Assembly (NCBI RefSeq): GCF_016599855.1
Contig: NZ_CP067041.1
Span: forward strand, 3,472,001-3,536,000
DNA from: Bradyrhizobium diazoefficiens
GTDB lineage: Bacteria; Pseudomonadota; Alphaproteobacteria; Rhizobiales; Xanthobacteraceae
Direction: 5' to 3'
DNA: 64,000 bases
Every line of letters starts with the position of its first letter. Positions within the stretch are counted from its first letter, which is position 1. The notes under the pieces were generated by a model. That model saw only the letters and a list, made by a program, of their open reading frames with translations. It had not been told where the DNA came from and searched no databases. Made by a program: the position numbers and the translations under genes. This document shows positions 1 through 64,000 of the stretch, one piece after another.

Positions 1-938
1 CCGGCAAGGCCCCATCGCAGATTTTCGCGCAGACCTGCAATGCCTGCCACAAGAGCCCGCGAGGTCTGTTGAAGACGGTCGCGCCGGGCTCGCTGCCGGG
101 TTTCCTGCGTCAGCACTACACCACCAGCTCCGACATGGCCGGCGTGCTGGCCTCCTATCTCGTCTCCAACGGCGCCGGCGACACCCGCTACCAGGGCAAG
201 GACAAGAAGGACGGCGCCAGGGAGAAGGACGCCAACACGGCCCCGGGGCAGTCGCCCGAGCATCAGGGCCGCCGCCAGCGCCCGCAGGAGGCCGCCAAGC
301 CGGAGGGTGAGGGCGCTGGCCCAGCGCCGGAGGGGCGCCGGAAGCGCGCGGCGCGCCCGAACGAGGAGGGCGCCAAGGAAGGCGCAAAGCCCGAGTCCGC
401 CACTGACCAACCGCCCCAGGGCCGCAAAGGAAAGCGCATGGGCAAGCGCGGCAAGCCGGAGACGGACGATGCAGCCGCGCCGAAGGTTGAGCCCAAGGTC
501 GGTTCCAAAACTGAGCCCAAGACCGAACCGAAGACCGAACCCAAGTCTGAACCGAAGAGCGAGAGCGCCAAGGTTGATTCCGGTCGCGACGAGTCCAAAC
601 CCGACAGCGCCAAGCCGGCTGAGAAGCCGGCAGAGGCCAAGCCGGCGGAGGCCAAGCCGGAGAGCGCCAAGGTCGAGCCGAGCAGCAGCAGCAAGACGCC
701 GGCGCTGCGCCCCGATCCGGTGCCGCAAGTGACGCCGGCCCCGGCGGCGGCCGCAAAGCCGGCTGAACCGGCCGGGCCCACGCCTGCGAAAGCGGCCGTC
801 TCCAAACCCGCCGAACCCGCGCCCAGTTCCGAACCGGCGGCCAAGCCGGCAGAACCGGCAGCATCTATGCCTGCCACGGCGCCGACACCTACACCTGCCG
901 AGTCCTCCGGTCCGCCGGCGCCGCCGATCTCGCGATAA
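1..938 (+). CDS. C-terminal part of a CxxCH (c-type cytochrome-like) protein with a Lys/Pro/Glu/Ala-rich tail
   Basis: The reading frame is open from the left edge (first whole codon at base 3), so the N-terminus lies outside the window. The visible part begins with a heme-binding type motif, CNACH, about 12 residues in, followed by a short folded stretch ending near SYLVSNGAGDTRY. After that come some 240 residues of low-complexity sequence rich in K, P, E, A and S, with KTEPKTEPK and AKPAEAKP repeats. The CxxCH motif suggests covalent heme attachment in the periplasm, but only one motif is seen and the axial ligand cannot be assigned. A TTG at 69 would be an artificial start because it would discard the CxxCH motif. 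The tail may be a disordered linker or wall-facing segment. The function is otherwise unknown. Confidence 0.7.
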   Translation, partial: GKAPSQIFAQTCNACHKSPRGLLKTVAPGSLPGFLRQHYTTSSDMAGVLASYLVSNGAGDTRYQGKDKKDGAREKDANTAPGQSPEHQGRRQRPQEAAKPEGEGAGPAPEGRRKRAARPNEEGAKEGAKPESATDQPPQGRKGKRMGKRGKPETDDAAAPKVEPKVGSKTEPKTEPKTEPKSEPKSESAKVDSGRDESKPDSAKPAEKPAEAKPAEAKPESAKVEPSSSSKTPALRPDPVPQVTPAPAAAAKPAEPAGPTPAKAAVSKPAEPAPSSEPAAKPAEPAASMPATAPTPTPAESSGPPAPPISR

Positions 939-961
939 GCCGACAATCCCGCGCAAAAATG

Positions 962-991
962 AAAAAGCCCGACCGCCTGAGGCGGCCGGGC
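962..991 (-). terminator. Rho-independent terminator after rplI
   Basis: Read leftward, a stem of about 11 bp (967-977 with 981-991, loop of three, one mismatch) is followed by a run of five T (plus-strand 962-966). It lies 26 bases after the rplI stop and also sits downstream of the rightward gene ending at 938, so it could serve both, but the T run favours the minus strand. Confidence 0.8.
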
Positions 992-1016
992 TTCAATATC
1001 TGCCTGAAGGCGAGAC

Positions 1017-1622
1017 TTACTTCTCGGTCTCTTCCACAGCCGGGGCCGGCTCGGCCTCGTCGTGCTGAGCTTCCGGATCGAAGAACTCGCCGGCGGCTGC
1101 GATCGCTTCGGCGGCCGCGTCGCGGTCCTCGTTGCGGGTCGAGATGTCCTCGCCGCGGTTGATGCGCTCGGCCTCGTCCTGGCTGCGCGCCACGGTGACG
1201 GTGATCTCGACTTCGACCTCGGGGTGGACGGCAACCGTGATGCTGCGCTTGCCGATGGTTTTGATCGGTGCGTCGAGTTGGACCTGCGGGCGGGACAGTG
1301 AAATGCCATCGGCTTCGAACGCCATGACGATGTCACGCACGTTGACCGACCCGAACAGCTGACCGGCTTCCGAGGCCTGACGGATCACGATGATGTTCTT
1401 GCCCTGGATCTTCTCGGCGACCTTGGCTGCCTCGCCCTTGCTCTCGAGGTTGCGAGCTTCGAGGTCGGCCTTCATGCCGTCGTACTTGGCGCGGTTGTCG
1501 GCGGTCGCGCGCAGCGCCTTGCCGCGCTTGAGCAGGAAATTGCGGGCATAGCCGTCGCGAACCTTCACGACTTCGCCCATCTGGCCGAGCTTGCTCACGC
1601 GTTCCAGCAAAATGACTTCCAT
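1017..1622 (-). CDS. rplI: 50S ribosomal protein L9
   Basis: A 201-residue L9. It starts [19 protein letters not shown], the classic L9 N-terminal domain (RNA-binding, about residues 1-50, with the [13 protein letters not shown] signature). A long helix and the C-terminal domain follow to about residue 150. L9 binds 23S rRNA near the L1 stalk. The last 50 residues are an acidic extension (rich in E, A and D, ending VEETEK) beyond the roughly 150-residue E. coli form, usual in this group. It is the last gene of the rpsF-rpsR-DUF2232-rplI operon. The ATG at 1622 has an AAAGGAGAG ribosome-binding site. Confidence 0.97.
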
Positions 1623-1670
1623 ATTCGCTCTCCTTTGAAGTGCTTTGGGTTTTCAGTTTTCGGGTTGGAC

Positions 1671-2627
1671 TTAAGTTGTCGGCAATGGCGGCGGTTGCCG
1701 GTTGCGCAGGAAGCGCTCGCGGAAGCCGAACACGGCGTCCGCGAGCCCAAGGGCCACCATCGCAATCACTGGAAAGACCGGTATCAACGCCAATGTGTAG
1801 GCGGAGGCGAGCCAAAAAGGGCGACTCTTGAGTGTGAGAGTGAGCGTATGCAGAACGGCAAGCCCCGTCAGCCCGTAGGACATCATCAACGCGGCCGTGA
1901 CGATCCGGGCCAGAATCCCGGCCACTCCACCACTGAAGCAGAAAGCGATCGCAACACATAGACCGGCAAGTGTTGCGGTCGGCAGCGTCACGGTCTTGAG
2001 GTCCTGCCAAGGCCGACGCAGCAGGCCGGAAGCCGTCGCCACCTTCGCTGCCAGCCAAAGATTCAGCGTGAGGGTGATCACCATCATCATCGCCGCAGTG
2101 ATCGTCCCAAGAACGATGATCGCGTCGATCACAGCCGGAAGCTCGCTCGTCGCTGCCGGATCGATCTGCGCCATGACCCGGAGTAATTCACTGCGCATGG
2201 CTTGGTTGATGCTGTCGGCATCGGCTCCGAGCGTGAGGAGCAATCCCATGACGATGAGTATCGCAAGCCCGGCAATCCAGAGCAGGATGCGGCCGAGCGG
2301 ATACCATTCCGTCTCCGGGGGGCCTATGGCGTGGTCACCGATGGTGCGACCGAGCAGCGCAAGGTGTCCCAGCCAGCAGGAGGGCAGGGCAACCGTCGCC
2401 GTGAAACCAACCGCGTCGGAAAAGCCAAGGAGTGAGCTGAGACCAATCGCGGCAGCGGTGCCGCCGAGGGCCGCGCTTAGCGGTCCCCAAACCATCGCGG
2501 CCACCATCAGCGGTAGTGGTGCGAGGAAGTACAGGACAAGCGAAATCAGTACGCCCGACGAAATCGAGGCGAACATCAGGGCCGACGCAGCGCCGGCGAT
2601 CAGGGCTATCAGTCCAAATACCATCAT
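1671..2627 (-). CDS. DUF2232 family multi-spanning membrane protein
   Basis: An integral membrane protein of about 318 residues with some eight hydrophobic segments (for example MMVFGLIALIAGAASALMF at the N-terminus). It matches the DUF2232 (YybS-like) family, which in alphaproteobacteria sits between rpsR and rplI, exactly as here. The biochemical role is unknown. I chose the ATG at 2627 because AAGGGAG stands 13 bases upstream and the membrane segment begins at once. A TTG at 2672 in the same frame would add 15 polar residues. The gap to rplI is 48 bases, so the two are probably cotranscribed. Confidence 0.85.
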   Translation of the reverse strand: MMVFGLIALIAGAASALMFASISSGVLISLVLYFLAPLPLMVAAMVWGPLSAALGGTAAAIGLSSLLGFSDAVGFTATVALPSCWLGHLALLGRTIGDHAIGPPETEWYPLGRILLWIAGLAILIVMGLLLTLGADADSINQAMRSELLRVMAQIDPAATSELPAVIDAIIVLGTITAAMMMVITLTLNLWLAAKVATASGLLRRPWQDLKTVTLPTATLAGLCVAIAFCFSGGVAGILARIVTAALMMSYGLTGLAVLHTLTLTLKSRPFWLASAYTLALIPVFPVIAMVALGLADAVFGFRERFLRNRQPPPLPTT

Positions 2628-2710
2628 CAGCTGTCCCGCTCCCTTCGAGCGGTTAGAGGCGCTTTGCCCCAACCATCGGCGACCGGACGACCCGGAAGCC
2701 TTATGAGTTC

Positions 2711-2746
2711 AAAAAGTCACGACCGGCGGCGTGATCGCCGCCGGTC
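2711..2746 (-). terminator. Hairpin with T run after rpsR
   Basis: Perfect 11-bp arms (2721-2731 and 2736-2746, loop TGAT) are followed on the minus strand by GTGACTTTTT. It lies just after the rpsR stop (2756), inside the operon, so it may be a partial terminator that lowers expression of the membrane protein and rplI relative to rpsF and rpsR. Confidence 0.65.
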
Positions 2747-2755
2747 GAATTTGTC

Positions 2756-2995
2756 TTAGCGAATGACGTAAGGCAGCAGGCCCAGGAACCGCGCGCGCTT
2801 GATGGCGCGGGCGAGCTCACGCTGCTTCTTCGCGGACACCGCGGTGATGCGGCTCGGCACGATCTTGCCGCGCTCGGAGACGTAACGCATCAAGAGCTTG
2901 GAGTCCTTGTAGTCGATCTTCGGCGCATTGGCTCCCGTGAACGGGCAGCTCTTGCGGCGACGGAAAAACGGGCGGCGTGCACCAGCTTCAGCCAT
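2756..2995 (-). CDS. rpsR: 30S ribosomal protein S18
   Basis: A 79-residue protein of normal S18 length with the family core [20 protein letters not shown], the [21 protein letters not shown] segment and the ending [11 protein letters not shown]18 forms a heterodimer with S6 on the platform of the small ribosomal subunit. Its gene follows rpsF by only 5 bases, matching coupled synthesis of the partners. Confidence 0.98.
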
Positions 2996-3000
2996 TGGTC

Positions 3001-3501
3001 TTACTCCCCATCCGTCGTGGTTTCAGCGTCTTCGCGCGGACGGCGCGGACCGCGGTCACCGCGGAACCCGCCACCGTCGCGATCGCCACCACGGAAACCA
3101 CCTTCGCGGTCGCCACGGAAGCCGCCGCCTTCACGATCGCGGAATCCACCGCCGCGGTCGTCACGCTCGCGATCGCGGTCGGCCTTGCGCATCATCGCGG
3201 ACGGACCTTCCTCGAGCTCCTCGACGCGGACGCTGAGATAGCGGATCACGTCTTCGCTGATGCGCTCCTGGCGCTCGATCTCGGCGATCGCCGCGGACGG
3301 CGCGTCGATGTTGAGCAGCACGAAGTGCGCCTTGCGATTCTTGTTCATGCGGTAGGTGAGGGAGCGAACGCCCCAATTCTCGGTCTTGGTGACCTTGCCG
3401 CCGAGACCTTCGACGATGCCGGTCATCTGCGCAGTCAGCTCTTCGACCTGCTGCGTGCTCGCGTCTTGGCGCGCGAGAAAAACATGCTCATAGAGAGCCA
3501 T
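3001..3501 (-). CDS. rpsF: 30S ribosomal protein S6 with an Arg/Gly/Asp-rich C-terminal extension
   Basis: Residues 1 to about 95 are a standard S6 domain ([15 protein letters not shown] at the start, then [19 protein letters not shown], which contacts S18 and 16S rRNA). From about residue 105 the protein carries a tail of repeated [15 protein letters not shown] units rich in R, G, D and F, ending in acidic residues. Total length is 166, against about 131 in E. coli. The tail resembles RGG-type RNA-binding segments, which is an inference. First gene of the rpsF-rpsR-DUF2232-rplI operon, behind a leader of nearly 190 bases. Confidence 0.97.
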
Positions 3502-3690
3502 AGTCGTCCTTTCCTCGTGTTAGCGCGTTGCCCGGCGTCAAGCCCTTAAGAGACCTTCGGAAAGGACTCTGGGATTAAGCTCAGAAGGCGGAAACACGGG
3601 ACGACGGACCGACTGGCCCTGCCACACCAAAATCACGAATGATTTGCTGAGACCGTCCGTTCAGCTCCCGGCCGGGGTCTGCGGATGCGC
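3502..3690 (-). promoter_or_regulatory. Long leader before rpsF, candidate S6:S18 autoregulatory RNA
   Basis: No gene is visible between rpsF and its promoter. In many bacteria the S6:S18 complex binds a hairpin with an exposed CCG in this leader to repress the operon. CCG triplets occur here near 3583 and 3532 (minus strand), but I could not fold the RNA, so the assignment is only positional. Confidence 0.25.
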
Positions 3691-3692
3691 GC

Positions 3693-3720
3693 CTTATACG
3701 GATTTTGACCGGCTTGGCAA
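3693..3720 (-). promoter_or_regulatory. Probable sigma-70 promoter of the rpsF operon
   Basis: On the minus strand a TTGCCA -35 box (3715-3720) and a TATAAG -10 box (3693-3698) are 16 bases apart. Transcription would start near 3686 and leave a leader of about 185 bases before rpsF. The ndk promoter in this window has the same boxes, which supports the call. Confidence 0.6.
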
Positions 3721-3809
3721 GGTTGAGGGCCGTGTTTTCGGCCCCGATCGCCCCGGTGCGGGGTGGTGGGGACCGGCCTTCCGATACCAGATCCGGCTTG
3801 ATCTATTTG

Positions 3810-3826
3810 TTTGTATATCATACAAA
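3810..3826. promoter_or_regulatory. Palindromic operator candidate before the TetR gene
   Basis: TTTGTAT and ATACAAA, 7-base perfect arms with a 3-base spacer (ATC), stand 22 bases before the TetR start codon, in an AT-rich patch within GC-rich DNA. The placement fits autoregulation of the tetR-desaturase pair. Confidence 0.55.
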
Positions 3827-3848
3827 TAAATGAGAAAAAGAGGATCCG

Positions 3849-4553
3849 ATGGCGGAAAAGTCGGCCCAGGAGCCGTTTGAGGCGGCTGGCGACCCCAAGC
3901 ATGCCGCGCGGGCGACGCGTTCGGCCGGGCGCAAGATGCGTTCCCTGCTGCTGGATGCCGCCAGCCCGTTGTTTCGGGAGCGGGGGCTGTCGGGCGCCGC
4001 GACCACGGATATCGCGACCGCGGCGGACGCGTTCCCGAGCCAGATCACTTATTACTTCCGCACCAAGGAGGCGCTGTTCGTCGAATGCGCCTGCCGCGAT
4101 CTCCTCTATCTGGCGCGCGCGACCGAGCAGGCGGCGCTGAAGGCGCGAACGCCGCGGGAATACACCCGCGCGCTGGCCGAGACCGTGACTGCGACCGATT
4201 CGATCGCATTTTTCGCCGAGGCGCTGACGCTGACGCGCCGACGCCAGGATCTCGCGCCGCTGGTCGAGCGCACCATCGAGCGCCTGCACAGCGAAGGCGC
4301 GCGCGCCTATGCGAGCCAGGTGGCGCGCCACGGCTGGCGCTCGCTGCGTGCGCCCGACGAAAGCTCGCGGCGGTTCTGGGCCGTCGCCATCGGAATTATT
4401 CTCGAAGGCTACGCGATGGGCCGCTCGCCAGAGGCACTCTGCGCAGAGATGCTGCGCGTGCTCGGCGAGCAGGCGAAATCCACCGCTGATGCTGCGCGCC
4501 TGCGTCTCGTCGACGAGCGCGACGCGTCCAACTCGTCTAATGAGGAGGAGTAG
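3849..4553 (+). CDS. TetR/AcrR family transcriptional regulator
   Basis: A 234-residue one-component regulator. A short polar lead is followed by a TetR DNA-binding domain at about residues 31-80, with the signature LLDAASPLFRERGLSGAATTDIA and TYYFRTKEALF (recognition helix and following helix). The rest is the helical ligand-binding and dimer domain. AAGAGG precedes the ATG. The stop codon is 3 bases from the start of the desaturase gene, so the pair forms an operon; by analogy with TetR regulators of desaturases it may sense an acyl-CoA or fatty acid. A palindrome overlaps its promoter region. Confidence 0.9.
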   Translation: MAEKSAQEPFEAAGDPKHAARATRSAGRKMRSLLLDAASPLFRERGLSGAATTDIATAADAFPSQITYYFRTKEALFVECACRDLLYLARATEQAALKARTPREYTRALAETVTATDSIAFFAEALTLTRRRQDLAPLVERTIERLHSEGARAYASQVARHGWRSLRAPDESSRRFWAVAIGIILEGYAMGRSPEALCAEMLRVLGEQAKSTADAARLRLVDERDASNSSNEEE

Positions 4554-4556
4554 GTC

Positions 4557-5582
4557 ATGACTGCGCTTCGCATGCGTGCCCGTGATTTCCTGACCAACGA
4601 TCAATTGGCTGACGTGCGCGAGCGCGTGACGTGGAAGGGCGTCGCCATGATCGCCCACGCCTGGGCGCTGATCATTGGCGCGATCGTGCTGGTCGCGTGG
4701 TGGCCCAATCCGATTACTTATGTTCTCGCCGTTGCCATCATCGGCTCGCGCCAGCTGGGATTGGCGATCCTGATGCATGACGGTGCCCATGGTTGCCTGT
4801 CTGCCGACGAAAAGGCCAATCTCACGCTGAGCCAGTGGTTCTGCGCCTATCCGATCTACGCGGAGACACGCAGCTATCGGCGCTACCACCTGCAGCATCA
4901 TGCACGCACCCAGCAGGAGGACGACCCGGATCTCGTGCTATCGGCGCCGTTTCCGATCACCAAGCTGAGCTATCGCCGCAAGTTCATTCGCGACATCACG
5001 GGGCAGACCGGCTACCAGCAGCGCAAGGCGCAATTGCTCAACGCGCTCGGTCCGAAGGACTGGCCGTGGCAGCAGCGCGCCGCGCATTTCTGGGAGAAGC
5101 TCGGCCCGCAATGCCTCGTCAATGCCGCCATATTTGCAGTGCTTGCGGCGGCCGGCATATGGTGGGCCTATCCGCTGCTATGGCTGGTGCCGCTGCTCAC
5201 CTGGATGATGGTCATCACCCGCATCCGCAACATCGCCGAGCACGCCGTGGTGCCCGACAGCAGCGATCCATTGCGCAACACCCGCACCACGCATGCCAAT
5301 TTCCTCGAGCGTCTGTTCATCGCGCCGTATTACGTGAATTACCACCTCGAGCATCACCTGCTGTTCTATGTGCCCTGCTACAACCTGCCGAAGGTCCATC
5401 GCCTGCTCAGCGAGAGTCAGCATGCCGGCCGAATGGAGGTGCAGCCAGGTTACGCAGCGGTGCTGCGGCTTGCGACGGCGAAGCCCGATCGGGATGACCG
5501 TCCGGGCCAGTTGGTGAACAGCGCGCGCCGGGCGCAGGCCGGGGCGTCGGTCGATGCCAACCAGACCAATGGTGGATTCTAA
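4557..5582 (+). CDS. Membrane fatty acid desaturase family protein
   Basis: A 341-residue membrane di-iron enzyme. It carries the three histidine boxes of the family in order: HDGAH (about residue 72), HLQHH (about 105) and HLEHH (about 262). Between them are hydrophobic segments (for example ALIIGAIVLVAWW, and the stretch around AAGIWWAYPLLWLVPLL). Such proteins use O2 and a ferredoxin or cytochrome electron donor to introduce a double bond or hydroxyl into acyl chains or carotenoids; the substrate is not predictable here. The upstream GAGGAG overlaps the 3' end of the TetR gene, pointing to translational coupling. Confidence 0.88.
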   Translation: MTALRMRARDFLTNDQLADVRERVTWKGVAMIAHAWALIIGAIVLVAWWPNPITYVLAVAIIGSRQLGLAILMHDGAHGCLSADEKANLTLSQWFCAYPIYAETRSYRRYHLQHHARTQQEDDPDLVLSAPFPITKLSYRRKFIRDITGQTGYQQRKAQLLNALGPKDWPWQQRAAHFWEKLGPQCLVNAAIFAVLAAAGIWWAYPLLWLVPLLTWMMVITRIRNIAEHAVVPDSSDPLRNTRTTHANFLERLFIAPYYVNYHLEHHLLFYVPCYNLPKVHRLLSESQHAGRMEVQPGYAAVLRLATAKPDRDDRPGQLVNSARRAQAGASVDANQTNGGF

Positions 5583-5667
5583 AGGGGCGCATCCCCAGGT
5601 GAATGCAGGCCGAAATTCCTATCTGGCTTGACATTGCGGTCCCGGACAGTGTCTACGGCCCCCTTTG

Positions 5668-5690
5668 GAGCATGATCCGGAACCATCGCC
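5668..5690. repeat. Fragment of a dispersed 'gagcatgatc' palindrome
   Basis: The string GAGCATGATCCGGAA lies between the desaturase gene and fabD. It is half of a palindromic element that I recall as scattered through Bradyrhizobium genomes; a fuller copy is at 14820-14895 in this window. Copy number was not checked. Confidence 0.4.
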
Positions 5691-5753
5691 TAAGGCCGTG
5701 CGTCATCGACTGCCGGTTCTCGCAAGGATCACGCCCGACAAGCAGGGAGCGCC

Positions 5754-6713
5754 ATGACGGCAGCATTCACGTTTCCGGGGCAGGGTTCTCAGGCCGTTGG
5801 CATGGGCAAAGCCTTGGCCGACGCCTTTCCAGCGGCGCGGGCCGTGTTCGACGAGGTCGATGCCGCGCTCGGGGAGAAGCTGACGGCCACGATCTGGGAA
5901 GGCCCGGCCGAAACCCTTCAGCTCACCGAGAACGCTCAGCCGGCGCTGATGGCGGTATCTGTGGCCACTCTGCGCGTCCTGGAGCATGAAGCGGGTTTTT
6001 CCGTGGGGCGGGACGCAGCCTTTGTCGCTGGCCACTCGCTCGGCGAATATTCCGCGTTGGCGGCAGCCGGCAGCCTATCGATCTCGGACGCAGCGCGGCT
6101 GCTTCGCACGCGCGGTCTCGCAATGCAAAAAGCCGTGCCGGTCGGCGCTGGCGCCATGGCCGCGCTGCTGGGCCTCGATTACGAGGGGGCCATGGAGGTC
6201 GCCAAGGAGGCCGCTCAGGGCCAGGTCTGCCAGGCCGCCAATGACAATGGCGGCGGGCAGGTGGTCGTCTCCGGCGACAAGGCTGCGGTCGATCGTGCCG
6301 TCGAGATCGCCAAGACCAAGGGCGCTAAGCGCGCGATGTTGCTGCCGGTGTCTGCACCGTTCCATTGCAAGCTGATGCAGCCCGCGGCCGACGCCATGGC
6401 CGAGGCGCTGGCGAAGGTCACGATCAAGGCGCCGGCTGCGCCGCTGGTCTCGAACGTGCTGGCAAGCGCCATCACCGATCCCGACGAAATCCGCCGCCGC
6501 CTAGTCGAGCAAGTCACCGGCACGGTGCGCTGGCGCGAGTCGGTCGCCTATATGGCAGGGCAGGGTGTCACCCGCTTCTTCGAGATCGGTGCCGGCAAGG
6601 TGCTGACCGGTCTCGTCAAGCGTATCGCCGACGGCGCCGTCGGCGTTGCGGTCGGTGGTCCCAACGATATTGCCGCCGCCAAGGAAGCTTTGGCCGCTGC
6701 GAAGCAGGCCTAG
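5754..6713 (+). CDS. fabD: Malonyl-CoA:acyl carrier protein transacylase
   Basis: A 319-residue cytosolic enzyme that moves malonyl from CoA to the acyl carrier protein. Visible are the N-terminal FPGQGSQ motif (residues 7-13), the nucleophile elbow GHSLGEYSAL with Ser95, and the SAPFHC segment bearing the catalytic His. Length is normal for the family. GGGAGCG precedes the ATG. It is followed 12 bases later by fabG, and acpP and fabF come next, so this is the core fatty acid synthesis cluster. Confidence 0.97.
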   Translation: MTAAFTFPGQGSQAVGMGKALADAFPAARAVFDEVDAALGEKLTATIWEGPAETLQLTENAQPALMAVSVATLRVLEHEAGFSVGRDAAFVAGHSLGEYSALAAAGSLSISDAARLLRTRGLAMQKAVPVGAGAMAALLGLDYEGAMEVAKEAAQGQVCQAANDNGGGQVVVSGDKAAVDRAVEIAKTKGAKRAMLLPVSAPFHCKLMQPAADAMAEALAKVTIKAPAAPLVSNVLASAITDPDEIRRRLVEQVTGTVRWRESVAYMAGQGVTRFFEIGAGKVLTGLVKRIADGAVGVAVGGPNDIAAAKEALAAAKQA

Positions 6714-6725
6714 AGGAGTTTTTCA

Positions 6726-7463
6726 ATGTTCGACCTGACTGGCAAAAAGGCGCTCGTCACCGGCGCGACCGGCGGCATCGGCGGCGCTATCGCGCAGGCG
6801 CTGCACGCGCAGGGCGCCGCCGTTGCGATCTCGGGGACGCGCAAGGAAGTGCTGGACGAGCTTGCAGGCAAGCTCGGCGAGCGCACCCATGTGCTGCCCT
6901 GCAATCTCTCCAGGGCCGATGAGGTCGAGGCGCTGGTGCCGGCTGCGGAAGCGGCGATGGGCCAGGTCGACATTCTCATCGCCAATGCCGGCATCACGCG
7001 TGACAACCTGTTCGTTCAGCTCCGCGACGAGGATTGGGACGAGGTCATCAACGTCAATCTGACCGCGACCTTCCGCCTGGCGCGCGCCGCCACCAAATTG
7101 ATGATGCGCAAGCGGTTCGGCCGCATCATCGCCATCACCTCGGTGGTCGGCGTCACCGGCAATCCCGGGCAGGGCAACTATACCGCGTCAAAGGCCGGCC
7201 TGATCGGCATGATCAAGACGCTCGGCGCCGAATACGCCAAGCGCGGTGTGACCGCGAACTGCATCGCGCCCGGCTTCATCAAGACGCCGATGACCGATGC
7301 GCTCAACGACAAGCAGCGCGAGACGATTCTGACCAAGGTTCCGGCCAACCGCCTGGGGACGCCCGAGGACATTGCGGCGGCCGCCGTCTATCTGAGTTCG
7401 AACGAAGCAGCCTACGTCACCGGCCAAACCATCCACATCAACGGCGGCATGGCCATGATCTGA
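6726..7463 (+). CDS. fabG: 3-oxoacyl-ACP reductase
   Basis: A 245-residue short-chain dehydrogenase that reduces 3-oxoacyl-ACP with NADPH. The cofactor motif TGATGGIG is at residues 12-19, NAG at about 87-89, and the catalytic Ser139, Tyr152 and Lys156 (YTASK) are all present. The C-terminus GQTIHINGGMAMI is the normal FabG ending. AGAGGAG precedes the start. The hairpin beyond its stop and the 309-base gap to acpP suggest that acpP has its own promoter. Confidence 0.97.
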   Translation: MFDLTGKKALVTGATGGIGGAIAQALHAQGAAVAISGTRKEVLDELAGKLGERTHVLPCNLSRADEVEALVPAAEAAMGQVDILIANAGITRDNLFVQLRDEDWDEVINVNLTATFRLARAATKLMMRKRFGRIIAITSVVGVTGNPGQGNYTASKAGLIGMIKTLGAEYAKRGVTANCIAPGFIKTPMTDALNDKQRETILTKVPANRLGTPEDIAAAAVYLSSNEAAYVTGQTIHINGGMAMI

Positions 7464-7472
7464 CGCGTCGTC

Positions 7473-7503
7473 CCGCACCGCCCACATGGGCGGGCCGGTG
7501 CGG
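7473..7503 (+). terminator. GC-rich hairpin after fabG
   Basis: CCGCACC (7473-7479) pairs with GGTGCGG (7497-7503) around an inner GCCC/GGGC stem. There is no T run, so it may be a weak or Rho-assisted terminator or a 3'-end stabiliser. Confidence 0.4.
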
Positions 7504-7533
7504 CAAACGGCCGTTTCCGGAGCGAAATGAGGC

Positions 7534-7562
7534 TTGTAGTCAAGGCAGTTGAAGTATGATAA
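7534..7562 (+). promoter_or_regulatory. Possible acpP promoter
   Basis: In the 309-base stretch between fabG and acpP, which shows no gene, TTGTAG (7534-7539) and TGATAA (7557-7562) are 17 bases apart. A second weaker pair (TTGCAG, TATATT) follows near 7600-7620. A separate strong promoter for acpP would be expected, but these boxes are imperfect. Confidence 0.35.
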
Positions 7563-7772
7563 CCGGACGCTCAACGGATGGGCAAAGAACGCCATTGCAG
7601 GTTTTTGAAACCCTGTATATTGGCGATGCGGTGCCTTGGCCGTCGTTCGCCGGGCCCTGTATCGGTTTGGATGGGGCCAAATCAAGTTCGTAAGCGAAGG
7701 CAGTAATACGACCACGACGGCTCGTATCGTCCCGGGGGGTCGGGTCTACAGGGAACAACACGAGGTTATGCA

Positions 7773-8012
7773 ATGAGTGACATTGGCGAGCGGGTTAAGA
7801 AGATCGTGGTCGAACACCTTGGTGTTGAACCCGAGAAGGTTGTCGACGCAGCGAGCTTCATCGATGACCTCGGCGCCGACAGTCTGGACACCGTCGAGCT
7901 GGTGATGGCGTTCGAAGAAGAATTCGGGTGCGAGATTCCGGACGACGCCGCCGAGACGATTCTCACGGTCGGCGACGCCACGAAGTTTCTCGAGAAGAAC
8001 GCGAAGAGCTAA
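7773..8012 (+). CDS. acpP: Acyl carrier protein
   Basis: A 79-residue acidic protein with the phosphopantetheine attachment motif DSLD (Ser37) and the usual four-helix ACP sequence ([13 protein letters not shown] and so on). It carries acyl intermediates for FabD, FabG and FabF encoded next to it. GAGG stands 8 bases before the ATG. The gene is flanked by a long upstream gap and two downstream hairpins, so it is probably expressed partly as a single-gene transcript. Confidence 0.98.
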
Positions 8013-8026
8013 GGCTCTTCATTTTC
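8003..8026 (+). terminator. Terminator overlapping the acpP stop codon
   Basis: GAAGAGC (8003-8009) and GCTCTTC (8014-8020) form a perfect 7-bp stem whose loop holds the TAA stop, followed by ATTTTC. The U run is short, so it is likely partial. Confidence 0.5.
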
Positions 8027-8040
8027 GCGGGGACAACATT

Positions 8041-8087
8041 GAAACCGGACGGGCCGCTTCGCAGCGGTCAGCCGGTTTCTTGTTATT
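8041..8087 (+). terminator. Second terminator or attenuator between acpP and fabF
   Basis: GAAACCGG (8041-8048) pairs with CCGGTTTC (8072-8079), enclosing an inner CCGC/GCGG stem, followed by TTGTTATT. With the hairpin at 8003 it would make acpP mRNA more abundant than the readthrough message for fabF. Confidence 0.6.
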
Positions 8088-8120
8088 GGCCGTGAATCTT
8101 TCGACGCGGAGTTTTCGGAT

Positions 8121-9386
8121 ATGAGGCGGGTTGTCGTCACTGGTCTCGGCATGGTGTCGCCACTCGGCTGCGGCGTCGAGCCGACCTGGAAACGCATCCT
8201 CAACGGCGAAAGCGGTGCGCGCAGGATCGAAAGCTTTGATGTCTCCGATCTGCAAACCAAATACGCCTGCACCGTCGTGCGCGGCGACGGCAGCAACGAT
8301 ACCTTCAATCCAGACAGGTGGATGGAGCCGAAGGACCAGCGCAAGGTCGACGACTTCATCATCTTCGGCATGGCCGCAGCCGGCCAGGCGCTCGACGATG
8401 CCAACTGGCATCCCGAAACCGAAGAAGACAAATGCGCGACCGGCACCATGATCGGGTCCGGCATCGGCGGCCTCAGCGGCATCGCCGAAACGGCGATTCT
8501 GCTCAAGGAGCGCGGGCCGCGCCGGGTGTCGCCGTTCTTCATTCCCGGCCGCCTGATCAATCTGGCCTCCGGCTATGTCTCGATCGCGCACGGGCTGAAG
8601 GGACCGAATCATTCAGTGGTGACGGCCTGCTCGACCGGTGCGCATGCGGTCGGCGATGCCGCCCGCCTGATCGCGCTCGGCGATGCCGACGTGATGGTCG
8701 CCGGCGGCGCCGAGTCGCCGATCAGCCGCATTGGCATTGCCGGCTTTAACGCCGCGCGCGCGCTCTCGACCGGCTTCAACGAGACGCCTGAGAGGGCCTC
8801 GCGTCCCTACGACAAGGACCGCGATGGTTTCGTCATGGGCGAGGGCGCTGGCGTCCTCGTGCTGGAAGAGCTCGAGCATGCCCAGCGCCGCGGCGCGAAG
8901 ATCTATGCCGAGGTGATCGGCTATGGTCTGTCGGGCGATGCCTATCACATTACGTCGCCGTCGCCCGACGGTAACGGCGGATTCCGCAGCATGGCGGCGG
9001 CGCTGAAGCGCGCCGGCCTCACGGCATCCGATCTCGACTACATCAACGCGCACGGCACCTCCACGCCGCTCGGCGATGAGGTCGAGCTTGGCGCAGTGGA
9101 GCGGCTGCTCGGCAATGCCGCCTCCAAGATCGCGATGTCCTCGACCAAATCGTCAACCGGCCATCTGCTCGGTGCGGCCGGCGCGATCGAGGCGATCTTC
9201 GCCATTCTCGCGATTCGCGATAATATCGTCCCGCCGACCATCAACCTGGACAATCCGTCGGTGGAGACCGCGATCGATCTCGTGCCGCATAAGGCGAAGA
9301 AGCGCGACGTCAACGTCGCGTTGTCGAATTCTTTTGGTTTCGGCGGCACCAATGCGTCGGTGATCGTCCGGCGTCTGGCCCAATAG
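8121..9386 (+). CDS. fabF: 3-oxoacyl-ACP synthase II (beta-ketoacyl-ACP synthase)
   Basis: A 421-residue condensing enzyme that elongates acyl-ACP with malonyl-ACP. The active-site Cys170 lies in VVTACSTGAH; the two histidines are in NAHGTSTPLGD (about 312) and KSSTGHLLGAAG (about 347). The C-terminal NSFGFGGTNASVIVRR is characteristic. Length fits FabF. It follows acpP by 108 bases that hold two hairpins and precedes mltG, a common alphaproteobacterial order. Confidence 0.96.
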   Translation: MRRVVVTGLGMVSPLGCGVEPTWKRILNGESGARRIESFDVSDLQTKYACTVVRGDGSNDTFNPDRWMEPKDQRKVDDFIIFGMAAAGQALDDANWHPETEEDKCATGTMIGSGIGGLSGIAETAILLKERGPRRVSPFFIPGRLINLASGYVSIAHGLKGPNHSVVTACSTGAHAVGDAARLIALGDADVMVAGGAESPISRIGIAGFNAARALSTGFNETPERASRPYDKDRDGFVMGEGAGVLVLEELEHAQRRGAKIYAEVIGYGLSGDAYHITSPSPDGNGGFRSMAAALKRAGLTASDLDYINAHGTSTPLGDEVELGAVERLLGNAASKIAMSSTKSSTGHLLGAAGAIEAIFAILAIRDNIVPPTINLDNPSVETAIDLVPHKAKKRDVNVALSNSFGFGGTNASVIVRRLAQ

Positions 9387-9511
9387 TTTGTGTTTGCGAC
9401 GAATCCACCGTTTTGCCGTATTCGGCGATAGTCATATCTGTGGGCGCGTGCATTTGGCTCGGCAAGCGATTGTCAGGCTGCGATTGAACCGGCAGGATTC
9501 AGGTTGCTTCA

Positions 9512-10771
9512 ATGAGTGAAAGGCCGCCCATTTCGCCCCGGAGTCCGCGGGCAGCGCTCGAGCCCGAGCAGGTCCCGCCGCCGCCGAAGCGTTCGGAGCG
9601 GGCGCGCAACCCCTTCGTCGTGGTCGGCAACGCCATCATCACGCTGCTGCTGATCGCCATGCTCGGCGCCGGCGGCGTCTATTATTACGGCCGGCAGGTG
9701 CTCGAGGCGCCGGGTCCGCTGAAGGAAGACAAGATCGTCAACATCCCGCAGCGCGCCGGCAAGCGTGACATCGCCGAGACGCTGAACCGGGAAAGCGTGA
9801 CTGACGTCAATCCTTGGATCTTCATCGCCGCCGTTGCTGCGCTGAAGGCGAGCTCGGATCTGAAGCCGGGTGAATATTCGTTCCAGAAGAACGCGTCCTT
9901 GCGCGACGTCATCGCGACCATCGTCGAGGGCAAGGTGGTGCAGCACGCGGTCACGATTCCGGAAGGCCTGACCTCCGAGCAGATCGTGGCGCGGCTCTCC
10001 GACAACGATATCTTCACCGGCAGCGTGCGCGAAGTGCCGCGCGAAGGCACGTTATTGCCCGAGACCTACAAGTTCCCGCGCGGGACCCCGCGCGATCAGG
10101 TGATCCAGCGCATGCAGCAGGCGCACAAGCGCGTGCTTGCGGAGATATGGGAGCGACGCAGTCAGGACCTTCCGGTCAAGACTCCGGAGCAGTTGGTGAC
10201 GCTCGCCTCGATCGTCGAGAAGGAGACCGGCAAGCCGGACGAGCGCAGCCGCGTCGCCGCCGTGTTCGTCAATCGCCTCAAGCAGAAAATCAAGCTGCAG
10301 TCCGACCCGACCATCATCTACGGCCTCGTCGGCGGCAAGGGCACGCTCGGACGCCCGATCAAGCGAAGCGAGATCACGCAGCCCTCGCCCTACAACACCT
10401 ATGTGATCGAGGGCCTGCCGCCGGGCCCGATCTCCAATCCCGGCCGCGCTTCGCTCGAGGCTGCCGCCAACCCGGCCCGCACCCGCGACCTCTATTTCGT
10501 TGCCGACGGCTCCGGCGGGCATGCCTTCACCGAGACCTACGACGCGCACCAGAAGAACGTCGCCAAGCTGCGCGCGATGGAGAAGCAGATCCAGAACGAC
10601 ACGGTTGAGCCGGCCGACGACGTGCAGGCGCCGGCCGCTGCGGCACCCGCGGCCGCAGATACGCCGACCGCGACCACGCCGGCCCCCCGGCCCACCCAGC
10701 AGAAGAAGCCGCCGGCACGGCCCGCCCGCCAGGGCGCGGTGCAGCCGTCGCCGCGGGTGATCCAGCGCTAG
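9512..10771 (+). CDS. mltG: Endolytic peptidoglycan transglycosylase MltG
   Basis: A 419-residue inner-membrane protein (YceG-like). A 35-residue proline-rich cytoplasmic lead is followed by one membrane segment (about 36-58, VVVGNAIITLLLIAMLGAGG), then a LysM-like region and the catalytic domain. The catalytic Glu236 is in SIVEKET, and LLPETYKFPRG and the DPTIIYGL and PYNTYVIEGLPPGPI blocks are present. It cleaves nascent glycan strands and so limits their length. An extra tail of about 60 residues rich in A, P and T follows the catalytic domain. Confidence 0.95.
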   Translation: MSERPPISPRSPRAALEPEQVPPPPKRSERARNPFVVVGNAIITLLLIAMLGAGGVYYYGRQVLEAPGPLKEDKIVNIPQRAGKRDIAETLNRESVTDVNPWIFIAAVAALKASSDLKPGEYSFQKNASLRDVIATIVEGKVVQHAVTIPEGLTSEQIVARLSDNDIFTGSVREVPREGTLLPETYKFPRGTPRDQVIQRMQQAHKRVLAEIWERRSQDLPVKTPEQLVTLASIVEKETGKPDERSRVAAVFVNRLKQKIKLQSDPTIIYGLVGGKGTLGRPIKRSEITQPSPYNTYVIEGLPPGPISNPGRASLEAAANPARTRDLYFVADGSGGHAFTETYDAHQKNVAKLRAMEKQIQNDTVEPADDVQAPAAAAPAAADTPTATTPAPRPTQQKKPPARPARQGAVQPSPRVIQR

Positions 10772-10904
10772 GCCCGGTCCAGGGTCAGGCCCTGTGCAGA
10801 CCTGCTTACGGGACTTTGCGGATTCCACTTTCCTGCAAAATAGTCTTAAGATTCGCGTGGCTTGATGGCCTCGCGAATCCCTTGTTTCCGGAGAATTTGA
10901 CCTG

Positions 10905-11792
10905 ATGGCGCTGTCGTCCATGACCGGCTTTGCCCGAAGCCACGGCGCAAGCGGGCCGTATACGTTCGAATGGGAATTGAAGTCGGTCAACGCCAAGGGC
11001 TTCGACTTGCGGGTGCGGCTGCCGCAGGGGTTCGACGAGCTCGAAGCCCACGCCAAGAAACGCGCCGGCGAGCTGTTGTCGCGCGGCACCATTTACGCCA
11101 ATCTGAACGTCAAGCGCGCCAATGCCGCAGCCTCCGTCCGCGTCAACGAGGACGTCCTCAACGCCGTCCTGAAGGCCGCCTCCGTGATCGCCGGCAAGAT
11201 CGACGCGGTCGCGCCGAGCGTCGACGGGCTGCTCGCCATCAAGGGCGTCATCGAGGTCGCTGATCCCGAGGGCGACGAGGAAGAGGACAAGGCCGCGCGC
11301 GCTGCCGTTGCTGAGGCCTTCGACAAGGCGCTCGCCGATCTCGTCGAAATGCGCAAGCGCGAGGGGACCTCGCTCGGCCAGATCCTGACCCAGCGGGTCG
11401 ACGAGGTCGAGCAGCTCGCGAAGAAGGCCGAAGCGGCGCCCGGCCGCAAGCCCGAGGCGATCAAGGCCAAGCTCGCCGAGCAGATCGCTGCGCTGCTCGA
11501 CACCTCTGACCGTTTCGATGCCGATCGTCTGATGCAGGAGGCGATCCTGATCGCGACCAGGGCCGACATCCGCGAGGAGCTCGACCGTATCGCTTCGCAT
11601 ATCGCGCAGGCGCGCGAGCTGATCGGCAAGGGCGGGCCGATCGGGCGCAAGCTCGACTTCCTGGCGCAGGAGTTTCACCGTGAGGTCAACACCTGCTGCT
11701 CGAAGTCGAACGACATCGAGCTGACCAATACCGGGCTTGCCATGAAGAACGTGGTCGAGCAATTCCGTGAGCAGGTCCAGAATCTGGAGTGA
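10905..11792 (+). CDS. YicC family protein (endoribonuclease family)
   Basis: A 295-residue member of the YicC/YloC family, beginning ALSSMTGFARSHG and ending with the family signature EFHREVNTCCSKSNDIELTNTGLAMKNVVEQFREQVQNLE (given here as two adjoining blocks, positions about 255-294). YicC in E. coli is reported as an RNase linked to small-RNA decay. It is followed 3 bases later by gmk, a frequent pairing. Confidence 0.93.
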   Translation: MALSSMTGFARSHGASGPYTFEWELKSVNAKGFDLRVRLPQGFDELEAHAKKRAGELLSRGTIYANLNVKRANAAASVRVNEDVLNAVLKAASVIAGKIDAVAPSVDGLLAIKGVIEVADPEGDEEEDKAARAAVAEAFDKALADLVEMRKREGTSLGQILTQRVDEVEQLAKKAEAAPGRKPEAIKAKLAEQIAALLDTSDRFDADRLMQEAILIATRADIREELDRIASHIAQARELIGKGGPIGRKLDFLAQEFHREVNTCCSKSNDIELTNTGLAMKNVVEQFREQVQNLE

Positions 11793-11795
11793 TCG

Positions 11796-12455
11796 ATGAC
11801 GATTGGCGGTCACGGAGCTGACGGTGTCGAGCGGCGTGGGCTGATGTTCGTGCTGTCCTCGCCATCGGGCGCAGGCAAGACGACGCTGTCGCGAATGCTG
11901 ATTGCGGAGACGCCAGGTCTCCAAATGTCAGTTTCGGCAACGACGAGGCCGATGCGGCCGGGGGAAGTTGAAGGAAAGGATTATTTCTTCGTCGACCAAA
12001 GTCGCTTTGAGACGATGGTGAGCAATGGCGAGTTGCTAGAATGGGCGAACGTGTTCGGAAATCGGTATGGTACGCCTCGTGAGCCTGTCGAAGCTGCGCT
12101 AGCGTCCGGAAATGACGTGCTGTTTGACATCGACTGGCAGGGTACCCAGCAGCTGCGCGATCGCTCGGGGAAGGACGTTGTCAGCGTGTTCATCTTGCCC
12201 CCGTCGGTCGCTGCGCTTGAGCAGCGGCTGCATACTCGTGCTCAAGATTCGGATGAGGTCATCCGCGGCCGCATGAGGAAAGCTGGCGACGAAATGAGCC
12301 ATTTCGACGCCTATGACTACATCGTCGTGAACGATAATATCGGCATCGCCTTTGAGGCCGTACGTTCGATTCTCAAGGCTGAGCAGCTTAAGCGCGAACG
12401 CCAGGTCGGCCTCGAAGGGTTCGTGCGGGGCCTGCGAAATCAGCTTGAGAAATAA
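11796..12455 (+). CDS. gmk: Guanylate kinase
   Basis: A 219-residue enzyme phosphorylating GMP to GDP with ATP. The P-loop SSPSGAGKTT (about 22-31) and the GMP-binding SATTRPMRPGE and GKDYFFV segments are intact, as is FDIDWQGTQQL. A 14-residue lead precedes the usual start. Codon use differs from its neighbours: by hand count about a third of the first 128 codons end in A or T, against about a seventh in the first 70 codons of the yicC gene. Its last 68 bases overlap the opposite gene ending at 12388. Confidence 0.96.
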   Translation: MTIGGHGADGVERRGLMFVLSSPSGAGKTTLSRMLIAETPGLQMSVSATTRPMRPGEVEGKDYFFVDQSRFETMVSNGELLEWANVFGNRYGTPREPVEAALASGNDVLFDIDWQGTQQLRDRSGKDVVSVFILPPSVAALEQRLHTRAQDSDEVIRGRMRKAGDEMSHFDAYDYIVVNDNIGIAFEAVRSILKAEQLKRERQVGLEGFVRGLRNQLEK

Positions 12456-13644
12456 CTGGCTGCGATAGCCGCGGCCCTTCCGTCGCCAGTCGCTCCAGCA
12501 TCGCCGTGATGATGTCGATGTTGACGGCATTTTCGTCGTGCGCATGGTCTTCATGCACGTCCGCGCGGCGTGCGTGCTCTTGATGCGCGTCCGCGGCGTG
12601 ATCGACGACTTCTTCGTCGTCATGGCTGCCGGCGGCGAGCTGAGGCGCCGGGCCTTCGATCTCGAATGCGCCGTCGAAATAGTCGATCTCGGTCTCGTCA
12701 GGCTCTGCTGCCGCAGCCTCCGTGGGACGACCCTGCGCTGCGATCCGGCCGATCGCGTCGCTGAATGCGGCGATCTGCGGAGCTTGCGGATGCATCGCAT
12801 CGAAGTCCATCGGGAGCGGCCGTTCCGCGCGCGGCGCCGGAACGGGCTCGGTATGCCAGGGCGCGCGGCTGTCGTCATCATCCTGCCGATAATCCCAGTT
12901 CACGCGGCGATCGGCCGTCTGGACGCGCGCGCGTCGTCCACCGGCAAAGCGATAGATTAAGCTGGCAAGGATGCCGGCGAGCGCCAGCGCGCCCCCGACG
13001 ACGAGCAGCAGCATCTGGAGCGAACCGGTCGTCTTGTCGGCGGGCGCATCGGCTGCGGCGAGCGTCACGGGGGCAGGGGATGGGGCCGGCTTCGCGCTCG
13101 GTTGCGCCGAGGCCGTCGCGGGTGCGGAAGGCGTTGCCGGCGATGGTTGCGGTGCGGGCGAAGCCGCTGCCGCGGCGGCGTCGGGCCAAGGCGTGACGAC
13201 GGCGGGCTGCGCTGCATTGGCATCAGCGTTGGTGCCAGGAGCCTGCGGCGGCGCGACTGCGGCCGGCGCCGGCGCGCTCGGTGCGGCGCTGGCCTGCGGC
13301 GCGACGTATTCAGCATGCGCATTCTGCACTGATTGCGGCGCGGCCGGAGCTGCGTTCGATGCGTCGGCTGTCGCCTGCACGCTGGGCGGGGCCTTGGCAC
13401 CTTCCTTGGCGCCTTCGGCGCGCAGATACCAGCATTGCCGCTTGGTCGTGCGCTCGAGACGATAGAACCAATGCTGTCCCTGCGGCGCGATGCCCTTCGG
13501 CGAGGCGAGGCAGTCGCTTGTGGCATTCGCCGTGCTCGTGGCACCGGGCGCACTCGGCGCGTTCTGCGAAACAGCGGCCATGGGGACGCCGACAATGACG
13601 CTGCCAATGAGTGCGGATATGAAATTTGCGGTGCGGTTGCCCAT
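12388..13644 (-). CDS. Exported or membrane-anchored Ala/Pro-rich hypothetical protein
   Basis: About 418 residues. An N-terminal signal-like segment (FISALIGSVIVGVPMAAVSQNA) is followed by a small conserved block GQHWFYRLERTTKRQCWYLR (about 55-75), typical of Bradyrhizobium proteins of unknown role. Then come a disordered A/P/S-rich region, one membrane segment (LLLVVGGALALAGILASLIYRF, about 215-236) and a cytoplasmic acidic and His-rich tail (HQEHARRADVHEDHAHDEN). The ATG at 13644 has GGGAGA 7 bases upstream; an ATG at 13665 is possible but lacks a site. The 3' end overlaps gmk tail to tail by 68 bases. No function is assigned. Confidence 0.7.
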   Translation of the reverse strand: MGNRTANFISALIGSVIVGVPMAAVSQNAPSAPGATSTANATSDCLASPKGIAPQGQHWFYRLERTTKRQCWYLRAEGAKEGAKAPPSVQATADASNAAPAAPQSVQNAHAEYVAPQASAAPSAPAPAAVAPPQAPGTNADANAAQPAVVTPWPDAAAAAASPAPQPSPATPSAPATASAQPSAKPAPSPAPVTLAAADAPADKTTGSLQMLLLVVGGALALAGILASLIYRFAGGRRARVQTADRRVNWDYRQDDDDSRAPWHTEPVPAPRAERPLPMDFDAMHPQAPQIAAFSDAIGRIAAQGRPTEAAAAEPDETEIDYFDGAFEIEGPAPQLAAGSHDDEEVVDHAADAHQEHARRADVHEDHAHDENAVNIDIITAMLERLATEGPRLSQPVISQADFAGPARTLRGRPGVRA

Positions 13645-13665
13645 CCTGGTCTCCCGGTTACGCAT

Positions 13666-14032
13666 GACGCAACTTGCTACCTTTCCTTTCTCAACAAAGA
13701 CTTAGGTGGCAATGAGCCGCAAATCCGGAGAGGATGTGGCCTGAATCGGGCCTGCGCGGTGTTCGTTCCGTCGTGAATAAGGTCATTTCGAGGGCGCCAT
13801 GCCGGTTCGCGGTTCCATGTTGCCAATGAGCTGTCGGGCATGCCTTCTCCCCTCGCAGCAGATCTCCCTGAGGCGTTCCCTCCTTCATCGCCCCTGGAGA
13901 CCAAAGGGCGCAGGGAAGGCCGGGCACCGGCGTGCTGGCTTATGCCGGGCTCTCGGCCGCACCGTCATTGCGAACGCGGCGAAGCAATCCGGAGTCTTTC
14001 CGCGGCGGCAGTCTGGATCGAACTGGAGGCAG
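13666..14032. repeat. Gene-free stretch with degraded dispersed repeat
   Basis: I see no convincing gene. Bases 13965-14026 (CATTGCGAACGCGGCGAAGC, then CTTTCCGCGGCGGCAGTCTG) resemble one side of a 'cattgcgagcgaagcgaagcaatcc' type palindrome that I recall as scattered in Bradyrhizobium. Only one arm remains. Short open frames here are compositionally random. Confidence 0.4.
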
Positions 14033-14251
14033 CTACTTCCACACGCTCGCGAGCTTGAGCGCCAGCAGTCCCAGCACGCCGCTGATCAATCCGACCATCG
14101 CGTAGGACTGCGCGAACACTCCGGTCTGGACGAAGACCTGGCACGCGATGGCGAAGCAGAGGGCGGTGAGCAGCAGGCAGGCGCAGCCGGCGAGGATCGC
14201 AAGATAGCGTATCGCGAGCGCGATGGGCCTGGGGGATGCGGGATCAGTCAT
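14033..14251 (-). CDS. Small two-helix membrane protein, unknown
   Basis: A 72-residue protein: a short polar start (MTDPASPRP), then two hydrophobic helices (about residues 11-33, IRYLAILAGCACLLLTALCF, and 44-66, YAMVGLISGVLGLLALKLA). It is isolated and has no clear ribosome-binding site. A TTG at 14263 could add four residues. No function is recognised. Confidence 0.5.
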   Translation of the reverse strand: MTDPASPRPIALAIRYLAILAGCACLLLTALCFAIACQVFVQTGVFAQSYAMVGLISGVLGLLALKLASVWK

Positions 14252-14310
14252 GCGGGATGGCAATCATGCGGTGGACAGCGCGCTTCTCCACCGTCGCGCG
14301 CGCAAAAGCA

Positions 14311-14487
14311 TCACTTGCTTGCGCAGCAATCGACCAGTGCGCGCCAGATGCGCTCAATCTCGACCGTCCTCTGAAGCTCGACGACGTGGTTCTCAGTCGC
14401 AGGGAGAGGCGGTGCTTCGGAGTTATGTTCGCGCGGCGCGATCCAGCGTTCGGAGATCGGATCGTACCATTTGCCGAGATTGATCAC
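14311..14487 (-). CDS. Small hypothetical protein (58 residues, GTG start)
   Basis: The frame reads MINLGKWYDPISERWIAPRE, continues through HNSEAPPLPATENHVVELQR and ends RIWRALVDCCASK. The GTG start at 14487 follows GGGAG by 11 bases. The mix of aromatic, charged and hydrophobic residues and the helix-like C-terminal half look like a real protein, not a shadow; no other strong frame covers the stretch. Function unknown. Confidence 0.5.
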   Translation of the reverse strand: MINLGKWYDPISERWIAPREHNSEAPPLPATENHVVELQRTVEIERIWRALVDCCASK

Positions 14488-14523
14488 TTTCGTTTCTCCC
14501 GTGTTCGATCCCCCGATGTTTGG

Positions 14524-14715
14524 CTATCCCATGCGCCGGTTGCTGGTGTTCTGGGTGAGGTTGCCGTGTGCGGCCTGCTCGCGGATGTTCTGCTTCTCGT
14601 CGTCGCGATGGCCTTTGGTAGTGTCGACAGGAACGGTCGGCGCGCTGCCGGCGCCCTTGTGGCTCTGGTTCTCGTCGGGAACAGGTTGCACGGTTTTTGT
14701 CAGCGGCTTCGTCAT
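14524..14715 (-). CDS. Small hydrophilic hypothetical protein
   Basis: A 63-residue, strongly polar, probably disordered protein starting MTKPLTKTVQPVPDENQSHK and ending HGNLTQNTSNRRMG, with KGHRDDEKQNIREQAA in the centre. I recall similar short proteins in Bradyrhizobium and Rhodopseudomonas. The composition suggests a stress-linked disordered protein, but no function is known. Confidence 0.55.
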   Translation of the reverse strand: MTKPLTKTVQPVPDENQSHKGAGSAPTVPVDTTKGHRDDEKQNIREQAAHGNLTQNTSNRRMG

Positions 14716-14819
14716 GCGATTCAGAATCCGTCGTTGCGTTGACGAAAGCTCAACGCGCTGGATGCGCAGGGCGTTCCAGGCTCGGGTCTGACGTAATTGT
14801 GGCGGTGCTTCAGGTCATT

Positions 14820-14895
14820 GTTTGAGCATGATCCTTTCGGAAGGCCGCTGCGCACTTTGCGCTAACGCGGCCCGTCGGGTCCGGATCACGCTCTA
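14820..14895. repeat. Dispersed palindrome of the 'gagcatgatc ... gatcacgctc' type
   Basis: TTGAGCATGATCCTTTCGG at the left and CCGGATCACGCTCTAG at the right form imperfect inverted arms, with GCCGCTGCGCAC between and an extra GC-rich stretch near 14858-14879. It lies just after the 3' end of the small membrane protein gene at 14886-15311 and may double as its terminator. Confidence 0.5.
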
Positions 14896-15311
14896 GTGCT
14901 TCGACGCGTCCGACTCGCCGGACGAAGCTCCGTTTGCTGACGTCTGAGTCTGCCGCACGGCGATCCCGCTGAGGCCATCTCCCGGGATCGTCCGTTGCCT
15001 TCTCCTGCGGCGGCGCGTTGCCGTGGCTTGCGGTACTTCCCGATCATCCGCTTGATGTCGTCGAGGGCTTCCAGCAAGAGCGGCGTCAGGGAGAACAGCG
15101 TCGCCATCGCAATGGCGATGATGGTGTGGCGCAGAGAAATCTTCTCGTCCTCATCGAAGGCGTCGGCATTCCGGCCGATCGGGACCGGCGCGAGCGCGCT
15201 TGAGGATCGCGTCTGATCAGGTTTCCCCGGCTTGCGCGGGGGGATCATGATCACGACGAAGAGCACGTTGATCAGGAGCCAGATGCCGAGGATGACGAGA
15301 ACGGTCTGCAT
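14886..15311 (-). CDS. Small two-helix membrane protein, unknown
   Basis: About 141 residues. The first helix is right at the start (QTVLVILGIWLLINVLFVVIM), followed by a polar loop (PPRKPGKPDQTRSSS, then NADAFDEDEKISLRH), a second helix (TIIAIAMATLFSLTPLLLEALDDI) and a basic tail. I place the start at the ATG at 15311 because the frame upstream (open to 15638) is compositionally random; an ATG at 15338 is also possible. No strong ribosome-binding site is seen. A pair of 17-base direct repeats lies 174 bases upstream. Function unknown. Confidence 0.55.
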   Translation of the reverse strand: MQTVLVILGIWLLINVLFVVIMIPPRKPGKPDQTRSSSALAPVPIGRNADAFDEDEKISLRHTIIAIAMATLFSLTPLLLEALDDIKRMIGKYRKPRQRAAAGEGNGRSREMASAGSPCGRLRRQQTELRPASRTRRSTRA

Positions 15312-15484
15312 TGATGTGCTGCCAGCTTGAGCAGGCATTGAACGGCCGTTCACACGCCAATGCAAGCTGTGCTTTCGTTTGACGTAAATTTCGGGGTGGC
15401 AACTATCGGAAATCGGCAGGCCGGGCGTGTCCCGCCCATCTGCGCGTTGCACGCTTGCCACGCGTTGAACTCTGTTCTTGGCCG

Positions 15485-15525
15485 GAGAACTACGGAGTTT
15501 CCTGACCTGAGAACTACGGAGTTTC
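15485..15525. repeat. Tandem 17-base direct repeats, candidate operator
   Basis: GAGAACTACGGAGTTTC occurs twice without mismatch (15485-15501 and 15509-15525), with a 7-base spacer and hence a 24-base period. Each unit contains AACT-ACGG-AGTT, a short inverted repeat, as expected for binding sites of a dimeric regulator. The nearest gene in the right direction is the membrane protein at 14886-15311. The rest of 15312-15675 shows nothing further. Confidence 0.5.
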
Positions 15526-15675
15526 GAAAGAGAGCGGGCGCTCTGTTCAGGAGTTAGGGCAAGCGCGGATTGAACTAACATCATGGCCGCCGGGTGCGCT
15601 CGTGCGTTCTGCCCGACGGACGGCCAATCCTTACCCACGGCGCCAGGCCATTGAATCCAGCATCCGCTGACGTCG

Positions 15676-15903
15676 CTAGCCGAGGCGGACTTCGCGCGCG
15701 GTCGACAGCCGGCTCGAGTTCCGGTACGCGTCGATCGCCCTGTTGGCCAGCATCAGCGGCCGGCGCTCGCCGGTTTTGAGCTGCGCCTCGATGGCGTCGA
15801 GAATGATGTTTGCGGACGTGTCAGGCGGACCGAGCTCGCCGCTCTTCTCGAGGAAGCTCCAGGCGATGAAGAATGCGCTCTCGACGGTGCAGCGAATGGA
15901 CAT
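15676..15903 (-). CDS. Small conserved hypothetical protein
   Basis: A 75-residue protein, mainly helical and polar: MSIRCTVESAFFIAWSFLEK at the start, then ANIILDAIEAQLKTGERRPL and MLANRAIDAYRN. I chose the ATG at 15903 because the 18 residues upstream (PRRGTAAPGPRWQ) look untranslated. The look is of a short lineage-specific cytosolic protein. No function is recognised. It follows the zinc alcohol dehydrogenase gene by 72 bases on the same strand. Confidence 0.55.
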   Translation of the reverse strand: MSIRCTVESAFFIAWSFLEKSGELGPPDTSANIILDAIEAQLKTGERRPLMLANRAIDAYRNSSRLSTAREVRLG

Positions 15904-15975
15904 GCGCTGCCAACGCGGTCCGGGGGCAGCCGTTCCGCGGCGTGGCGAGACAGGCATCCCGCCGCCGACTGAGCC

Positions 15976-17034
15976 TCAGTTCTTCAGCACGATGCGGCCG
16001 ACCACGTGGCCGGCGCGCAGCTCGTCGATCCATTTCTGGACATCGCCCATCGGCTCTTCGCGCATCGGCGTCGGCTTGACCTTGCCGGCGCGGGCGAGCG
16101 CCATCAGCTCGTGGGCTTCGGTAAGCGTGCCTACCATGAAGCCTTCGACGGTGAGGCGCTTGTAGACCCATTGCACCATCGGCAGCGTGAACTGGCCGCC
16201 CATCAGGCCGGAGACCACGACCTTGCCGCCGCGCGCGGCAACAGCCACCGCAAACGCCATCGACTTCTCGTTGCCGGCGAAATCGACGATCTCGTCGAAG
16301 CCGCCGTCGGTCTCTTTCAGGATACGTTTGATCACGTCGGGCTCGGACGGATCGTAGGCGTTGGCTGCGCCGTTCTTCAGCGCGGTCTCGCGCGCGGCCG
16401 GCGAGAGGTCGGCGACCGTGATCGGTTGCCTGAACATCGCCTGCGCGAACGACAGGCCCATCATGCCGACGCCGCCGAGGCCGATCAGCAGCAGATTGCG
16501 CTGGCGCGGACGGTCGACCAGGCGCTTGAGCGCGCCGTAGGCGGTGACGCCGGAGCACATCAGGGTCGCGGCCTGATTGACGGGCAGGGGATCGTAGTCG
16601 AGCAGGTATTTCGCGTCGGGCACAAGCACATGGGTGGCGAAGCCGCCGTCGATGGAGACGCCGAGGAAGCGTTGTTTGGCGCAAAGATTCTCGTCGCCGT
16701 TCTTGCAATCGCGGCACTGGCCGCAGCCGATCCAGGGAAACACCGCCTTCTTGGCTCCGACGAGGCTCGCCGGCACGTCGGGACCGACTTCGTCGACGAC
16801 GCCGGCGATCTCGTGGCCAAGCGTGAAGGGCAGCGTCATGCCGCGCGTGGTGTCGAGCTTCTTACCGCCGCCGAGATCGGCGTAACCGTCCTGGATGTGC
16901 AGGTCGGAATGGCAGAGGCCGCAGCGCTCGATGCGCACCAGCACCTCGGCAGCCCTGGGCTTGGGCGTATCGACGACGGTTTCGCACAAGGGCGCATCGA
17001 ATTTGACCAGCGACTGCCGACGCATCAACGCCAT
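15976..17034 (-). CDS. Zinc-dependent alcohol dehydrogenase
   Basis: A 352-residue medium-chain dehydrogenase. The catalytic zinc ligands appear in CGLCHSDLH (about 38-46) and GHEIAGVVDEVG (about 73-84); the structural zinc site is CGQCRDCKNGDENLC (about 103-117). LIGLGGVGMMGL is the NAD(P) motif. GGAGG stands 8 bases before the ATG at 17034, which rules out longer starts up to 17184. The sequence type is that of broad alcohol dehydrogenases; the substrate is unknown. It follows rsmA by 22 bases and may be the tail of the lpt operon. Confidence 0.9.
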   Translation of the reverse strand: MALMRRQSLVKFDAPLCETVVDTPKPRAAEVLVRIERCGLCHSDLHIQDGYADLGGGKKLDTTRGMTLPFTLGHEIAGVVDEVGPDVPASLVGAKKAVFPWIGCGQCRDCKNGDENLCAKQRFLGVSIDGGFATHVLVPDAKYLLDYDPLPVNQAATLMCSGVTAYGALKRLVDRPRQRNLLLIGLGGVGMMGLSFAQAMFRQPITVADLSPAARETALKNGAANAYDPSEPDVIKRILKETDGGFDEIVDFAGNEKSMAFAVAVAARGGKVVVSGLMGGQFTLPMVQWVYKRLTVEGFMVGTLTEAHELMALARAGKVKPTPMREEPMGDVQKWIDELRAGHVVGRIVLKN

Positions 17035-17056
17035 ATTCTTTCCTCCGAAATTCCTG

Positions 17057-17914
17057 CTATCCATCTTCGCTGCGTATATCCGCCAATTCACACGCCATGG
17101 CAACAAAGCCGGAGATGGGGATGGTCTCGGCACGCCGCGTCGCGTCGACGCTGGCAGCTTGCGCAAGTCGCGCCGGATCGACACCGAGCGATTTCAGGCT
17201 CTGGCGCAGCATTTTCCGGCGCTGGCCGAAGGCGGCGGCCGCGACTTGCTCGAGCATCTTGCGATCGCAAGGCAGCGGCTCGGCGCGGGGCTTGAGGCGC
17301 ACGACGGAGGAGGTGACCTTCGGCGGCGGCACGAAGGCAGATGGTGAGATGTCGAACAGGATTTTCGTCTCGCAGCGCCAGTTGGCGAGCACGCCGAGAC
17401 GGCCATAGGCCTCCTCATCCTCGCGTGCGACGATGCGCTCGCCGACCTCGCGCTGAAACATCAGCACCATCATGTCGTACCAGGGCGGCCAGGGCTCGAT
17501 GGTGAGCCAGTTGATCAGAAGCTGCGTCGCGATGTTGTAGGGCAGATTGGCGACGATCCTGGCGCGCTCTCCGCCGAGCAGCGGCCGCGGATCGAAGGTC
17601 ATGGCATCGGCATGCACGATCTCGAGCCGGCCGGGATAGCGCGCGGAGATATCCTCAAGGGCCGGGATCGCGCGCTCGTCGTGCTCGATCGCGATGACGC
17701 GTCTGGCGCCGAGCGCGAGCAGCGCGCGCGTCAACCCGCCCGGGCCCGGGCCGATCTCGACGATGGTGCTTTCTTCGAGTGGCGCGGCAGCGCGCGCGAT
17801 GCGTGCGGTGAGATTGAGATCGAGCAGAAAGTTCTGGCCCAGCGACTTGCGAGCCGACAGAGCGTGCTGGCGAATGACCTCGCGAAGCGGCGGAAGGTCG
17901 TCGATCGCGCTCAT
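17057..17914 (-). CDS. rsmA: 16S rRNA (adenine(1518)-N6/adenine(1519)-N6)-dimethyltransferase
   Basis: A 285-residue KsgA/Dim1 enzyme that dimethylates two adenines near the 3' end of 16S rRNA late in small-subunit assembly. The SAM-binding stretch [10 protein letters not shown] (about 23-32) and [15 protein letters not shown] (about 47-61) and the catalytic NLPYNIAT (about 118) are intact. The ATG at 17914 overlaps the pdxA stop (TGATG), so the two genes are translationally coupled; a longer frame to 18127 is only readthrough into pdxA in another frame. The pdxA-rsmA order is common in proteobacteria. Confidence 0.96.
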
Positions 17915-18924
17915 CAGGTTGTCGCAGCCGCCATGCGGCTCGCAAGCTTGAGCGCCGCGATCAGGCTCGCCGGATTGGCCTTGCCGGTACCGGCGATGTC
18001 GAACGCGGTGCCGTGATCGGGCGAGGTGCGGATGAAGGGCAGGCCGAGCGTGACGTTGACGGCGTCGTCGAACGCCACCGTCTTGATCGGAATCAGCGCC
18101 TGGTCGTGATACATGCAGACGGCGCAATCATAGGTGTCTCGCGCCGCCTCGTGGAACATGGTGTCAGCGGGCAGTGGCCCCTTGACTTCGATGCCCTCGC
18201 CACGCAGCGCCTTGAGTGCCGGCGCAATTACCGTCTGCTCTTCGTGGCCGAGCGAACCGTCCTCGCCGGCATGCGGATTAAGTCCGGAGATCGCGATGCG
18301 GGGACGGGCGATACCGAAGCGGGATGTGAGCTCGGCCGCGACGATGCGCACGGTCGAGACGATGAGGTCACTCGTGAGCTGGGTGAGAGCATCCCGCAAG
18401 GACACGTGGATCGTCACCGGCACCACGGCGAGCCGCGGCGACCACAGCATCATCACCGGCTGCGGCTCGCGGCCATCGGTCCCGGCGAGCTCGGCGAGGA
18501 ATTCGGTGTGGCCAGGATGGCGGAAGCCGGCGCGGTAGAGCACGCTCTTGGCAATCGGGTTGGTGACGACGGCGCTGGCGCGGCCCGCGCGCACGTCGCT
18601 GACAGCTTGGCGGATCGAGGCGAGCGCGGCCGGCGCGCTCGAAGCGTCGGGCTTGCCGGGGGCGGCGGTCGCGTGCTCGCCGGTCGCAACCACGGGCAAG
18701 GCGTCCGCGAAGGCGGCTTCGGCTTCGCCCGGGCTCACCGCGGCGATCTTGACGTCGGCGCCAAAGGCGCTGGCGCGCTGCGCGATCAGTGCCTCGTCGC
18801 CGAGCAGATAGAAGGCGGGCAGGCCCAGCTCGCGGCGCCTGAGCCAGGCTGAGATGGTGATGTCGGGGCCGATGCCGGCGGGCTCTCCGAGCGTCAGTGC
18901 AAGGGGCTTTGCGGGAGCGGTCAT
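17914..18924 (-). CDS. pdxA: 4-hydroxythreonine-4-phosphate dehydrogenase
   Basis: A 336-residue enzyme of pyridoxal 5'-phosphate synthesis that oxidises 4-phosphohydroxy-L-threonine with NAD(P). Family blocks are clear: GEPAGIGPD (12-20), [27 protein letters not shown] and [15 protein letters not shown], which carry the metal-binding histidines, then [17 protein letters not shown]. Its start overlaps the stop of the SurA-like gene (TGATGACC), and its end overlaps rsmA. Confidence 0.96.
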
Positions 18925-19856
18925 CAGCGGTTGCGATATTCGATCATCGCCGCTTTGCGGAGCTCGTCGAGATAGGCCTTCTGGGTCTTCTCGTACTTCT
19001 CCGTATACATCTTCTCACGGATCTCGCGCTTCTTCGGCGTATCGATGGTGGTCGGCTTGCGCGAGCACAGCACCACCATCTCGATGCCGGCCTTGGTTAC
19101 TTCGGGGGCTGTGAGGTGGCCGATCGGGGTGTCGTCGAGCACCTTGCGCAGCGCCTCCGGCAGGTCCGCGGTGGTCTTGGTGACGCTCTCGCGGATGGTG
19201 GCGTTCGGCGTCGAACGGAACAGCGAATTGGCTTCCTCGCAGCTTCCGACACGCGAGCGATACTGCTCGGCTTCCTTCATGCGCGTCTCCTGGAAAGCGG
19301 CGGAGGAGCCGCGCGGCACGATCAGCACGATCGGCTGCATCTTGTATTCGGTGCCCTCGATCTGAAGCTTCTCGTCACCGCTTTCCCGCACCTTGTCGGC
19401 GACGTCCTTCTCGCCGACCATCAGCTTCTCCTTGAAGCGGCCGCGTACGAGGCTGGTCCAGACCATCTCGGACCTCATGCGGCTCTTGAGCGTTTCGGGG
19501 CGGACGCCCTTGATCTCGAGCGACTTGGTGAGCTGATCGGGCGTGATGCGCATGCGTTGCGCCATGCCCTCGTAGGACTGATTGATGTCGGAAGCGGTGG
19601 GATCGACGCCGTATTTCTTGCCTTCCTTCAACTTGATCTTGTCGTCGATCAGCACGTTGATGACGTCCTGCCGGCTCGGGGTCTTCTGCGTCGTCAGTGT
19701 GTCGAGCTTGGAGCGCTGCTCGATGTCGAAATCGGTGATGGGATCGCCGTTGACCATGACGACGATGTTCTGCGCCCGTGCCGGCGCGCCGGCCAGGATC
19801 AGGACCGTGCCGAGGACCAGAAGGAGAAGGCGGAAGACGGGCAATGAAGTCGTCAT
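18924..19856 (-). CDS. SurA-like periplasmic chaperone (SurA N-domain, parvulin-like)
   Basis: About 310 residues. A signal peptide (LLLLVLGTVLILAGAPARAQ) is followed by the SurA N-terminal chaperone domain (IVVMVNGDPITDFDIEQRSK, then DVINVLIDDKIKLKEGKKYG) and one divergent parvulin-like region near the C-terminus (IGHLTAPEVTKAGIEMVVL). It probably helps outer-membrane proteins such as LptD, encoded just upstream, to reach the BAM machinery. Start sites at 19856 and 19871 are both possible. Annotators usually call this family 'peptidylprolyl isomerase SurA'; isomerase activity is uncertain from the sequence. Confidence 0.88.
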   Translation of the reverse strand: MTTSLPVFRLLLLVLGTVLILAGAPARAQNIVVMVNGDPITDFDIEQRSKLDTLTTQKTPSRQDVINVLIDDKIKLKEGKKYGVDPTASDINQSYEGMAQRMRITPDQLTKSLEIKGVRPETLKSRMRSEMVWTSLVRGRFKEKLMVGEKDVADKVRESGDEKLQIEGTEYKMQPIVLIVPRGSSAAFQETRMKEAEQYRSRVGSCEEANSLFRSTPNATIRESVTKTTADLPEALRKVLDDTPIGHLTAPEVTKAGIEMVVLCSRKPTTIDTPKKREIREKMYTEKYEKTQKAYLDELRKAAMIEYRNR

Positions 19857-19925
19857 GGTTGTCGCTCGCATGTCAGCCGAGATGATCCTGCGATCGGGAG
19901 CAGGCGGCCGGCAATTCAAACGGGT

Positions 19926-22412
19926 TCACTGGAGGCCGGATGAACTGGACCCGGTCGAGGTCGCCAGCGTGCGCAGACCGATCTGGAACATGAACGCGTG
20001 GCTCAGCACGGGCGGCGTGGTGCCCGCGGAATAGCTATACGAAGTTACATAGTTCGCCGCCAGCACGAAGCAATCGTCGACATAGCCGGCGCCGAGGACA
20101 TATTGGTTGATCTTGTTGGCTTCGAGGTCCCAGCGCGCAGAGCCCGTCACCACCCAGTTGGTTGCGACCTTGATCGAACCCGAGGTCAGGATGCCCTCGC
20201 GGCGGGTCAGATAGCCGAGCTCCGGCTGCGGCGCGTAATTGCCGTACATCATGCTGACCGACCAGCGATTGAAATTGGCGCGGCCTTCCGCCTCGAAGCG
20301 CTGCACGTTCCAGGTCTGCTCGTCCATGCGGGAGCGGACGCTGAACGTATAGGTGCTGTTCGGCGAGTAGGCGACGCTCGCCACGTAGTCGGAGCGCGGC
20401 CTCTGGAGGCCGGAATCGACGCCGGTATTGATGGTATCCTGAACCGCGTAAGAATTCATGCCGAACAGCTGGTAGGACTGTCCGAACAGCGTCTTGACGG
20501 CGCCGCCCTTATCGAACTGCGTGGTCGCCTGCACGCCGACATTGGCGCGGCCGCCGCCCTCGACGCGGTCGTAGCCGGAGAACTTGTCGACGTTGAATAG
20601 ATTCGAGGTGTCGAACACCATACTCTGCGCGTCCTCGTTCGGAAGCTTGCCGGCATACGTCTCGTTCGGACGGATGATGATCTGCGCGATCGGCTCGATG
20701 GTGGTCGAGCCCCAGGGCTGAACGTTGATGAAGGGATAGCGGTATTCGAGGCCGACGGTCGGCATCAGGCGGAACGCCTGGGTGTCGCCGACGGGCAGGT
20801 AGTTCGACACGCCCGGCTGGTTAGAGACATCCGCGTTGATTGCGTCGGCGCGCAGGATCGCGAACGGCGTCCAGATCTCGCCGAACGGATCGGTGAACGA
20901 CTTGCGCCACTGCGCTTCCGCCGTCAGGCGGGTGTAGGTGCCGGGGAAGCCGCGCAGAAGACATCCATTCGGCATGCTGCGTGCACCGGGGTCGGCCGAT
21001 GCGATCGCGCAGAGGCCTGAGGTGTTGGCGGTCGTAGTGATCGGATCGAATGCCGCATCGTTACGCGTCAAGTTGACGAAGTTCGTCTTGTAGCTGAACT
21101 CGCCGCCGAAGACCGGATAGTTGAGCACGTTCGAATAGTCGATCACTGGATAAACGACCGGGACCTGCTGCTGGTTACCCGAGAAGCTCAGCCAGTACAT
21201 CGTGCGTGCGTCGAAGAAGCTGCGATTGCCGACGCCGGTCAGATAGAGCTGCGACAGCGCATCCGTCGGCAGGTTCAGGAACGAGCCGAGCGGATCGCGG
21301 TAGGCCGACAGTCGATAATCCGACATGAAATAGTAGTCGGAGAGCAGGACGCCGTCCCAGCCCCAGACCCATTTGTCGTTCAGCGCGAACTGACCCTTGG
21401 TTTCGACACCGCCGCGGAACTGACGGTCGCCCGGCTGGCCGACGAAATTGCCGGGGTTGAGCTGGTCGATACCGTAGACGCGGACCTGATAGGCGCCGTC
21501 CAGCAGGCGTTGGCGGAACTCGGCCTGGAACAGCACGCCCTGCTTGGAGGTGATGCGCGGGCTGAAGGTGGCGTCCATGTCGGGCGCGATCGCCCAATAG
21601 AACGGAACTTCGACGCCGTAGCCGAACGCCGTGTAGGAGGTAAAGCCCGGCATCAGGAAGCCGGTCTTGCGCTTCACGGTCGGGTCGGGCGTCGAGAAAT
21701 AGGGCATGTAGGCGAGCGGCACGCCGAAGAATTCGAGCTGCGCCGTCTCGAAATAGAGCATCTTCTCCTGCTGGTCGTGGATGATGCGGGCACCCTTGAC
21801 CTGCCAGAGCGGCGGCTTCTTCGGATCGTCTTTGCAAGGCGCGCAGGCGGTGTAGACGCCGTTCTCGAACACCGTGTAGTTGCCAGACGAGCGGTCGGCG
21901 CGGGTCGCGGCCATGCGGGTCTGGTCCGCGGTGTCCACGCGCAGCGAATCGACGAAGCCGTCACGGTAGTCGTCGGAGAGATCCAGGATCTCGGCATAGG
22001 TGATCTTGCCGTCGGCATCCGTCATGCGGATGTTGCCTTCGGCATGCAGCCGCTTGGTCTTCTGGTCGTAGATGACCCGGTCGGCCTCGACGCTGGTGCC
22101 GTTGTAGAACAGCTGGACGTTGCCGACCGCCGAGACGCGCGAATTGTTGTAGTCGTAATCGACCTCGGTCGCCTGCACGAGCATCTGCCCGTCATTGGCG
22201 GCCTTCGGCGGCGTCGGACGTGCCGGCCGCGGATTGTAGGTGAAGCCCTGGGCGGCAGCAGGCGCTACCGCGGCAAGATCCATCATGCCGGCGAGTGAGG
22301 CGACGGCAACGACGGCCAGCACGAGCTTGCGGATGGACAGACCTCGCCCGTTCGCACGCACCAGGATGCGCGGCGCCCAGCCAGGCAATTGTCCTCGGCG
22401 GACGGCCGTCAC
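19926..22412 (-). CDS. lptD: LPS-assembly protein LptD
   Basis: An 828-residue outer-membrane barrel that inserts lipopolysaccharide into the outer leaflet with LptE. A signal peptide (about 24-55, LVLAVVAVASLAGMMDLAAV) is followed by the OstA-like periplasmic domain (VDYDYNNSRVSAVGNVQLFY) and the large barrel ending in a phenylalanine-containing last strand region. I placed the start at a GTG (22410-22412) because AGGAGG stands 8 bases before it and the codon shares a base with the lptG stop (TAGTG); the frame upstream to 22478 lies inside lptG. Confidence 0.95.
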   Translation of the reverse strand: MTAVRRGQLPGWAPRILVRANGRGLSIRKLVLAVVAVASLAGMMDLAAVAPAAAQGFTYNPRPARPTPPKAANDGQMLVQATEVDYDYNNSRVSAVGNVQLFYNGTSVEADRVIYDQKTKRLHAEGNIRMTDADGKITYAEILDLSDDYRDGFVDSLRVDTADQTRMAATRADRSSGNYTVFENGVYTACAPCKDDPKKPPLWQVKGARIIHDQQEKMLYFETAQLEFFGVPLAYMPYFSTPDPTVKRKTGFLMPGFTSYTAFGYGVEVPFYWAIAPDMDATFSPRITSKQGVLFQAEFRQRLLDGAYQVRVYGIDQLNPGNFVGQPGDRQFRGGVETKGQFALNDKWVWGWDGVLLSDYYFMSDYRLSAYRDPLGSFLNLPTDALSQLYLTGVGNRSFFDARTMYWLSFSGNQQQVPVVYPVIDYSNVLNYPVFGGEFSYKTNFVNLTRNDAAFDPITTTANTSGLCAIASADPGARSMPNGCLLRGFPGTYTRLTAEAQWRKSFTDPFGEIWTPFAILRADAINADVSNQPGVSNYLPVGDTQAFRLMPTVGLEYRYPFINVQPWGSTTIEPIAQIIIRPNETYAGKLPNEDAQSMVFDTSNLFNVDKFSGYDRVEGGGRANVGVQATTQFDKGGAVKTLFGQSYQLFGMNSYAVQDTINTGVDSGLQRPRSDYVASVAYSPNSTYTFSVRSRMDEQTWNVQRFEAEGRANFNRWSVSMMYGNYAPQPELGYLTRREGILTSGSIKVATNWVVTGSARWDLEANKINQYVLGAGYVDDCFVLAANYVTSYSYSAGTTPPVLSHAFMFQIGLRTLATSTGSSSSGLQ

Positions 22413-23509
22413 TATCCGTCCTCCTGATACAGCAAGGCCAAAAAGCCGGTGAGGCCGCCCACCACTACGGGCAACCACGCCGCAGCGATCGGATGCATCA
22501 ACTCAGCCTTGCTCAAGTCTTCAGTCACTTTCGACAGAACGTAGAGCAGAAAGCCTGCGCCCACGCCACTCAAAACCATCTTCTGTACGCCGCCCATTCG
22601 GAAGAAGCGCAGCGACACGGAAGCCGCGAGCATCACCATGGCGGCGAGCAAAAACGGCTGTGCCAACAGCTTGTGATACTGGAGTCGATATCCTGCTGTC
22701 GCGAACCCCGAGCTCTCCGACGAACGGATGTAGCTCGGTAGTTGCCAAAAGGACACAGTCTCGGGTGTGGAAAAGCTGTTGCGAACCTGCGCCTCGGTCA
22801 GCGTCGTCGGAATCTCCAGACTGGCCTGGTCGACCGGCGGGGAATCGAGGGAGAAGCGGCGCACGCCCTTGAACAACCAATGGCCGGCCTCCAGCGTCGC
22901 CTCGCGCGCCTCGACCCGCTCCTTGAAGTGCTGCTCCGTGTCAAAGCGGAACAGGGTGAGCCCGGTCAGCCGGACGCCCTGCTGCTCGCTGCGCGCCGCG
23001 TTGATGATGGTCTGGCCATCGCTGGTCACCTGGTTGAGCCAGAAGCCCGAGGCGTCCTGGATGCCGCCGCCCGGCGCCGAGCCGAACAGCTCCGCTTCCA
23101 TGCGCTTGGAGAGCTCGCGTAAGTTCGCCGACATCGGATTGTAGGCGACCGTGGCGATCACTCCGATCAGCAGCGCACTGCCGAGCGCCGGCGAGATGAA
23201 CTGCCAGGCCGAGATGCCGGCGGCGCGCGCCACCACGAGCTCGAGCCGACGGGAGAGGGCGAGATAGCAGGTCATGGCGCCGATCAACATGCAGAACGGC
23301 GTCAGCTTCTCCAGGAGCTGCGGCACCCGGAACAGCGAGGTCTCGGCCACCATGATCGCGGACGCCGACGCCAGCCCTGAGGTCTTGCGCACCATCTCGA
23401 TGTAATCGACCAATACCAGCAGCAGGAAAATGCTTACGAACACGCCGAGTGCGGCGACCACGAAGCGGCCGGCGAAATAGCGCCCGAGCGTGTTGGTGAG
23501 CATGCTCAT
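22412..23509 (-). CDS. lptG: LPS export ABC transporter permease LptG
   Basis: A 365-residue inner-membrane permease of the YjgP/YjgQ family: membrane helices at both ends (LGRYFAGRFVVAALGVFVSI at the start; FRMGGVQKMVLSGVGAGFLLY near the end) enclose a periplasmic jellyroll domain. With LptF, LptB and LptC it extracts LPS from the inner membrane. The start overlaps the lptF stop by 4 bases (ATGA). The order lptF-lptG-lptD-surA is conserved among related bacteria. Confidence 0.95.
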   Translation of the reverse strand: MSMLTNTLGRYFAGRFVVAALGVFVSIFLLLVLVDYIEMVRKTSGLASASAIMVAETSLFRVPQLLEKLTPFCMLIGAMTCYLALSRRLELVVARAAGISAWQFISPALGSALLIGVIATVAYNPMSANLRELSKRMEAELFGSAPGGGIQDASGFWLNQVTSDGQTIINAARSEQQGVRLTGLTLFRFDTEQHFKERVEAREATLEAGHWLFKGVRRFSLDSPPVDQASLEIPTTLTEAQVRNSFSTPETVSFWQLPSYIRSSESSGFATAGYRLQYHKLLAQPFLLAAMVMLAASVSLRFFRMGGVQKMVLSGVGAGFLLYVLSKVTEDLSKAELMHPIAAAWLPVVVGGLTGFLALLYQEDG

Positions 23510-24675
23510 GCGGCGGCCGGCCGTCCGAACAGCCGCGCGATACGCGCGTTCGATCTGTTAATGGCTTCCATCAGACCCGGCGGCGGCTCGACCACGATGC
23601 CGCCGATGATCATCCACAGCCCGATGCCGATCGCGCCGAAAACCATCGCGTACTGGAACAGCACCGGACCAGACGACTTCACGGCCATCACCGAGCAGGC
23701 AAATCCCGCCATGCGCAGGCCGAACACGGCGAGCACCGAGCCGCCAATCGAGAAGTTACGGCTCTGGCGGGTGGTGCGCGGCGCGCCGAGGAAAGCAAAG
23801 GTCAGCACGGCAAAGGCGAAGGGATAGATCGGCGCCAGCAGGCTGTCATGCAGCGCCGAACGGAACTGTCCGGGGATCTGCTTGTAGACCGGATCGTCCT
23901 CGGCGGGCGACAATAGCTCCCAGAGATAGCGCTCGCGGATGCCGAGAGTGACGTCGTGGCCCTGGCCCGAGAACTTCGACATGTCGAAGCCATAGCGGCC
24001 GAACGCCACCAGTGCCGGGTCGCGCTTGCCGGCCTCGAAGCGCTGGAGATTGCCGTCCTTGAGCACAAGGAACGAGCCAGTCTCGTTCTTCACGACCTCG
24101 CCATGCTCGGCGACGATCGAGACGCGCTCATTCGGGTCGCGGCGGTCGTCGATGAAGATGCCGGCGAGGATGCCGCCGGGCAGCCGCTCGCGAATCCGGA
24201 TCGTCAGGTTCTTGTCGAGCTGGGCGAAGCGGCCGGGCTGCAGGATATTGGTGAGCACGTCAGCGGTGATCTCGGCGTCCCACTGCTTGATTCGCCGCAT
24301 GCCGTCGGGAGCGAGATAGGCGGCGATGAAGGCGACCAGCAGCGCCACCACGCAAGTGGCGTAGAAGAACGGATAGAACAGCCGGAACGGCGAGAAGCCG
24401 GCGGCATTCATCACGATGATCTCGGAATCCGTCGCGAGCTTGTTCAGGGTGTGCGAGATCGCGATCATCAGCGCGATCGGCGAGATGATCAGCACCAGCG
24501 CCGGGATCACAAGGCTGGTGATGCCGAGGAAGGTCATGATGGTCTGACCCTGGCTCGTCATCAGGTCGATGCCGCGCAACGCCTGCGTAATCCAGATCAC
24601 GCCGGTGAGGCTGACCAGAACGAGCGCAAACGACGCCAGCGTCGTGCGGAAAATATACCTGTCGATTGACCCCAT
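23506..24675 (-). CDS. lptF: LPS export ABC transporter permease LptF
   Basis: A 389-residue YjgP/YjgQ permease starting MGSIDRYIFRTTLASFALVL, with three helices before and three after the periplasmic domain; LGAPRTTRQSRNFSIGGSV marks the cytoplasmic loop typical of the family. It pairs with LptG. First gene of the leftward run lptF-lptG-lptD-surA-pdxA-rsmA, all with overlapping or closely spaced ends, hence one transcript. Confidence 0.95.
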   Translation of the reverse strand: MGSIDRYIFRTTLASFALVLVSLTGVIWITQALRGIDLMTSQGQTIMTFLGITSLVIPALVLIISPIALMIAISHTLNKLATDSEIIVMNAAGFSPFRLFYPFFYATCVVALLVAFIAAYLAPDGMRRIKQWDAEITADVLTNILQPGRFAQLDKNLTIRIRERLPGGILAGIFIDDRRDPNERVSIVAEHGEVVKNETGSFLVLKDGNLQRFEAGKRDPALVAFGRYGFDMSKFSGQGHDVTLGIRERYLWELLSPAEDDPVYKQIPGQFRSALHDSLLAPIYPFAFAVLTFAFLGAPRTTRQSRNFSIGGSVLAVFGLRMAGFACSVMAVKSSGPVLFQYAMVFGAIGIGLWMIIGGIVVEPPPGLMEAINRSNARIARLFGRPAAA

Positions 24676-25014
24676 GCGCTACCGCACGAATTCCACCAAA
24701 GCCCCAACGCGCACCGGAATTCCTTCTGTCCGACCAATCCCTGACAGGGATCCCCAAGGTCGGCCAATCACCTCTTCCGGCGGCTGACTCTCTCACTACC
24801 ATCCCTTTGATCCGTCAACAAAATGGCTGACCCAAGGCACCCTCATTGTGTGGTTAATATTTCCCTCGTTGTGGCGTCCCTGCCACGCGCGGTGCTTGGC
24901 ATTGACCGCACCTCTGGCCCATAGTGGGGAGAGACCAGTGAATCGCCGTTCAGCTCCGGCTTGAGGCCGTATCGGTTGATCGACAAAAAGCCCCATATTT
25001 TCGAGGAGTTACCC
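24676..25014. other. Divergent intergenic region between lptF and pepA
   Basis: 339 bases without a visible gene; it must hold the promoters of the leftward lptF operon and of pepA. I found no clean -35/-10 pair: TTGACG near 24818 (minus) and TTGACC near 24902 (plus) each lack a good partner. Only the GAGGAG site before pepA is clear. Confidence 0.4.
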
Positions 25015-26514
25015 ATGTCCGATGCCATCAAGGTCGGCTTTGTCCCGTTGGCACCCGCCGTCCGTGGCATCCTGGTCGTGTTCTGTGACGACACTCTGAA
25101 GGTTGGCCCGGCGACCGCCAAGGCGCTCGGCGGGGCGAGCGAGCTCGTGAAACGGGCGGCCGCTGCCGCCTCATTCAAAGGTAAAAACGGCGCCGCCCTG
25201 GACATCCTCGCGCCCGAGGGCCTGAAAGCCGAGCGCCTGATCGTGATCGGGACCGGGAAGGCATCAAGCCTGAAGGCCAACGACTTTCTCAAATTCGGCG
25301 GCATGGCGGCCAGCAAGCTCAAGGCGGGGGCAGCGGCCATGACCGTCGTGGCGGAACTGGCTGACGGCGCCATGAGCAGCGAGCAGGCGGTTGCGATCGC
25401 CTCGGGCCTGCGGCTGCGCGCCTACAAGTTCGACCGTTACAAGACCAGGAAGAAGGACGACGAGGAGAGGACCTTGCGCGCCGACATCTCACTTGCGGTT
25501 GGTGATGTTGCCTCGGCGAAAAAGGCCTTTGCATCGGCCGGCGCGGTGGTCGACGGCGTCATCATCGCGCGCGACCTCGTCAACGAGCCGCCGAACGTAC
25601 TCTATCCCGAGGAGTTCGCGCGCCGCGCCAGCCAGCTGAAGAAGCTCGGTGTCAAGATCGAGGTGCTCGACGTCAAGGCGATGCAGAAGCTCGGCATGGG
25701 CGCGTTGCTTGGCGTCGGCCAGGGCTCGGCGCGGCCGAGCCGCACCGTCATCATGCGCTGGGACGGAGCCAAGAAAGGCGAGGCACCGGTCGCCTTCGTC
25801 GGCAAGGGCGTCTGCTTCGACACCGGCGGCATTTCGATCAAGCCGGCCGGCAGCATGGAGGACATGAAGGGCGATATGGGTGGTGCGGCCTGCGTCGTCG
25901 GCCTGATGCACGCGCTCGCAGCGCGCAAGGCCAAGGTTAACGCCGTCGGCGCCATCGGCCTCGTCGAGAACATGCCAGACGGCAACGCGCAGCGGCCGGG
26001 CGACATCGTCACCTCGATGTCGGGCCAGACCATCGAGATCATCAATACCGATGCGGAAGGCCGCCTCGTGCTGGCCGACGTGCTCTGGTACGTGGCCAAG
26101 AAAACCAAGCCGAAATTCCTGGTGGATCTGGCGACGCTGACCGGGGCGATCGTGGTCGCGCTCGGCACCGATCATGCCGGCATGTTCTCCAACAATGACG
26201 AGCTCGCCGAGCGCCTGCTCGCCGCGGGCATCGAGAGCGGCGAGAAGGTCTGGCGCCTGCCGCTCGGCCCCGAATACGACAAGCTGATCGATTCCCAGTT
26301 CGCCGACATGAAGAATACCGGCGGCCGTCATGGCGGCTCGATCACCGCAGCGCAGTTCCTGCAGCGTTTCGTCGACGGCACGCCATGGGCGCATCTCGAT
26401 ATCGCCGGCACCGCGATGGGCGCGCCCAAGACAGACATCAACCAGAGCTGGGGCAGCGGCTACGGCGTCCGGCTGCTCGATCGCCTGGTGGCAGATCATT
26501 ACGAGCGCAAATGA
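25015..26514 (+). CDS. pepA: Leucyl aminopeptidase (M17)
   Basis: A 499-residue cytosolic exopeptidase with two metal ions. The C-terminal catalytic half shows [17 protein letters not shown] (metal-binding Lys and Asp), [12 protein letters not shown] and the signature NTDAEGRL. Start at the ATG at 25015 with GAGGAG before it; the frame is open upstream to 24961 but that part has no site. The stop overlaps the start of holC (ATGA), the usual pepA-holC pairing. Confidence 0.96.
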
Positions 26515-26963
26515 CGGAAGTGCTGTTCTATCATCTGCAAAACATGACGGTTGAGAACGTCTTGCCGCCGCTTCTCGAGAAATCGCTCGAGCGCGGCTGG
26601 CGCGTCGTGGTGCAGTCGACCTCGCCGGAGCGCGCCGATGCGCTCGACGCGCATCTGTGGACCTATCGCGACGATTCCTTCCTGCCGCACGCGACATGGC
26701 GCGTCAACGATGTGGCCGACCAGCCGATCGTGCTGGCCATCGAGGAGGACAATCCGAACGGCGCCCACGTCCGCTTCCTGGTCGACAACGCCGCGTTGCC
26801 GCAGGACGCGGACGGCTACGAGCGCATCGTGCTGCTGTTCGATGGCGACGATCCGGATGCGCTCGCGGCGGCTCGCAGCACCTGGACGGATTGCAAGACG
26901 CGCGGATTTGATGTCACGTATTGGCAGGCCGACGAACGGGGCCGGTGGCAGCGGCGGAGTTAG
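26511..26963 (+). CDS. holC: DNA polymerase III subunit chi
   Basis: A 150-residue Hol[11 protein letters not shown], then [20 protein letters not shown] and the [18 protein letters not shown] block, in which L-W-T-Y-x-D-x-S-F-L-P-H is the family hallmark. Chi links the clamp loader to single-stranded DNA-binding protein. Translationally coupled to pepA through a 4-base overlap. Confidence 0.95.
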
Positions 26964-27089
26964 CGGCCGTTGCGATTAATGATAATTTGGACTTTCTCAG
27001 GCAGACTGGGTTCGGCCACCTTCGTGCCGCAAAGTGATGTTGGTACAATCGCTTAGGGCTACTCCTTGACGTGGGGAATTTGGTTTATC

Positions 27090-27617
27090 GTGCGACATCA
27101 AAAGATTCCAAAGTCGCTCATAGTTGCGTTGGCTGCTGTCGCGCCGCTGGTCGCGGGTTGCTCGGCCGGAACCGATCTGCTGTCCAAGGACGCCGAATGG
27201 TTCAACAAGCCGAGCCGCCTGTTCATCAAGAACATCTCGATCGAATCGCCGCCGCTGACCCCCGACAAGCCGGCGGCAGCCGAGGATCTAGTCAGCGCCG
27301 ACGGTGCTTGCCCCGGCATGGCGCCGCCGCCTGGCCCTGCTGACGCCAATGCCTCGACGACGGCGCCCGTGGGCGGCACGGTTGCGCTCGGCCACACCGA
27401 ATGCGACGTGGTGCGCGGCATCGGCGCGCCGTCATCCGTCAATCTGTCCAGTGATGCCGCCGGCCGGCGCGTCGCAGTCGTCACCTGGACCACGGGTCCG
27501 CGCGCGGGCATCTACACCTTCACGTCCGGCCGCCTGTCCTCGATCGAGGGCAATCCCGAGCCGCCGGTCGTTGCCAAGCCGGTGAAGCCGAAGGCGAAGA
27601 AGAAGGCGGCGACGTAA
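27090..27617 (+). CDS. Probable lipoprotein, unknown function
   Basis: About 175 residues. The N-terminus MRHQKIPKSLIVALAAVAPL ends in the lipobox LVAGC, so the mature protein would begin with a lipidated Cys in the periplasm. The mature part has a central conserved-looking block TECDVVRGIGAPSSVNLSS followed by a beta-rich segment (VVTWTTGPRAGIYTFTSGRL), like small SmpA/BamE-type 'outer membrane assembly' folds, then a Lys/Pro-rich end (KPVKPKAKKK). I use the GTG at 27090 because it gives a proper signal peptide; a TTG at 27066 is also in frame. No function is assigned. Confidence 0.7.
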   Translation: MRHQKIPKSLIVALAAVAPLVAGCSAGTDLLSKDAEWFNKPSRLFIKNISIESPPLTPDKPAAAEDLVSADGACPGMAPPPGPADANASTTAPVGGTVALGHTECDVVRGIGAPSSVNLSSDAAGRRVAVVTWTTGPRAGIYTFTSGRLSSIEGNPEPPVVAKPVKPKAKKKAAT

Positions 27618-27697
27618 CCGGTTCGTCGTGCGTAACTTCCGCTCTCGAAGATCGATTGGCTGTCAACGCGATCAGCCGGGCATGCTCGTCCAGCACA

Positions 27698-28410
27698 TCA
27701 AGCGGCTTTGTGTCCCTTGATCGCGGTGGCCCAGGAATGAACCGTGATCTCTCCGGTCGCACTCGACGGCAATCGGCGCTTCAGCTCCGCACTCTCGGCG
27801 TTCGACAGCTTTCCGAGTATGCCGCTCGGGCTGCTGACGACCATGGAGAGCCAGTAGTCGTCGAAGTCGGCAAATGTCCGCTCGACGACCAGCTCGCGGG
27901 TCTCGATATCGCGAAGACCGAGCTCTGCCCAATGTGCCTTCAGCGCCTCGAAGCGCGAGATGTCCGCACTCGGCGGGCGCGCTGCGGCGATGCCAACCGC
28001 ATCCAGCTCCTCCCACAACGGCTGCGTCGGCGTGCCGCCCCGCAAAATGTCCCAGGTGTAGGACGCAACCATGCCGCCGGGCTTGGTGACGCGCACCATT
28101 TCCGAAGCGCCTTTGCGCGGGTCGGGGACGAAGAACAGCACCAGTGCCATCACCGCGACGTCGAAGCGGCCTGTGTCGTAGGGAAGGCTCATCCCATCGC
28201 CGATCGACAGCTCAACCTGTTTTGCTGAGAACTTCTGGCGCGCCGTTGCAATCTGTGCGTCGGAAGGATCGATCGCGCAAACCCACGACGGAGCGGATTT
28301 CGCAAGAAGGAGCTCGGTGAACGCGCCGTTGCCTGCGCCGATATCCAGCCAGGCCAGTCCAGGGCGCGTCGCCAGCCAGTCGAGGAAGAGGCTGTCCGCG
28401 TCAGACCCGA
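27698..28410 (-). pseudogene. Class I SAM-dependent methyltransferase, 5'-truncated
   Basis: The continuous minus-strand frame reads from about 28410: DADSLFLDWLATRPGLAWLD, the SAM motif IGAGNGAFTELL, then CAIDPSDAQIATARQKF and SIGDGMSLPYDTGRFDVAVM, and on through KPGGMVASYTWD to the stop. The fold is a Methyltransf_11/25 type. About 30 N-terminal residues (normally an AAYE..MGRWSR-like stretch) are missing, and no ATG, GTG or TTG lies in frame before an ATG at 28192, which would delete the SAM site. The break coincides with the end of the neighbouring LysR gene (28401), so the gene was probably cut by insertion of that cluster. Confidence 0.7.
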
Positions 28411-29321
28411 CGACCGCTTTTTGCGATGTGATTCCAGAACGCCTCCGCCGCTCGAGCCAGGCGAAGCTTCGGCCGGAACACGTGGATCTCGATTGGCACG
28501 CACCATTCCAGCCCCCCGGCCGCCACGATCTCGCCGGAGGCGAGTTGATCTGCGATCAGGCTTTCCGGGAGCCACGCCATGCCGCGACCGGCCTGGACCA
28601 TTGTCACGAGCAGCTTCGCCAAATGCGAGGTGAAGGTTGGGCGCAGATGCGCGTCCAGCGGCGACGTCGCGCGCACTGCTTCGAGGATTCGTCCCATGCC
28701 CGATTCAGGGCGGAAGCTCAGGTAGGGCACCGGCGCGCCTCGCGTGCCCGGGAGCTTGAAACGCGGCTTATGGCTTCGGCCTGAAACCGGCACCGATGCC
28801 GGAATAAGCCTGTCGTGGCCGACATGCAGCGAGCGGAAATGTGACGGCGCCAGCGAAGTAGCCGCCGCTGGATGGTAATGGCAGAGCAGGAAATGCGCAT
28901 CGCCGGCCAGCAATATGCGTTCGCAGGCCTCCATGTGATTGGCGACGAGCTGCACGTTTGGAACGAACGACAGCTTGGTCTCGATGCCGCGCAGCCAATC
29001 GGGAAAGAAGGTCAGCGACAGCGCGTTGGTCGAGGCGAACTTCAGCACGTCGGATGCGCCGCGCGCCCGCTCCTGAGCGTCCAGCCGACCGGCGGCGAGC
29101 CGGCGCAGGACGTCCTCGGCAATCTCGCGAAAACCTTCACCCGCCGGCGTGAGATTGACGCTGTGCGTGGTGCGGTCCAGCAACGGTGCGCCGGTCCAGA
29201 CCTCGAGGGCCTGGATCCTGCGGCTCAGCGCGGGCTGCGAGCAATTGCGCTGCTCGGCCGCGCGCGAGAAGCTGCGTGTGGTCGCCACCGCGATGAAATC
29301 GTGCAGCCAGTTGATCTCCAT
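28401..29321 (-). CDS. LysR family transcriptional regulator of the hydro-lyase/transporter cluster
   Basis: A 306-residue LysR regulator. The helix-turn-helix at about 4-60 (FIAVATTRSFSRAAEQRNCS, QPALSRRIQALE) is intact, followed by the periplasmic-binding-like effector domain. AGGAGG is 8 bases before the ATG at 29321, so the TTG at 29339 is not the start. It is divergent from the LeuC-like gene, with a TTATGCA/TGCATAA palindrome in the shared 124-base gap, the typical arrangement of a LysR regulator controlling its neighbour in response to the pathway substrate. Confidence 0.92.
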   Translation of the reverse strand: MEINWLHDFIAVATTRSFSRAAEQRNCSQPALSRRIQALEVWTGAPLLDRTTHSVNLTPAGEGFREIAEDVLRRLAAGRLDAQERARGASDVLKFASTNALSLTFFPDWLRGIETKLSFVPNVQLVANHMEACERILLAGDAHFLLCHYHPAAATSLAPSHFRSLHVGHDRLIPASVPVSGRSHKPRFKLPGTRGAPVPYLSFRPESGMGRILEAVRATSPLDAHLRPTFTSHLAKLLVTMVQAGRGMAWLPESLIADQLASGEIVAAGGLEWCVPIEIHVFRPKLRLARAAEAFWNHIAKSGRRV

Positions 29322-29350
29322 CGCACGGCCTCCTGACAATTAGAATGTGC

Positions 29351-29369
29351 TTATGCATTATTTGCATAA
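29351..29369. promoter_or_regulatory. LysR-type binding site in the divergent promoter
   Basis: TTATGCA and TGCATAA, 7-base perfect arms around TTATT. It contains the T-N11-A pattern (T at 29354, A at 29366) of LysR operators and sits 30 bases upstream of the LysR start codon and 77 upstream of the LeuC-like gene, in AT-rich DNA. Confidence 0.65.
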
Positions 29370-29445
29370 TGATATCAGAACACGACATTGGATTTCCAGT
29401 GCCGCGGGCGCCACCGTGCACCGAGATTTCTCCGGAGGGAGCGCA

Positions 29446-30873
29446 ATGGCCGCGCGCACGCTGTATGACAAGCTGGTGGACGCCCATGTCGTCCGCAATC
29501 TGGACGATGCCGGGCTCGTGCTGCTCTATGTCGATCGCACCGTCCTGAACGAATACACCAGCCCGCAAGCCTTCGCCGGCCTGCGCGCAGCAGGACGCAA
29601 GGTCTGGAATCCCAAGGCGGCGCTGATGGTGGTTGACCACGTCAACCCCACGGCGGCGCGGCGCGTCCGCGCGATGCCTGACAGCGCAGCGACGCGGCAA
29701 GTCGACTATTTCGCCGAGAACGCTAGGGATTTCGGTATCGAATATTTCGACATTCTGGATCCTCGCCAGGGTATCGAGCATGTCGTCGCACCCGAGCAGG
29801 GGCTCGTCATGCCGGGCATGGTGATCGCAGCCGGCGACAGCCACAGCACGGCCTATGGGGCGTTCGGTGCCCTCGGCTACGGCATTGGAACGTCCGACAT
29901 CGAGCACTATCTCGCAACTTCGACGGTGCGCTACCGCCGCCTCAAGACGATGCGCATCCACCTGTCCGGGACAGCGGCGCCGTTCGGCGTGACGCCGAAG
30001 GACATCGTCATGGAGGTGATTCGGCGGATCGGCGCCGACGGTGCGACAGGGTATGCGGTGGAGTTTAGCGGTCCCGCCGTCTCCGACATGAGCGTCGAGG
30101 GCCGGATCGTCATGTCGATCATGATTGTCGAAGCGGGTGCGCGCGGTGTGGTGATCGCGCCGGATCAGAAGGTGCTGGACTATCTGAAGGGACGTCCCCG
30201 CTCCCCCAAGGGCGAGATGTGGGAGCGCGCCGCGACGAACTGGCATGCACTGTCCTCCGATCCATCTGCCAAATTCGACCGCGAAGTGACGCTCGACGTC
30301 TCCGAGGTTGCGCCACTGGTGACCTGGGGCACCAGCCCCGATCAGGCGATCGCGGTGACCGACAATGTTCCCGATCCCGTGAAGCAGGCCGAGCCCCATC
30401 GCAAGGCCGCGGCCATGCGCGCGCTGAGCTATATGGGCCTGACGCCGGGGACGTCCATTCAATCCGTTCCGATCGACTTCGCTTTCATCGGGTCCTGCAC
30501 GAACGCACGGATCGAAGACTTGCGCGATGCGGCCGAGATCTTTCGCGGCCGCCGCGTCGCGGCGGGCGTGCGGGCGATCGTGGTGCCGGGCTCGACCCAG
30601 GTCAGGGTCCAGGCGGAGGCGGAGGGCCTTGCCAAGGTGTTCACCGATGCCGGGGTCGAATGGCGGCAATCCGGCTGCTCGATGTGCCTTGCGATGAACG
30701 ATGACGTGCTGAGCCCGGGACAGCGGTGTGCGTCCTCGACCAACCGCAACTTCGAGGGGCGCCAGGGACCGGGCTCCCGCACGCATCTGATGAGCCCGGC
30801 CATGGTAGCGGCCGCGGCCGTCACCGGCCGCATCACCGACGTACGCTCTCTCCTGGGAGGATCACACCAATGA
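29446..30873 (+). CDS. Aconitase-family hydro-lyase, large subunit (LeuC-like)
   Basis: A 475-residue protein close to the 3-isopropylmalate dehydratase large subunit. The three cysteines for the 4Fe-4S cluster are present: Cys351 (GSCTNARIED), Cys411 and Cys414 (GCSMCLAMNDD), as is the RCASSTNRNFEGRQG substrate block. Differences from leucine-pathway LeuC are DHVNPT at 64-69 in place of DHNVPT, and AGDSHSTAYGAFGAL at 129-143 in place of CGDSHTSTHGAFGAL. With a 2-hydroxycarboxylate transporter next door, a catabolic hydratase/dehydratase role (malate, citramalate or a similar acid) is more likely than leucine synthesis; no leuA or leuB is nearby. GGAGGG precedes the ATG at 29446. Confidence 0.88.
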   Translation: MAARTLYDKLVDAHVVRNLDDAGLVLLYVDRTVLNEYTSPQAFAGLRAAGRKVWNPKAALMVVDHVNPTAARRVRAMPDSAATRQVDYFAENARDFGIEYFDILDPRQGIEHVVAPEQGLVMPGMVIAAGDSHSTAYGAFGALGYGIGTSDIEHYLATSTVRYRRLKTMRIHLSGTAAPFGVTPKDIVMEVIRRIGADGATGYAVEFSGPAVSDMSVEGRIVMSIMIVEAGARGVVIAPDQKVLDYLKGRPRSPKGEMWERAATNWHALSSDPSAKFDREVTLDVSEVAPLVTWGTSPDQAIAVTDNVPDPVKQAEPHRKAAAMRALSYMGLTPGTSIQSVPIDFAFIGSCTNARIEDLRDAAEIFRGRRVAAGVRAIVVPGSTQVRVQAEAEGLAKVFTDAGVEWRQSGCSMCLAMNDDVLSPGQRCASSTNRNFEGRQGPGSRTHLMSPAMVAAAAVTGRITDVRSLLGGSHQ

Positions 30874-31478
30874 CGCCGTTCGACCAAGTCGCCGGGGTCG
30901 CCGCACCGATGATGGCCCCGAACGTCGATACCGACGTCATCATGCCAAAGATGTTTCTCAAGGGCGTGGACCGCAGCGGCCTGGGCGAGGGAGCTTTCAA
31001 CCTGCTGCGCTTCAGCGGCGGCAAGGTTAATCCGGATTTCATCTTGAACCAGGACGGCTATCGCGACGCCTGCTTTCTGGTCGTCGGCCCGAATTTCGGC
31101 TGCGGCTCGAGCCGCGAGCATGCGGTGTGGGGACTCCAGCAGCTCGGTATTCGCGCGCTGATCGGCACCAGCTTCGCCGGCATCTTCAACGACAATTGCG
31201 CCAATAACGGCCTCCTGACGATCTCGCTCGATCCCGAGAGGGTCACGGAGCTTGCCTCTGTCATCACCGACCGCAGCCGCAACGACGTCGCCGTGGACCT
31301 TTCGGCCCAGACCATCCGCTTTGATCGCGGCCGCCGCACGATGCCGTTCGAGATCGAGCCGGCGAGGAAGGAGGCCTTTTTGACTGGGCGCGACTTCATC
31401 GCGTCCACGCTGGTCTATGCCGACGACATTCGCGCGTTCGAGGCGCGCCATCGCGCGGCCAGCCCCTGGATGTTCTGA
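30870..31478 (+). CDS. Aconitase-family hydro-lyase, small subunit (LeuD-like)
   Basis: A 202-residue swivelling domain, the partner of the LeuC-like protein. NVDTDVIMPKMFL (about 18-30) and NFGCGSSREHAVWGLQQLGI (about 74-93) are the LeuD signatures, the latter carrying the substrate-binding Ser and Arg; TSFAGIFNDNCANNGLL follows. Start and upstream stop overlap (ATGA at 30870), with GGGAGG 9 bases before, so the subunits are made in equal amounts. Confidence 0.9.
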   Translation: MTPFDQVAGVAAPMMAPNVDTDVIMPKMFLKGVDRSGLGEGAFNLLRFSGGKVNPDFILNQDGYRDACFLVVGPNFGCGSSREHAVWGLQQLGIRALIGTSFAGIFNDNCANNGLLTISLDPERVTELASVITDRSRNDVAVDLSAQTIRFDRGRRTMPFEIEPARKEAFLTGRDFIASTLVYADDIRAFEARHRAASPWMF

Positions 31479-31527
31479 ACTGCGGATCGAACACGTCGAG
31501 GCGCGCCGGATCGCGTCACCTACGAAT

Positions 31528-32889
31528 ATGACAAAAACAGTGGAGGAACTCTTGGCTGACACGACATACCGAACCGCGGCTGCGCCGCCGGCCGCCTCGT
31601 CACAGACCAGAACTCCGGCAGCGCTCGCCGCCCTCAGGATCGGTCCGTTGCCCATCGGGGTCTACATTGCCGCTGCGGCAGTCTGTGCGGCTGCTGTGTA
31701 TTCCGGCAAGCTGCCCAATGACGTGATCGGCGGTCTCTCGCTCCTGATGCTGCTCGGCTTCCTGCTCGGCAAGCTCGGTCAGACCATTCCGGTGCTGAAG
31801 CAGGTCGGCGGAACTGCGATTCTCTGTCTGTTCGTTCCCGCGGCGTTGGTGAGCTACGGATTGATGCCCGAGGCGGCCCTGAAAGCGATCACCACGACTT
31901 TCCGTACGGCAAATTTCCAGTATTTCTTCATCGCCTGTCTCGTTGCAGGATCGATCCTCGGTATGCCCTATCGTGTGCTGGTCCAGGGCTTCATCCGCAT
32001 GTTCGTTCCGCTTCTGATCGGGACGCTCGCGGCTGTGTCCGCCGGCATCGCCATCGGCCTGTTGTTCGGCCATGGCCCCAAGGACACGTTCTTCTTCATC
32101 ATCATCCCGATCATCGGAGGTGGCCTCGCAGAGGGCGTGCTGCCGCTCTCCATCGCCTATTCGGAGATTTTGCAGCAGCCGCAGGGCGATCTTGTCGCGC
32201 AGATGGTCCCGGCGGCGCTGCTTGGAAATGTCGTCGCGATCGTCTGCGCAGGTCTGCTGGCGCGCCTCGGCGAGACGCGCCGGGATCTCAACGGTGAGGG
32301 CATGCTGGTCAAGACCGGCGACGAGGACATTCTTGGCGAGACGCGACCCGACCAACCGATCGATCTCGGATTGCTTGGCGCAGGAATCGTGCTGTCTTGC
32401 GTGCTTTTCGTGCTCGGCATGACCCTGGCGCCATTCACGGGGATTCCAGGTCCGATCATGATGATCGTCGCTGCGGTAGCCCTGAAGCTGACCAAGATCC
32501 TGCCTGTCGAGATGGAGCTGGGCGCCTATCAGATCAACAAGTTCATGTCGACGAACCTGACCTTTGCCATCCTGGTTGCGATGGGCACGTTGCTGGTCAA
32601 GTGGGAGCAACTCGCGGCATCCTTCAACCCGGGCTACATCGCGATCTGCACCGCAACGGTGCTGGCTATGATTGCGTCAGGTTTCTATGCCGGCAAGTGG
32701 CTCAACATGTATCCAGTCGAGGCGGCGATCGTGACGGCCTGCCACTCGGGCCTCGGCGGCACCGGCGACGTCGCCATTCTCGGAGCGGCCGATCGCATGG
32801 GTCTGATGGCGTTCGCTCAGATCGCAACGCGCGTCGGCGGTGCCATCATGATCGTGATCGCAACGCTGCTGATGAAGTCGTTGTCTTGA
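31528..32889 (+). CDS. 2-hydroxycarboxylate transporter (2HCT/CitS-CimH family)
   Basis: A secondary transporter of about 453 residues with some ten or eleven hydrophobic segments. Both re-entrant signatures of the 2HCT family are visible: PIIGGGLAEGVLPLSIAYSE in the first half, and SGLGGTGDVAILGAADRMGL followed by FAQIATRVGGA in the second, whose Arg binds the substrate carboxylate in CitS/CitP. Family members carry citrate, malate, citramalate or lactate with Na+ or H+. The ATG at 31528 has no ribosome-binding site; a TTG at 31552 (GGAGGAACTC just before it) is an attractive alternative that would shorten the protein by 8 residues. It lies 49 bases after the LeuD-like gene. Confidence 0.9.
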   Translation: MTKTVEELLADTTYRTAAAPPAASSQTRTPAALAALRIGPLPIGVYIAAAAVCAAAVYSGKLPNDVIGGLSLLMLLGFLLGKLGQTIPVLKQVGGTAILCLFVPAALVSYGLMPEAALKAITTTFRTANFQYFFIACLVAGSILGMPYRVLVQGFIRMFVPLLIGTLAAVSAGIAIGLLFGHGPKDTFFFIIIPIIGGGLAEGVLPLSIAYSEILQQPQGDLVAQMVPAALLGNVVAIVCAGLLARLGETRRDLNGEGMLVKTGDEDILGETRPDQPIDLGLLGAGIVLSCVLFVLGMTLAPFTGIPGPIMMIVAAVALKLTKILPVEMELGAYQINKFMSTNLTFAILVAMGTLLVKWEQLAASFNPGYIAICTATVLAMIASGFYAGKWLNMYPVEAAIVTACHSGLGGTGDVAILGAADRMGLMAFAQIATRVGGAIMIVIATLLMKSLS

Positions 32890-32937
32890 TCTGCACGGCT
32901 GGACTCCACGCCGAACGAATATTCCAGGGAGGTTTCA

Positions 32938-33969
32938 ATGCTCGACAATGAACAAGATGGATCGACCCCGTCAACGACGGGCCTGACTCGCCGACATGTG
33001 GTGTCACTGGCGCTGACAACGGGAGCCGTCGGCTCGTTCGTCGCGGCGCAAGGCGCCTTCGCACAGGAGAATAATGCGATGAATAGCAGTGCGCTCCAGA
33101 AGCTACTGCCGGGATTTCAACAGAGGCGGATCAAGACCAGCGGAGCCGAGATCAACGCACTCGTGAGAGGCGAGGGACCGCCGCTGCTCTTGCTGCATGG
33201 CCATCCGCAGACACTCGCATGCTGGCACAAGGTCGCGCCCAGGTTGGCGGAACGCTTTACCGTGGTGCTGACCGATCTGCGCGGCTATGGCGACTCGAGC
33301 AAGCCTGATGGCGGCAAGGACAACATTGCCTATTCCAAGCGCGCGATGGCGCGGGATCAGGTCGAATTGATGCGCGCGCTCGGTTTTGACCGTTTTCACG
33401 CCGTCGGCCACGATCGCGGTGGGCGCGTTCTGCATCGTCTGCTGCTTGACCACCCGGGTGCCGTCCCCAAGGCGGTCCTGCTCGACATCGCGCCGACCGC
33501 GACAATGTATGCGAGGGCGAACAAGGAATTCGCGACGCGCTACATGTGGTGGTTCTTCCTCATCCAGCCGGCTCCACTTCCGGAAACCTTGATCGGCAAC
33601 AATCTCGAATTCTATCTTCAGACCCATATCAACAAGCAGAACAAGACGCCGGGAGCCATCGATCCGGTTGCGCTCGATGAGTACCGGCGGTGCTACACTC
33701 GCGAGACTCTGCACGCCGTGTGCGAAGATTATCGCGCCGCCGCCGGAATCGACCTGATCCACGACGAGGCGGATTCCGAAAGGAGGATCGGTTGCCCGCT
33801 CCTCGTGCTTTGGGGCGAAAAGGGTGTGGTCGGATCGACCTATGACGTGCTCGATACCTGGCGCGCCAAAGCGAACAACGTGCAAGGCGGAAGCCTGCCC
33901 TGCGGACATTACCTGCCGGAGGAAGCGCCGGAGCTTCTGCTGCAGAAGCTCGACGCCTTTTTCACGTGA
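32938..33969 (+). CDS. Tat-exported alpha/beta hydrolase resembling haloacetate dehalogenase
   Basis: 343 residues. The N-terminus has a twin-arginine signal (LTRRHVVSLALTTG, about 16-29, with GAFAQ near 39-43), so the protein is probably folded before export. The mature part is an alpha/beta hydrolase: LLLLHGHPQT, then nucleophile Asp159 in GHDRGGR with Arg160 and Arg163, Asp183 and His324 (CGHYLPEEAPE). These line up with Asp110, Arg111, Arg114, Asp134 and His280 of Rhodopseudomonas fluoroacetate dehalogenase as I recall it. Tyr265 matches the halide-binding Tyr, but the halide-binding His is Trp204 here. Either a dehalogenase with a different halide preference or a relative acting on other bonds. 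GGGAGG precedes the ATG. Confidence 0.85.
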   Translation: MLDNEQDGSTPSTTGLTRRHVVSLALTTGAVGSFVAAQGAFAQENNAMNSSALQKLLPGFQQRRIKTSGAEINALVRGEGPPLLLLHGHPQTLACWHKVAPRLAERFTVVLTDLRGYGDSSKPDGGKDNIAYSKRAMARDQVELMRALGFDRFHAVGHDRGGRVLHRLLLDHPGAVPKAVLLDIAPTATMYARANKEFATRYMWWFFLIQPAPLPETLIGNNLEFYLQTHINKQNKTPGAIDPVALDEYRRCYTRETLHAVCEDYRAAAGIDLIHDEADSERRIGCPLLVLWGEKGVVGSTYDVLDTWRAKANNVQGGSLPCGHYLPEEAPELLLQKLDAFFT

Positions 33970-34089
33970 TTTTCGGGAGCGCGTCGGCAGAGCCGGCTGC
34001 TCCACAAAAGACATTCAGTTCAATGCTTAAAGGTGTGGTGTCATCACACCGATACTGTGCGTGGGGTTGTTTTCCAGCTTTTGATGCGG

Positions 34090-35952
34090 CTACCCCGCCG
34101 CCTCATCGAACTGCGCGCTTGCCTCGAGCCATTGCTCTTCGGCGCGCGCGAGCGCGTCCGCCGCATTGGCGCGGGCCTTCGACAGCTGCGCGGCCTGCTT
34201 GGGATCGCGCGTGAAGATGTCGGGCAGCGCGAGAGCCGTGTCGATCTTGGCGATGATGTCGCTGACGCGGGCGATCTCGGCCTCGGCTTCCGCGATGCGT
34301 TTCTTGAGCGAGCCGCGATTGTCCGACTTCGGACGCTGCGGCTTCTCGCTTGCCAAACTGCGCTCGCGCGGGGCGGGTTCGGCATTGCGCGATAACAGCA
34401 CGAGGCGGCGGTACTCGTCGAGGTCGCCGTCGTAAGTCGTCAGCGTCCGGTCGGCGACGATCCAGAGCTGGTCGGCGCAGGCTTCGATCAGATAGCGGTC
34501 ATGCGAGACCATAATGATCGCGCCCGGAAATTCGTTGATCGCCTCCGCAAGCGCGGCGCGGCTGTCGATGTCAAGATGGTTGGTCGGCTCGTCCAGGATG
34601 ATCATGTTGGGGCCGAAGAAGGTGGCAAGCCCCAAGAGCAGCCGCGCCTTCTCGCCGCCCGACAGTTTGCCGGCCTTAGTATCGGCCGCCTTGCCGGAGA
34701 AGCCGATCGCGCCGGCGCGGGCCCGCACCTTGGCCTCGGGCGCATCGCCCATCAGCTTGCGGACGTGGTCGTAGGCGGAGGCGTCCTCGTTCAGCTCGTC
34801 GAGCTGATGCTGCGCGAAATAGGCGATCGACAGCTTGTCCGCGCGGGTAATTTTCCCTGAGAACGGCGTGAGACGCGCGGCGAGCAGTTTGACAAGTGTC
34901 GACTTGCCGTTGCCGTTGGCACCGAGAAGCGCGATGCGGTCGTCGTTGTCGATGCGCAGCGTCACGCGGCTGAGCACCGGCGTTGCCGGATCGTAGCCGA
35001 CGGAAACATTGTCGACGGCGATGATCGGCGGCGACAAAATCTTTTCCGGCGCTGGAAATGTGATCTCGCGCACGTCCTCCGTCACCAACGCCCTGATCGG
35101 CTTCAGCCGCTCCAGCATCTTGACGCGTGATTGGGCCTGGCGCGCCTTGGAGGCCTTGGCCTTGAAGCGGTCCACGAAGGCTTGCAGGTGCGCGCGCTCG
35201 GCCTCCTGGCGCTTGACCTGCTTGGCGTCGAGCAGCTCGCGCGCGGCGCGCTGCTCCTCGAACGAGGAGTAGGTGCCTTTGTAAAGTGTGAGCTTGCCGC
35301 GCTCCAGATGTAGGATCTGGTCGACCGAGCTCTCCAGCAGGTCGCGGTCATGGCTGATCACGATCACCGTGCGCGGATAATGCGCGAGGTGGTCCTCGAG
35401 CCACAGCGTGCCTTCGAGGTCGAGATAGTTGGTGGGCTCGTCGAGCAGCAGGAGATCGGGCGCTGCGAACAGCGTCGTGGCGAGCGCAACGCGCATGCGC
35501 CAGCCGCCGGAGAACTCGGCGCAGGGGCGCAGCTGGTCGGCGGCGGCAAAGCCGAGGCCAGACAGGATCGCGGCGGCGCGGCTCGGCGCCGAATGCGCAT
35601 CGATGTCGACGAGGCGGGTCTGGATCTCCGCGATCCGGTGTGGATCGGTGGCGGTCTCGGCCTCGGCGAGCAGCGCGTCGCGCTCCAGATCGGCCTTGAG
35701 CACGACGGAGATCAGGCTTTCCGGGCCGTTCGGCGCCTCCTGTGCGAGGCTGCCGACGCGCCAGCGCGGCGGCAGGGTCACCGATCCGTGCTCGGCCGCG
35801 AGCTCACCGCGGATCACCTTGAACAGCGTCGATTTGCCGGTGCCATTGCGTCCGACCATACCGACGCGCGAGCCGGGCGCGATCTGCACGGAGCTATTGT
35901 CGATCAGAAGGCGTCCGGCAAGGCGGATGGAGAGGTCATTGATGGAGAGCAT
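34090..35952 (-). CDS. ABC-F family ATP-binding protein
   Basis: A 620-residue soluble protein with two ABC ATPase domains and no membrane part. Domain 1: Walker A GRNGTGKST (about 34-42), signature FSGGWRMRVAL, Walker B LLLLDEPTNYLDLE. Domain 2: GANGNGKST, LSGGEKARLLL, MIILDEPTNHLDID. A charged linker (about 240-280) and a coiled C-terminal tail after residue 530 follow the YheS/Uup pattern. ABC-F proteins act on the ribosome E site; here it could be YheS-like. The gene is complete, in contrast to the methyltransferase gene at the other side of the accessory cluster. Confidence 0.92.
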   Translation of the reverse strand: MLSINDLSIRLAGRLLIDNSSVQIAPGSRVGMVGRNGTGKSTLFKVIRGELAAEHGSVTLPPRWRVGSLAQEAPNGPESLISVVLKADLERDALLAEAETATDPHRIAEIQTRLVDIDAHSAPSRAAAILSGLGFAAADQLRPCAEFSGGWRMRVALATTLFAAPDLLLLDEPTNYLDLEGTLWLEDHLAHYPRTVIVISHDRDLLESSVDQILHLERGKLTLYKGTYSSFEEQRAARELLDAKQVKRQEAERAHLQAFVDRFKAKASKARQAQSRVKMLERLKPIRALVTEDVREITFPAPEKILSPPIIAVDNVSVGYDPATPVLSRVTLRIDNDDRIALLGANGNGKSTLVKLLAARLTPFSGKITRADKLSIAYFAQHQLDELNEDASAYDHVRKLMGDAPEAKVRARAGAIGFSGKAADTKAGKLSGGEKARLLLGLATFFGPNMIILDEPTNHLDIDSRAALAEAINEFPGAIIMVSHDRYLIEACADQLWIVADRTLTTYDGDLDEYRRLVLLSRNAEPAPRERSLASEKPQRPKSDNRGSLKKRIAEAEAEIARVSDIIAKIDTALALPDIFTRDPKQAAQLSKARANAADALARAEEQWLEASAQFDEAAG

Positions 35953-36007
35953 GCGGCCTTGTCACCGTAAGGCGCAGGGAACGCAACCCGTTTTTCTTGA
36001 GGTTAGA

Positions 36008-36226
36008 TCAGTGCGATTCGCGGTCGCGTTGCTTCAGCTCGTTGAGAAGCTGCTCGAGATGTGTCGGGAGGTGGGGGTCGGGACGAAGGCTCTGCTGCAG
36101 CCGCTCGCCTATGGCATCGCAAATCGAGCGGCTGGTGCGCCGGTCGATCTGTTCGCTGTCATTGGCAAAAAGCCCAGCCATCTCGGGGTTCCGTCTGTTC
36201 AAAGTAAGGACGCGGTACCAAGTCAT
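36008..36226 (-). CDS. Small hypothetical protein
   Basis: A 72-residue polar protein: MTWYRVLTLNRRNPEMAGLF, then ANDSEQIDRRTSRSICDAIG and ERLQQSLRPDPHLPTHLEQL. The helix-rich, charged sequence looks like a real coding segment, while the frame further upstream (to 36640) is the shadow of the neighbouring small secreted protein. GGGGG lies just before the ATG at 36226. Function unknown; it resembles short conserved Bradyrhizobium proteins. Confidence 0.55.
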   Translation of the reverse strand: MTWYRVLTLNRRNPEMAGLFANDSEQIDRRTSRSICDAIGERLQQSLRPDPHLPTHLEQLLNELKQRDRESH

Positions 36227-36311
36227 TGGCCCCCAAAATAGTTTCGCCGCATGTTGGGACGCCTGGCATTCTAGTAAAAATTGTATGAGCTCGCCGTATC
36301 TGCCCAAATAT

Positions 36312-36376
36312 GAGACCCCGGTGGGGGGAACACCGGGGCCTCTCTTGGAGGGTACCGCAGGGCGGAAACGGTACCC
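36312..36376 (-). terminator. Two strong hairpins after the His/Gly/Trp-rich protein gene
   Basis: Arms GGGTACCG/CGGTACCC (36350-36357 with 36369-36376) and CCCCGGTG/CACCGGGG (36316-36323 with 36331-36338) lie in succession just downstream of the minus-strand gene ending at 36405. There is no long T run, but their strength suggests a terminator or mRNA stabiliser. Confidence 0.5.
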
Positions 36377-36404
36377 TAGGTCGTCCAGGAAAGTGCTGTC
36401 GTGC

Positions 36405-36659
36405 TCAGTAGCAGCGGTTGACCAGCCGCCAGCGGGGCCCCCAGGGGGTCGGGACCAGCCGGCGCACATAGCAGCCGCCATAACCGTAAGCGACGGGGGC
36501 GGCATAGAAGCGCGGTCCGCCCCAGCCCCAGCCGCCGTGATGCCAGCCGCCGTGCCAGCCCCAGCCGCCGCCGTGCCAGTGAGCGGAGGCGGAGGTGGGA
36601 GCCAGCGCGGTGCCGAGCGCGACCGCGGCGACTGCAGCAAGCGAAAGTTTCCTCAACAT
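36405..36659 (-). CDS. Small secreted His/Gly/Trp-rich protein
   Basis: 84 residues: a clear signal peptide (MLRKLSLAAVAAVALGTALA, cleavage after TSASA) followed by a mature part of about 58 residues dominated by HWHGGGWGWHGGWHHGGWGW, then a conserved-looking end with two Cys (GGCYVRRLVPTPWGPRW, LVNRCY). Glycine-histidine repeats suggest metal binding, an inference. The ending is typical of a small family abundant in Bradyrhizobium. GAGGAG precedes the ATG. Confidence 0.8.
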   Translation of the reverse strand: MLRKLSLAAVAAVALGTALAPTSASAHWHGGGWGWHGGWHHGGWGWGGPRFYAAPVAYGYGGCYVRRLVPTPWGPRWRLVNRCY

Positions 36660-36970
36660 GGTGATCTCCTCAAAACTGCCGGCGCGGGGCTATCGCGTCG
36701 ATGGAAAGGCCGCCGAAACGGTCCGCCTCGAGAGGAGGCTTTGGTTTCGATGGACCTGACGTTACGCCAGCGAGGCTGAACCAAACCCTGATAGCGCCTT
36801 CAGATTGGGTTCATCTGAATGAAATCGTTGTAATCCATGTTGGAATTCCCACTTGGCCCTGCGGCGAAGCGTCCGTGAGGCCGCTCCGGCGCTCGCTTGC
36901 CGGATCGCGAAGGCGCCGATATAAGCCCCGCAACTCCGAACCACCCATTTTTCTCTTCAAGGACAAGATC
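36660..36970. other. Divergent intergenic region before ndk
   Basis: 311 bases without a gene. The right end holds the ndk promoter. A small inverted repeat, CAGAT (36808-36812) and ATCTG (36820-36824), is in the middle; no promoter for the small secreted protein was recognised. Confidence 0.35.
36897..36925 (+). promoter_or_regulatory. Probable sigma-70 promoter of ndk
   Basis: TTGCCG (36897-36902) and TATAAG (36920-36925) with an ideal 17-base spacer, 45 bases before the ndk ATG. The boxes match those of the rpsF operon. Confidence 0.65.
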
Positions 36971-37393
36971 ATGGCCATCGAACGCACTTTCTCGATCATC
37001 AAGCCCGACGCGACAGCGCGTAACCTGACCGGCGCCGTGAACGCCGTGATCGAGAAGGCGGGCCTGCGCATCGTCGCGCAGAAGCGCATCCGCATGACCA
37101 AGGAACAGGCCGAGACCTTCTACGCCGTCCACAAGGCCCGCCCCTTCTTCGGCGAGCTCGTCGAGTTCATGACCTCCGGCCCGGTCGTCGTCCAGGTGCT
37201 GGAAGGCGAGAATGCCGTCGCCAAATATCGCGACGTGATGGGCGCGACCGATCCGTCCAAGGCCGCCGAGGGCACCATCCGCAAGCTCTACGCCAAGTCG
37301 ATCGGCGAGAACTCCGCCCACGGCTCGGACGCGCCGGAAACCGCCGCGATCGAGATCGCGCAGTTCTTCTCGGGCAACGAGATCGTCGGCTAG
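36971..37393 (+). CDS. ndk: Nucleoside diphosphate kinase
   Basis: A 140-residue enzyme that balances NTP pools through a phosphohistidine. [14 protein letters not shown] (5-18) carries the ATP-binding Lys, and the active-site His is in [12 protein letters not shown] (about 117). Normal length. Transcribed from its own promoter and followed by the TerC gene after 34 bases. Confidence 0.97.
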
Positions 37394-37401
37394 GAGCCGA
37401 C
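37385..37401 (+). terminator. Hairpin across the ndk stop codon
   Basis: GTCGGCT/AGCCGAC, a 7-base perfect stem with an AGG loop covering the TAG stop. No T run follows (AGGTTAAAT), so it may only attenuate readthrough to the TerC gene. Confidence 0.35.
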
Positions 37402-37427
37402 AGGTTAAATGAGCGAAAGGACTCATT

Positions 37428-38276
37428 GTGAACTGGCTCTGGCAGATCTTCGATCCCGCCACGATCGGGGCATTCTTCACCCAGTTTCGCAATGAGATGG
37501 CCGAACCGACCTTCTGGATCGCGGTCGGCAAGATCATCTGGATCAACGTCCTGCTCTCCGGCGACAATGCGCTGGTCATCGCGCTCGCCTGCCGCGGCCT
37601 GAAGCCGCGGCACCGGCTGTGGGGCATGGCGCTCGGCGCGGGCGCCGCGGTGCTGCTGCGCATCGTCTTCACCGGCATCGTCGCGAGCCTGATGGAGTTG
37701 CCGTATCTCAAGCTGGTCGGCGGCCTCGCGCTGATCGTGATCGCGGCAAAACTGCTGGTGCCGGAAAATGAGGACGAGGACGACGTCGAGTCGGCCTCGC
37801 ATCTGTGGCAGGCAGTGCAGATCGTCGTCGTTGCCGACATCGTTATGAGTCTGGATAACGTCATTGCGGTGGCCGCCGCCGCTAATGGCAGCGTGCCGCT
37901 GCTGGTGCTCGGACTTGCCATCAGCGTGCCGCTGATCGTCGCCGGCGCGGCGCTGATTATGGCGCTGCTCTCGAAACTGCCGGTCCTGGTCTGGGCCGGT
38001 GCGGCTCTGCTCGGCTGGATCGCGGGCGAGGTGATCGCGACCGATCCCGGCGTCGCGCCGAAGCTGCATGCGCTCTCGGAGGGCCTGCTCGGCGCCTCGC
38101 TCGACAAGATGCTGACGGGCTTGCACATCCCTGTGCAATTCGGCCATGGCGGCGCGGGCGCCGAATATCTCTGCGCCACGCTTGGTGTCGTCATCGTGCT
38201 GCTGGTCGGCTCAATCTGGCGCCGGCGCAGCCTGAACCAGGCCGCGCTCGAGCATGCAAAAGTGTCTGCCGAGTAG
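37428..38276 (+). CDS. TerC family integral membrane protein
   Basis: 282 residues with seven or eight hydrophobic segments. The family blocks INVLLSGDNALVIALACRGL (about 38-57) and IVMSLDNVIAVAAAA (about 139-153), each with an intramembrane Asp-Asn pair, identify a TerC/YjbE-type protein, thought to handle metal ions (Mn2+ in some relatives). The gene starts with GTG at 37428 after GAAAGGA. Its stop is 3 bases from the end of the convergent ppx gene. Confidence 0.9.
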   Translation: MNWLWQIFDPATIGAFFTQFRNEMAEPTFWIAVGKIIWINVLLSGDNALVIALACRGLKPRHRLWGMALGAGAAVLLRIVFTGIVASLMELPYLKLVGGLALIVIAAKLLVPENEDEDDVESASHLWQAVQIVVVADIVMSLDNVIAVAAAANGSVPLLVLGLAISVPLIVAGAALIMALLSKLPVLVWAGAALLGWIAGEVIATDPGVAPKLHALSEGLLGASLDKMLTGLHIPVQFGHGGAGAEYLCATLGVVIVLLVGSIWRRRSLNQAALEHAKVSAE

Positions 38277-38279
38277 ATC

Positions 38280-39782
38280 CTAGCGCCGCACGATCGAACC
38301 GGTACGGCTGATCAGGCGGGCGAGCTGCTTGAAGCGGCTGCCGACGCGGTCGGCGACGAGATCGCCGAGCCTGTGCTCGAACACCAGCATCAAATTGCGC
38401 CCCTGGCTGCGGAAATGCGTCGCCGGCAGCACGCCCGGCCGCGCGGCCGAGATCAGATGCGCGACACGGAATGCCGCGCCGAGCAGGCGGGCGCGTTCGA
38501 GCTGCGCCGGCGTCAACAATTCCTGCATGGTCAGCGGCGGCTGGTTCTCTTCGCTCAAGCCGGCATAGCGATAGAACACCGACAGGCCAACGAAGGCGCG
38601 CTCGCGGTGGTCGATCGCGCCGAAATTGGCATTGACCACGAGACTCAGCGTCTGCTCGCCGCGATGGTCGGGATGCACGCGCCAGCCGATATCGGACAGG
38701 AGGCAGGCGGTGTGGCGCAAGCGGCGATCTTCCTCGGTCTCGCGCAGCTTCACCACCCGCGCCAGCCGATCGGTCCAGGCGATCAGCTCACGGGCGTGCT
38801 TGGCCGAGCGTGACAGGAGCTGGTTCAGCTCCTCGGCGGCGCAGATCAAGCCGTCCTTGCTGCGTTCGGACTCCGCCAGCTTCTCGTGCAACAGGCCCTC
38901 GCGCACGCCGAAGGTCGAGAACACAATGGTCTTGGGCTTTGCAACCCGGATAATGTGCTCGAGCACCAGCGCGGCATAGGTGAGGAGAGGGCGCCGCGCA
39001 TCCGCGACGACCTCGATGTCGGCGAGCATGTCTACGGCGGCGAGGCGCCGCAGGCGACGGGCAAAATCGAGCGCCTCGGCCGCGGGAATCGAATAGCCGT
39101 GCATCACCTGGAGCGCATAGCCGCTCTGGATGATGTGGATGCGCGCCAGCGCGCGCCAGGTGCCGCCGACGGCGTAGAAGGTGCGGCCGCGCCCGGCGGC
39201 GAGCTGCGGCACCTCATCGATCGCCTCGCGCACGATGCGGTCGGCGCGCTTAAGCGATTTGTGCGCGAGGTCCTGCAACGCGAGGCCACCAAGCGGCAGC
39301 GTCACGCCGCTGCGCACGCTGTTTCCGCGCACGTCGATCAGTTCGAGCGAGCCGCCGCCGAGATCGCCGACCATGCCATCGGGGCGGTGAATGCCCGAGA
39401 TCACGCCGAGCGCCGACAGTTTGGCTTCGCGCGGACCCGACAGGATCTCGATCTTCACGGCGCAGATGCGCTCGGCCTTCGCAATGAAGTCGGGGCCGTT
39501 GGAGGCGTCGCGGCAGGCCGCGGTCGCAATCGCGAACACGCGACCGACCTGCATCACACGGCATAGCGCGCGAAAGCGCTTGAGCGAGGTCAGAGCCTTG
39601 TCGACGGCGTCGGGGGCGAGCAGGCCCGTGCTCTGCACCTCGCGGCCGAGGCCGCACAGCGTCTTCTCGTTGAAGATCGGAATGAGGCTCCGCGCCAGCG
39701 CCTCGTAGACGACGAGACGAACCGAGTTGGAGCCGATGTCGATGACCGCGACGCTGGCGCCACGCTTGCGCGGCCGTTTCAC
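38280..39782 (-). CDS. ppx: Exopolyphosphatase (Ppx/GppA family)
   Basis: A 500-residue ASKHA-fold enzyme. VIDIGSNSVRLVVYE (13-27) and VGDLGGGSLELIDV (about 142-155) are the phosphate-binding loops. The C-terminal HD-like part has RLRHTACLLSDIGW and HPDHRGEQ. It degrades polyphosphate or pppGpp and is downstream of ppk1 in the same operon, opposing the synthase. Confidence 0.94.
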   Translation of the reverse strand: MKRPRKRGASVAVIDIGSNSVRLVVYEALARSLIPIFNEKTLCGLGREVQSTGLLAPDAVDKALTSLKRFRALCRVMQVGRVFAIATAACRDASNGPDFIAKAERICAVKIEILSGPREAKLSALGVISGIHRPDGMVGDLGGGSLELIDVRGNSVRSGVTLPLGGLALQDLAHKSLKRADRIVREAIDEVPQLAAGRGRTFYAVGGTWRALARIHIIQSGYALQVMHGYSIPAAEALDFARRLRRLAAVDMLADIEVVADARRPLLTYAALVLEHIIRVAKPKTIVFSTFGVREGLLHEKLAESERSKDGLICAAEELNQLLSRSAKHARELIAWTDRLARVVKLRETEEDRRLRHTACLLSDIGWRVHPDHRGEQTLSLVVNANFGAIDHRERAFVGLSVFYRYAGLSEENQPPLTMQELLTPAQLERARLLGAAFRVAHLISAARPGVLPATHFRSQGRNLMLVFEHRLGDLVADRVGSRFKQLARLISRTGSIVRR

Positions 39783-39794
39783 GGTAATCTCCGG

Positions 39795-41999
39795 TCAGGA
39801 CTGATGGCGTTCGTTCCGGCGCGTGAGACGGCGCGGCGAGGATTCCTTGAGCGACTTTCCACGGCCAGACAGACTCGGATTTGTCATGAAGTAGTTGTGC
39901 ACGTTGAAAGGCTCCTCGCCCTTCGCGGTCTTCATACGCGTTGAGGACCCGTCCGGCAACAATTGCCAGCTCTGCTCATTGTCCTTGAGATTCGCGACCA
40001 TGATCTGTTCGAGAACCTGCTGATGCACCGTGGGATTTTGCAGCGGACACAGCACTTCGACGCGGCGGTCGAGGTTGCGCGGCATCATATCGGCGGACGA
40101 GATATACACAGCCGCTTTCGCGCTCGGCAGGCCCTGGCCCATGCCGAAGCAATAGATTCGGCCGTGTTCCAGGAAGCGTCCGATGATCGACTTGACGCGG
40201 ATGTTCTCCGACAGGCCGGGAATGCCGGGCCTGAGGCAACAGATGCCACGCACGACGAGTTCGACCTGGACGCCGGCTTGTGAAGCCTCGTAGAGCGCGT
40301 CGATGATGTCGGGGTCAACAAGCGCATTCATCTTCATCCAAACCGCGCCGGGCTTGCCGTGACGCGCGTGCTCGGTCTCGCCCTGGATGTGCTCGATGAT
40401 GCGCTTGCGCAAGGTCAGCGGCGATACCGCCATCTTCTCCAGATCGCTCGGCGCGGCGTAGCCGGTGATGAAGTTGAACACGCGCGCGGCGTCGCGGCCG
40501 ATGGTCGGCTCCGAGGTGAAGTAGGAGAGGTCGGTATAAATACGCGCGGTGACCGGGTGATAATTGCCGGTGCCGGTATGGACGTAAGTGGTGAGGCTGC
40601 CGCCCTCGCGGCGCACCACCATCGAGAGCTTTGCGTGCGTCTTCAGTTCGAGGAAGCCATACACGACCTGCACGCCGGCGCGTTCGAGGTCGCGCGCCCA
40701 GCGGATGTTGGCCTCCTCGTCGAAGCGCGCCTTCAACTCGATCAGCGCGGTGACGGACTTGCCGGCTTCGGCCGCTTCCGCCAGCGTACGCACGATGGGC
40801 GAGTTGTTGGAGGTGCGGTAGAGCGTCTGCTTGATCGCGACCACGTCAGGATCGCGCGCGGCCTGTTGCAGGAACTGCACCACCACGTCGAAGGATTCGT
40901 AGGGGTGGTGGACGATCAGGTCCTTCTGCCGAATGGCGGCAAAGATGTCGCCGCCATGCTCGCGCACGCGCTCGGGATGGCGCGGCACGTAAGGGGTGAA
41001 TTCAAGGTCTGGCCGGTCGAGCCGGGTGAGCTGCGACAGCTCGTTCATGGCGAGCACGCCATCGACCAGGAACACCTCGTCATCGGCTGCCGACAGCGCG
41101 TGCTGCACGAAGCTGCGCAACTCCTCCGGCATCTTGGCGTCGATCTCGAGCCGGATCACCGATCCGCGGCGGCGCCGCTTCAGCGCGGTCTCGAACAGGC
41201 GGACGAGATCTTCGGCCTCTTCCTCGATTTCAAGTTCGGAGTCGCGGATGATGCGGAAGGCGCCTTGGCCATGGAGACTGTAACCGGGAAACAGGCGGTT
41301 GATGAACAGGCCGGTCGCCTGCTCCAGCGAGATCAGCCGAACCTTGCCGTCGGCCGGCAGGCGGATGAAGCGGTCGATCTTGCCGGGCATGCGGATCAGC
41401 GCGTTCATCGGCTTGCCGTCGGCCTCGCGCGTGAGCTGAAGCGCGATGGTGAAGCCGAGGCTCGGGATGAACGGGAAGGGGTGGGCCGGATCGATCGCCA
41501 GTGGCGTCAGCAGCGGGAACACGTTGTTGAGGAAATAGTCCTCAAGCCAGGTCCGCTCTGCCTTGCTGACATCCTTGCCGTCGACCAGCACGATACCGAC
41601 CTCGGCAAGCGTGCTGCGCAAGTCACGCCAGATCGCCTGCTGATCGGAGGCAAGCCGGGAGACGGTGCGGTTGATCAGCGCGAGCTGTTCGGACGGGGTC
41701 AGGCCGTCGGGGGCGCGTTCGGCAATACCCTCGCGCACCTGCGCCTTGATACCGGCGACGCGGACCATGAAGAATTCGTCGAGGTTATTTGCCGAAATCG
41801 ACAGGAATCGTACCCGCTCCAGCACGGGGTGGCTGGAATTGACCGATTCCTCCAGGACGCGGCGGTTGAAATGCAGCCAAGACAGCTCGCGATTGATGAA
41901 TCGCTCAGGGCTCGAGGCGATCGCCGGCAGGCCCTCGGCTTCCGTGGCTTTCTCTTTCGTTTCAATAGCTTGCGCGGAATCCATGAGAAGTCGGTCCAT
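39795..41999 (-). CDS. ppk1: Polyphosphate kinase 1
   Basis: 734 residues. The domains run from an N-terminal helical domain ([20 protein letters not shown]) through the head domain to two phospholipase-D-like catalytic domains. The autophosphorylated His lies in [11 protein letters not shown], and [18 protein letters not shown] marks the second domain. It makes polyphosphate from ATP. GGGG stands before the ATG at 41999; an ATG five codons in (41984) is an alternative start. Confidence 0.96.
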
Positions 42000-42129
42000 C
42001 CAGTTCGCCCCAATTTGCGACTTATGCGCAAAACCGGCCGGAGCATGTGTTAGTGCGATGACGTTTCGATGACATTGATGTTCCGCAGCAGCGGCACCGC
42101 GTCAAGCCGGGCTCAGCGGCGCCCTGGCG

Positions 42130-42807
42130 TCAGGCGTCCCGCAGCAGCTCCGCCGCGAGCGCCCGGGTGACGGGGCGGCCGAGCCGCAGCGCCTCACCGT
42201 CGAGCAGTTCCACGGCGCGCCGGGCGGCAGCCGAGGAGCGCTCCAGGCGGGTCGCGAGGTAGCTGACGACGCTTTCGTCCACATTGAGCTGGCGGTCGGC
42301 ACAGAATTTGACGATCAGGCCGCGGAACAGTTGATCGTCCGGCGGCGCGAGCGAAATCACGGGGATCGCCCGAAGCCGCGACCGGAGATCGCGGAGCTCG
42401 ACGTCCAGCGCCGCCGGCGGCTCCCGTCCGGTGAACAGCACATAGGCACCGTCCTCGCGGGCGAGGTTCATCAGATGGAAGAGGGCGCGATCGTCAAATT
42501 CCTTGGCCTTGAGATCCTCGAGCACCAGGGCGCCGGTCGCGAGCGCCCCGGGCACGGCGGCGGCGGTCAGCGCATTGGCCGTTGTCGAGCGGGCGCCGGC
42601 CCCTTCGGCCCAGATCGCGGCCAGATGGCTCTTGCCGCTGCCTTCGGGCCCGGCGAGCCACATGATCCGGTTCGGCCATTCCGGCCAGCCATCGATTAGA
42701 GCAAGGCCGGCGGCGTTGGCGGGGCCTTCGAGGAAATTGTCCCGGCTGAGGCTTTCCGCATGCGGAAGCGAGAACGCCAATTGTCGGGGATGAACGCGGC
42801 CTGCCAC
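42130..42807 (-). CDS. hdaA: DnaA-related regulator HdaA
   Basis: A 225-residue AAA+ protein corresponding to the DnaA ATPase domain alone. The clamp-binding-like start RQLAFSLP (about 6-13), Walker A GPEGSGKSH (about 52-60), Walker B LVLEDL, and a lid region with RLRAIPVISL are seen. With the replication clamp it stimulates ATP hydrolysis by DnaA and prevents re-initiation. I use the GTG at 42807 (GGAG 10 bases before) since the frame up to 42894 has no site and composition unlike the rest. It follows the CDP-alcohol phosphatidyltransferase gene, as in related genomes. Confidence 0.88.
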   Translation of the reverse strand: MAGRVHPRQLAFSLPHAESLSRDNFLEGPANAAGLALIDGWPEWPNRIMWLAGPEGSGKSHLAAIWAEGAGARSTTANALTAAAVPGALATGALVLEDLKAKEFDDRALFHLMNLAREDGAYVLFTGREPPAALDVELRDLRSRLRAIPVISLAPPDDQLFRGLIVKFCADRQLNVDESVVSYLATRLERSSAAARRAVELLDGEALRLGRPVTRALAAELLRDA

Positions 42808-42900
42808 GCTTGCTGTGCTCCGTGCCGGCGCGCCGGCTTCGTTTGAAAGAGATTCGGTATATCGGGCGCGAGTTGGCCTTTTGCGGGGCCGCATCCCGGC

Positions 42901-43443
42901 TCATTTGCCGTCGACCGTACTCATGTGCCGCAGCCACTCGACGAGATAGAGCGACACTGAAGAGAGCGTGAACACCGTGACGAAGCCCATCAGGATCATA
43001 TCATAGGGCGCCGCCTTGAAGCCGAAGGCAAGCGCGGCCAGCACGAGGGCCGCGTAGGCGACCTGGGCTGCTGTGTTTAGCTTGGATACTTTCGACGGCC
43101 TCATCTCGACCGGCTTATCGAACAACCAGGATACGATCACGGCGGCAACGATCATGATGTCGCGCGACACCACAAGGATCACGATCCAGCGGGGAATGTC
43201 GCCCCAGATGCCGAGCGACAGGTAAATGGAGACCAAGAGGGCCTTGTCGGCCAGCGGATCGAGCAACGCGCCGAGTTCGCTCGCCATGTTGAAGCGCTTG
43301 GCGAGGAAACCGTCCACGGCATCGCTGATGCCGGCGATCAGGAAGACGGCGAACGCCACTTCCATTTGGCTCGACACGATGGCCCAGACGATGATCGGGA
43401 CCAGCATGATGCGGCCCAGGGTAATGATATTCGGAATACTCAC
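42901..43443 (-). CDS. CDP-alcohol phosphatidyltransferase (PgsA-like)
   Basis: A 180-residue membrane enzyme with about five helices starting MSIPNIITLGRIMLVPIIVW. The active-site motif DGFLAKRFNMASELGALLDP (about 44-63) follows the family pattern DG-x2-AR-x8-G-x3-D-x3-D, except that the Arg is a Lys. Members join CDP-diacylglycerol to an alcohol such as glycerol 3-phosphate; the substrate cannot be read from sequence alone, and other phosphatidyltransferases exist in such genomes. Divergent from purM. Confidence 0.85.
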   Translation of the reverse strand: MSIPNIITLGRIMLVPIIVWAIVSSQMEVAFAVFLIAGISDAVDGFLAKRFNMASELGALLDPLADKALLVSIYLSLGIWGDIPRWIVILVVSRDIMIVAAVIVSWLFDKPVEMRPSKVSKLNTAAQVAYAALVLAALAFGFKAAPYDMILMGFVTVFTLSSVSLYLVEWLRHMSTVDGK

Positions 43444-43600
43444 ACGGCGCTTCCCGGCACCCGATCTGACCTCGAAATCCGGCCCCTTTGGAGGCTGAAC
43501 CGGTTGATATCTCTACATAGTATAGGGCGGGGCGCCACGCTTGCCATTGCGCGTCCCCGGAATTCGACGTAACCAGCCGCAAACCCACTGGAAATCGGGC

Positions 43601-44674
43601 ATGACCGACCGCAAAAACGGCCTCACTTACGCCGATTCAGGCGTCGATATCGATGCGGGCAACCGCCTGGTCGACCTGATCAAGCCGATGGTGCGCGCCA
43701 CCGCGCGGCCGGGCGCCGACGCCGAGATCGGCGGATTCGGCGGCCTGTTCGACCTCAAGGCGGCCGGCTTCAAGGACCCCGTCCTGGTCGCGGCTACTGA
43801 CGGTGTCGGCACCAAGGTCAAGATCGCGATCGAGACCGGCCTGCACGGCGGGATCGGCATCGACCTCGTAGCCATGAGCGTCAACGACCTCGTCGTGCAG
43901 GGTGCCGAACCGCTGTTCTTCCTTGACTATTTCGCCTGCGGCAAGCTCGATCCCGAAGCGACCGCCGCGATTGTCGCGGGCGTTGCCGAAGGCTGCCGCG
44001 AGTCCGGTTGCGCGCTGATCGGCGGTGAGACCGCCGAAATGCCCGGCCTCTACAAGGACGGCGACTATGATCTCGGCGGCTTCGCCGTCGGCGCCGCCGA
44101 GCGCGGCACGCTGTTGCCGCGCAGGGACATCGCCGCCGGCGACGCCGTGATCGGCCTTGCCTCATCGGGCGTGCATTCCAACGGTTTCTCGCTGGTGCGC
44201 AAGATTGTGGAACAGTCCGGCCTCGGCTTCGAGGCGCAGGCGCCGTTTGCACCGGTCATGACGCTCGGCGGCGCGCTGCTGACGCCGACACGGCTCTACG
44301 TCAAATCCTGTCTGCGCGCGATCCGCGAGACCGGCGCGGTGAAGGGCCTCGCCCACATCACCGGCGGCGGCTTCACTGACAACATTCCGCGCGTGCTGCC
44401 GAACCATCTCGGCGTCGGTATCGATCTGGCGCGCCTGCCGGTGCTGCCGGTATTCAAATGGCTGGCCGCGCAAGCCGGTATCGCCGAGCTCGAAATGCTG
44501 CGCACCTTCAACTGCGGCATCGGCATGATCGTCATCGTCGAGCCTGAGAAGGTCGACGAGGTCGTGCGGGTCTTCGCCGATGCCGGCGAGACGGTGGCGC
44601 AGCTCGGCACCGTGATCCCGGCCGAGGGCGAGCATCGCGTCGTCTACAACGGCCACCTCGATCTGGCGCTGTGA
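43601..44674 (+). CDS. purM: Phosphoribosylformylglycinamidine cyclo-ligase
   Basis: A 357-residue enzyme (AIR synthetase) of purine synthesis. [20 protein letters not shown], the nucleotide-binding [32 protein letters not shown] and GGETAEMPG are all in place. Start at the ATG at 43601; the frame is open upstream to 43541 without a site. Its stop overlaps the start of purN, with which it is coupled. Confidence 0.97.
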
Positions 44675-45327
44675 TGAAGCGCCGCGTCGCCATCCTGATT
44701 TCCGGTCGCGGCTCCAACATGTCCGCGCTGATCAAGGCAGCAAGCGCAGCAGAGTTCCCGGCAGAGATATCGCTCGTGATCTCGAACAAGGCCGATGCGC
44801 TCGGTCTCGAACGGGCCGAGGCGGCCGGCGTGAAGACGCTGGTGATCGAGAGCAAGCCGTTCGGCAAGGACCGCGCAGGTTTCGAGGCGGTATTGCAGGC
44901 AGCGCTCGACCAGCACGGCATCGAATTGATTTGCCTCGGTGGCTTCATGCGCCTGTTCACCGCCGAGTTCACCAAGGCCTGGTACGGGCGGATGCTCAAC
45001 ATCCATCCGTCGCTATTGCCGTCGTTCCCCGGCCTCGATCCGCACGGTCAGGCCTTGCGCGCCGGCGTCAAGCTGTCGGGCGCGACAGTGCACTTCGTGA
45101 TCCCCGAGACCGACGCCGGCCCGATCGTGATGCAGGGCGCGGTGCCCGTCAGCGATCACGATACGGCGGCGACCCTGTCGGAGCGCATCCTCGAGGTCGA
45201 GCATCGCATCTATCCCGAAGCGCTGCGCCTGCTTGCGACCGGCAAGGTCCGGATCGATGGCGACGTCTGCAGGACGGCGGGCAGCGCGGCGTCAGAGAAT
45301 TTCCTGATTGCGCCGGTGGCGAGCTGA
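44674..45327 (+). CDS. purN: Phosphoribosylglycinamide formyltransferase
   Basis: A 217-residue enzyme using 10-formyltetrahydrofolate. The start is KRRVAILISGRGSNM; the catalytic block is INIHPSLLP-like (NIHPSLLPSFPGLD, with His) and SGATVHFVIPETDAGPI holds the catalytic Asp. The ATG at 44674 overlaps the purM stop; a GTG one codon earlier is also possible. Confidence 0.96.
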   Translation: MKRRVAILISGRGSNMSALIKAASAAEFPAEISLVISNKADALGLERAEAAGVKTLVIESKPFGKDRAGFEAVLQAALDQHGIELICLGGFMRLFTAEFTKAWYGRMLNIHPSLLPSFPGLDPHGQALRAGVKLSGATVHFVIPETDAGPIVMQGAVPVSDHDTAATLSERILEVEHRIYPEALRLLATGKVRIDGDVCRTAGSAASENFLIAPVAS

Positions 45328-45352
45328 AGTGCAGCTTGGTATTCACCGCCCC

Positions 45353-45380
45353 AAGCAAAATCCCCCGGCAGAGCCGGGGG
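45353..45380 (-). terminator. Terminator between purN and cspA
   Basis: CCCCCGGC (45362-45369) and GCCGGGGG (45373-45380), loop AGA; on the minus strand it is followed by ATTTTG. It lies 39 bases after the cspA stop, and close after purN, so it may act for both converging genes. Confidence 0.65.
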
Positions 45381-45418
45381 CAAGGTCATGATCTCTCGCG
45401 CCTCAGGCTTGAGAGAAA

Positions 45419-45625
45419 TCAGGAGACCTTGAGGTTCTCCGCGGACGCCTTGCCGCGGTTCTCCACGAGGTCGTATTCAACCACCTGGTTCTCATTCAGG
45501 GTCGAGAGTCCGGCACGTTCGACGGCCGAGATATGGACGAATACGTCCTTATCGCTGCCGTTCGGCTTGATGAACCCATAGCCCTTGGTCGGGTTGAACC
45601 ATTTGACGGTGCCCTTTTGTGGCAT
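45419..45625 (-). CDS. Cold shock protein
   Basis: A 68-residue OB-fold protein: GTVKWFNPTKGYGFIKPNGS contains RNP1 (KGYGFI) and VFVHIS is RNP2. It binds single-stranded RNA and DNA and melts mRNA structure. GGAGGAG precedes the ATG. A gene-free stretch upstream offers room for the long regulated leader seen in many csp genes. Confidence 0.95.
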   Translation of the reverse strand: MPQKGTVKWFNPTKGYGFIKPNGSDKDVFVHISAVERAGLSTLNENQVVEYDLVENRGKASAENLKVS

Positions 45626-45996
45626 CGCTAGTCTCCTCCGCTAGATACAAAAAAACGCGGCCGCTTTTCGCATGCCACGCCACAAACGGGCTTCCGGAAG
45701 TCTGTTCGAGTCTCAATGTCGCGAAACGCACAGCCGAGCGCCAATTCCGATTGTGTCTGACATTGCAACATGAAAATCGCGCGTTAGCAAGCCGTACGCG
45801 GATTTCAAGTCCATGCCGGGTATCGCAATCCGCTATTTGTGACCTGTGGCAGCGGAACCACAGCCGAGTGCAATAGGCTCCGCGATCGCCCGGCAAATGG
45901 TTGACCCTTCGTGGCAGTTCAGCACAAATCGCCGCACCTGCTCGCCGTTCGTGTTGCATTTTTGCGGGCCGTCTTTTGCTTTTGGGAATTGTCGTC
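45626..45996. other. Divergent region between cspA and the autotransporter-like gene
   Basis: 371 bases. It contains the cspA leader (with a run of seven T on the minus strand near 45647-45653) and presumably both promoters; I could not define convincing boxes. The in-frame extension of the barrel gene back to 45901 is not supported by a start signal. Confidence 0.4.
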
Positions 45997-47151
45997 ATGC
46001 GCTGCGCCTTGCAGCCCTTCGGGCTACGGCGGACGATCGGGCTGGACCGTGTCCGCCGGATTGTGACGGTGATCGCCATAGCGTTTACGCTCGTCGTGAT
46101 CATGTCGGCGACACCAAGCTTTGCCCAAAGTCCGACGCCCACCCCGACCCCGACACCGACGGCATCGCCGACCCCGACCCCGACGCCGACCGCGACCAAT
46201 TACGACCAGTCGGCCGGCAACAGCGCGCTCAATCTCGGCTCGGGATTTTTGGAGCGCCTCGGTAACCAGGCCTCCGGCGGCATCAACCGGGTGTCGCGCA
46301 CCAATCCTGGCGGCGGCGGCGCGTCGGAGAGTACGGAAGACCCACGCTATCGCACCTCGTACGAGGGCTATGGCATTTCGATCCGGACCGATGCGCAGGG
46401 CGATTTCGTCGGCGACAAACGAAAGACGTTCGGCGGCGTTGCCGGCTTTGGTGCGCGGATCGTGCCGGGCGTCAATCTCGGCTTTTCCGTCGACCAGAGC
46501 CATACCGACATCGACGTGCCGCTCGCGCTTCAATCGGCGACACTCGACCTGACCCAGATCGGCTTTAACGGCTCCGTCGACAAGGGGCCTTGGACCTGGG
46601 CCTTTGCGGTGGTGCACGGTTTTGGCAAGGTCCATTCCAGCCGGGACACCGGCTTCGGGCTGGCGACGGCGGGCTATCGCGCCGCAGTCGACGGCGCACT
46701 GACCGAGATCAGCTATTACTGGACCAAGGACCAGATGCGGATCGTGCCCAAGAGTGCGCTCGAATATGTGCGCGCCACCGGCGCGGCGTTCCAGGAGGCC
46801 GGCGGACTTGATCCGCTCAACGTCGGTTCGAGCGCGATCGCACGCGCGCGCGTCATGATCGGCGCCGAGATCGGGCGCTACTTCATCTTAGACCGGAAGA
46901 TTCTGGACCTCTCAGCCTACGGCAAGTTCGTCGACAATTTCTACCAGGACCTGGGCTCGGTGCAGGTCAGCCTCAGGACCCAGAGCATCATGGTTCCCGG
47001 AATCGGGGAGAGCCGTTATGGCATGGATGCCGGCGCCTCTGCGTCGCTCAGCCTGACCAACACCGCACGGCTCTACGTCAATTACGACGGCAAGTTCCGC
47101 AACGAGCTGACCTCGCATCAGGGCACGGTCGGCTTCGAATATCGGTGGTGA
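45997..47151 (+). CDS. Outer-membrane autotransporter-type beta-barrel protein with Pro-Thr linker
   Basis: About 384 residues. A signal region (VTVIAIAFTLVVIMSATPSFA) is followed by a (PT)n linker of about 25 residues (SPTPTPTPTPTASPTPTPTP), a short spacer, and a C-terminal domain of about 270 residues with alternating strands ending VGFEYRW, the aromatic end of outer-membrane barrels. It matches the autotransporter beta-domain pattern, but there is no long passenger, so it may simply be a porin-like surface protein. The ATG at 45997 is my choice; the frame is open to 45901. Confidence 0.75.
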   Translation: MRCALQPFGLRRTIGLDRVRRIVTVIAIAFTLVVIMSATPSFAQSPTPTPTPTPTASPTPTPTPTATNYDQSAGNSALNLGSGFLERLGNQASGGINRVSRTNPGGGGASESTEDPRYRTSYEGYGISIRTDAQGDFVGDKRKTFGGVAGFGARIVPGVNLGFSVDQSHTDIDVPLALQSATLDLTQIGFNGSVDKGPWTWAFAVVHGFGKVHSSRDTGFGLATAGYRAAVDGALTEISYYWTKDQMRIVPKSALEYVRATGAAFQEAGGLDPLNVGSSAIARARVMIGAEIGRYFILDRKILDLSAYGKFVDNFYQDLGSVQVSLRTQSIMVPGIGESRYGMDAGASASLSLTNTARLYVNYDGKFRNELTSHQGTVGFEYRW

Positions 47152-47158
47152 GGCACGC

Positions 47159-48199
47159 TCAAATCGGCGTCGCCGCGACATAACCCGTCAATCCAAAGCC
47201 CTCGCGTGCCGCCGTCATCATCGGCACCAGCGCGTCTGGATGGATGAACTCGTCACGGAAGCACGGATAGGTTTTGGGATCGAAGATCTTCTTCAGCCAG
47301 TCGACCACGATCTTGTGCCGCTCGGAGGCGCGGAATTCCTTGTGATAGGTCAGCCAGAGGTCGGCGTGGTGGCTGACGCCGAGGTCGACGGCGACGAGCG
47401 GCGCACCGAGCGCGATCGACACCGTCGGCAGGAAGCCGATGCCGGCGCCGCGCTCGACCGCGTAGAGCGCGCCGACCGAGGAATTGGTCTTGATTCCGAC
47501 AATGCCCTCCAGCGATTTCAATCCGAGCACGCGGGCGTAGGCGCTGTCGTCGACCTGCGGTGCGCTCTGCTTGATGATGCGATGGTTCGGCAATTCGGCG
47601 AGCGTCGCCGGTATGCCATAGATGTCCGCATAGTCCCTCGAGACGAACGGATAAATATGCAGCCGGCCGAGCTTGGCGACGATGAGATCTGGATTGATCG
47701 GCGGCTCGAGCTGGATCGCAATGTCCGACTCCAGCCGCGCGACGTCGGCTTGCTCCATCGCACAGCGCAGGTCGACGCTGATCTTGCGATAGGTCTTCTG
47801 GAAATCGATCAGCCGCGGCAGGATCCAGAAATTGCCGGGACCTTCCGTCACCGCAACGCGCACCGTGCCTGACGTATCGTTCGAGGATCGCGAAGCGCGC
47901 CGGAAGATGTTGAAGGCGTGACGCTCCATATGCGCGACGTCGGCGATCATCGCTGTACCTTCGTCGCTGAGCGTGAGGCCGCTCTGGTCGCGCAGGAAAA
48001 GCTTGCAGCCGATGTTCTCTTCGAGCCGATCGATCCGGCGCATCAATGTGGTGGAGGTGAGCCCGAGTTCTTCGGCGGCGTTGCGGAAACTTTTAAATTT
48101 TGCGCAAGCTAAAAACAGCTTCAAATCGTCCCAAGACGCATTTAGGGCTTCTTCATGGTGCTGCATCAGTGCAGCGCCCCGGTGCAATACTTGCTGCAT
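47159..48199 (-). CDS. LysR family transcriptional regulator
   Basis: 346 residues, some 40 longer than average, with the helix-turn-helix at about 22-80 (LFLACAKFKSFRNAAEELGL, TSTTLMRRIDRLEE) and a LysR substrate domain. GGAG stands 9 bases before the ATG at 48199. It is divergent from two GNAT-like genes with a 71-base shared promoter region, so it may control them. The effector is unknown. Confidence 0.9.
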   Translation of the reverse strand: MQQVLHRGAALMQHHEEALNASWDDLKLFLACAKFKSFRNAAEELGLTSTTLMRRIDRLEENIGCKLFLRDQSGLTLSDEGTAMIADVAHMERHAFNIFRRASRSSNDTSGTVRVAVTEGPGNFWILPRLIDFQKTYRKISVDLRCAMEQADVARLESDIAIQLEPPINPDLIVAKLGRLHIYPFVSRDYADIYGIPATLAELPNHRIIKQSAPQVDDSAYARVLGLKSLEGIVGIKTNSSVGALYAVERGAGIGFLPTVSIALGAPLVAVDLGVSHHADLWLTYHKEFRASERHKIVVDWLKKIFDPKTYPCFRDEFIHPDALVPMMTAAREGFGLTGYVAATPI

Positions 48200-48270
48200 A
48201 CTCTTGATCTCCAGCCGCTAAGCTTCTCCTCATATCGGCGTACAAAACCCCTGAACGATAGAGGGACGAC

Positions 48271-48888
48271 ATGAGTATGGAAAGGGGCTCGTTTGCCGTG
48301 AGGCATGATTTCGACGCCTTGCCGTTGAGCCCCGAGGTGGATGTCCGTTGTGCGCAACTTTCCGAAATCGCAGCGCTGTCGGAGATGGGGCACCGGCTGG
48401 TTCCGGGTGTGCAGATCGGGACGACGGAGCTCGCGAAGTATTTCGCCTTCGATCCTCAGAGCATCCTGACGTTCAGCCGAGAAGGCAAACTGCTCGGCGG
48501 CATGGCCTTCCTGTTTCTGAGTGACCGCGGGCATGATGCATTGCTGCTCGACGATATCTGTCTGACCGCGCCCGAGACGCGCTATCTCGCTTCCGCGAAT
48601 GATGATGTCGCAGCCATCTACATCTGGGCGATCGCCGCGACCGGCCGCGGTATTGCCGGTCTTGGCAAGGCTGCGGCTCATTTACGGCAAATAAGATTTC
48701 GCGGCGCTGACTGCTATGCGCAGCCGTCAACCGTGGCCGGACGCGAGATCATGAGAGCGACCGGCTTCGAGCCGGTTTCGAGCTTCCAGCTCGATCTCTG
48801 GTGTTACGTGCGCCCGTGGCATAGGCAGCCGATGCGCATGCCGGGCGCGATTATCCAAGCAAGGAGTTTTGCAGATGCACGGCACTAG
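48271..48888 (+). CDS. GNAT-fold protein, probable acetyltransferase
   Basis: 205 residues. The order of elements fits a GNAT fold (VDVRCAQLSEIAALSEMGHR at the start, GKLLGGMAFLFLSD as the central hairpin, then an ATGFEPVSSFQLDLW end), but the acetyl-CoA loop (normally R/Q-x-x-G-x-G/A) is not evident: GRGIAGLGKAAAHL is the nearest match. GAGGGACGAC precedes the ATG. It overlaps the next GNAT gene by 14 bases. Substrate unknown. Confidence 0.6.
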   Translation: MSMERGSFAVRHDFDALPLSPEVDVRCAQLSEIAALSEMGHRLVPGVQIGTTELAKYFAFDPQSILTFSREGKLLGGMAFLFLSDRGHDALLLDDICLTAPETRYLASANDDVAAIYIWAIAATGRGIAGLGKAAAHLRQIRFRGADCYAQPSTVAGREIMRATGFEPVSSFQLDLWCYVRPWHRQPMRMPGAIIQARSFADARH

Positions 48889-49495
48889 AATTCCTCTCGC
48901 CAAGCCTGACTCACGCGCCATCACTATCCGTCTTGCGCGCAATCCGAGCGACCTCATGCTGGTCACGGCCATTCGCTCCGCGGTTTATCTCGCCGAGCAG
49001 GATTGTCCGTTCGATGAGGAGTTCGACGGCAACGATATGGTTGCGGCGCATTTCATCGGCTTCGTCGGCAACGAGCCGGCCGGCTGCCTGCGCGTGCGCT
49101 TCTTCGGCGATTTCGCCAAGGTGGAGCGGCTCGCGGTGCGCCACCAATATCGGCGCTCGCGCGTCTCGTTCAAGCTGGTGCAGGCGAGCGTCGACTATGT
49201 GAGGCGCAAGGGGTTCCGCAAGATCTATGGTCAGGCCCAGGACCGGCTGGTCGATTTTTGGGCTCATTTCGGCGCCAAGCCGCTCGGCCATAATCGCAAG
49301 ATCACGTTCTCGGATTTCTCGTACACGGAAATGCTGCTGGAGATCGAGCCGGGGCCGGATGCCATTACGCTGGACAGCGATCCCTATGTCATTATCCGCC
49401 CCGAGGGCGACTGGGACCGTCCGGGTGTGCTCGATGCCTCGGCGGGGCGGGCTGTGACCTCGCCACTGCGGGACCTCGCGCTCGCCGACGGCTGA
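48875..49495 (+). CDS. GNAT family N-acetyltransferase
   Basis: 206 residues with a clear GNAT core: IRLARNPSDLMLVTAIRSAV (strand 1 and helix 1), PAGCLRVRFFGDFAKVERLA (strands 2-4) and VRHQYRRSRVSFKLVQASVD (the CoA pyrophosphate loop, R-R-S-R-V-S). Then IYGQAQDRLVDFWAHFGAKP, where the enzyme closes over the substrate. I chose the ATG at 48875 because AAGGAG is 9 bases upstream; the TTG at 48869 is too near. The pair of GNAT genes downstream of the divergent LysR suggests a joint task. Confidence 0.8.
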   Translation: MHGTRIPLAKPDSRAITIRLARNPSDLMLVTAIRSAVYLAEQDCPFDEEFDGNDMVAAHFIGFVGNEPAGCLRVRFFGDFAKVERLAVRHQYRRSRVSFKLVQASVDYVRRKGFRKIYGQAQDRLVDFWAHFGAKPLGHNRKITFSDFSYTEMLLEIEPGPDAITLDSDPYVIIRPEGDWDRPGVLDASAGRAVTSPLRDLALADG

Positions 49496-49519
49496 AACGG
49501 TGCAGCTCCGCGCAAGACA

Positions 49520-50080
49520 ATGCCAATTTCCCACGACGATCCGCTGGTCCTGGTTTGCGCGGACCTTCAAGTCGGATATCTGACCCAGGGGCGCCGCCAC
49601 GCGATTCTCGATGGCGACGCTGCCATCGTCCGCTGCTTGGAGCTGCTGACCTTGTGGCGCAACAATCTCTGGCCGGTGATGCATTTGAAGCGCATCGCGC
49701 AGGCGGCGTGGTTCAATCCGTCACTCAGGCTGACCGATTGGATCGTGGAGGCGAAGCCGCGGCCGGGCGAGATGATGTTCGAGCACCCGTTACCCTCGGC
49801 TTACAGCTCGTCGCGTTTCGCCGACTACATGTCCAGCATCCGCAACGTGCGCTGCGTGGTGATTGGCTTCTCCCTCGACGAGACCATCCTGGCCACAATC
49901 GTCGAGGGATTTCACCGCAGCCACCGCTATCAGGTGGTCGCCGATGCCGCGGCCTGCCGGCAGCCGGGCACGGGCGAAGCGGCCGCCTACGAACAGTCGG
50001 TGGTGAATGTCATCGCCAGCTTTGCTACAATCCAGTCCAGCGCCGAACTGATCAGAAGCAGCGGCGCCGTCGCGGTTTAG
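49520..50080 (+). CDS. Isochorismatase-fold protein lacking the catalytic residues
   Basis: 186 residues of the cysteine hydrolase (isochorismatase) fold: LVLVCADLQVGYLT holds the usual Asp (15). The catalytic Lys, expected four residues before the PSAY block, is His89, and the nucleophilic Cys in the G-x-x-T/S-x-x-C position is Thr122 (VVIGFSLDETILATI). It may therefore be a non-catalytic relative or use another mechanism. It follows the second GNAT gene by 24 bases, in the same presumed operon. Confidence 0.75.
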   Translation: MPISHDDPLVLVCADLQVGYLTQGRRHAILDGDAAIVRCLELLTLWRNNLWPVMHLKRIAQAAWFNPSLRLTDWIVEAKPRPGEMMFEHPLPSAYSSSRFADYMSSIRNVRCVVIGFSLDETILATIVEGFHRSHRYQVVADAAACRQPGTGEAAAYEQSVVNVIASFATIQSSAELIRSSGAVAV

Positions 50081-50114
50081 GCGGACGCGATCGGCGGATG
50101 GATGGGGCGGGACA

Positions 50115-50282
50115 TTGTCTCGGGAGCATGAGCTCAAGGAGCTGGCGAGCGATCTGTCGCGTGCCGTCGAGGCGGCGCGCCGGATCGGCCTGCCCACGAC
50201 GGTCTATCTACTGTCGATGGCACTGGTCGAGGTGAGGGAAGCCGCTGCCGATGACGACGGGAATGATGACGGCGCAGCCTGA
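50115..50282 (+). CDS. Small hypothetical protein (55 residues, TTG start)
   Basis: The frame reads MSREHELKELASDLSRAVEA, ARRIGLPTTVYLLSMALVEV and REAAADDDGNDDGAA: a predicted amphipathic helix, a hydrophobic stretch and an acidic tail. The TTG start at 50115 follows GGGGCGGG. I recall similar short proteins in Bradyrhizobium. It may be the last gene of the GNAT/isochorismatase run. Confidence 0.5.
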   Translation: MSREHELKELASDLSRAVEAARRIGLPTTVYLLSMALVEVREAAADDDGNDDGAA

Positions 50283-50424
50283 GCGGCCATCTTGTGTGCG
50301 GCTTTGTGCAACGCTGCTGAGCGCTTGCCGCCGACGAATTGGCGTTGCAAGTTTTGCCTCGTCGCAATAGCCAAGTGATTGCGTTGGCCGCGCCGGCGAC
50401 GCGACGACTTGAGGGATCCCGCAA

Positions 50425-51807
50425 ATGTCCATGCTGCCCAATTCGCAAGAAGCCCGCGATGTGGCCTATCAGCTCCATCCCTACACCAACGCGCGCGCCC
50501 ATCAGCAGGCCGGTCCGTTGGTGATCGAGCGCGGCGAGGGGCCCTACGTGTTCGATGCGTCGGGCAAGCGCTACTTCGAGGCAATGGCGGGGCTGTGGAG
50601 CGTCGGGCTCGGCTTCAATGAAAGGCGACTGGTCGAGGCCGCGCACAAGCAGATGCTGGCGCTGCCATTCTACCACACATTCTCCGCCAAAACGCATGGC
50701 CCCTCGATCGATCTCGCCGAGAAGCTGGTGGCGCTCGCGCCTGTCACGATGAGCAAGGTGTTCTTCACCAATTCCGGCTCGGAAGCGAACGACACCGTTC
50801 TCAAGCTGATCGCCTACCGCTCCAACGCGCTCGGCCAGCCCCAGCGCAAGAAGATCATTAGCCGCATGCGCGCCTATCACGGCGTCACCATCGCGTCGGC
50901 GAGCCTCACGGGCCTCCCCAACAATCACCGCTCGTTCGACCTGCCGTTGCCGAATATCCTGCACACGGGTTCGCCGCATTTCTACAAGGACGGTGCGCCC
51001 GGCGAGAGCGAGGAGGCGTTTGCGACCCGGCGCGCCGAGGAGCTCGACGCGCTGATCCAGAAGGAAGGACCCGAGACGATCGCGGCCTTCTTCGGCGAGC
51101 CGGTGATGGGGGCGGGCGGCGTCATCGTGCCGCCGGCGACCTATTGGGAGAAGATCCAGGGCGTGTTGAAAAAGTACGACATCCTGCTGGTCGCCGACGA
51201 GGTGATCTGCGGATTCGGTCGCACCGGCAAGATGTTCGGTTGCGAGACTTACGGCATCAAGCCGGATGCGATCGTAGTCTCCAAGCAGATCACCTCGAGC
51301 TATTTTCCGCTGTCGGCGATCATGATGAACGACCGCATGTTCGAGCCGATCGCCGACGAGAGCAACAAGATCGGCGTGCTCGGCCACGGCTTCACTGCCG
51401 GCGGCCATCCGGTCGGCTCGGCGATTGCGCTGGAAAACCTCAAGATCATCGAGGAGCGTGGTCTCGTTGCGCATGCCGCCGAGCTCGGCGGCTACATGCA
51501 AGGCAAGCTGCGCGAGCTCACGAGCCATCCGCTGGTCGGCGAAGTCCGCGGCGTCGGCATGATCGCAGCGATCGAACTCGTGCTCGACAAGGGGCGCAAG
51601 ACGGCAGCGGCGACGCCCGGCGCCGTCGGCGGCATGGCGAGCCGCATGCTTCAGGAGCGCGGCGTGATCTCGCGCAACATGCTCGATGCCATCGCCATCT
51701 GCCCGCCGCTGATCGTCACCAAGGCCCAGATCGACGAGCTGATCGCGGCGATCTCGGGTGTGCTGGAGGATATGAAAGGCGAAGCGGCGAAGCTGACGCC
51801 GGCGTAG
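50425..51807 (+). CDS. Class III (omega) aminotransferase
   Basis: 460 residues, PLP-dependent. Recognisable are GLWSVGLGFNERRLVEAA (domain entry), NSGSEANDTVLKLIAYR (phosphate-binding region), RMRAYHGVTIASASLTG, the PLP Asp in LVADEVICGFGRTGKMFG and the Schiff-base Lys in VVSKQITSSYFPLSAI. Members transfer amino groups from omega-amino acids, such as beta-alanine, or from aromatic amines to pyruvate; the acceptor is unknown here. Not clearly linked to neighbouring genes. Confidence 0.93.
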   Translation: MSMLPNSQEARDVAYQLHPYTNARAHQQAGPLVIERGEGPYVFDASGKRYFEAMAGLWSVGLGFNERRLVEAAHKQMLALPFYHTFSAKTHGPSIDLAEKLVALAPVTMSKVFFTNSGSEANDTVLKLIAYRSNALGQPQRKKIISRMRAYHGVTIASASLTGLPNNHRSFDLPLPNILHTGSPHFYKDGAPGESEEAFATRRAEELDALIQKEGPETIAAFFGEPVMGAGGVIVPPATYWEKIQGVLKKYDILLVADEVICGFGRTGKMFGCETYGIKPDAIVVSKQITSSYFPLSAIMMNDRMFEPIADESNKIGVLGHGFTAGGHPVGSAIALENLKIIEERGLVAHAAELGGYMQGKLRELTSHPLVGEVRGVGMIAAIELVLDKGRKTAAATPGAVGGMASRMLQERGVISRNMLDAIAICPPLIVTKAQIDELIAAISGVLEDMKGEAAKLTPA

Positions 51808-51852
51808 GGCGGGCGTTTCATCGCAAGCTCAGCGGCTCACCTCACCCTCGGT

Positions 51853-51978
51853 GTCGTCCTGGCGAAAGCCAGGACCCATAACCACAGGGAGTGGTTTGGC
51901 GAAGATTCGTCGTTCGGTACCGCTATCGCCCGCCACGATAGATTCCGCGGTATGGGTCCTGGCTTTCGCCAGGACGAC
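51853..51978. repeat. Perfect 28-base inverted repeat, dispersed palindromic element
   Basis: Bases 51853-51880 and 51951-51978 are exact reverse complements, separated by 70 bases. Each arm is itself built around CCTGGCGAAAGCCAGG, so each can fold alone. It sits between the convergent aminotransferase and rnd genes and may end both transcripts. I recall this sequence as a repeated extragenic element in Bradyrhizobium. Confidence 0.75.
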
Positions 51979-51999
51979 ATTGGGAGGCACTTGGGGACG

Positions 52000-53148
52000 C
52001 TACGCCCGCTGAACCCCAATCACGCGGCCTTTCTCGATCGCGAGGGCGAGCTCGCCGCGCTTGAGCTTCAGCGCGGCATCGCCGAACAGCTCGCGACGCC
52101 AGCCGCGCAGAGCCGGGACATCGGCCTCGTCGTCGGCCGCGATCTCCTCGAGATCATCGACCGTCGCGATCACCTTGCTCGCCACCGCATGACGCTCGGC
52201 GGTCATGCGCAGCAGAACCTTCAACAACTCGACGGTCGCCGCACCGTTGGAATTGTTGCGCGGCTTCTCCAGCTTCGGCAGCGTCGAGAAATCCCGCGCC
52301 AGCCCGCGCTCGACCGCAGCGACGATATCCGCGCCCCATTTGGACTTCTCAAAACCCTTCGGCACCGAGCGCAGATGGGCGAGCTTCTCCAGTGTGTTCG
52401 GCGCGTGGGTGGCGATGTCGCTGACGGCCTCGTCGCGCAGCACGCGGCCGCGGGGCACGTCACGGCTCTGCGCTTCCTGCTCGCGCCAGGCGGCGACCTC
52501 CATCAGGACGGCAAGATCCTTCGGCTTGCGCACCCGCGTCTTCAAGCGCTCCCAGGCGCGCTCGGGGTGGAAATCGTAGGTCTTGGGCGAAGTCAAAACC
52601 TCCATCTCGATAGAGACCCATTCGCTGCGGCGGCGCTTCTTGAGGTCGGCATCGAGGGCTGCGAACACGTCGCGTAGATGCGTGACGTCGGAGACCGCGT
52701 AATGCATCTGCTCTTTGGTCAGTGGCCGGCGCGACCAGTCGGTGAAGCGGTGGGTCTTGTCCGGGCGGTGGCCGGTGACCTTCTCGACCAGCGCGTCATA
52801 GGCGATGCTGTCGCCATAGCCGAGCACCATGGCCGCGACCTGGGTGTCGAACACCGGGTGCGGGATGATGCCCGCCTGGTGCCAGATGATCTCGATGTCC
52901 TGGCGCGCGGCGTGAAACACCTTCAGCACGGCCTCATTGGCCATCAGCTCGAAGAATGGCTTGAGGTCGATGCCCTCGGCCAGGGTGTCGATGACGATCG
53001 CTTCCTCTGGGCTGGCCATCTGCACCACGCACAGCAGCGGGTAGTAGGTGGTCTCGCGCAGGAACTCGGTATCGACAGTGATGACGGGGTGCTTCGCCAG
53101 CCGGCTGCAGGCAGCCGCGAGGTCAGCGGTGGTGGTAATCAGATCCAT
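52000..53148 (-). CDS. rnd: Ribonuclease D
   Basis: A 382-residue 3'-5' exoribonuclease of the DEDD family. The first motif VDTEFLRE (25-32) has Asp26 and Glu28; the others are [14 protein letters not shown] (about 98) and the YAVSDVTHL block (about 170). An HRDC-like helical domain follows. Typical roles are tRNA 3' maturation and RNA turnover. Ends close to the inverted repeat. Confidence 0.95.
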
Positions 53149-53265
53149 GAACGGCCCATGACACTTGGCATCAGCCGTTCTGCCGAAAGCGCTGTGATGT
53201 CAAGGGGCTCTAAGCAAATTCGAGCCTTGCATTTCGGCCGGAATCGCGTCCGTCGGCCGAAATTC

Positions 53266-53376
53266 CTACTCGTAGCGGATCCGGTGTGAGGATTTGCGGG
53301 CGCAGGGCAGCGCCACCACGACCAGACACATGCCAACCAGCGCCAGCCCCAGGAACTCAAATACCAACAGATCCAC
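53266..53376 (-). CDS. Tiny single-helix membrane protein
   Basis: From a GTG at 53376 (GGAG 9 bases before) the frame gives 36 residues: MDLLVFEFLGLALVGMCLVV, then VALPCARKSSHRIRYE. One hydrophobic helix followed by a basic tail, a pattern of small membrane regulators. An ATG at 53397 would add seven residues (MFLEISA). Too short for homology judgement by eye. Confidence 0.4.
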   Translation of the reverse strand: MDLLVFEFLGLALVGMCLVVVALPCARKSSHRIRYE

Positions 53377-53486
53377 GGCGGAAATCTCCAGAAACATCGG
53401 TAGATTTGTCGGGAGTGCGTTGAGGGTCTGTTAATTCTCGTGGTTAGCGGCGCCGGGCCGGGCGGGATGGTGGACGGCGGGTTAAT

Positions 53487-53532
53487 GGGGCGCCGAAAAC
53501 GATTTCGGCGCCCCGCATGACGGGGCGCCGAT
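53487..53532 (-). terminator. Strong hairpin after the solute-binding protein gene
   Basis: GGGGCGCCGAAA (53487-53498) and TTTCGGCGCCCC (53503-53514) form a perfect 12-bp stem, with part of the sequence repeated at 53519-53532. On the minus strand ATTAA follows instead of a T run. It lies 24-69 bases after the operon end at 53556. Confidence 0.6.
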
Positions 53533-53555
53533 GTCGTTTGCCGATGACAGCGGCC

Positions 53556-54878
53556 TTACGGCAGCTTCAGCGAGGTCTCCGCATTGTACGGCTTGAGCAG
53601 CTCGTCGGCGGCCTTCTGGGCGGCGACGAGGGCTTCCTTCGGCTGCTTCTTGCCGTTGAGGACCAGCATCACCTCGTCCTCAAGTGTTTTGCGCACGGGT
53701 ACGGTCTTGTAGGTCGCGAACCAGGGCTTTGCGACGTCGAGTTGCTCGACGGCGGTCTTGGCGTCCGGGTTCTTGTTCAGGAACTCGATCATGTCGGGCG
53801 TCTTGTAGGCGGCCATGTTGGGCGCGAAATAACCGGTGGCGCGGCTCCACCAGGCGCTCTTCTCGGGCGAGGTCATCCACTTGATCAGCGTCCAGGCGGC
53901 CTTCTGCTTGTCGGCCTCCAGGCCTGCCGGAATGATCAGCGAGGCGCCGCCGATCGGCACGGCGTTGCGGACGTTGCGCGGGATGAAGGCGACCTTGTAG
54001 TTGAACTTGGCGTTCTCGCGCACATAGGTCAGCGAGCCGGTCGAGAGCATCATCATCGCGGCATTGCCTGATATGAAGGAAGTGCTGACGGCAGGGCCAG
54101 GCGTGGCGCCGGGCGGGTGGACCTTGTGCTTGCTCACGAGGTCGCTCCACCAGGTCAGTGCGCCCAGCATCGAGGGCGTGTCGTAATAGACCTCACCGCC
54201 GAACTCCTCATTGTAATAGCGCCCGCCATTGGTCATGGTGAGCGTTTCCATCATCCAGCCGCAATAGTCATAGGCGCAGGGGATCGCGATGCCCCATTGG
54301 GTCACCTTGTCGCCGTCGCGCTTGGTCAGCTTCTTGGCCCAGTCGGTGAGCTCGGCCCAGGTCTGCGGCGGCTTGTTGGGATCGAGACCGGCTTCCTTGG
54401 CCTTGTCGGCGTTGATGTAAAGCAGCGGCGTCGAATTGTGGAAGGGCACGCCGTAGACCGAGCGGTTGATCACCGCGTTGCCCTGCAGTGCCGGGAAGAA
54501 TTGGCCCAAGAACTTTTCCTTGGTGGTGTCGTCGGCGGCGATCAGGCTGTCGAGGTTGGTGAGTTCGTTCTCGATCTGCATGTCGAGCAGGAAGTTCGCC
54601 GACATGATCACGGCCGACGGCGGCTTGCCGGCCTTGATCGCAGCGCGCGTCTTGATCAGCGTGTCGTCATAGGAGCCGGTGTAGACCGCGGTCGCCTTGA
54701 TGTCGGGGTGACCGTTGTTGAACTCCTTGATCAGGGTGCCCATGTCGCGGGCGAGCTTGCCGTCGACGGGAACGGGGAAGAACAAGTCGATCTCGGTCGG
54801 ACCTTCACCGGCGAGAGCGGGAACGGCGAGGGCGCCCGCCATAGCAAGGCCGAGCATGAGCCTGCGGGAAAACAGCAT
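53556..54878 (-). CDS. ABC transporter extracellular solute-binding protein (UgpB-like)
   Basis: 440 residues. The signal region FSRRLMLGLAMAGALAVPAL starts with a twin-arginine pair and ends near ALAGEG. The mature protein has the family 1 sugar/glycerol phosphate-binding pattern: IDLFFPVPVDGKLARDMGTL, SVYGVPFHNSTPLLYINADK and QTWAELTDWAKKL are characteristic of UgpB-type proteins. GGAG stands 9 bases before the ATG. Last gene of the phosphodiesterase-permease-permease-binding protein operon, suggesting a glycerophosphodiester or glycerol phosphate ligand. Confidence 0.9.
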   Translation of the reverse strand: MLFSRRLMLGLAMAGALAVPALAGEGPTEIDLFFPVPVDGKLARDMGTLIKEFNNGHPDIKATAVYTGSYDDTLIKTRAAIKAGKPPSAVIMSANFLLDMQIENELTNLDSLIAADDTTKEKFLGQFFPALQGNAVINRSVYGVPFHNSTPLLYINADKAKEAGLDPNKPPQTWAELTDWAKKLTKRDGDKVTQWGIAIPCAYDYCGWMMETLTMTNGGRYYNEEFGGEVYYDTPSMLGALTWWSDLVSKHKVHPPGATPGPAVSTSFISGNAAMMMLSTGSLTYVRENAKFNYKVAFIPRNVRNAVPIGGASLIIPAGLEADKQKAAWTLIKWMTSPEKSAWWSRATGYFAPNMAAYKTPDMIEFLNKNPDAKTAVEQLDVAKPWFATYKTVPVRKTLEDEVMLVLNGKKQPKEALVAAQKAADELLKPYNAETSLKLP

Positions 54879-54889
54879 CTACAAATCTC

Positions 54890-55759
54890 CTATTTGATGC
54901 CTGAGGTGACGAAAGAACTGATGAAGCGCTTCTGGAAGATCAGGAAGGTTATGAGCAGCGGCGCGATCACCATCAGCGTGCCGGCGGCGATCGTGCCCCA
55001 GGCCTGCGTGCCTTCCGCGGTTCTTGTGAAGACCGAGAGCCCGACCGTGAGGGGCCGCTTGTCCGGCGAATTGATCACCATCAGCGGCCACAGGAAGTCG
55101 TTCCAGTGGCTGGTCACGGAGATGATCGCAAACGCAGAGAAGCTCGGGATCGACAGCGGCACGTAGATGTGGCGGATGCGCTGAAACAGGCTGGCGCCGT
55201 CGATCAGCGCGGCGTCCTCGAGCTCGGTCGGAATGGCTTCGAAGGCCTGGCGCATCAGGAAGGTGCCGAAGGCGGAGGCGAAGAACGGCATCATCACGCC
55301 GGCGAGCGTGTCGTAGAGGCCAAGCTGTGCGACGAGCCGCAGGTTCGGCACGATCAGCAGCACCGGCACCAGCATCAGCTGCATCAGGAAAAGATAGAAG
55401 ATCGGCGTCTTGCCGGCAAAGTCGAGGCGCGCGAACGCGAACCCCGCGAGCGTGATCGTGACGAACTGCACCAGCAGGATGCCGGTGCAGATGATGGTGG
55501 TGTTGAGGAAGTAGCGCGGGAAATCGCCGATCTCCCAGGCATCCCTGATGTTGTCGAGCGTCGGCTTCAGGCTCGGCACCAGCTCGGCCATCAAATTGAT
55601 GCCGTCGGATGCGGGGCGCAGCGTTGCCACGCCCATCCACAGGAACGGGATCAGCCAAGCGAGCGCGAGCAGCACGGTCAGCGCGAAGCCGAGCTTTGGC
55701 GTGATCTCGTTACGGGTGGCGAGCGGGGCATGCCTATAGAGCCGACCGATCAGCTTCAT
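54890..55759 (-). CDS. ABC transporter permease (UgpE/MalG-like)
   Basis: 289 residues with six membrane helices. The ATPase-docking EAA loop ELEDAALIDGASLFQRIRHI (about 190-209) is present. It forms a heterodimer with the other permease, whose gene it overlaps by 4 bases (ATGA at 55756-55759). It starts MKLIGRLYRHAPLATRNEIT. Confidence 0.92.
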   Translation of the reverse strand: MKLIGRLYRHAPLATRNEITPKLGFALTVLLALAWLIPFLWMGVATLRPASDGINLMAELVPSLKPTLDNIRDAWEIGDFPRYFLNTTIICTGILLVQFVTITLAGFAFARLDFAGKTPIFYLFLMQLMLVPVLLIVPNLRLVAQLGLYDTLAGVMMPFFASAFGTFLMRQAFEAIPTELEDAALIDGASLFQRIRHIYVPLSIPSFSAFAIISVTSHWNDFLWPLMVINSPDKRPLTVGLSVFTRTAEGTQAWGTIAAGTLMVIAPLLITFLIFQKRFISSFVTSGIK

Positions 55760-56706
55760 GGCCCGCCCTCGCGGTTCGCCATGGTGCGGAACGACAGCGC
55801 GGTGAGGGCCATCAGAGCAGCGAGGGTCAGCAGTGTTGCCGCCGAAGCCATGCCGATGTCGTAATGCTCGACCGCCTGCTGGTAGATATAGAACAGCACG
55901 AGATTGGTTGCGTTCGACGGGCCACCCTGGGTCAAGACGAAGACGTGGTCGACCTGCGTCACTGCATTGAGCGTGGCGATAACAGTGACGAACAGGAAGG
56001 TGGGCTTGAGCTCCGGCAGGATGATGTAGCGCAGCCGCATGAAGGGACCGGCGCCGTCGAGATGCGCGGCTTCCATCACGTCCTCCGGCACGGACTGGAG
56101 GCCGGCGAGGAAGAACAGCATGTAATAGCCCGCGTTCTTCCAGATCGTGATGATCATGATGGCATAGAGTGCGATGTCGGGGTCGCCAAGCCAGTTCGGC
56201 AGGACCGGCAGCAGGCGGCCCATGTAGTAATCGAGCAAGCCGACATTGGGCAGGAAGATGAAAAGAAACAGCGCCGATGCTGCAACCATCGGGATCAGCA
56301 CCGGCAGGAACAGAGCGGCGCGCAGCGTGCTGGTCACGGCATTGGTGCGCGCGAGGGCAAGGGCGAACAGCAGTGCGAGCCCGATGCTCGGGACCGCGGT
56401 ACCGACCGCGTAGATGAGATTGTTGACGACAGCGCCGGTGAAGGCGGGGTCCGCCAGCACCGCGGCGATATTGTCGAGGCCGACGAAGCGGAGCGGCGCC
56501 TTCGGCGTGGCGCGCTGATAGAGGGCGTCGATCAGCACGCGCCCCATCGCGCCATAGGTGAACAGCGCGAGGAAGACGAGCGAGGGCAGCAGCAGCAGAT
56601 AGGCCGGCAGCGACGCTCTGAAGCGGGCGGTGAACCGCGTCACGATGTGCAGGCGCGGCGGCGTCGATGCCGCGACTGGGAGAGCCGCGGGTTCTGCGAG
56701 GCTCAT
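55756..56706 (-). CDS. ABC transporter permease (UgpA/MalF-like)
   Basis: 316 residues, six helices after a 36-residue cytoplasmic start (MSLAEPAALPVAASTPPRLH). The EAA loop is DVMEAAHLDGAGPFMRLRYI (about 212-231). I use the ATG at 56706, next to the stop of the phosphodiesterase gene; an upstream in-frame ATG at 56733 lies inside that gene. With the next gene it forms the membrane channel of the importer. Confidence 0.92.
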   Translation of the reverse strand: MSLAEPAALPVAASTPPRLHIVTRFTARFRASLPAYLLLLPSLVFLALFTYGAMGRVLIDALYQRATPKAPLRFVGLDNIAAVLADPAFTGAVVNNLIYAVGTAVPSIGLALLFALALARTNAVTSTLRAALFLPVLIPMVAASALFLFIFLPNVGLLDYYMGRLLPVLPNWLGDPDIALYAIMIITIWKNAGYYMLFFLAGLQSVPEDVMEAAHLDGAGPFMRLRYIILPELKPTFLFVTVIATLNAVTQVDHVFVLTQGGPSNATNLVLFYIYQQAVEHYDIGMASAATLLTLAALMALTALSFRTMANREGGP

Positions 56707-56707
56707 C

Positions 56708-57559
56708 TCACCGCGCCGCGAAGTTGAGCGCATAATCGCGGTCGTCCATTCCCGCCGGAGCGGCGAAGGGGAAGCGCAGACTGGTGTCGAGGAAGTCGTG
56801 GCTGTGTACGACGAGGTTCTGATCGTCGATCAGCACCACGCCATAGGCCGGCGGCTCGTGGCTCGCCAGATGGTCCGTGGCGGCTGCATCGAGTTCGAAC
56901 CAGACCTGGTGGTTGGTGCCGCGCAGCGTCGAGAACGGAATCCTGCCGTAGCTGCCGAAGATCGGCCGGTGGACATGACCGAAGAAGAGATGGCGGATGC
57001 GCGAACGGTAGGGCGCGATCACTTCGGCGAATTCCGCGCTCTGCGCCAGCGCGATCTCGTCCATCGCGTGGACGCCGACCGGGAAGGGCGGGTGATGCAT
57101 GAACACGACGAACTGCTGGTCGGCGGGCGCGGCCGCGAGTGTCTTCGCAAGCCACTCGAAGCGCTTGGCGCACATTTCGCCGGCGTGGCTGGTCTCGTCG
57201 AGCGTGTCGAGGAAGACGAAGAGGCCGTGCTCGGTGGTGCGGGTGCCCTGCACAAAACCGTTGGGGTCGCGCGGCGCGGCCTTCAGCCCGTCGAGGCAGG
57301 CCACGCGCTTGTCGTGATTGCCGACCATGGCGATGTACGGCATTTTCAGCGCAGACATCGCATCTGCGAAATTGGCGTAGGATTCAGGCTCGCCCCAATG
57401 GGTGAGATCGCCGGTCACGATCGCAAAGGCGGCATCGGACTGGTGCTTGTTGATATCGCCGATGGCGGCATCGAGCCGGGCGCGCGGGTCGAGGCCATAG
57501 AGCTTCAGCCCGGGATTCGCCAGATGCGTATCGGTAAGGTGGATGAATTTAAATGGCAT
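56708..57559 (-). CDS. Metallophosphoesterase (GpdQ-like phosphodiesterase)
   Basis: A 283-residue class III cyclic nucleotide phosphodiesterase-type enzyme with two metals. The motifs stand in order: LTDTHLA (8-14), VTGDLTHWGEP (about 48), MVGNHDKR (about 78), FMHHPPFPVG (about 157) and FFGHVHRP (about 194). Relatives such as GpdQ hydrolyse glycerophosphodiesters, which fits the Ugp-type importer in the same operon. I use the ATG at 57559 because homologues begin with such a MPFKFIHLTDTH sequence; a TTG at 57601 is in frame. Confidence 0.9.
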   Translation of the reverse strand: MPFKFIHLTDTHLANPGLKLYGLDPRARLDAAIGDINKHQSDAAFAIVTGDLTHWGEPESYANFADAMSALKMPYIAMVGNHDKRVACLDGLKAAPRDPNGFVQGTRTTEHGLFVFLDTLDETSHAGEMCAKRFEWLAKTLAAAPADQQFVVFMHHPPFPVGVHAMDEIALAQSAEFAEVIAPYRSRIRHLFFGHVHRPIFGSYGRIPFSTLRGTNHQVWFELDAAATDHLASHEPPAYGVVLIDDQNLVVHSHDFLDTSLRFPFAAPAGMDDRDYALNFAAR

Positions 57560-57918
57560 GGCGCGCTTGTCGGGACGTTGGAGGACGGGCGCCTCCGGCA
57601 AGACGGCCCTGACAGGCCGTTAGAGCGCGTGTGTTTCAGTTTGATGACAGCGGTTCCGGGCGTTCCGAATTCCACAGGAAGCGAGCGGAGCCATACGCCG
57701 CCCAATAATCTCGAAAACAACCCCATGCACAGTAGCCGATGGTTGCCGGGACAACGGCCTACGCGTTTTCCGACGCAAGTTGACACGTCGGGCAAAATAG
57801 AGGCATATTGCCATTATCGGAAAATCCGCAGAGCGCGGTGGCCGCTGGGCGATCAGCGGCTATGTGGAATGGCTGCGGGCGACACGGCAGAACCAAGTGG
57901 TCTTGCTCGTGTTGCAGC
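57560..57918. repeat. Intergenic stretch with probable dispersed repeat
   Basis: 359 bases between two leftward genes. Around 57705-57830 the phrases CTCGAAAACAACCCCATGCA and TTGACACGTCGGGCAAAATA are ones I recall as a repeated extragenic sequence in Bradyrhizobium; this needs a copy count. No gene is convincing here. It should also hold the promoter of the phosphodiesterase operon. Confidence 0.35.
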
Positions 57919-58563
57919 TCAGGGCGCCGGATGTTCCGGCGCGAGGCGCCGCCGTGCCGACGGGCGCTGCCCCAGCATGGTTGCAAGCTGGCGCGCACAG
58001 GTTCGCAGCGGCTCCGAGTTCTGTTGCGCTTTGGCGATCGCAATGGCGCCGGAGTAGGACGCTACGACAAACGTCGCCAGCTCCTCCGCATGCCGGGCAT
58101 GCTCCGCATCCGATCTCTTGCTCCGGAGCTTGTGGGCAATTGCATCCTTCCAGACTGCGAAGATGTGACGCATCGCTTCCTGGAATTCGGGATCTGCCAA
58201 CGACAGCTCGGTCGCGAGATTGTTGAGCGGACAGCCCAGCACTGTGCCGCGGTTGTCAATCGACTGGGCGATATCATCGAAAGCGCGCAGGATTCCGTCC
58301 AGCGCTGTGCGGGCCCCGCGGACGGTATCGATCCAGGTTTCCTGAACGGCCGGAGCGACCCTCTCCTTGATTACGGCCAGCCCAAGCGATTTTTTGGTCG
58401 GAAAATGATGATGGAGCGCGCCGCCGGTGACACCGGCTTCTCGCATGATGTCGTGCGTGCTGCTCGAATGATAGCCCCGGGCCTGAAACGCCGCCGCTGC
58501 GACATCGAGAATGCGCGCGCGCAGCGCTCGCGGATCATACGAACGTTTTTTCTCGCCGATCAT
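57919..58563 (-). CDS. TetR/AcrR family transcriptional regulator
   Basis: 214 residues. DNA-binding domain at about 12-60: ARILDVAAAAFQARGYHSSS and THDIMREAGVTGGALHHHFP, then TKKSLGLAVI. The C-terminal part is like TetR_C (LmrA/YxaF-type) proteins with GCPLNNLATELS. It is divergent from the NIPSNAP-GST-NTF2 genes, and palindromes overlap a good promoter in the shared 114-base gap, so it probably represses that cluster and itself. Confidence 0.92.
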   Translation of the reverse strand: MIGEKKRSYDPRALRARILDVAAAAFQARGYHSSSTHDIMREAGVTGGALHHHFPTKKSLGLAVIKERVAPAVQETWIDTVRGARTALDGILRAFDDIAQSIDNRGTVLGCPLNNLATELSLADPEFQEAMRHIFAVWKDAIAHKLRSKRSDAEHARHAEELATFVVASYSGAIAIAKAQQNSEPLRTCARQLATMLGQRPSARRRLAPEHPAP

Positions 58564-58594
58564 GTCCTGGTCACCTCCCTATCAATCTAGCAGC

Positions 58595-58642
58595 TTGACA
58601 AAACCGGACAACCGGTTTGTATTTGAAACAGGACGACCGGTC
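58595..58642 (+). promoter_or_regulatory. Promoter with TetR operator palindromes
   Basis: TTGACA (58595-58600) and TGTATT (58618-58623) are spaced 17 bases. The spacer holds AAACCGG-ACAA-CCGGTTT (58601-58618), 7-base perfect arms. A second, shorter palindrome GACCGGTC (58635-58642) follows. Both share ACCGG, consistent with two binding sites of the divergent TetR protein blocking RNA polymerase. Confidence 0.7.
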
Positions 58643-58677
58643 TGATTTGGATGTATGACGGCCTTTGAGTTTGCCCC

Positions 58678-59430
58678 ATGGCCATAACGACGATGGAACG
58701 CTGCAGCCCGATTATCGATCTGCGCCAGTACACGCTGCATCCGGGCACGAGAGACCAATTCATCGAGCTCTTCGATGGCGAGTTCGTCGAGACGCAGGAA
58801 AGCGCCGGGATGCGGATCATCGGCCAGTTCCGGGATCTGGGCGATCCCAATCGCTTCGTCTGGATGAGAGGCTTTCCGGACATGCCGTCACGCAAGGAGG
58901 CCCTGACGGCATTCTATGAGCAGGGCGAGGCCTGGCGGCGCTTCAGCGCGCTCGCGCGTTCCAAGATGATCGACAGCAGCGACGCGCTGCTGCTCCACCC
59001 GATCCGTCCGGATGCCGCCTTTGCCCTCGCGCGCGCAGCGGATCGGCCGTCCCTCAACTCACCGCTCTCGCCGGGATTGATCGTGGCCACAGTTTATCCT
59101 CTGCCCAAACCGGTCGATGCCGACTTTCTTGAATTCTTCGAGCGGAATGTCGGGCCGATGCTCACCGCTGCGGGCGGGCATGTCGTTGGCGCATTCGCCA
59201 CTGAACACAGCCCCAACAATTTCGTCACGCTGCCGCTTCGAGAGGGCGAGAATGTTTTCATTTGCTTTGTCGGATTCGACAGCCTGGCGGCCTACCACCA
59301 GTCCATGACCATCCTCGGTCACAACACCGAATGGCGGCGCGAAATCCATCCCGCTCTGCTCAAGCGTGTCCAGGGGCGGCGACAAATCCTCAGACTCGCG
59401 CCGACGTCGCGCTCACAACTGCGCCCGTGA
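58678..59430 (+). CDS. NIPSNAP family protein
   Basis: 250 residues with two dimeric alpha/beta-barrel domains of NIPSNAP type: the first starts IIDLRQYTLHPGTRDQFIEL (about 12-31) with GQFRDLGDPNRFVWMRGFPD, the second covers about 125-235 (ATVYPLPKPVDADFLEFFER). Function of the family is unclear; bacterial members often accompany detoxifying enzymes. First gene after the TetR-controlled promoter. Confidence 0.85.
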   Translation: MAITTMERCSPIIDLRQYTLHPGTRDQFIELFDGEFVETQESAGMRIIGQFRDLGDPNRFVWMRGFPDMPSRKEALTAFYEQGEAWRRFSALARSKMIDSSDALLLHPIRPDAAFALARAADRPSLNSPLSPGLIVATVYPLPKPVDADFLEFFERNVGPMLTAAGGHVVGAFATEHSPNNFVTLPLREGENVFICFVGFDSLAAYHQSMTILGHNTEWRREIHPALLKRVQGRRQILRLAPTSRSQLRP

Positions 59431-59505
59431 CGACCTGTTTGCATCAAGAGGGCAGCCATCGTGTGGGGCGTGGCCTGGCGAACCGAAGCACATCAGGAGG
59501 CAACA

Positions 59506-60231
59506 ATGGACACTGTCAAGGCGCCGCTCCGGCTGTTTTCTGGCCCGCTCAGCATGTTCGGTGCCAAAGCGCAAATCGCGGCGCTCGAAAAAGGGCTGGA
59601 CTTCGAGCTTGTGATGGTTCCGTTCGAAATGAGTTACGAGCCGAAGCACCCGGACGTGCTGCGCGTCAATCCGAAGCGGCAGGTCCCGATCCTCGTTCAC
59701 GGTGACCTCGAGATCTTCGATTCCACCCAGATATTCGAATATTTCGAGGATCTGCAACCTGATCCGGCGCTCTGGCCGACCGACGTCAAGGCACGAGCGC
59801 AGGCGCGTTTGCTCGAACTCAAGTCCGACGAAGTCTATTTTCCCCACATCATTCGCTTGATGGGCCTTCCCAAGGACAGCGACGATCCGGCAGCCGTGTC
59901 GGCTCGCGCAGGCGCTGCCCGATACTACGAAGCCATGAACGCGCTTCTGTCACAGCGCGATTACCTGGCGGGCTGCTACTCGTTCGCCGATATCGCGTTC
60001 TACATGGCGCACGTGTTCGGCGCTCGCATGGGGGCCCCGGCGACCGGCGCAACGCCGGCCGTGCTGCGCTGGCGCGACCGCATCAGTGCCAGACCGGCCG
60101 TGCGCGCCGTCCTCGGACCGATGGTGACGTTTCTCGGATCACGAGGACGTTCGGTGCCGGAGTTCCTGAGTCTTCTCGGCTCCGTTGCAACCGCATCTTG
60201 CGGCAGCACGGCGGTCGCGCCACGCCAATGA
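59506..60231 (+). CDS. Glutathione S-transferase family protein
   Basis: 241 residues. The N-terminal thioredoxin-fold domain (about 8-85) has RLFSGPLSMFGAKAQIAALE, in which Ser is the likely glutathione-activating residue, the cis-Pro in RQVPILVHGDLEIFDSTQIF and the Glu/Ser binding pair. The helical C-terminal domain shows LAGCYSFADIAFYMA, the N-capping box. It conjugates glutathione to an electrophile or isomerises it; substrate unknown. AGGAGG precedes the ATG at 59506. Coupled to the next gene by ATGA overlap. Confidence 0.9.
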   Translation: MDTVKAPLRLFSGPLSMFGAKAQIAALEKGLDFELVMVPFEMSYEPKHPDVLRVNPKRQVPILVHGDLEIFDSTQIFEYFEDLQPDPALWPTDVKARAQARLLELKSDEVYFPHIIRLMGLPKDSDDPAAVSARAGAARYYEAMNALLSQRDYLAGCYSFADIAFYMAHVFGARMGAPATGATPAVLRWRDRISARPAVRAVLGPMVTFLGSRGRSVPEFLSLLGSVATASCGSTAVAPRQ

Positions 60232-60628
60232 AGGACGATATGATGTTGTCAGAATTTACGGAGCAGGCGATCCAATCCGCCCTGACGCGATATGAGGAGC
60301 TGTTTTCGCGAGGAGACGTCGAAGCCATTGTTGAGGGTTTTACGGACGACGTTCGAGTCCGTATGGCGCCCATCCCCCGTTCGTTGGCAAACTCCAGCTT
60401 CGTGATCTGCTCCAGCAGCGATTTGCCGGGATGCGCAACTACCGGCTCTCGAAGCGTCTGGAGTTCATATCCGTCCCGAGGTTCGCATCGTCGTGGACGG
60501 GCTCTTGGATCGACGCCGAGTCCCAGGCGCGTATGAACGTCTACGGTATCGAGATGCTCACGGTGCGAGCGGGCAGGTTTTGCGAGTGGTCGGCCGCGGT
60601 CACGACTTGGCCAGCCGTCGAGCATTGA
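60228..60628 (+). pseudogene. NTF2-like (SnoaL/DUF4440-type) protein with a frameshift
   Basis: The first part (frame of 60228) reads FTEQAIQSALTRYEELFSRG, DVEAIVEGFTDDVRVR and then becomes unrelated. From about 60365 the frame +2 gives PFVGKLQLRDLLQQRFAGMR, NYRLSKRLEFISVPRFASSW and TGSWIDAESQARMNVYGIEM to the stop at 60628. Inserting one base near 60362 would restore a sequence such as RVRYGAHPPFVGK, so a single base has been lost, in the genome or in the reads. The combined product would be about 130 residues, an NTF2-fold enzyme or binding protein. Confidence 0.75.
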
Positions 60629-60671
60629 GCCGCGTTTGTTCGCTCAGTCCATTGCATTGTGGGCGAGGCGC

Positions 60672-62147
60672 TTAGGTCCCGCAGAACGTCTGCAACACCC
60701 GCTGTTCCGGCAGCGGCGGATCGGCGTAGGCCGCATACTCCGGCTGGTCCTCGTACGGCTTTGCCAGCACCTGCACCAATTCCTCGAACGGCGCGTACTT
60801 GTCGCCGTTCACCGCGGCCTGAATCACGGCCTCGACGCGGTGGTTGCGCGGGATGAAGATCGGGTTGACGGCGTGCATCGCGGCGCGCCGTTCGGCTGGC
60901 GTCTGCGGCTCTAGCGCGGTGCGCTCGTGCCAGCGCTTGGCCCATTCGTCAAAGGCTGAGAGGTCTATGAACTGGGCGCGCGCGTCGTCCGCTGCCGGAT
61001 CGCCTGCGGCCTCACCGAGCTTGCGGAAGGTCAGGGTGAAGTCGGCCTGGTTCTTGGCCATGGCGTCGAGCAAATCCTGGATCAGGGCGTCGTCGCCATC
61101 GCGTTCCGTGAACAGGCCCACCTTCTTGCGCAAACCGGTCTGGTAGGCGGCGCTGAACGTCTCGCTGAACGCGCCGAGAATGTCCTGGGCTTCCGCGACC
61201 GCTTTCTCCTGGTCTTCGGAGAGCAGCGGCAGCAGGCATTCGGCGAGCCGCGTCAGATTCCATAAGCCGATGCGCGGCTGGTTGGCGTAGGCGTAGCGGC
61301 CCATCTCGTCGATCGACGAAAACACCTGCGCCGGGTTGTAGGCGTCCATGAAGGCGCAGGGGCCGTAATCGATGGTCTCGCCTGAGATCGAAGTGTTATC
61401 GGTGTTCATCACGCCATGGATGAAGCCGATCAGCAGCCAGCGCGCGATGAGCTCGGCCTGGCGCGCGACGATTGCGGCGAGGAGCGCGTGATAGGGCCGT
61501 TCCGCCTGGAGCAGGTCCGGATAGTGCCTGACGATGACGTGGTCGGCGAGTCGGCGGATCGCGTCGGTGTCGCGTCGGACGGCGAAGAACTGGAAGGTGC
61601 CGACGCGGATGTGACTCGCGGCGACGCGGGTCAGCACCGCGCCGGGCAGCGCGGTCTCGCGGATGACGTGCTCGCCGGTGACGACCGCGGCGAGCGAGCG
61701 CGTAGTCGGGATGCCCAATGCGAACATCGCTTCGCTGACAATGTATTCGCGTAAGACCGGCCCCAGCGCGGCGCGGCCATCGCCACGGCGGGAGAACGGG
61801 GTGGGGCCCGAGCCCTTGAGCTGGATGTCGCGGCGGATACCGTCCCTGTCGATGACCTCGCCGAGCAGGATGGCGCGGCCGTCGCCGAGCTGGGGGACGA
61901 AATGTCCGAACTGGTGGCCGGCATAGGCCATCGCAATCGGATCGGCTCCGACCGGAACCGTCTTCCCGGCCAGGATCTCGGCGCCTTCAGGGGTCTCCAG
62001 CATATCCGGATCAAGCCCGAGCTCGACCGCCAGCGGCCGGTTCAGCTTGATCAGCCGGGGGGCCGCCACGGGGGTCGGCGCGACGCGGGCAAAGAAGCTG
62101 TCCGGCAGGGCCGAATAGGAGTTCTGGAAGGGGAAATGGATCGTCAT
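60672..62147 (-). CDS. selO: Protein adenylyltransferase SelO (YdiU family)
   Basis: 491 residues of the pseudokinase-fold AMP transferase family, which AMPylates proteins in oxidative stress. AYAGHQFGHFVPQLGDGRAI (about 76-95) and LKGSGPTPFSRRGDGRAALG (about 110-129) are diagnostic, as is LIGFIHGVMNTDNTSISGET with the catalytic-type Asp region. The E. coli enzyme ends in a Cys-containing motif; here the C-terminus is LQTFCGT. I use the ATG at 62147, since homologues start near MTIHFPFQNSY; the frame is open to 62225. Confidence 0.92.
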   Translation of the reverse strand: MTIHFPFQNSYSALPDSFFARVAPTPVAAPRLIKLNRPLAVELGLDPDMLETPEGAEILAGKTVPVGADPIAMAYAGHQFGHFVPQLGDGRAILLGEVIDRDGIRRDIQLKGSGPTPFSRRGDGRAALGPVLREYIVSEAMFALGIPTTRSLAAVVTGEHVIRETALPGAVLTRVAASHIRVGTFQFFAVRRDTDAIRRLADHVIVRHYPDLLQAERPYHALLAAIVARQAELIARWLLIGFIHGVMNTDNTSISGETIDYGPCAFMDAYNPAQVFSSIDEMGRYAYANQPRIGLWNLTRLAECLLPLLSEDQEKAVAEAQDILGAFSETFSAAYQTGLRKKVGLFTERDGDDALIQDLLDAMAKNQADFTLTFRKLGEAAGDPAADDARAQFIDLSAFDEWAKRWHERTALEPQTPAERRAAMHAVNPIFIPRNHRVEAVIQAAVNGDKYAPFEELVQVLAKPYEDQPEYAAYADPPLPEQRVLQTFCGT

Positions 62148-62243
62148 GGCCTCAAGATAGGGCTGGAACACCCGATGGCAAAGGCCAACGGCTCGATAGG
62201 CCAAAATTGGCGGCTCCAGGCCCAAAACAGGCCGTTCCCTTGG

Positions 62244-62272
62244 TTGCCGCCTCCGGTCACGTCGGGTAAACC
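62244..62272 (+). promoter_or_regulatory. Possible aspS promoter
   Basis: TTGCCG (62244-62249) and TAAACC (62267-62272) with a 17-base spacer, about 72 bases before the aspS ATG. The -35 box matches the ndk promoter; the -10 box is poor. Confidence 0.35.
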
Positions 62273-62343
62273 CTGCCGCAACTTCGGACCGGTCGTTTCA
62301 GGCCGTCCGATTCGACTCCTCCGACATTGATTTTGGGACGACC

Positions 62344-64000
62344 ATGCATCGCTACCGGTCACATACATGCGGCGCGCTCCGCGAGAGCAACATCGGCGAG
62401 ACCATCCGCCTTTCGGGCTGGGTCCATCGCGTTCGCGATCATGGCGGCGTGCTGTTCATCGACCTGCGCGACCATTACGGCCTGACCCAGTGCGTGGTCG
62501 ATCCGGACTCGCCGGCGTTCTCGCTGGCCGAAAAGCTGCGCTCGGAATTCGTGGTCAAGATGGACGGCAAGGTCCGTCGTCGCCCCGAAGGCACCGACAA
62601 TGACGATTTGCCGACCGGCAAGATCGAGATCTATGTCAGCGAGATCGAAGTGCTCGGCCCGGCCGGGGACCTGCCCCTGCCGGTGTTCGGCGACCAGGAA
62701 TATCCTGAAGACATCAGACTCAAGTATCGCTTCCTGGACCTTCGCCGCGAGAAGCTGCATCAGAACATCATGACGCGCGTCGAGATCATCAAGTCGATGC
62801 GCCGGCGCATGGAGGGGCAGGGCTTCTTCGAGTTCAACACCCCGATCCTGACCGCGTCCTCGCCGGAAGGCGCGCGCGACTTCCTGGTGCCCTCGCGCAT
62901 CCATCCCGGAAAATTCTACGCGCTGCCGCAGGCGCCGCAGCAATACAAACAGCTGCTGATGATGTCGGGCTTCGACCGCTATTTCCAGATCGCGCCCTGC
63001 TTCCGCGACGAGGACCCGCGCGCCGACCGCCTGCCCGGCGAGTTCTATCAGCTCGACGTCGAAATGAGCTTTGTCACGCAGGAAGACGTGTTCGCGGCGA
63101 TGGAGCCGGTGATCACCGGCGTGTTCGAGGAGTTCGCCAAGGGCAAGCCGGTGAGCAAGAACTGGCGACGGATTCCGTTCGCCGAAGCCCTGCGAAAGTA
63201 CGGCAGCGACAAGCCGGACCTGCGCAACCCCATCGAGATGCAGGACGTCTCCGAACATTTCCGCGGCTCCGGCTTCAAGGTGTTCGCGCGCATGCTCGAG
63301 GACCCCAAGAACCAGGTCTGGGCGATCCCGGCAGCCGGCGGCGGCTCGCGCGCATTCTGCGATCGCATGAATTCGTGGGCGCAAGGTGAGGGCCAACCGG
63401 GCCTCGGCTACATCATGTGGCGCGACGGCGGCGAGGGTGCGGGCCCGCTCGCCAACAACATCGGTCCTGAGCGCACCGCTGCGATCCGTGCGCAGATCGG
63501 CACGAAGGAAGGCGATGCCGCCTTCTTCGTCGCTGGCGATCCCGACAAGTTCTGGAAGTTTTCTGGTTTGGCCCGCAACAAGGTCGGGGAGGAATTGAAC
63601 CTCACCGACAAGGAGCGGTTCGAGCTCGCCTGGATCGTCGACTTCCCGATGTACGAGTACAACGAGGAGGACAAGAAAGTCGACTTCTCGCACAACCCGT
63701 TCTCGATGCCGCAGGGCGGCCTCGAGGCGCTGAAGGACCAGGATCCGCTGACCATCAAGGCGTTCCAGTACGACATCACCTGCAACGGCTATGAGATCGC
63801 CTCGGGTGGTATTCGCAACCACGTGCCGGAAGCGATGGTGAAGGCCTTCGAGATCGCAGGCTACGGCGAGCAGGAAGTGGTCGATCGCTTCGGCGGCATG
63901 TACCGCGCCTTCCAGTACGGCGCGCCGCCGCATGGCGGCATGGCGGCCGGCGTGGACCGAATCGTGATGCTGCTCTGTGGCACCACGAATCTGCGCGAGA
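62344..64000 (+). CDS. aspS: Aspartate--tRNA ligase, 3'-truncated by the window
   Basis: The first 552 residues are present (full length is about 590). The N-terminal OB domain ([20 protein letters not shown]), class II motif 2 ([20 protein letters not shown]) and motif 3 ([16 protein letters not shown]) near the end are visible; between motifs lies the bacterial GAD insertion. The PRADR phrase suits a family in which many members also charge tRNA-Asn; whether this enzyme discriminates is not decided. The stop codon lies beyond base 64000. Confidence 0.96.

Follow-up and report, generated by a model that had tools for sequence, protein, structure and literature searches.

Organisation of the locus

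The DNA analysed here, referred to as the window, is a stretch of 64,000 nt from Bradyrhizobium diazoefficiens (GCF_016599855.1, NZ_CP067041.1 3,472,001-3,536,000). Five genes were found at positions 28401..33969, as the initial annotation had claimed, and their proposed families were borne out by matches to Pfam and NCBIfam profiles (Table 1). The names LeuC2 and LeuD2 are labels given here to the LeuC-like and LeuD-like pair of this module. The claimed ATGA overlap between leuC and leuD is present at 30870-30873, while two of the gene starts had to be revised: the LeuC-like gene is best started at ATG 29446, with GGAGG just upstream, instead of GTG 29347, and the LysR reading frame at ATG 29321 instead of TTG 29339. 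The 2HCT gene may start at either ATG 31528 or TTG 31552, the latter lying behind GGAGGA.

Table 1. Genes and sequence features of the LysR-LeuC2D2-2HCT-hydrolase locus (positions refer to the window)
Feature	Position	Strand	Evidence and remarks
LysR-type regulator	28401..29321	-	Best start ATG 29321; PF00126 and PF03466; divergent from leuC2
Inverted repeat TTATGCA-N5-TGCATAA, probable LysR operator	29351..29369	.	Sequence; arms kept in relatives
LeuC2, LeuC-like large subunit of an aconitase-family hydro-lyase	29446..30873	+	PF00330, 510 bits
LeuD2, LeuD-like small subunit	30870..31478	+	PF00694, 98 bits; ATGA overlap with leuC2
2HCT (2-hydroxycarboxylate transporter)	31528..32889	+	PF03390, 476 bits
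Alpha/beta hydrolase of the fluoroacetate-dehalogenase family	32938..33969	+	PF00561; twin-arginine signal (residues ~1-42)

The regulator is 59-94% identical across the Bradyrhizobium and Xanthobacter loci. The LysR-type palindrome reported earlier does lie between the divergent lysR and leuC2 genes, but on its own it was dropped as a strong point, because an equally long repeat turned up in 166 of 4000 shuffled versions of the 124-bp gap. The comparison of relatives covered 15 loci, 12 of which are Bradyrhizobium modules (the LeuC tree described below has 16 of these). In all 12 of these (window counted) the arms are identical and the spacer is variable; the two Xanthobacter loci lack an intact palindrome, and locus L029 has none. 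The inverted repeat is a probable LysR operator.

LeuC2 and LeuD2 are separate from the leucine enzymes

LeuC2 matches NF009116 at 747 bits and TIGR00170 at 618 bits (cut-off 560), and LeuD2 matches TIGR00171 at 174 bits (cut-off 116). In the LeuC tree, the module sequences form a single clade of 60 (SH-aLRT 100) apart from 29 canonical LeuC sequences, which upholds the view that the pair is distinct from the leucine LeuCD; L097, L154, L142, L141 and L139 were left out of this tree as second copies, as were L087 and, by the 90% coverage filter, L036. The initial annotation had named a sole leuCD copy as grounds for giving up a catabolic reading. As regards copy number this is excluded, since the same genome has a separate leuC at 344301 (54% identical to the module LeuC) and a separate leuD at 341605. 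A probable leuB lies at 330621. Another leuC, better-scoring and reaching at least 772 bits, was found in each of the 28 module genomes searched (47 were found). On the strength of the separate copies and the separate clade, leucine synthesis was rejected as the probable main role of LeuC2D2.

The two groups also differ in conserved motifs. LeuC2 has NEYTSPQ in place of HEVTSPQ, and the changes at position 35 (H to N) and position 37 (V to Y) distinguish 60/60 module sequences from 29/29 canonical ones. The corresponding changes in LeuD are at position 86 (P to V) and position 88 (A to G), which separate 61/61 module from 14/14 canonical members, and at position 32 (S/T to G), found in 56 of the 61 module members. 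LeuD2 accordingly contains IMPKMFLKGVDR and SSREHAVWG, whereas the canonical LeuD of the same genome contains IIPKQYLKTIKR and SSREHAPWA. Position 35 of LeuC corresponds in the alignment to a glutamine of mitochondrial aconitase (counted here as Gln72), which we take to be an active-site residue; Asn at this position also occurs in two other LeuC paralogues. Members of the LeuC2D2 clade are annotated in public records as LeuC and LeuD of leucine biosynthesis. As judged from these sequence comparisons, the clade is probably catabolic and mislabelled as a leucine-synthesis enzyme, in which case the labels in the public records mislead.

The carrier and conservation of the gene cluster

The transporter matches PF03390 over its full length (profile 2-415 of 415) and is the only match to this family in its genome. 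Among proteins of solved structure it is closest to citrate/sodium symporters (up to 176 bits), and it scores 446 bits against the citrate:cation symporter profile TIGR00783, below the curated cut-off of 549. The leuC, leuD and 2HCT genes are kept together in 47 of 80 2HCT loci scanned; with the window and three plasmid loci this gives 51 modules in all, from many genera. The hydrolase lies beside the 2HCT module in no more than 8 of the 51 loci, so that the five genes do not make up one constant unit. The initial annotation had named a scattering of the five genes in related genomes as grounds against its reading, and this applies in part, to the hydrolase. At E 1e-80, the 28 module genomes comprise 7 with the hydrolase linked to 2HCT, 1 with it linked to a second LeuC2D2, 13 with it elsewhere and 7 with none. 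The other neighbours of 2HCT modules were rejected as a guide to function, as the ten scanned either had no family match or fell into unrelated families, among them TauE, MCP, GNAT, chorismate synthase and secretory lipase.

Partners of the hydrolase

In an unselected sample of 398 Pseudomonadota genomes, 12 carry LeuD2 and 8 of these have the hydrolase in the cluster, which ties the hydrolase to the LeuC2D2 clade beyond Bradyrhizobium. Of the four hydrolase-free clusters, two encode CitMHS together with AtuA and a 2-hydroxyacid dehydrogenase (PrpD is added in one of them), a third encodes TctC and a protein of beta-lactamase fold, and the fourth is without annotation; these four suggest that the LeuC2D2 clade may serve more than one acid. 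Of 36 hydrolase loci, 7 adjoin LeuCD and 8 adjoin a TTC-like (tartrate/D-malate-type) dehydrogenase, identified by TIGR02089 in two of the eight (561 and 546 bits), and none adjoins both. Mapped onto the hydrolase tree, linkage to LeuCD requires 8 changes and linkage to TTC 6, and clustering of the LeuCD label is only weak (21/500 shuffles as low). LeuCD- and TTC-linked hydrolases even occur as sisters, namely L137 with L210 (100/99) and L213 with L205 (92/45), the first of each pair being linked to LeuCD. The partners thus appear, from the tree, to change often, as if LeuCD and TTC used the same product. The carrier varies as well, with DctA in place of 2HCT in L137, L182 and L206, and MFS in L173 and L251. 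The Pantoea cluster has an adjoining Mqo. Two TTC-type dehydrogenases are encoded elsewhere in the B. diazoefficiens genome, and a D-malate route is therefore available there.

Predicted export and active site of the hydrolase

The N-terminus of the hydrolase, LTRRHVVSLALTTGAVGSFVAAQGAFAQ, contains LTRRHVVS, a hydrophobic stretch and an AFAQ end, and inspection by eye and by pattern agreed with the earlier assignment of a Tat (twin-arginine) signal peptide. Such a signal is present in 8/8 hydrolases linked to 2HCT, but in 0/11 of those in other LeuCD clusters and 0/9 of those beside TTC. Export thus goes with the 2HCT carrier (8/8 versus 0/20 others), a sequence pattern consistent with the proposal that the hydrolase would act first and import come second. 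However, the exported hydrolases form a single clade (100/99), so the match with 2HCT may represent one event. Among ten metagenome hydrolases on contigs equal in length to that of a listed 2HCT protein, and so only putatively its neighbours, eight have the twin arginine, P0276 and P0305 being the two without.

The predicted structure of the hydrolase (mean pLDDT 73.4; below 50 for residues 1-46) confirms the fold only. The proposed haloacetate dehalogenase-like active site was recovered in part: the nucleophile D159 and the carboxylate arginines R160 and R163 are invariant across the 53 distinct sequences compared, but Trp replaces the halide-pair His. The pair reads WW in the window hydrolase and its clade, and HW in 3qyj, 8sdc and 9c9f. 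At the presumed alignment place of Tyr219 (the third halide residue), the window hydrolase has Gly, but so does the active DAR3835. The His-Trp pair corresponds to His155 and Trp156 of RPA1163 (PMC11022551). The altered pair was tried as a marker of the LeuCD link and rejected, as each of the two types, WW and HW, is found beside LeuCD, beside TTC and apart from both. The closest solved homologues are fluoroacetate dehalogenases, and according to PMC11022551 the nearest solved relatives defluorinate fluoroacetate and difluoroacetate; defluorination of small haloacids is reported there for two close homologues. Dehalogenase activity is also reported for a hydrolase from Serratia whose nucleophile is Ser (PMC13230308). 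The link to LeuCD gives a natural context for a family that has been studied for defluorination.

Proposed pathway and alternatives

We consider it likely that the general scheme consists of a hydrolase outside, a carrier, and a hydro-lyase inside the cytoplasm. In the first step, the Tat-exported Asp-nucleophile hydrolase would hold the carboxylate of a C4 dicarboxylate via the two arginines and attack the carbon next to the carboxylate, leaving a hydroxyl with inversion. The preferred substrate would be trans-epoxysuccinate, converted to meso-tartrate, with 2-halosuccinate, converted to malate, as second choice. Judging from its family, 2HCT would then import the 2-hydroxy acid, and LeuC2D2 would dehydrate meso-tartrate to enol-oxaloacetate and hence oxaloacetate, which could enter the TCA cycle with no need for a further dedicated enzyme. 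The substrates in the series trans-epoxysuccinate, meso-tartrate and oxaloacetate are named only tentatively, and with slightly more confidence we suggest that the whole, with scheme and substrates, may be a catabolic operon under LysR control that serves a small 2-hydroxydicarboxylic acid.

Stereochemistry favours the choice of meso-tartrate. The substrates of LeuCD and LeuB-type enzymes are (2R,3S)-3-substituted malates, and by our own reasoning OH as the 3-substituent of a (2R,3S)-malate gives meso-tartrate, which is also trans-epoxysuccinate opened with inversion. DmlA is presumably a D-malate dehydrogenase of the same dehydrogenase family as TTC. Growth on m-tartrate evolved in E. coli K-12 through mutations affecting dmlA and the dmlA promoter region (PMC6452873). 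A precedent for the first step is given by the L-tartrate-forming cis-epoxysuccinate hydrolases, which are similar to L-2-haloacid dehalogenase and proceed through an ester intermediate (PMC6429283). In the literature searched, no family member was reported to act on epoxysuccinate or tartrate.

It is also conceivable, but rather doubtful, that the locus is a maleate/D-malate module in which LeuC2D2 would act as an HbzIJ-like maleate hydratase (maleate <-> D-malate), with a D-malate dehydrogenase elsewhere in the genome and the hydrolase making D-malate from L-2-halosuccinate. LeuCD-like maleate hydratases are known, and the TTC-like dehydrogenases adjoining 8 of the 36 hydrolase loci belong to a type that takes D-malate; the two TTC-type enzymes of the genome, the three clusters with DctA and the Mqo beside the Pantoea cluster would fit as well. 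Yet a hydrolase that itself yields D-malate leaves LeuCD unneeded, maleate lacks the hydroxyl that 2HCT carriers prefer, and the selected neighbours scanned, a part of all neighbours, include no gentisate-pathway or maleate isomerase family.

Salvage of 2-alkylmalates, with 2HCT importing (R)-citramalate or 2-isopropylmalate and LeuC2D2 converting it into the 3-isomer that the housekeeping LeuB would use, appears improbable. The changed motif positions of the module members suggest a different 3-substituent, no role is left for the hydrolase or for TTC, its alternative partner, and the canonical leuC of all 28 genomes could do the same job. In its favour are the ancestral chemistry of LeuCD, the passing of the TIGR00170 cut-off, the probable leuB in the genome and the 2-hydroxyl of both citramalate and isopropylmalate.

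Still less probable is true haloacid catabolism, with the exported hydrolase as a dehalogenase for 2-halosuccinate or a similar acid and 2HCT and LeuC2D2 processing a malate-type product. The relationship to fluoroacetate dehalogenases, the conserved Asp, Arg and Arg, and the defluorinating homologues all argue for it, but Trp takes the place of the halide-pair His in the window clade, C4 haloacids are uncommon in nature and malate needs no LeuC2D2. Finally, the hydrolase is very unlikely to be an accidental neighbour of a LysR-LeuC2D2-2HCT module for a soil or root-exudate hydroxydicarboxylate, for although it is missing beside 43 of the 51 2HCT modules, it is in the cluster in 8 of the 12 unselected LeuD2 genomes and linked members turn up in several separate parts of the hydrolase tree.

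Relation to known systems

As far as the literature searched goes (few subscription journals), the module is an undescribed variant of known parts; this search gave no description of the module, no trans-epoxysuccinate hydrolase gene and no supQ-newD paper. The module shares the two-subunit aconitase-family architecture and the SSRE motif with 3-isopropylmalate dehydratase LeuCD, but LeuC2D2 lies in a separate clade, has changed motifs and is linked to carriers and the hydrolase. HbzIJ, the maleate hydratase of the gentisate pathway, is likewise a catabolic LeuCD-like pair for a C4 acid, but gentisate genes are absent from the window cluster. The fluoroacetate dehalogenases RPA1163, DAR3835 (8sdc), NOS0089/Alr0039 (3qyj) and D4B (9c9f) differ from the window hydrolase in its Trp for the halide-pair His, its twin-arginine signal and its operon with LeuCD and 2HCT. 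The Agrobacterium vitis tartrate genes ttuABCDE also combine a LysR regulator and a carrier with a TTC dehydrogenase, the type of partner that the hydrolase has elsewhere, but are not known to include LeuCD or such a hydrolase.

Carrying the trans-epoxysuccinate reading further, LeuC2D2 would be an unnamed meso-tartrate dehydratase of the aconitase family and the linked hydrolase family would naturally be trans-epoxysuccinate hydrolases rather than dehalogenases. With swappable carriers, these would make up a widespread pathway that turns epoxysuccinate and tartrate of fungal origin into oxaloacetate and that in Bradyrhizobium would begin outside the cytoplasm, and the same enzyme would be the original function of Salmonella supQ-newD. 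In this full extent we regard the proposal as unlikely. supQ-newD is the classical example of LeuD replacement by a foreign subunit; the clusters yield a short list of candidate substrates. STM0329-STM0330 are perhaps the old supQ-newD genes; the Salmonella enterica hydrolase 4nvr may adjoin STM0329-0330, and the pair may belong to the LeuC2D2 clade. According to PMC2678070, STM0329-STM0330 is a second isopropylmalate dehydratase of Salmonella Typhimurium, which like the module is a second LeuCD pair in its genome, and a Salmonella metabolic model lets this pair make leucine. The hydrolase 4nvr is close to that of the Klebsiella cluster (541 bits over 304 residues).

Organisation of the module and its LeuC-LeuD pair

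The LysR gene and leuC2 of the window are divergent, and between them lies the perfect repeat TTATGCA-N5-TGCATAA, which keeps its arms unchanged while its spacer varies in all 12 Bradyrhizobium loci tested. The leuC-leuD-like pair has an ATGA overlap, 48 bases separate the stop of the 2HCT (2-hydroxycarboxylate transporter) gene from the start of the hydrolase gene, and the ABC-F-type protein gene downstream lies on the opposite strand. Given the 48-base gap and the strand of the next gene, leuC2-leuD2-2HCT-hydrolase can be a single transcript.

The own genome, a single contig of 7.1 Mb for which Bradyrhizobium supplies the nearest named protein relatives, has separate leuC and leuD genes and a probable leuB (Table). 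The module pair (LeuC2D2) is therefore a paralogue and not the sole leuCD copy, in keeping with the initial annotation, which had proposed a possible role in 2-hydroxy acid catabolism. A separate leuC of at least 772 bits, outscoring the module copy, was present in all 28 module genomes searched, out of 47 in which the scan for 2HCT modules was positive. In a tree of 96 LeuC sequences, the 60 module proteins formed one clade (SH-aLRT 100) apart from 29 canonical (leucine-biosynthesis) LeuC and seven other paralogues. LeuC positions 35 and 37 separate the sets (NEY in 60/60 module versus HEV in 29/29 canonical sequences), as do LeuD positions 86 and 88 (AVWG in 61/61 versus APWA in 14/14), and at LeuD position 32 Ser/Thr is replaced by Gly in 56 of 61 module sequences. 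In mitochondrial aconitase the residue aligned with LeuC position 35 is a Gln on the substrate side (Gln72 by our count); two other LeuC paralogues also carry Asn at position 35. On this evidence LeuC2D2 has kept its catalytic frame, and its substrate pocket has probably changed.

Coordinates of the loci and genes discussed (within the locus for L-numbers)
Locus	Coordinates	Feature
Window	28401-33969	LysR gene, leuC-leuD-like pair, 2HCT carrier, alpha/beta hydrolase
Own genome	344301	Further leuC
Own genome	341605	Further leuD
Own genome	330621	Probable leuB
Own genome (G000:C1)	1403785-1404741	Further aconitase-family protein; PF00330 matched in two pieces, one 434-aa frame
L007	10291-12834	2HCT gene and following genes
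L008		As L007
L017		As L007
L134 (G011)	8018-10411	LeuC paralogue
L135 (G011)	7243-10689	LeuC paralogue
L140 (G010)	5246-9569	Different LeuCD paralogue
L173	4989-11179	Klebsiella plasmid cluster
L178	5918-7888	TTC-like gene, hydrolase
L187	6764-8866	TTC-like gene, hydrolase
L189	6918-8942	TTC-like gene, hydrolase
L247 (G082)	2415-10037	LeuD2 cluster
L249 (G287)	8050-14239	LeuD2 cluster

Distribution of the gene set

A scan of species genomes with the 2HCT alignment gave at least 567 matches, and among the 80 best of these LeuC, LeuD and 2HCT occurred together in 47. With the window and three plasmid records this gave 51 loci, in Bradyrhizobium, Xanthobacter, Azospirillum, Nitrospirillum, Beijerinckia, Herbaspirillum, Ralstonia, Pandoraea, Caballeronia, Burkholderia and Massilia, among other genera. 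The hydrolase adjoins the three genes in only 8 of the 51, every one in Bradyrhizobium or Xanthobacter, so the five-gene neighbourhood that the initial annotation named for checking is kept in part: LeuC-LeuD-2HCT recurs, and the hydrolase mostly does not adjoin it. No other downstream gene family widely common to the 51 loci was found, and the ten scanned neighbours of 2HCT modules were unrelated. Behind the 2HCT gene, L007, L008 and L017 (two plasmids of peanut Bradyrhizobium and one genome) carry, instead of the hydrolase, first a gene annotated "mannonate dehydratase", which gave no NCBIfam match at 1e-30, and then a lipase-family gene.

Partners of the hydrolase

A search for the hydrolase in 398 Pseudomonadota genomes at E 1e-90 gave 37 matches in 34 genomes. 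Among the 36 loci compared (window left out), LeuCD lay within about 1.1 kb in seven and a tartrate/D-malate-type (TTC-like) dehydrogenase in eight, its identity being confirmed by NCBIfam in two of these; no locus had both and 21 had neither. A LeuD2 profile run on equally many genomes, sampled likewise, placed 12 genomes above a score gap from 265.5 to 287.8 bits, and in eight of them, window included, the hydrolase belongs to the LeuD2 cluster. For a genome of several megabases that holds about two leuC copies, we estimate that such a neighbourhood would arise by chance roughly once in a hundred. The LeuC2D2 clade is accompanied by the hydrolase even without 2HCT.

Four LeuD2 clusters (L247, L248, L249 and L250) have no hydrolase, and partners were read in three. 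L247 and L249 hold a CitMHS citrate-type carrier, a D-2-hydroxyacid dehydrogenase, an AtuA-family protein, LeuC2 and LeuD2, plus a PrpD-family protein in L247, and these operons may point to a further pathway for the clade; L250 has TctC and a beta-lactamase-fold protein instead.

A leuC-leuD-FAH-hydrolase-LysR set with an MFS carrier was found on a Klebsiella plasmid (L173) and as an island in the four genomes that scored highest among 5426 of E. coli (gene set read in one of the four; the fifth-ranked covers only 19% of the query). Pantoea (with mqo) and Moraxella have leuC-leuD-hydrolase-LysR, Methylobacterium has LysR-leuC-leuD-hydrolase, and L137, L182 and L206 have DctA as the carrier. 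The L173 set is flanked by insertion sequences near copper genes on an IncFIB/IncHI1B plasmid; LeuC matches occurred in 62 Klebsiella records, not all of the LeuC2 clade among the matches listed.

The supQ-newD pair is known from leuD suppression, and we take STM0329-STM0330 of Salmonella Typhimurium, presumably near proBA, to match it. STM0329-STM0330 is described as a second isopropylmalate dehydratase, and a metabolic model gives it the capacity to form leucine (PMC2678070). The Klebsiella cluster hydrolase is close to a solved Salmonella enterica protein, 4nvr (541 bits).

Export signals

By pattern and eye, a twin-arginine signal was recognised in 8/8 hydrolases beside 2HCT, in 0/11 of the other LeuCD-cluster hydrolases and in 0/9 of those adjoining TTC. 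An RR match in the L191 hydrolase was discounted, as it sits in an over-long frame. Eight of ten metagenome hydrolases on contigs as long as the contig of a 2HCT protein carried the twin arginine and two did not; two module-bearing Bradyrhizobium genomes have a hydrolase of predicted exported type elsewhere. Thus the hydroxy-acid carrier accompanies hydrolases that are exported; DctA or MFS carriers accompany internal ones, which would act after import. Since the exported hydrolases of 2HCT operons form one clade, the match may represent a single evolutionary event and carries less weight than the counts suggest.

Partner exchange and proposed pathway

In the 53-row tree of the hydrolase, eight changes are needed to account for the LeuCD link outside 2HCT operons and six for the TTC link. 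The L137 and L210 hydrolases are sisters (100/99) with different partners, LeuCD versus TTC, and those of L205 and L213, from the same genus, are sisters, though only at 92/45, that also differ in partner. When two genes take each other's place next to a third, they often act at one and the same step, and LeuC2D2 and TTC may thus use one common acid. TTC-type enzymes use D-malate and tartrates, and both enzyme types act on (2R,3S)-3-substituted malates; from known stereochemistry we reason that the member with an OH substituent is meso-tartrate.

In our best scheme, which is fairly likely, the exported hydrolase would act first, followed by 2HCT and then LeuC2D2, with LysR as regulator of the whole. 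For the chemistry our preference is tentative: outside the cytoplasm the hydrolase would convert trans-epoxysuccinate to meso-tartrate, 2HCT would provide the carrier step, and LeuC2D2 would form oxaloacetate from meso-tartrate. Such a route gives each gene a role, accounts for the LeuCD/TTC exchange and would explain why 43 of the 51 modules do without further linked enzymes. The chief rival, a D-malate/maleate chemistry, is somewhat less likely. Under the trans-epoxysuccinate route the FAH protein of the Klebsiella and E. coli clusters could have a place as an oxaloacetate tautomerase, an activity found in some FAH members.

Several other arrangements were seen. L187, L189 and L178 come from a Ruegeria plasmid and from two genomes that belong to a single genus in the class of Ruegeria; in them a TTC-like gene is followed by the hydrolase gene with zero bases between. 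The L140 paralogue shares its operon with a gene of the isopropylmalate-dehydrogenase family and one for an NMT1-type binding protein. L134 and L135 share one Bradyrhizobium contig; one of their LeuC paralogues adjoins an HpcH/HpaI aldolase-family gene, the other LeuD and a cupin protein.
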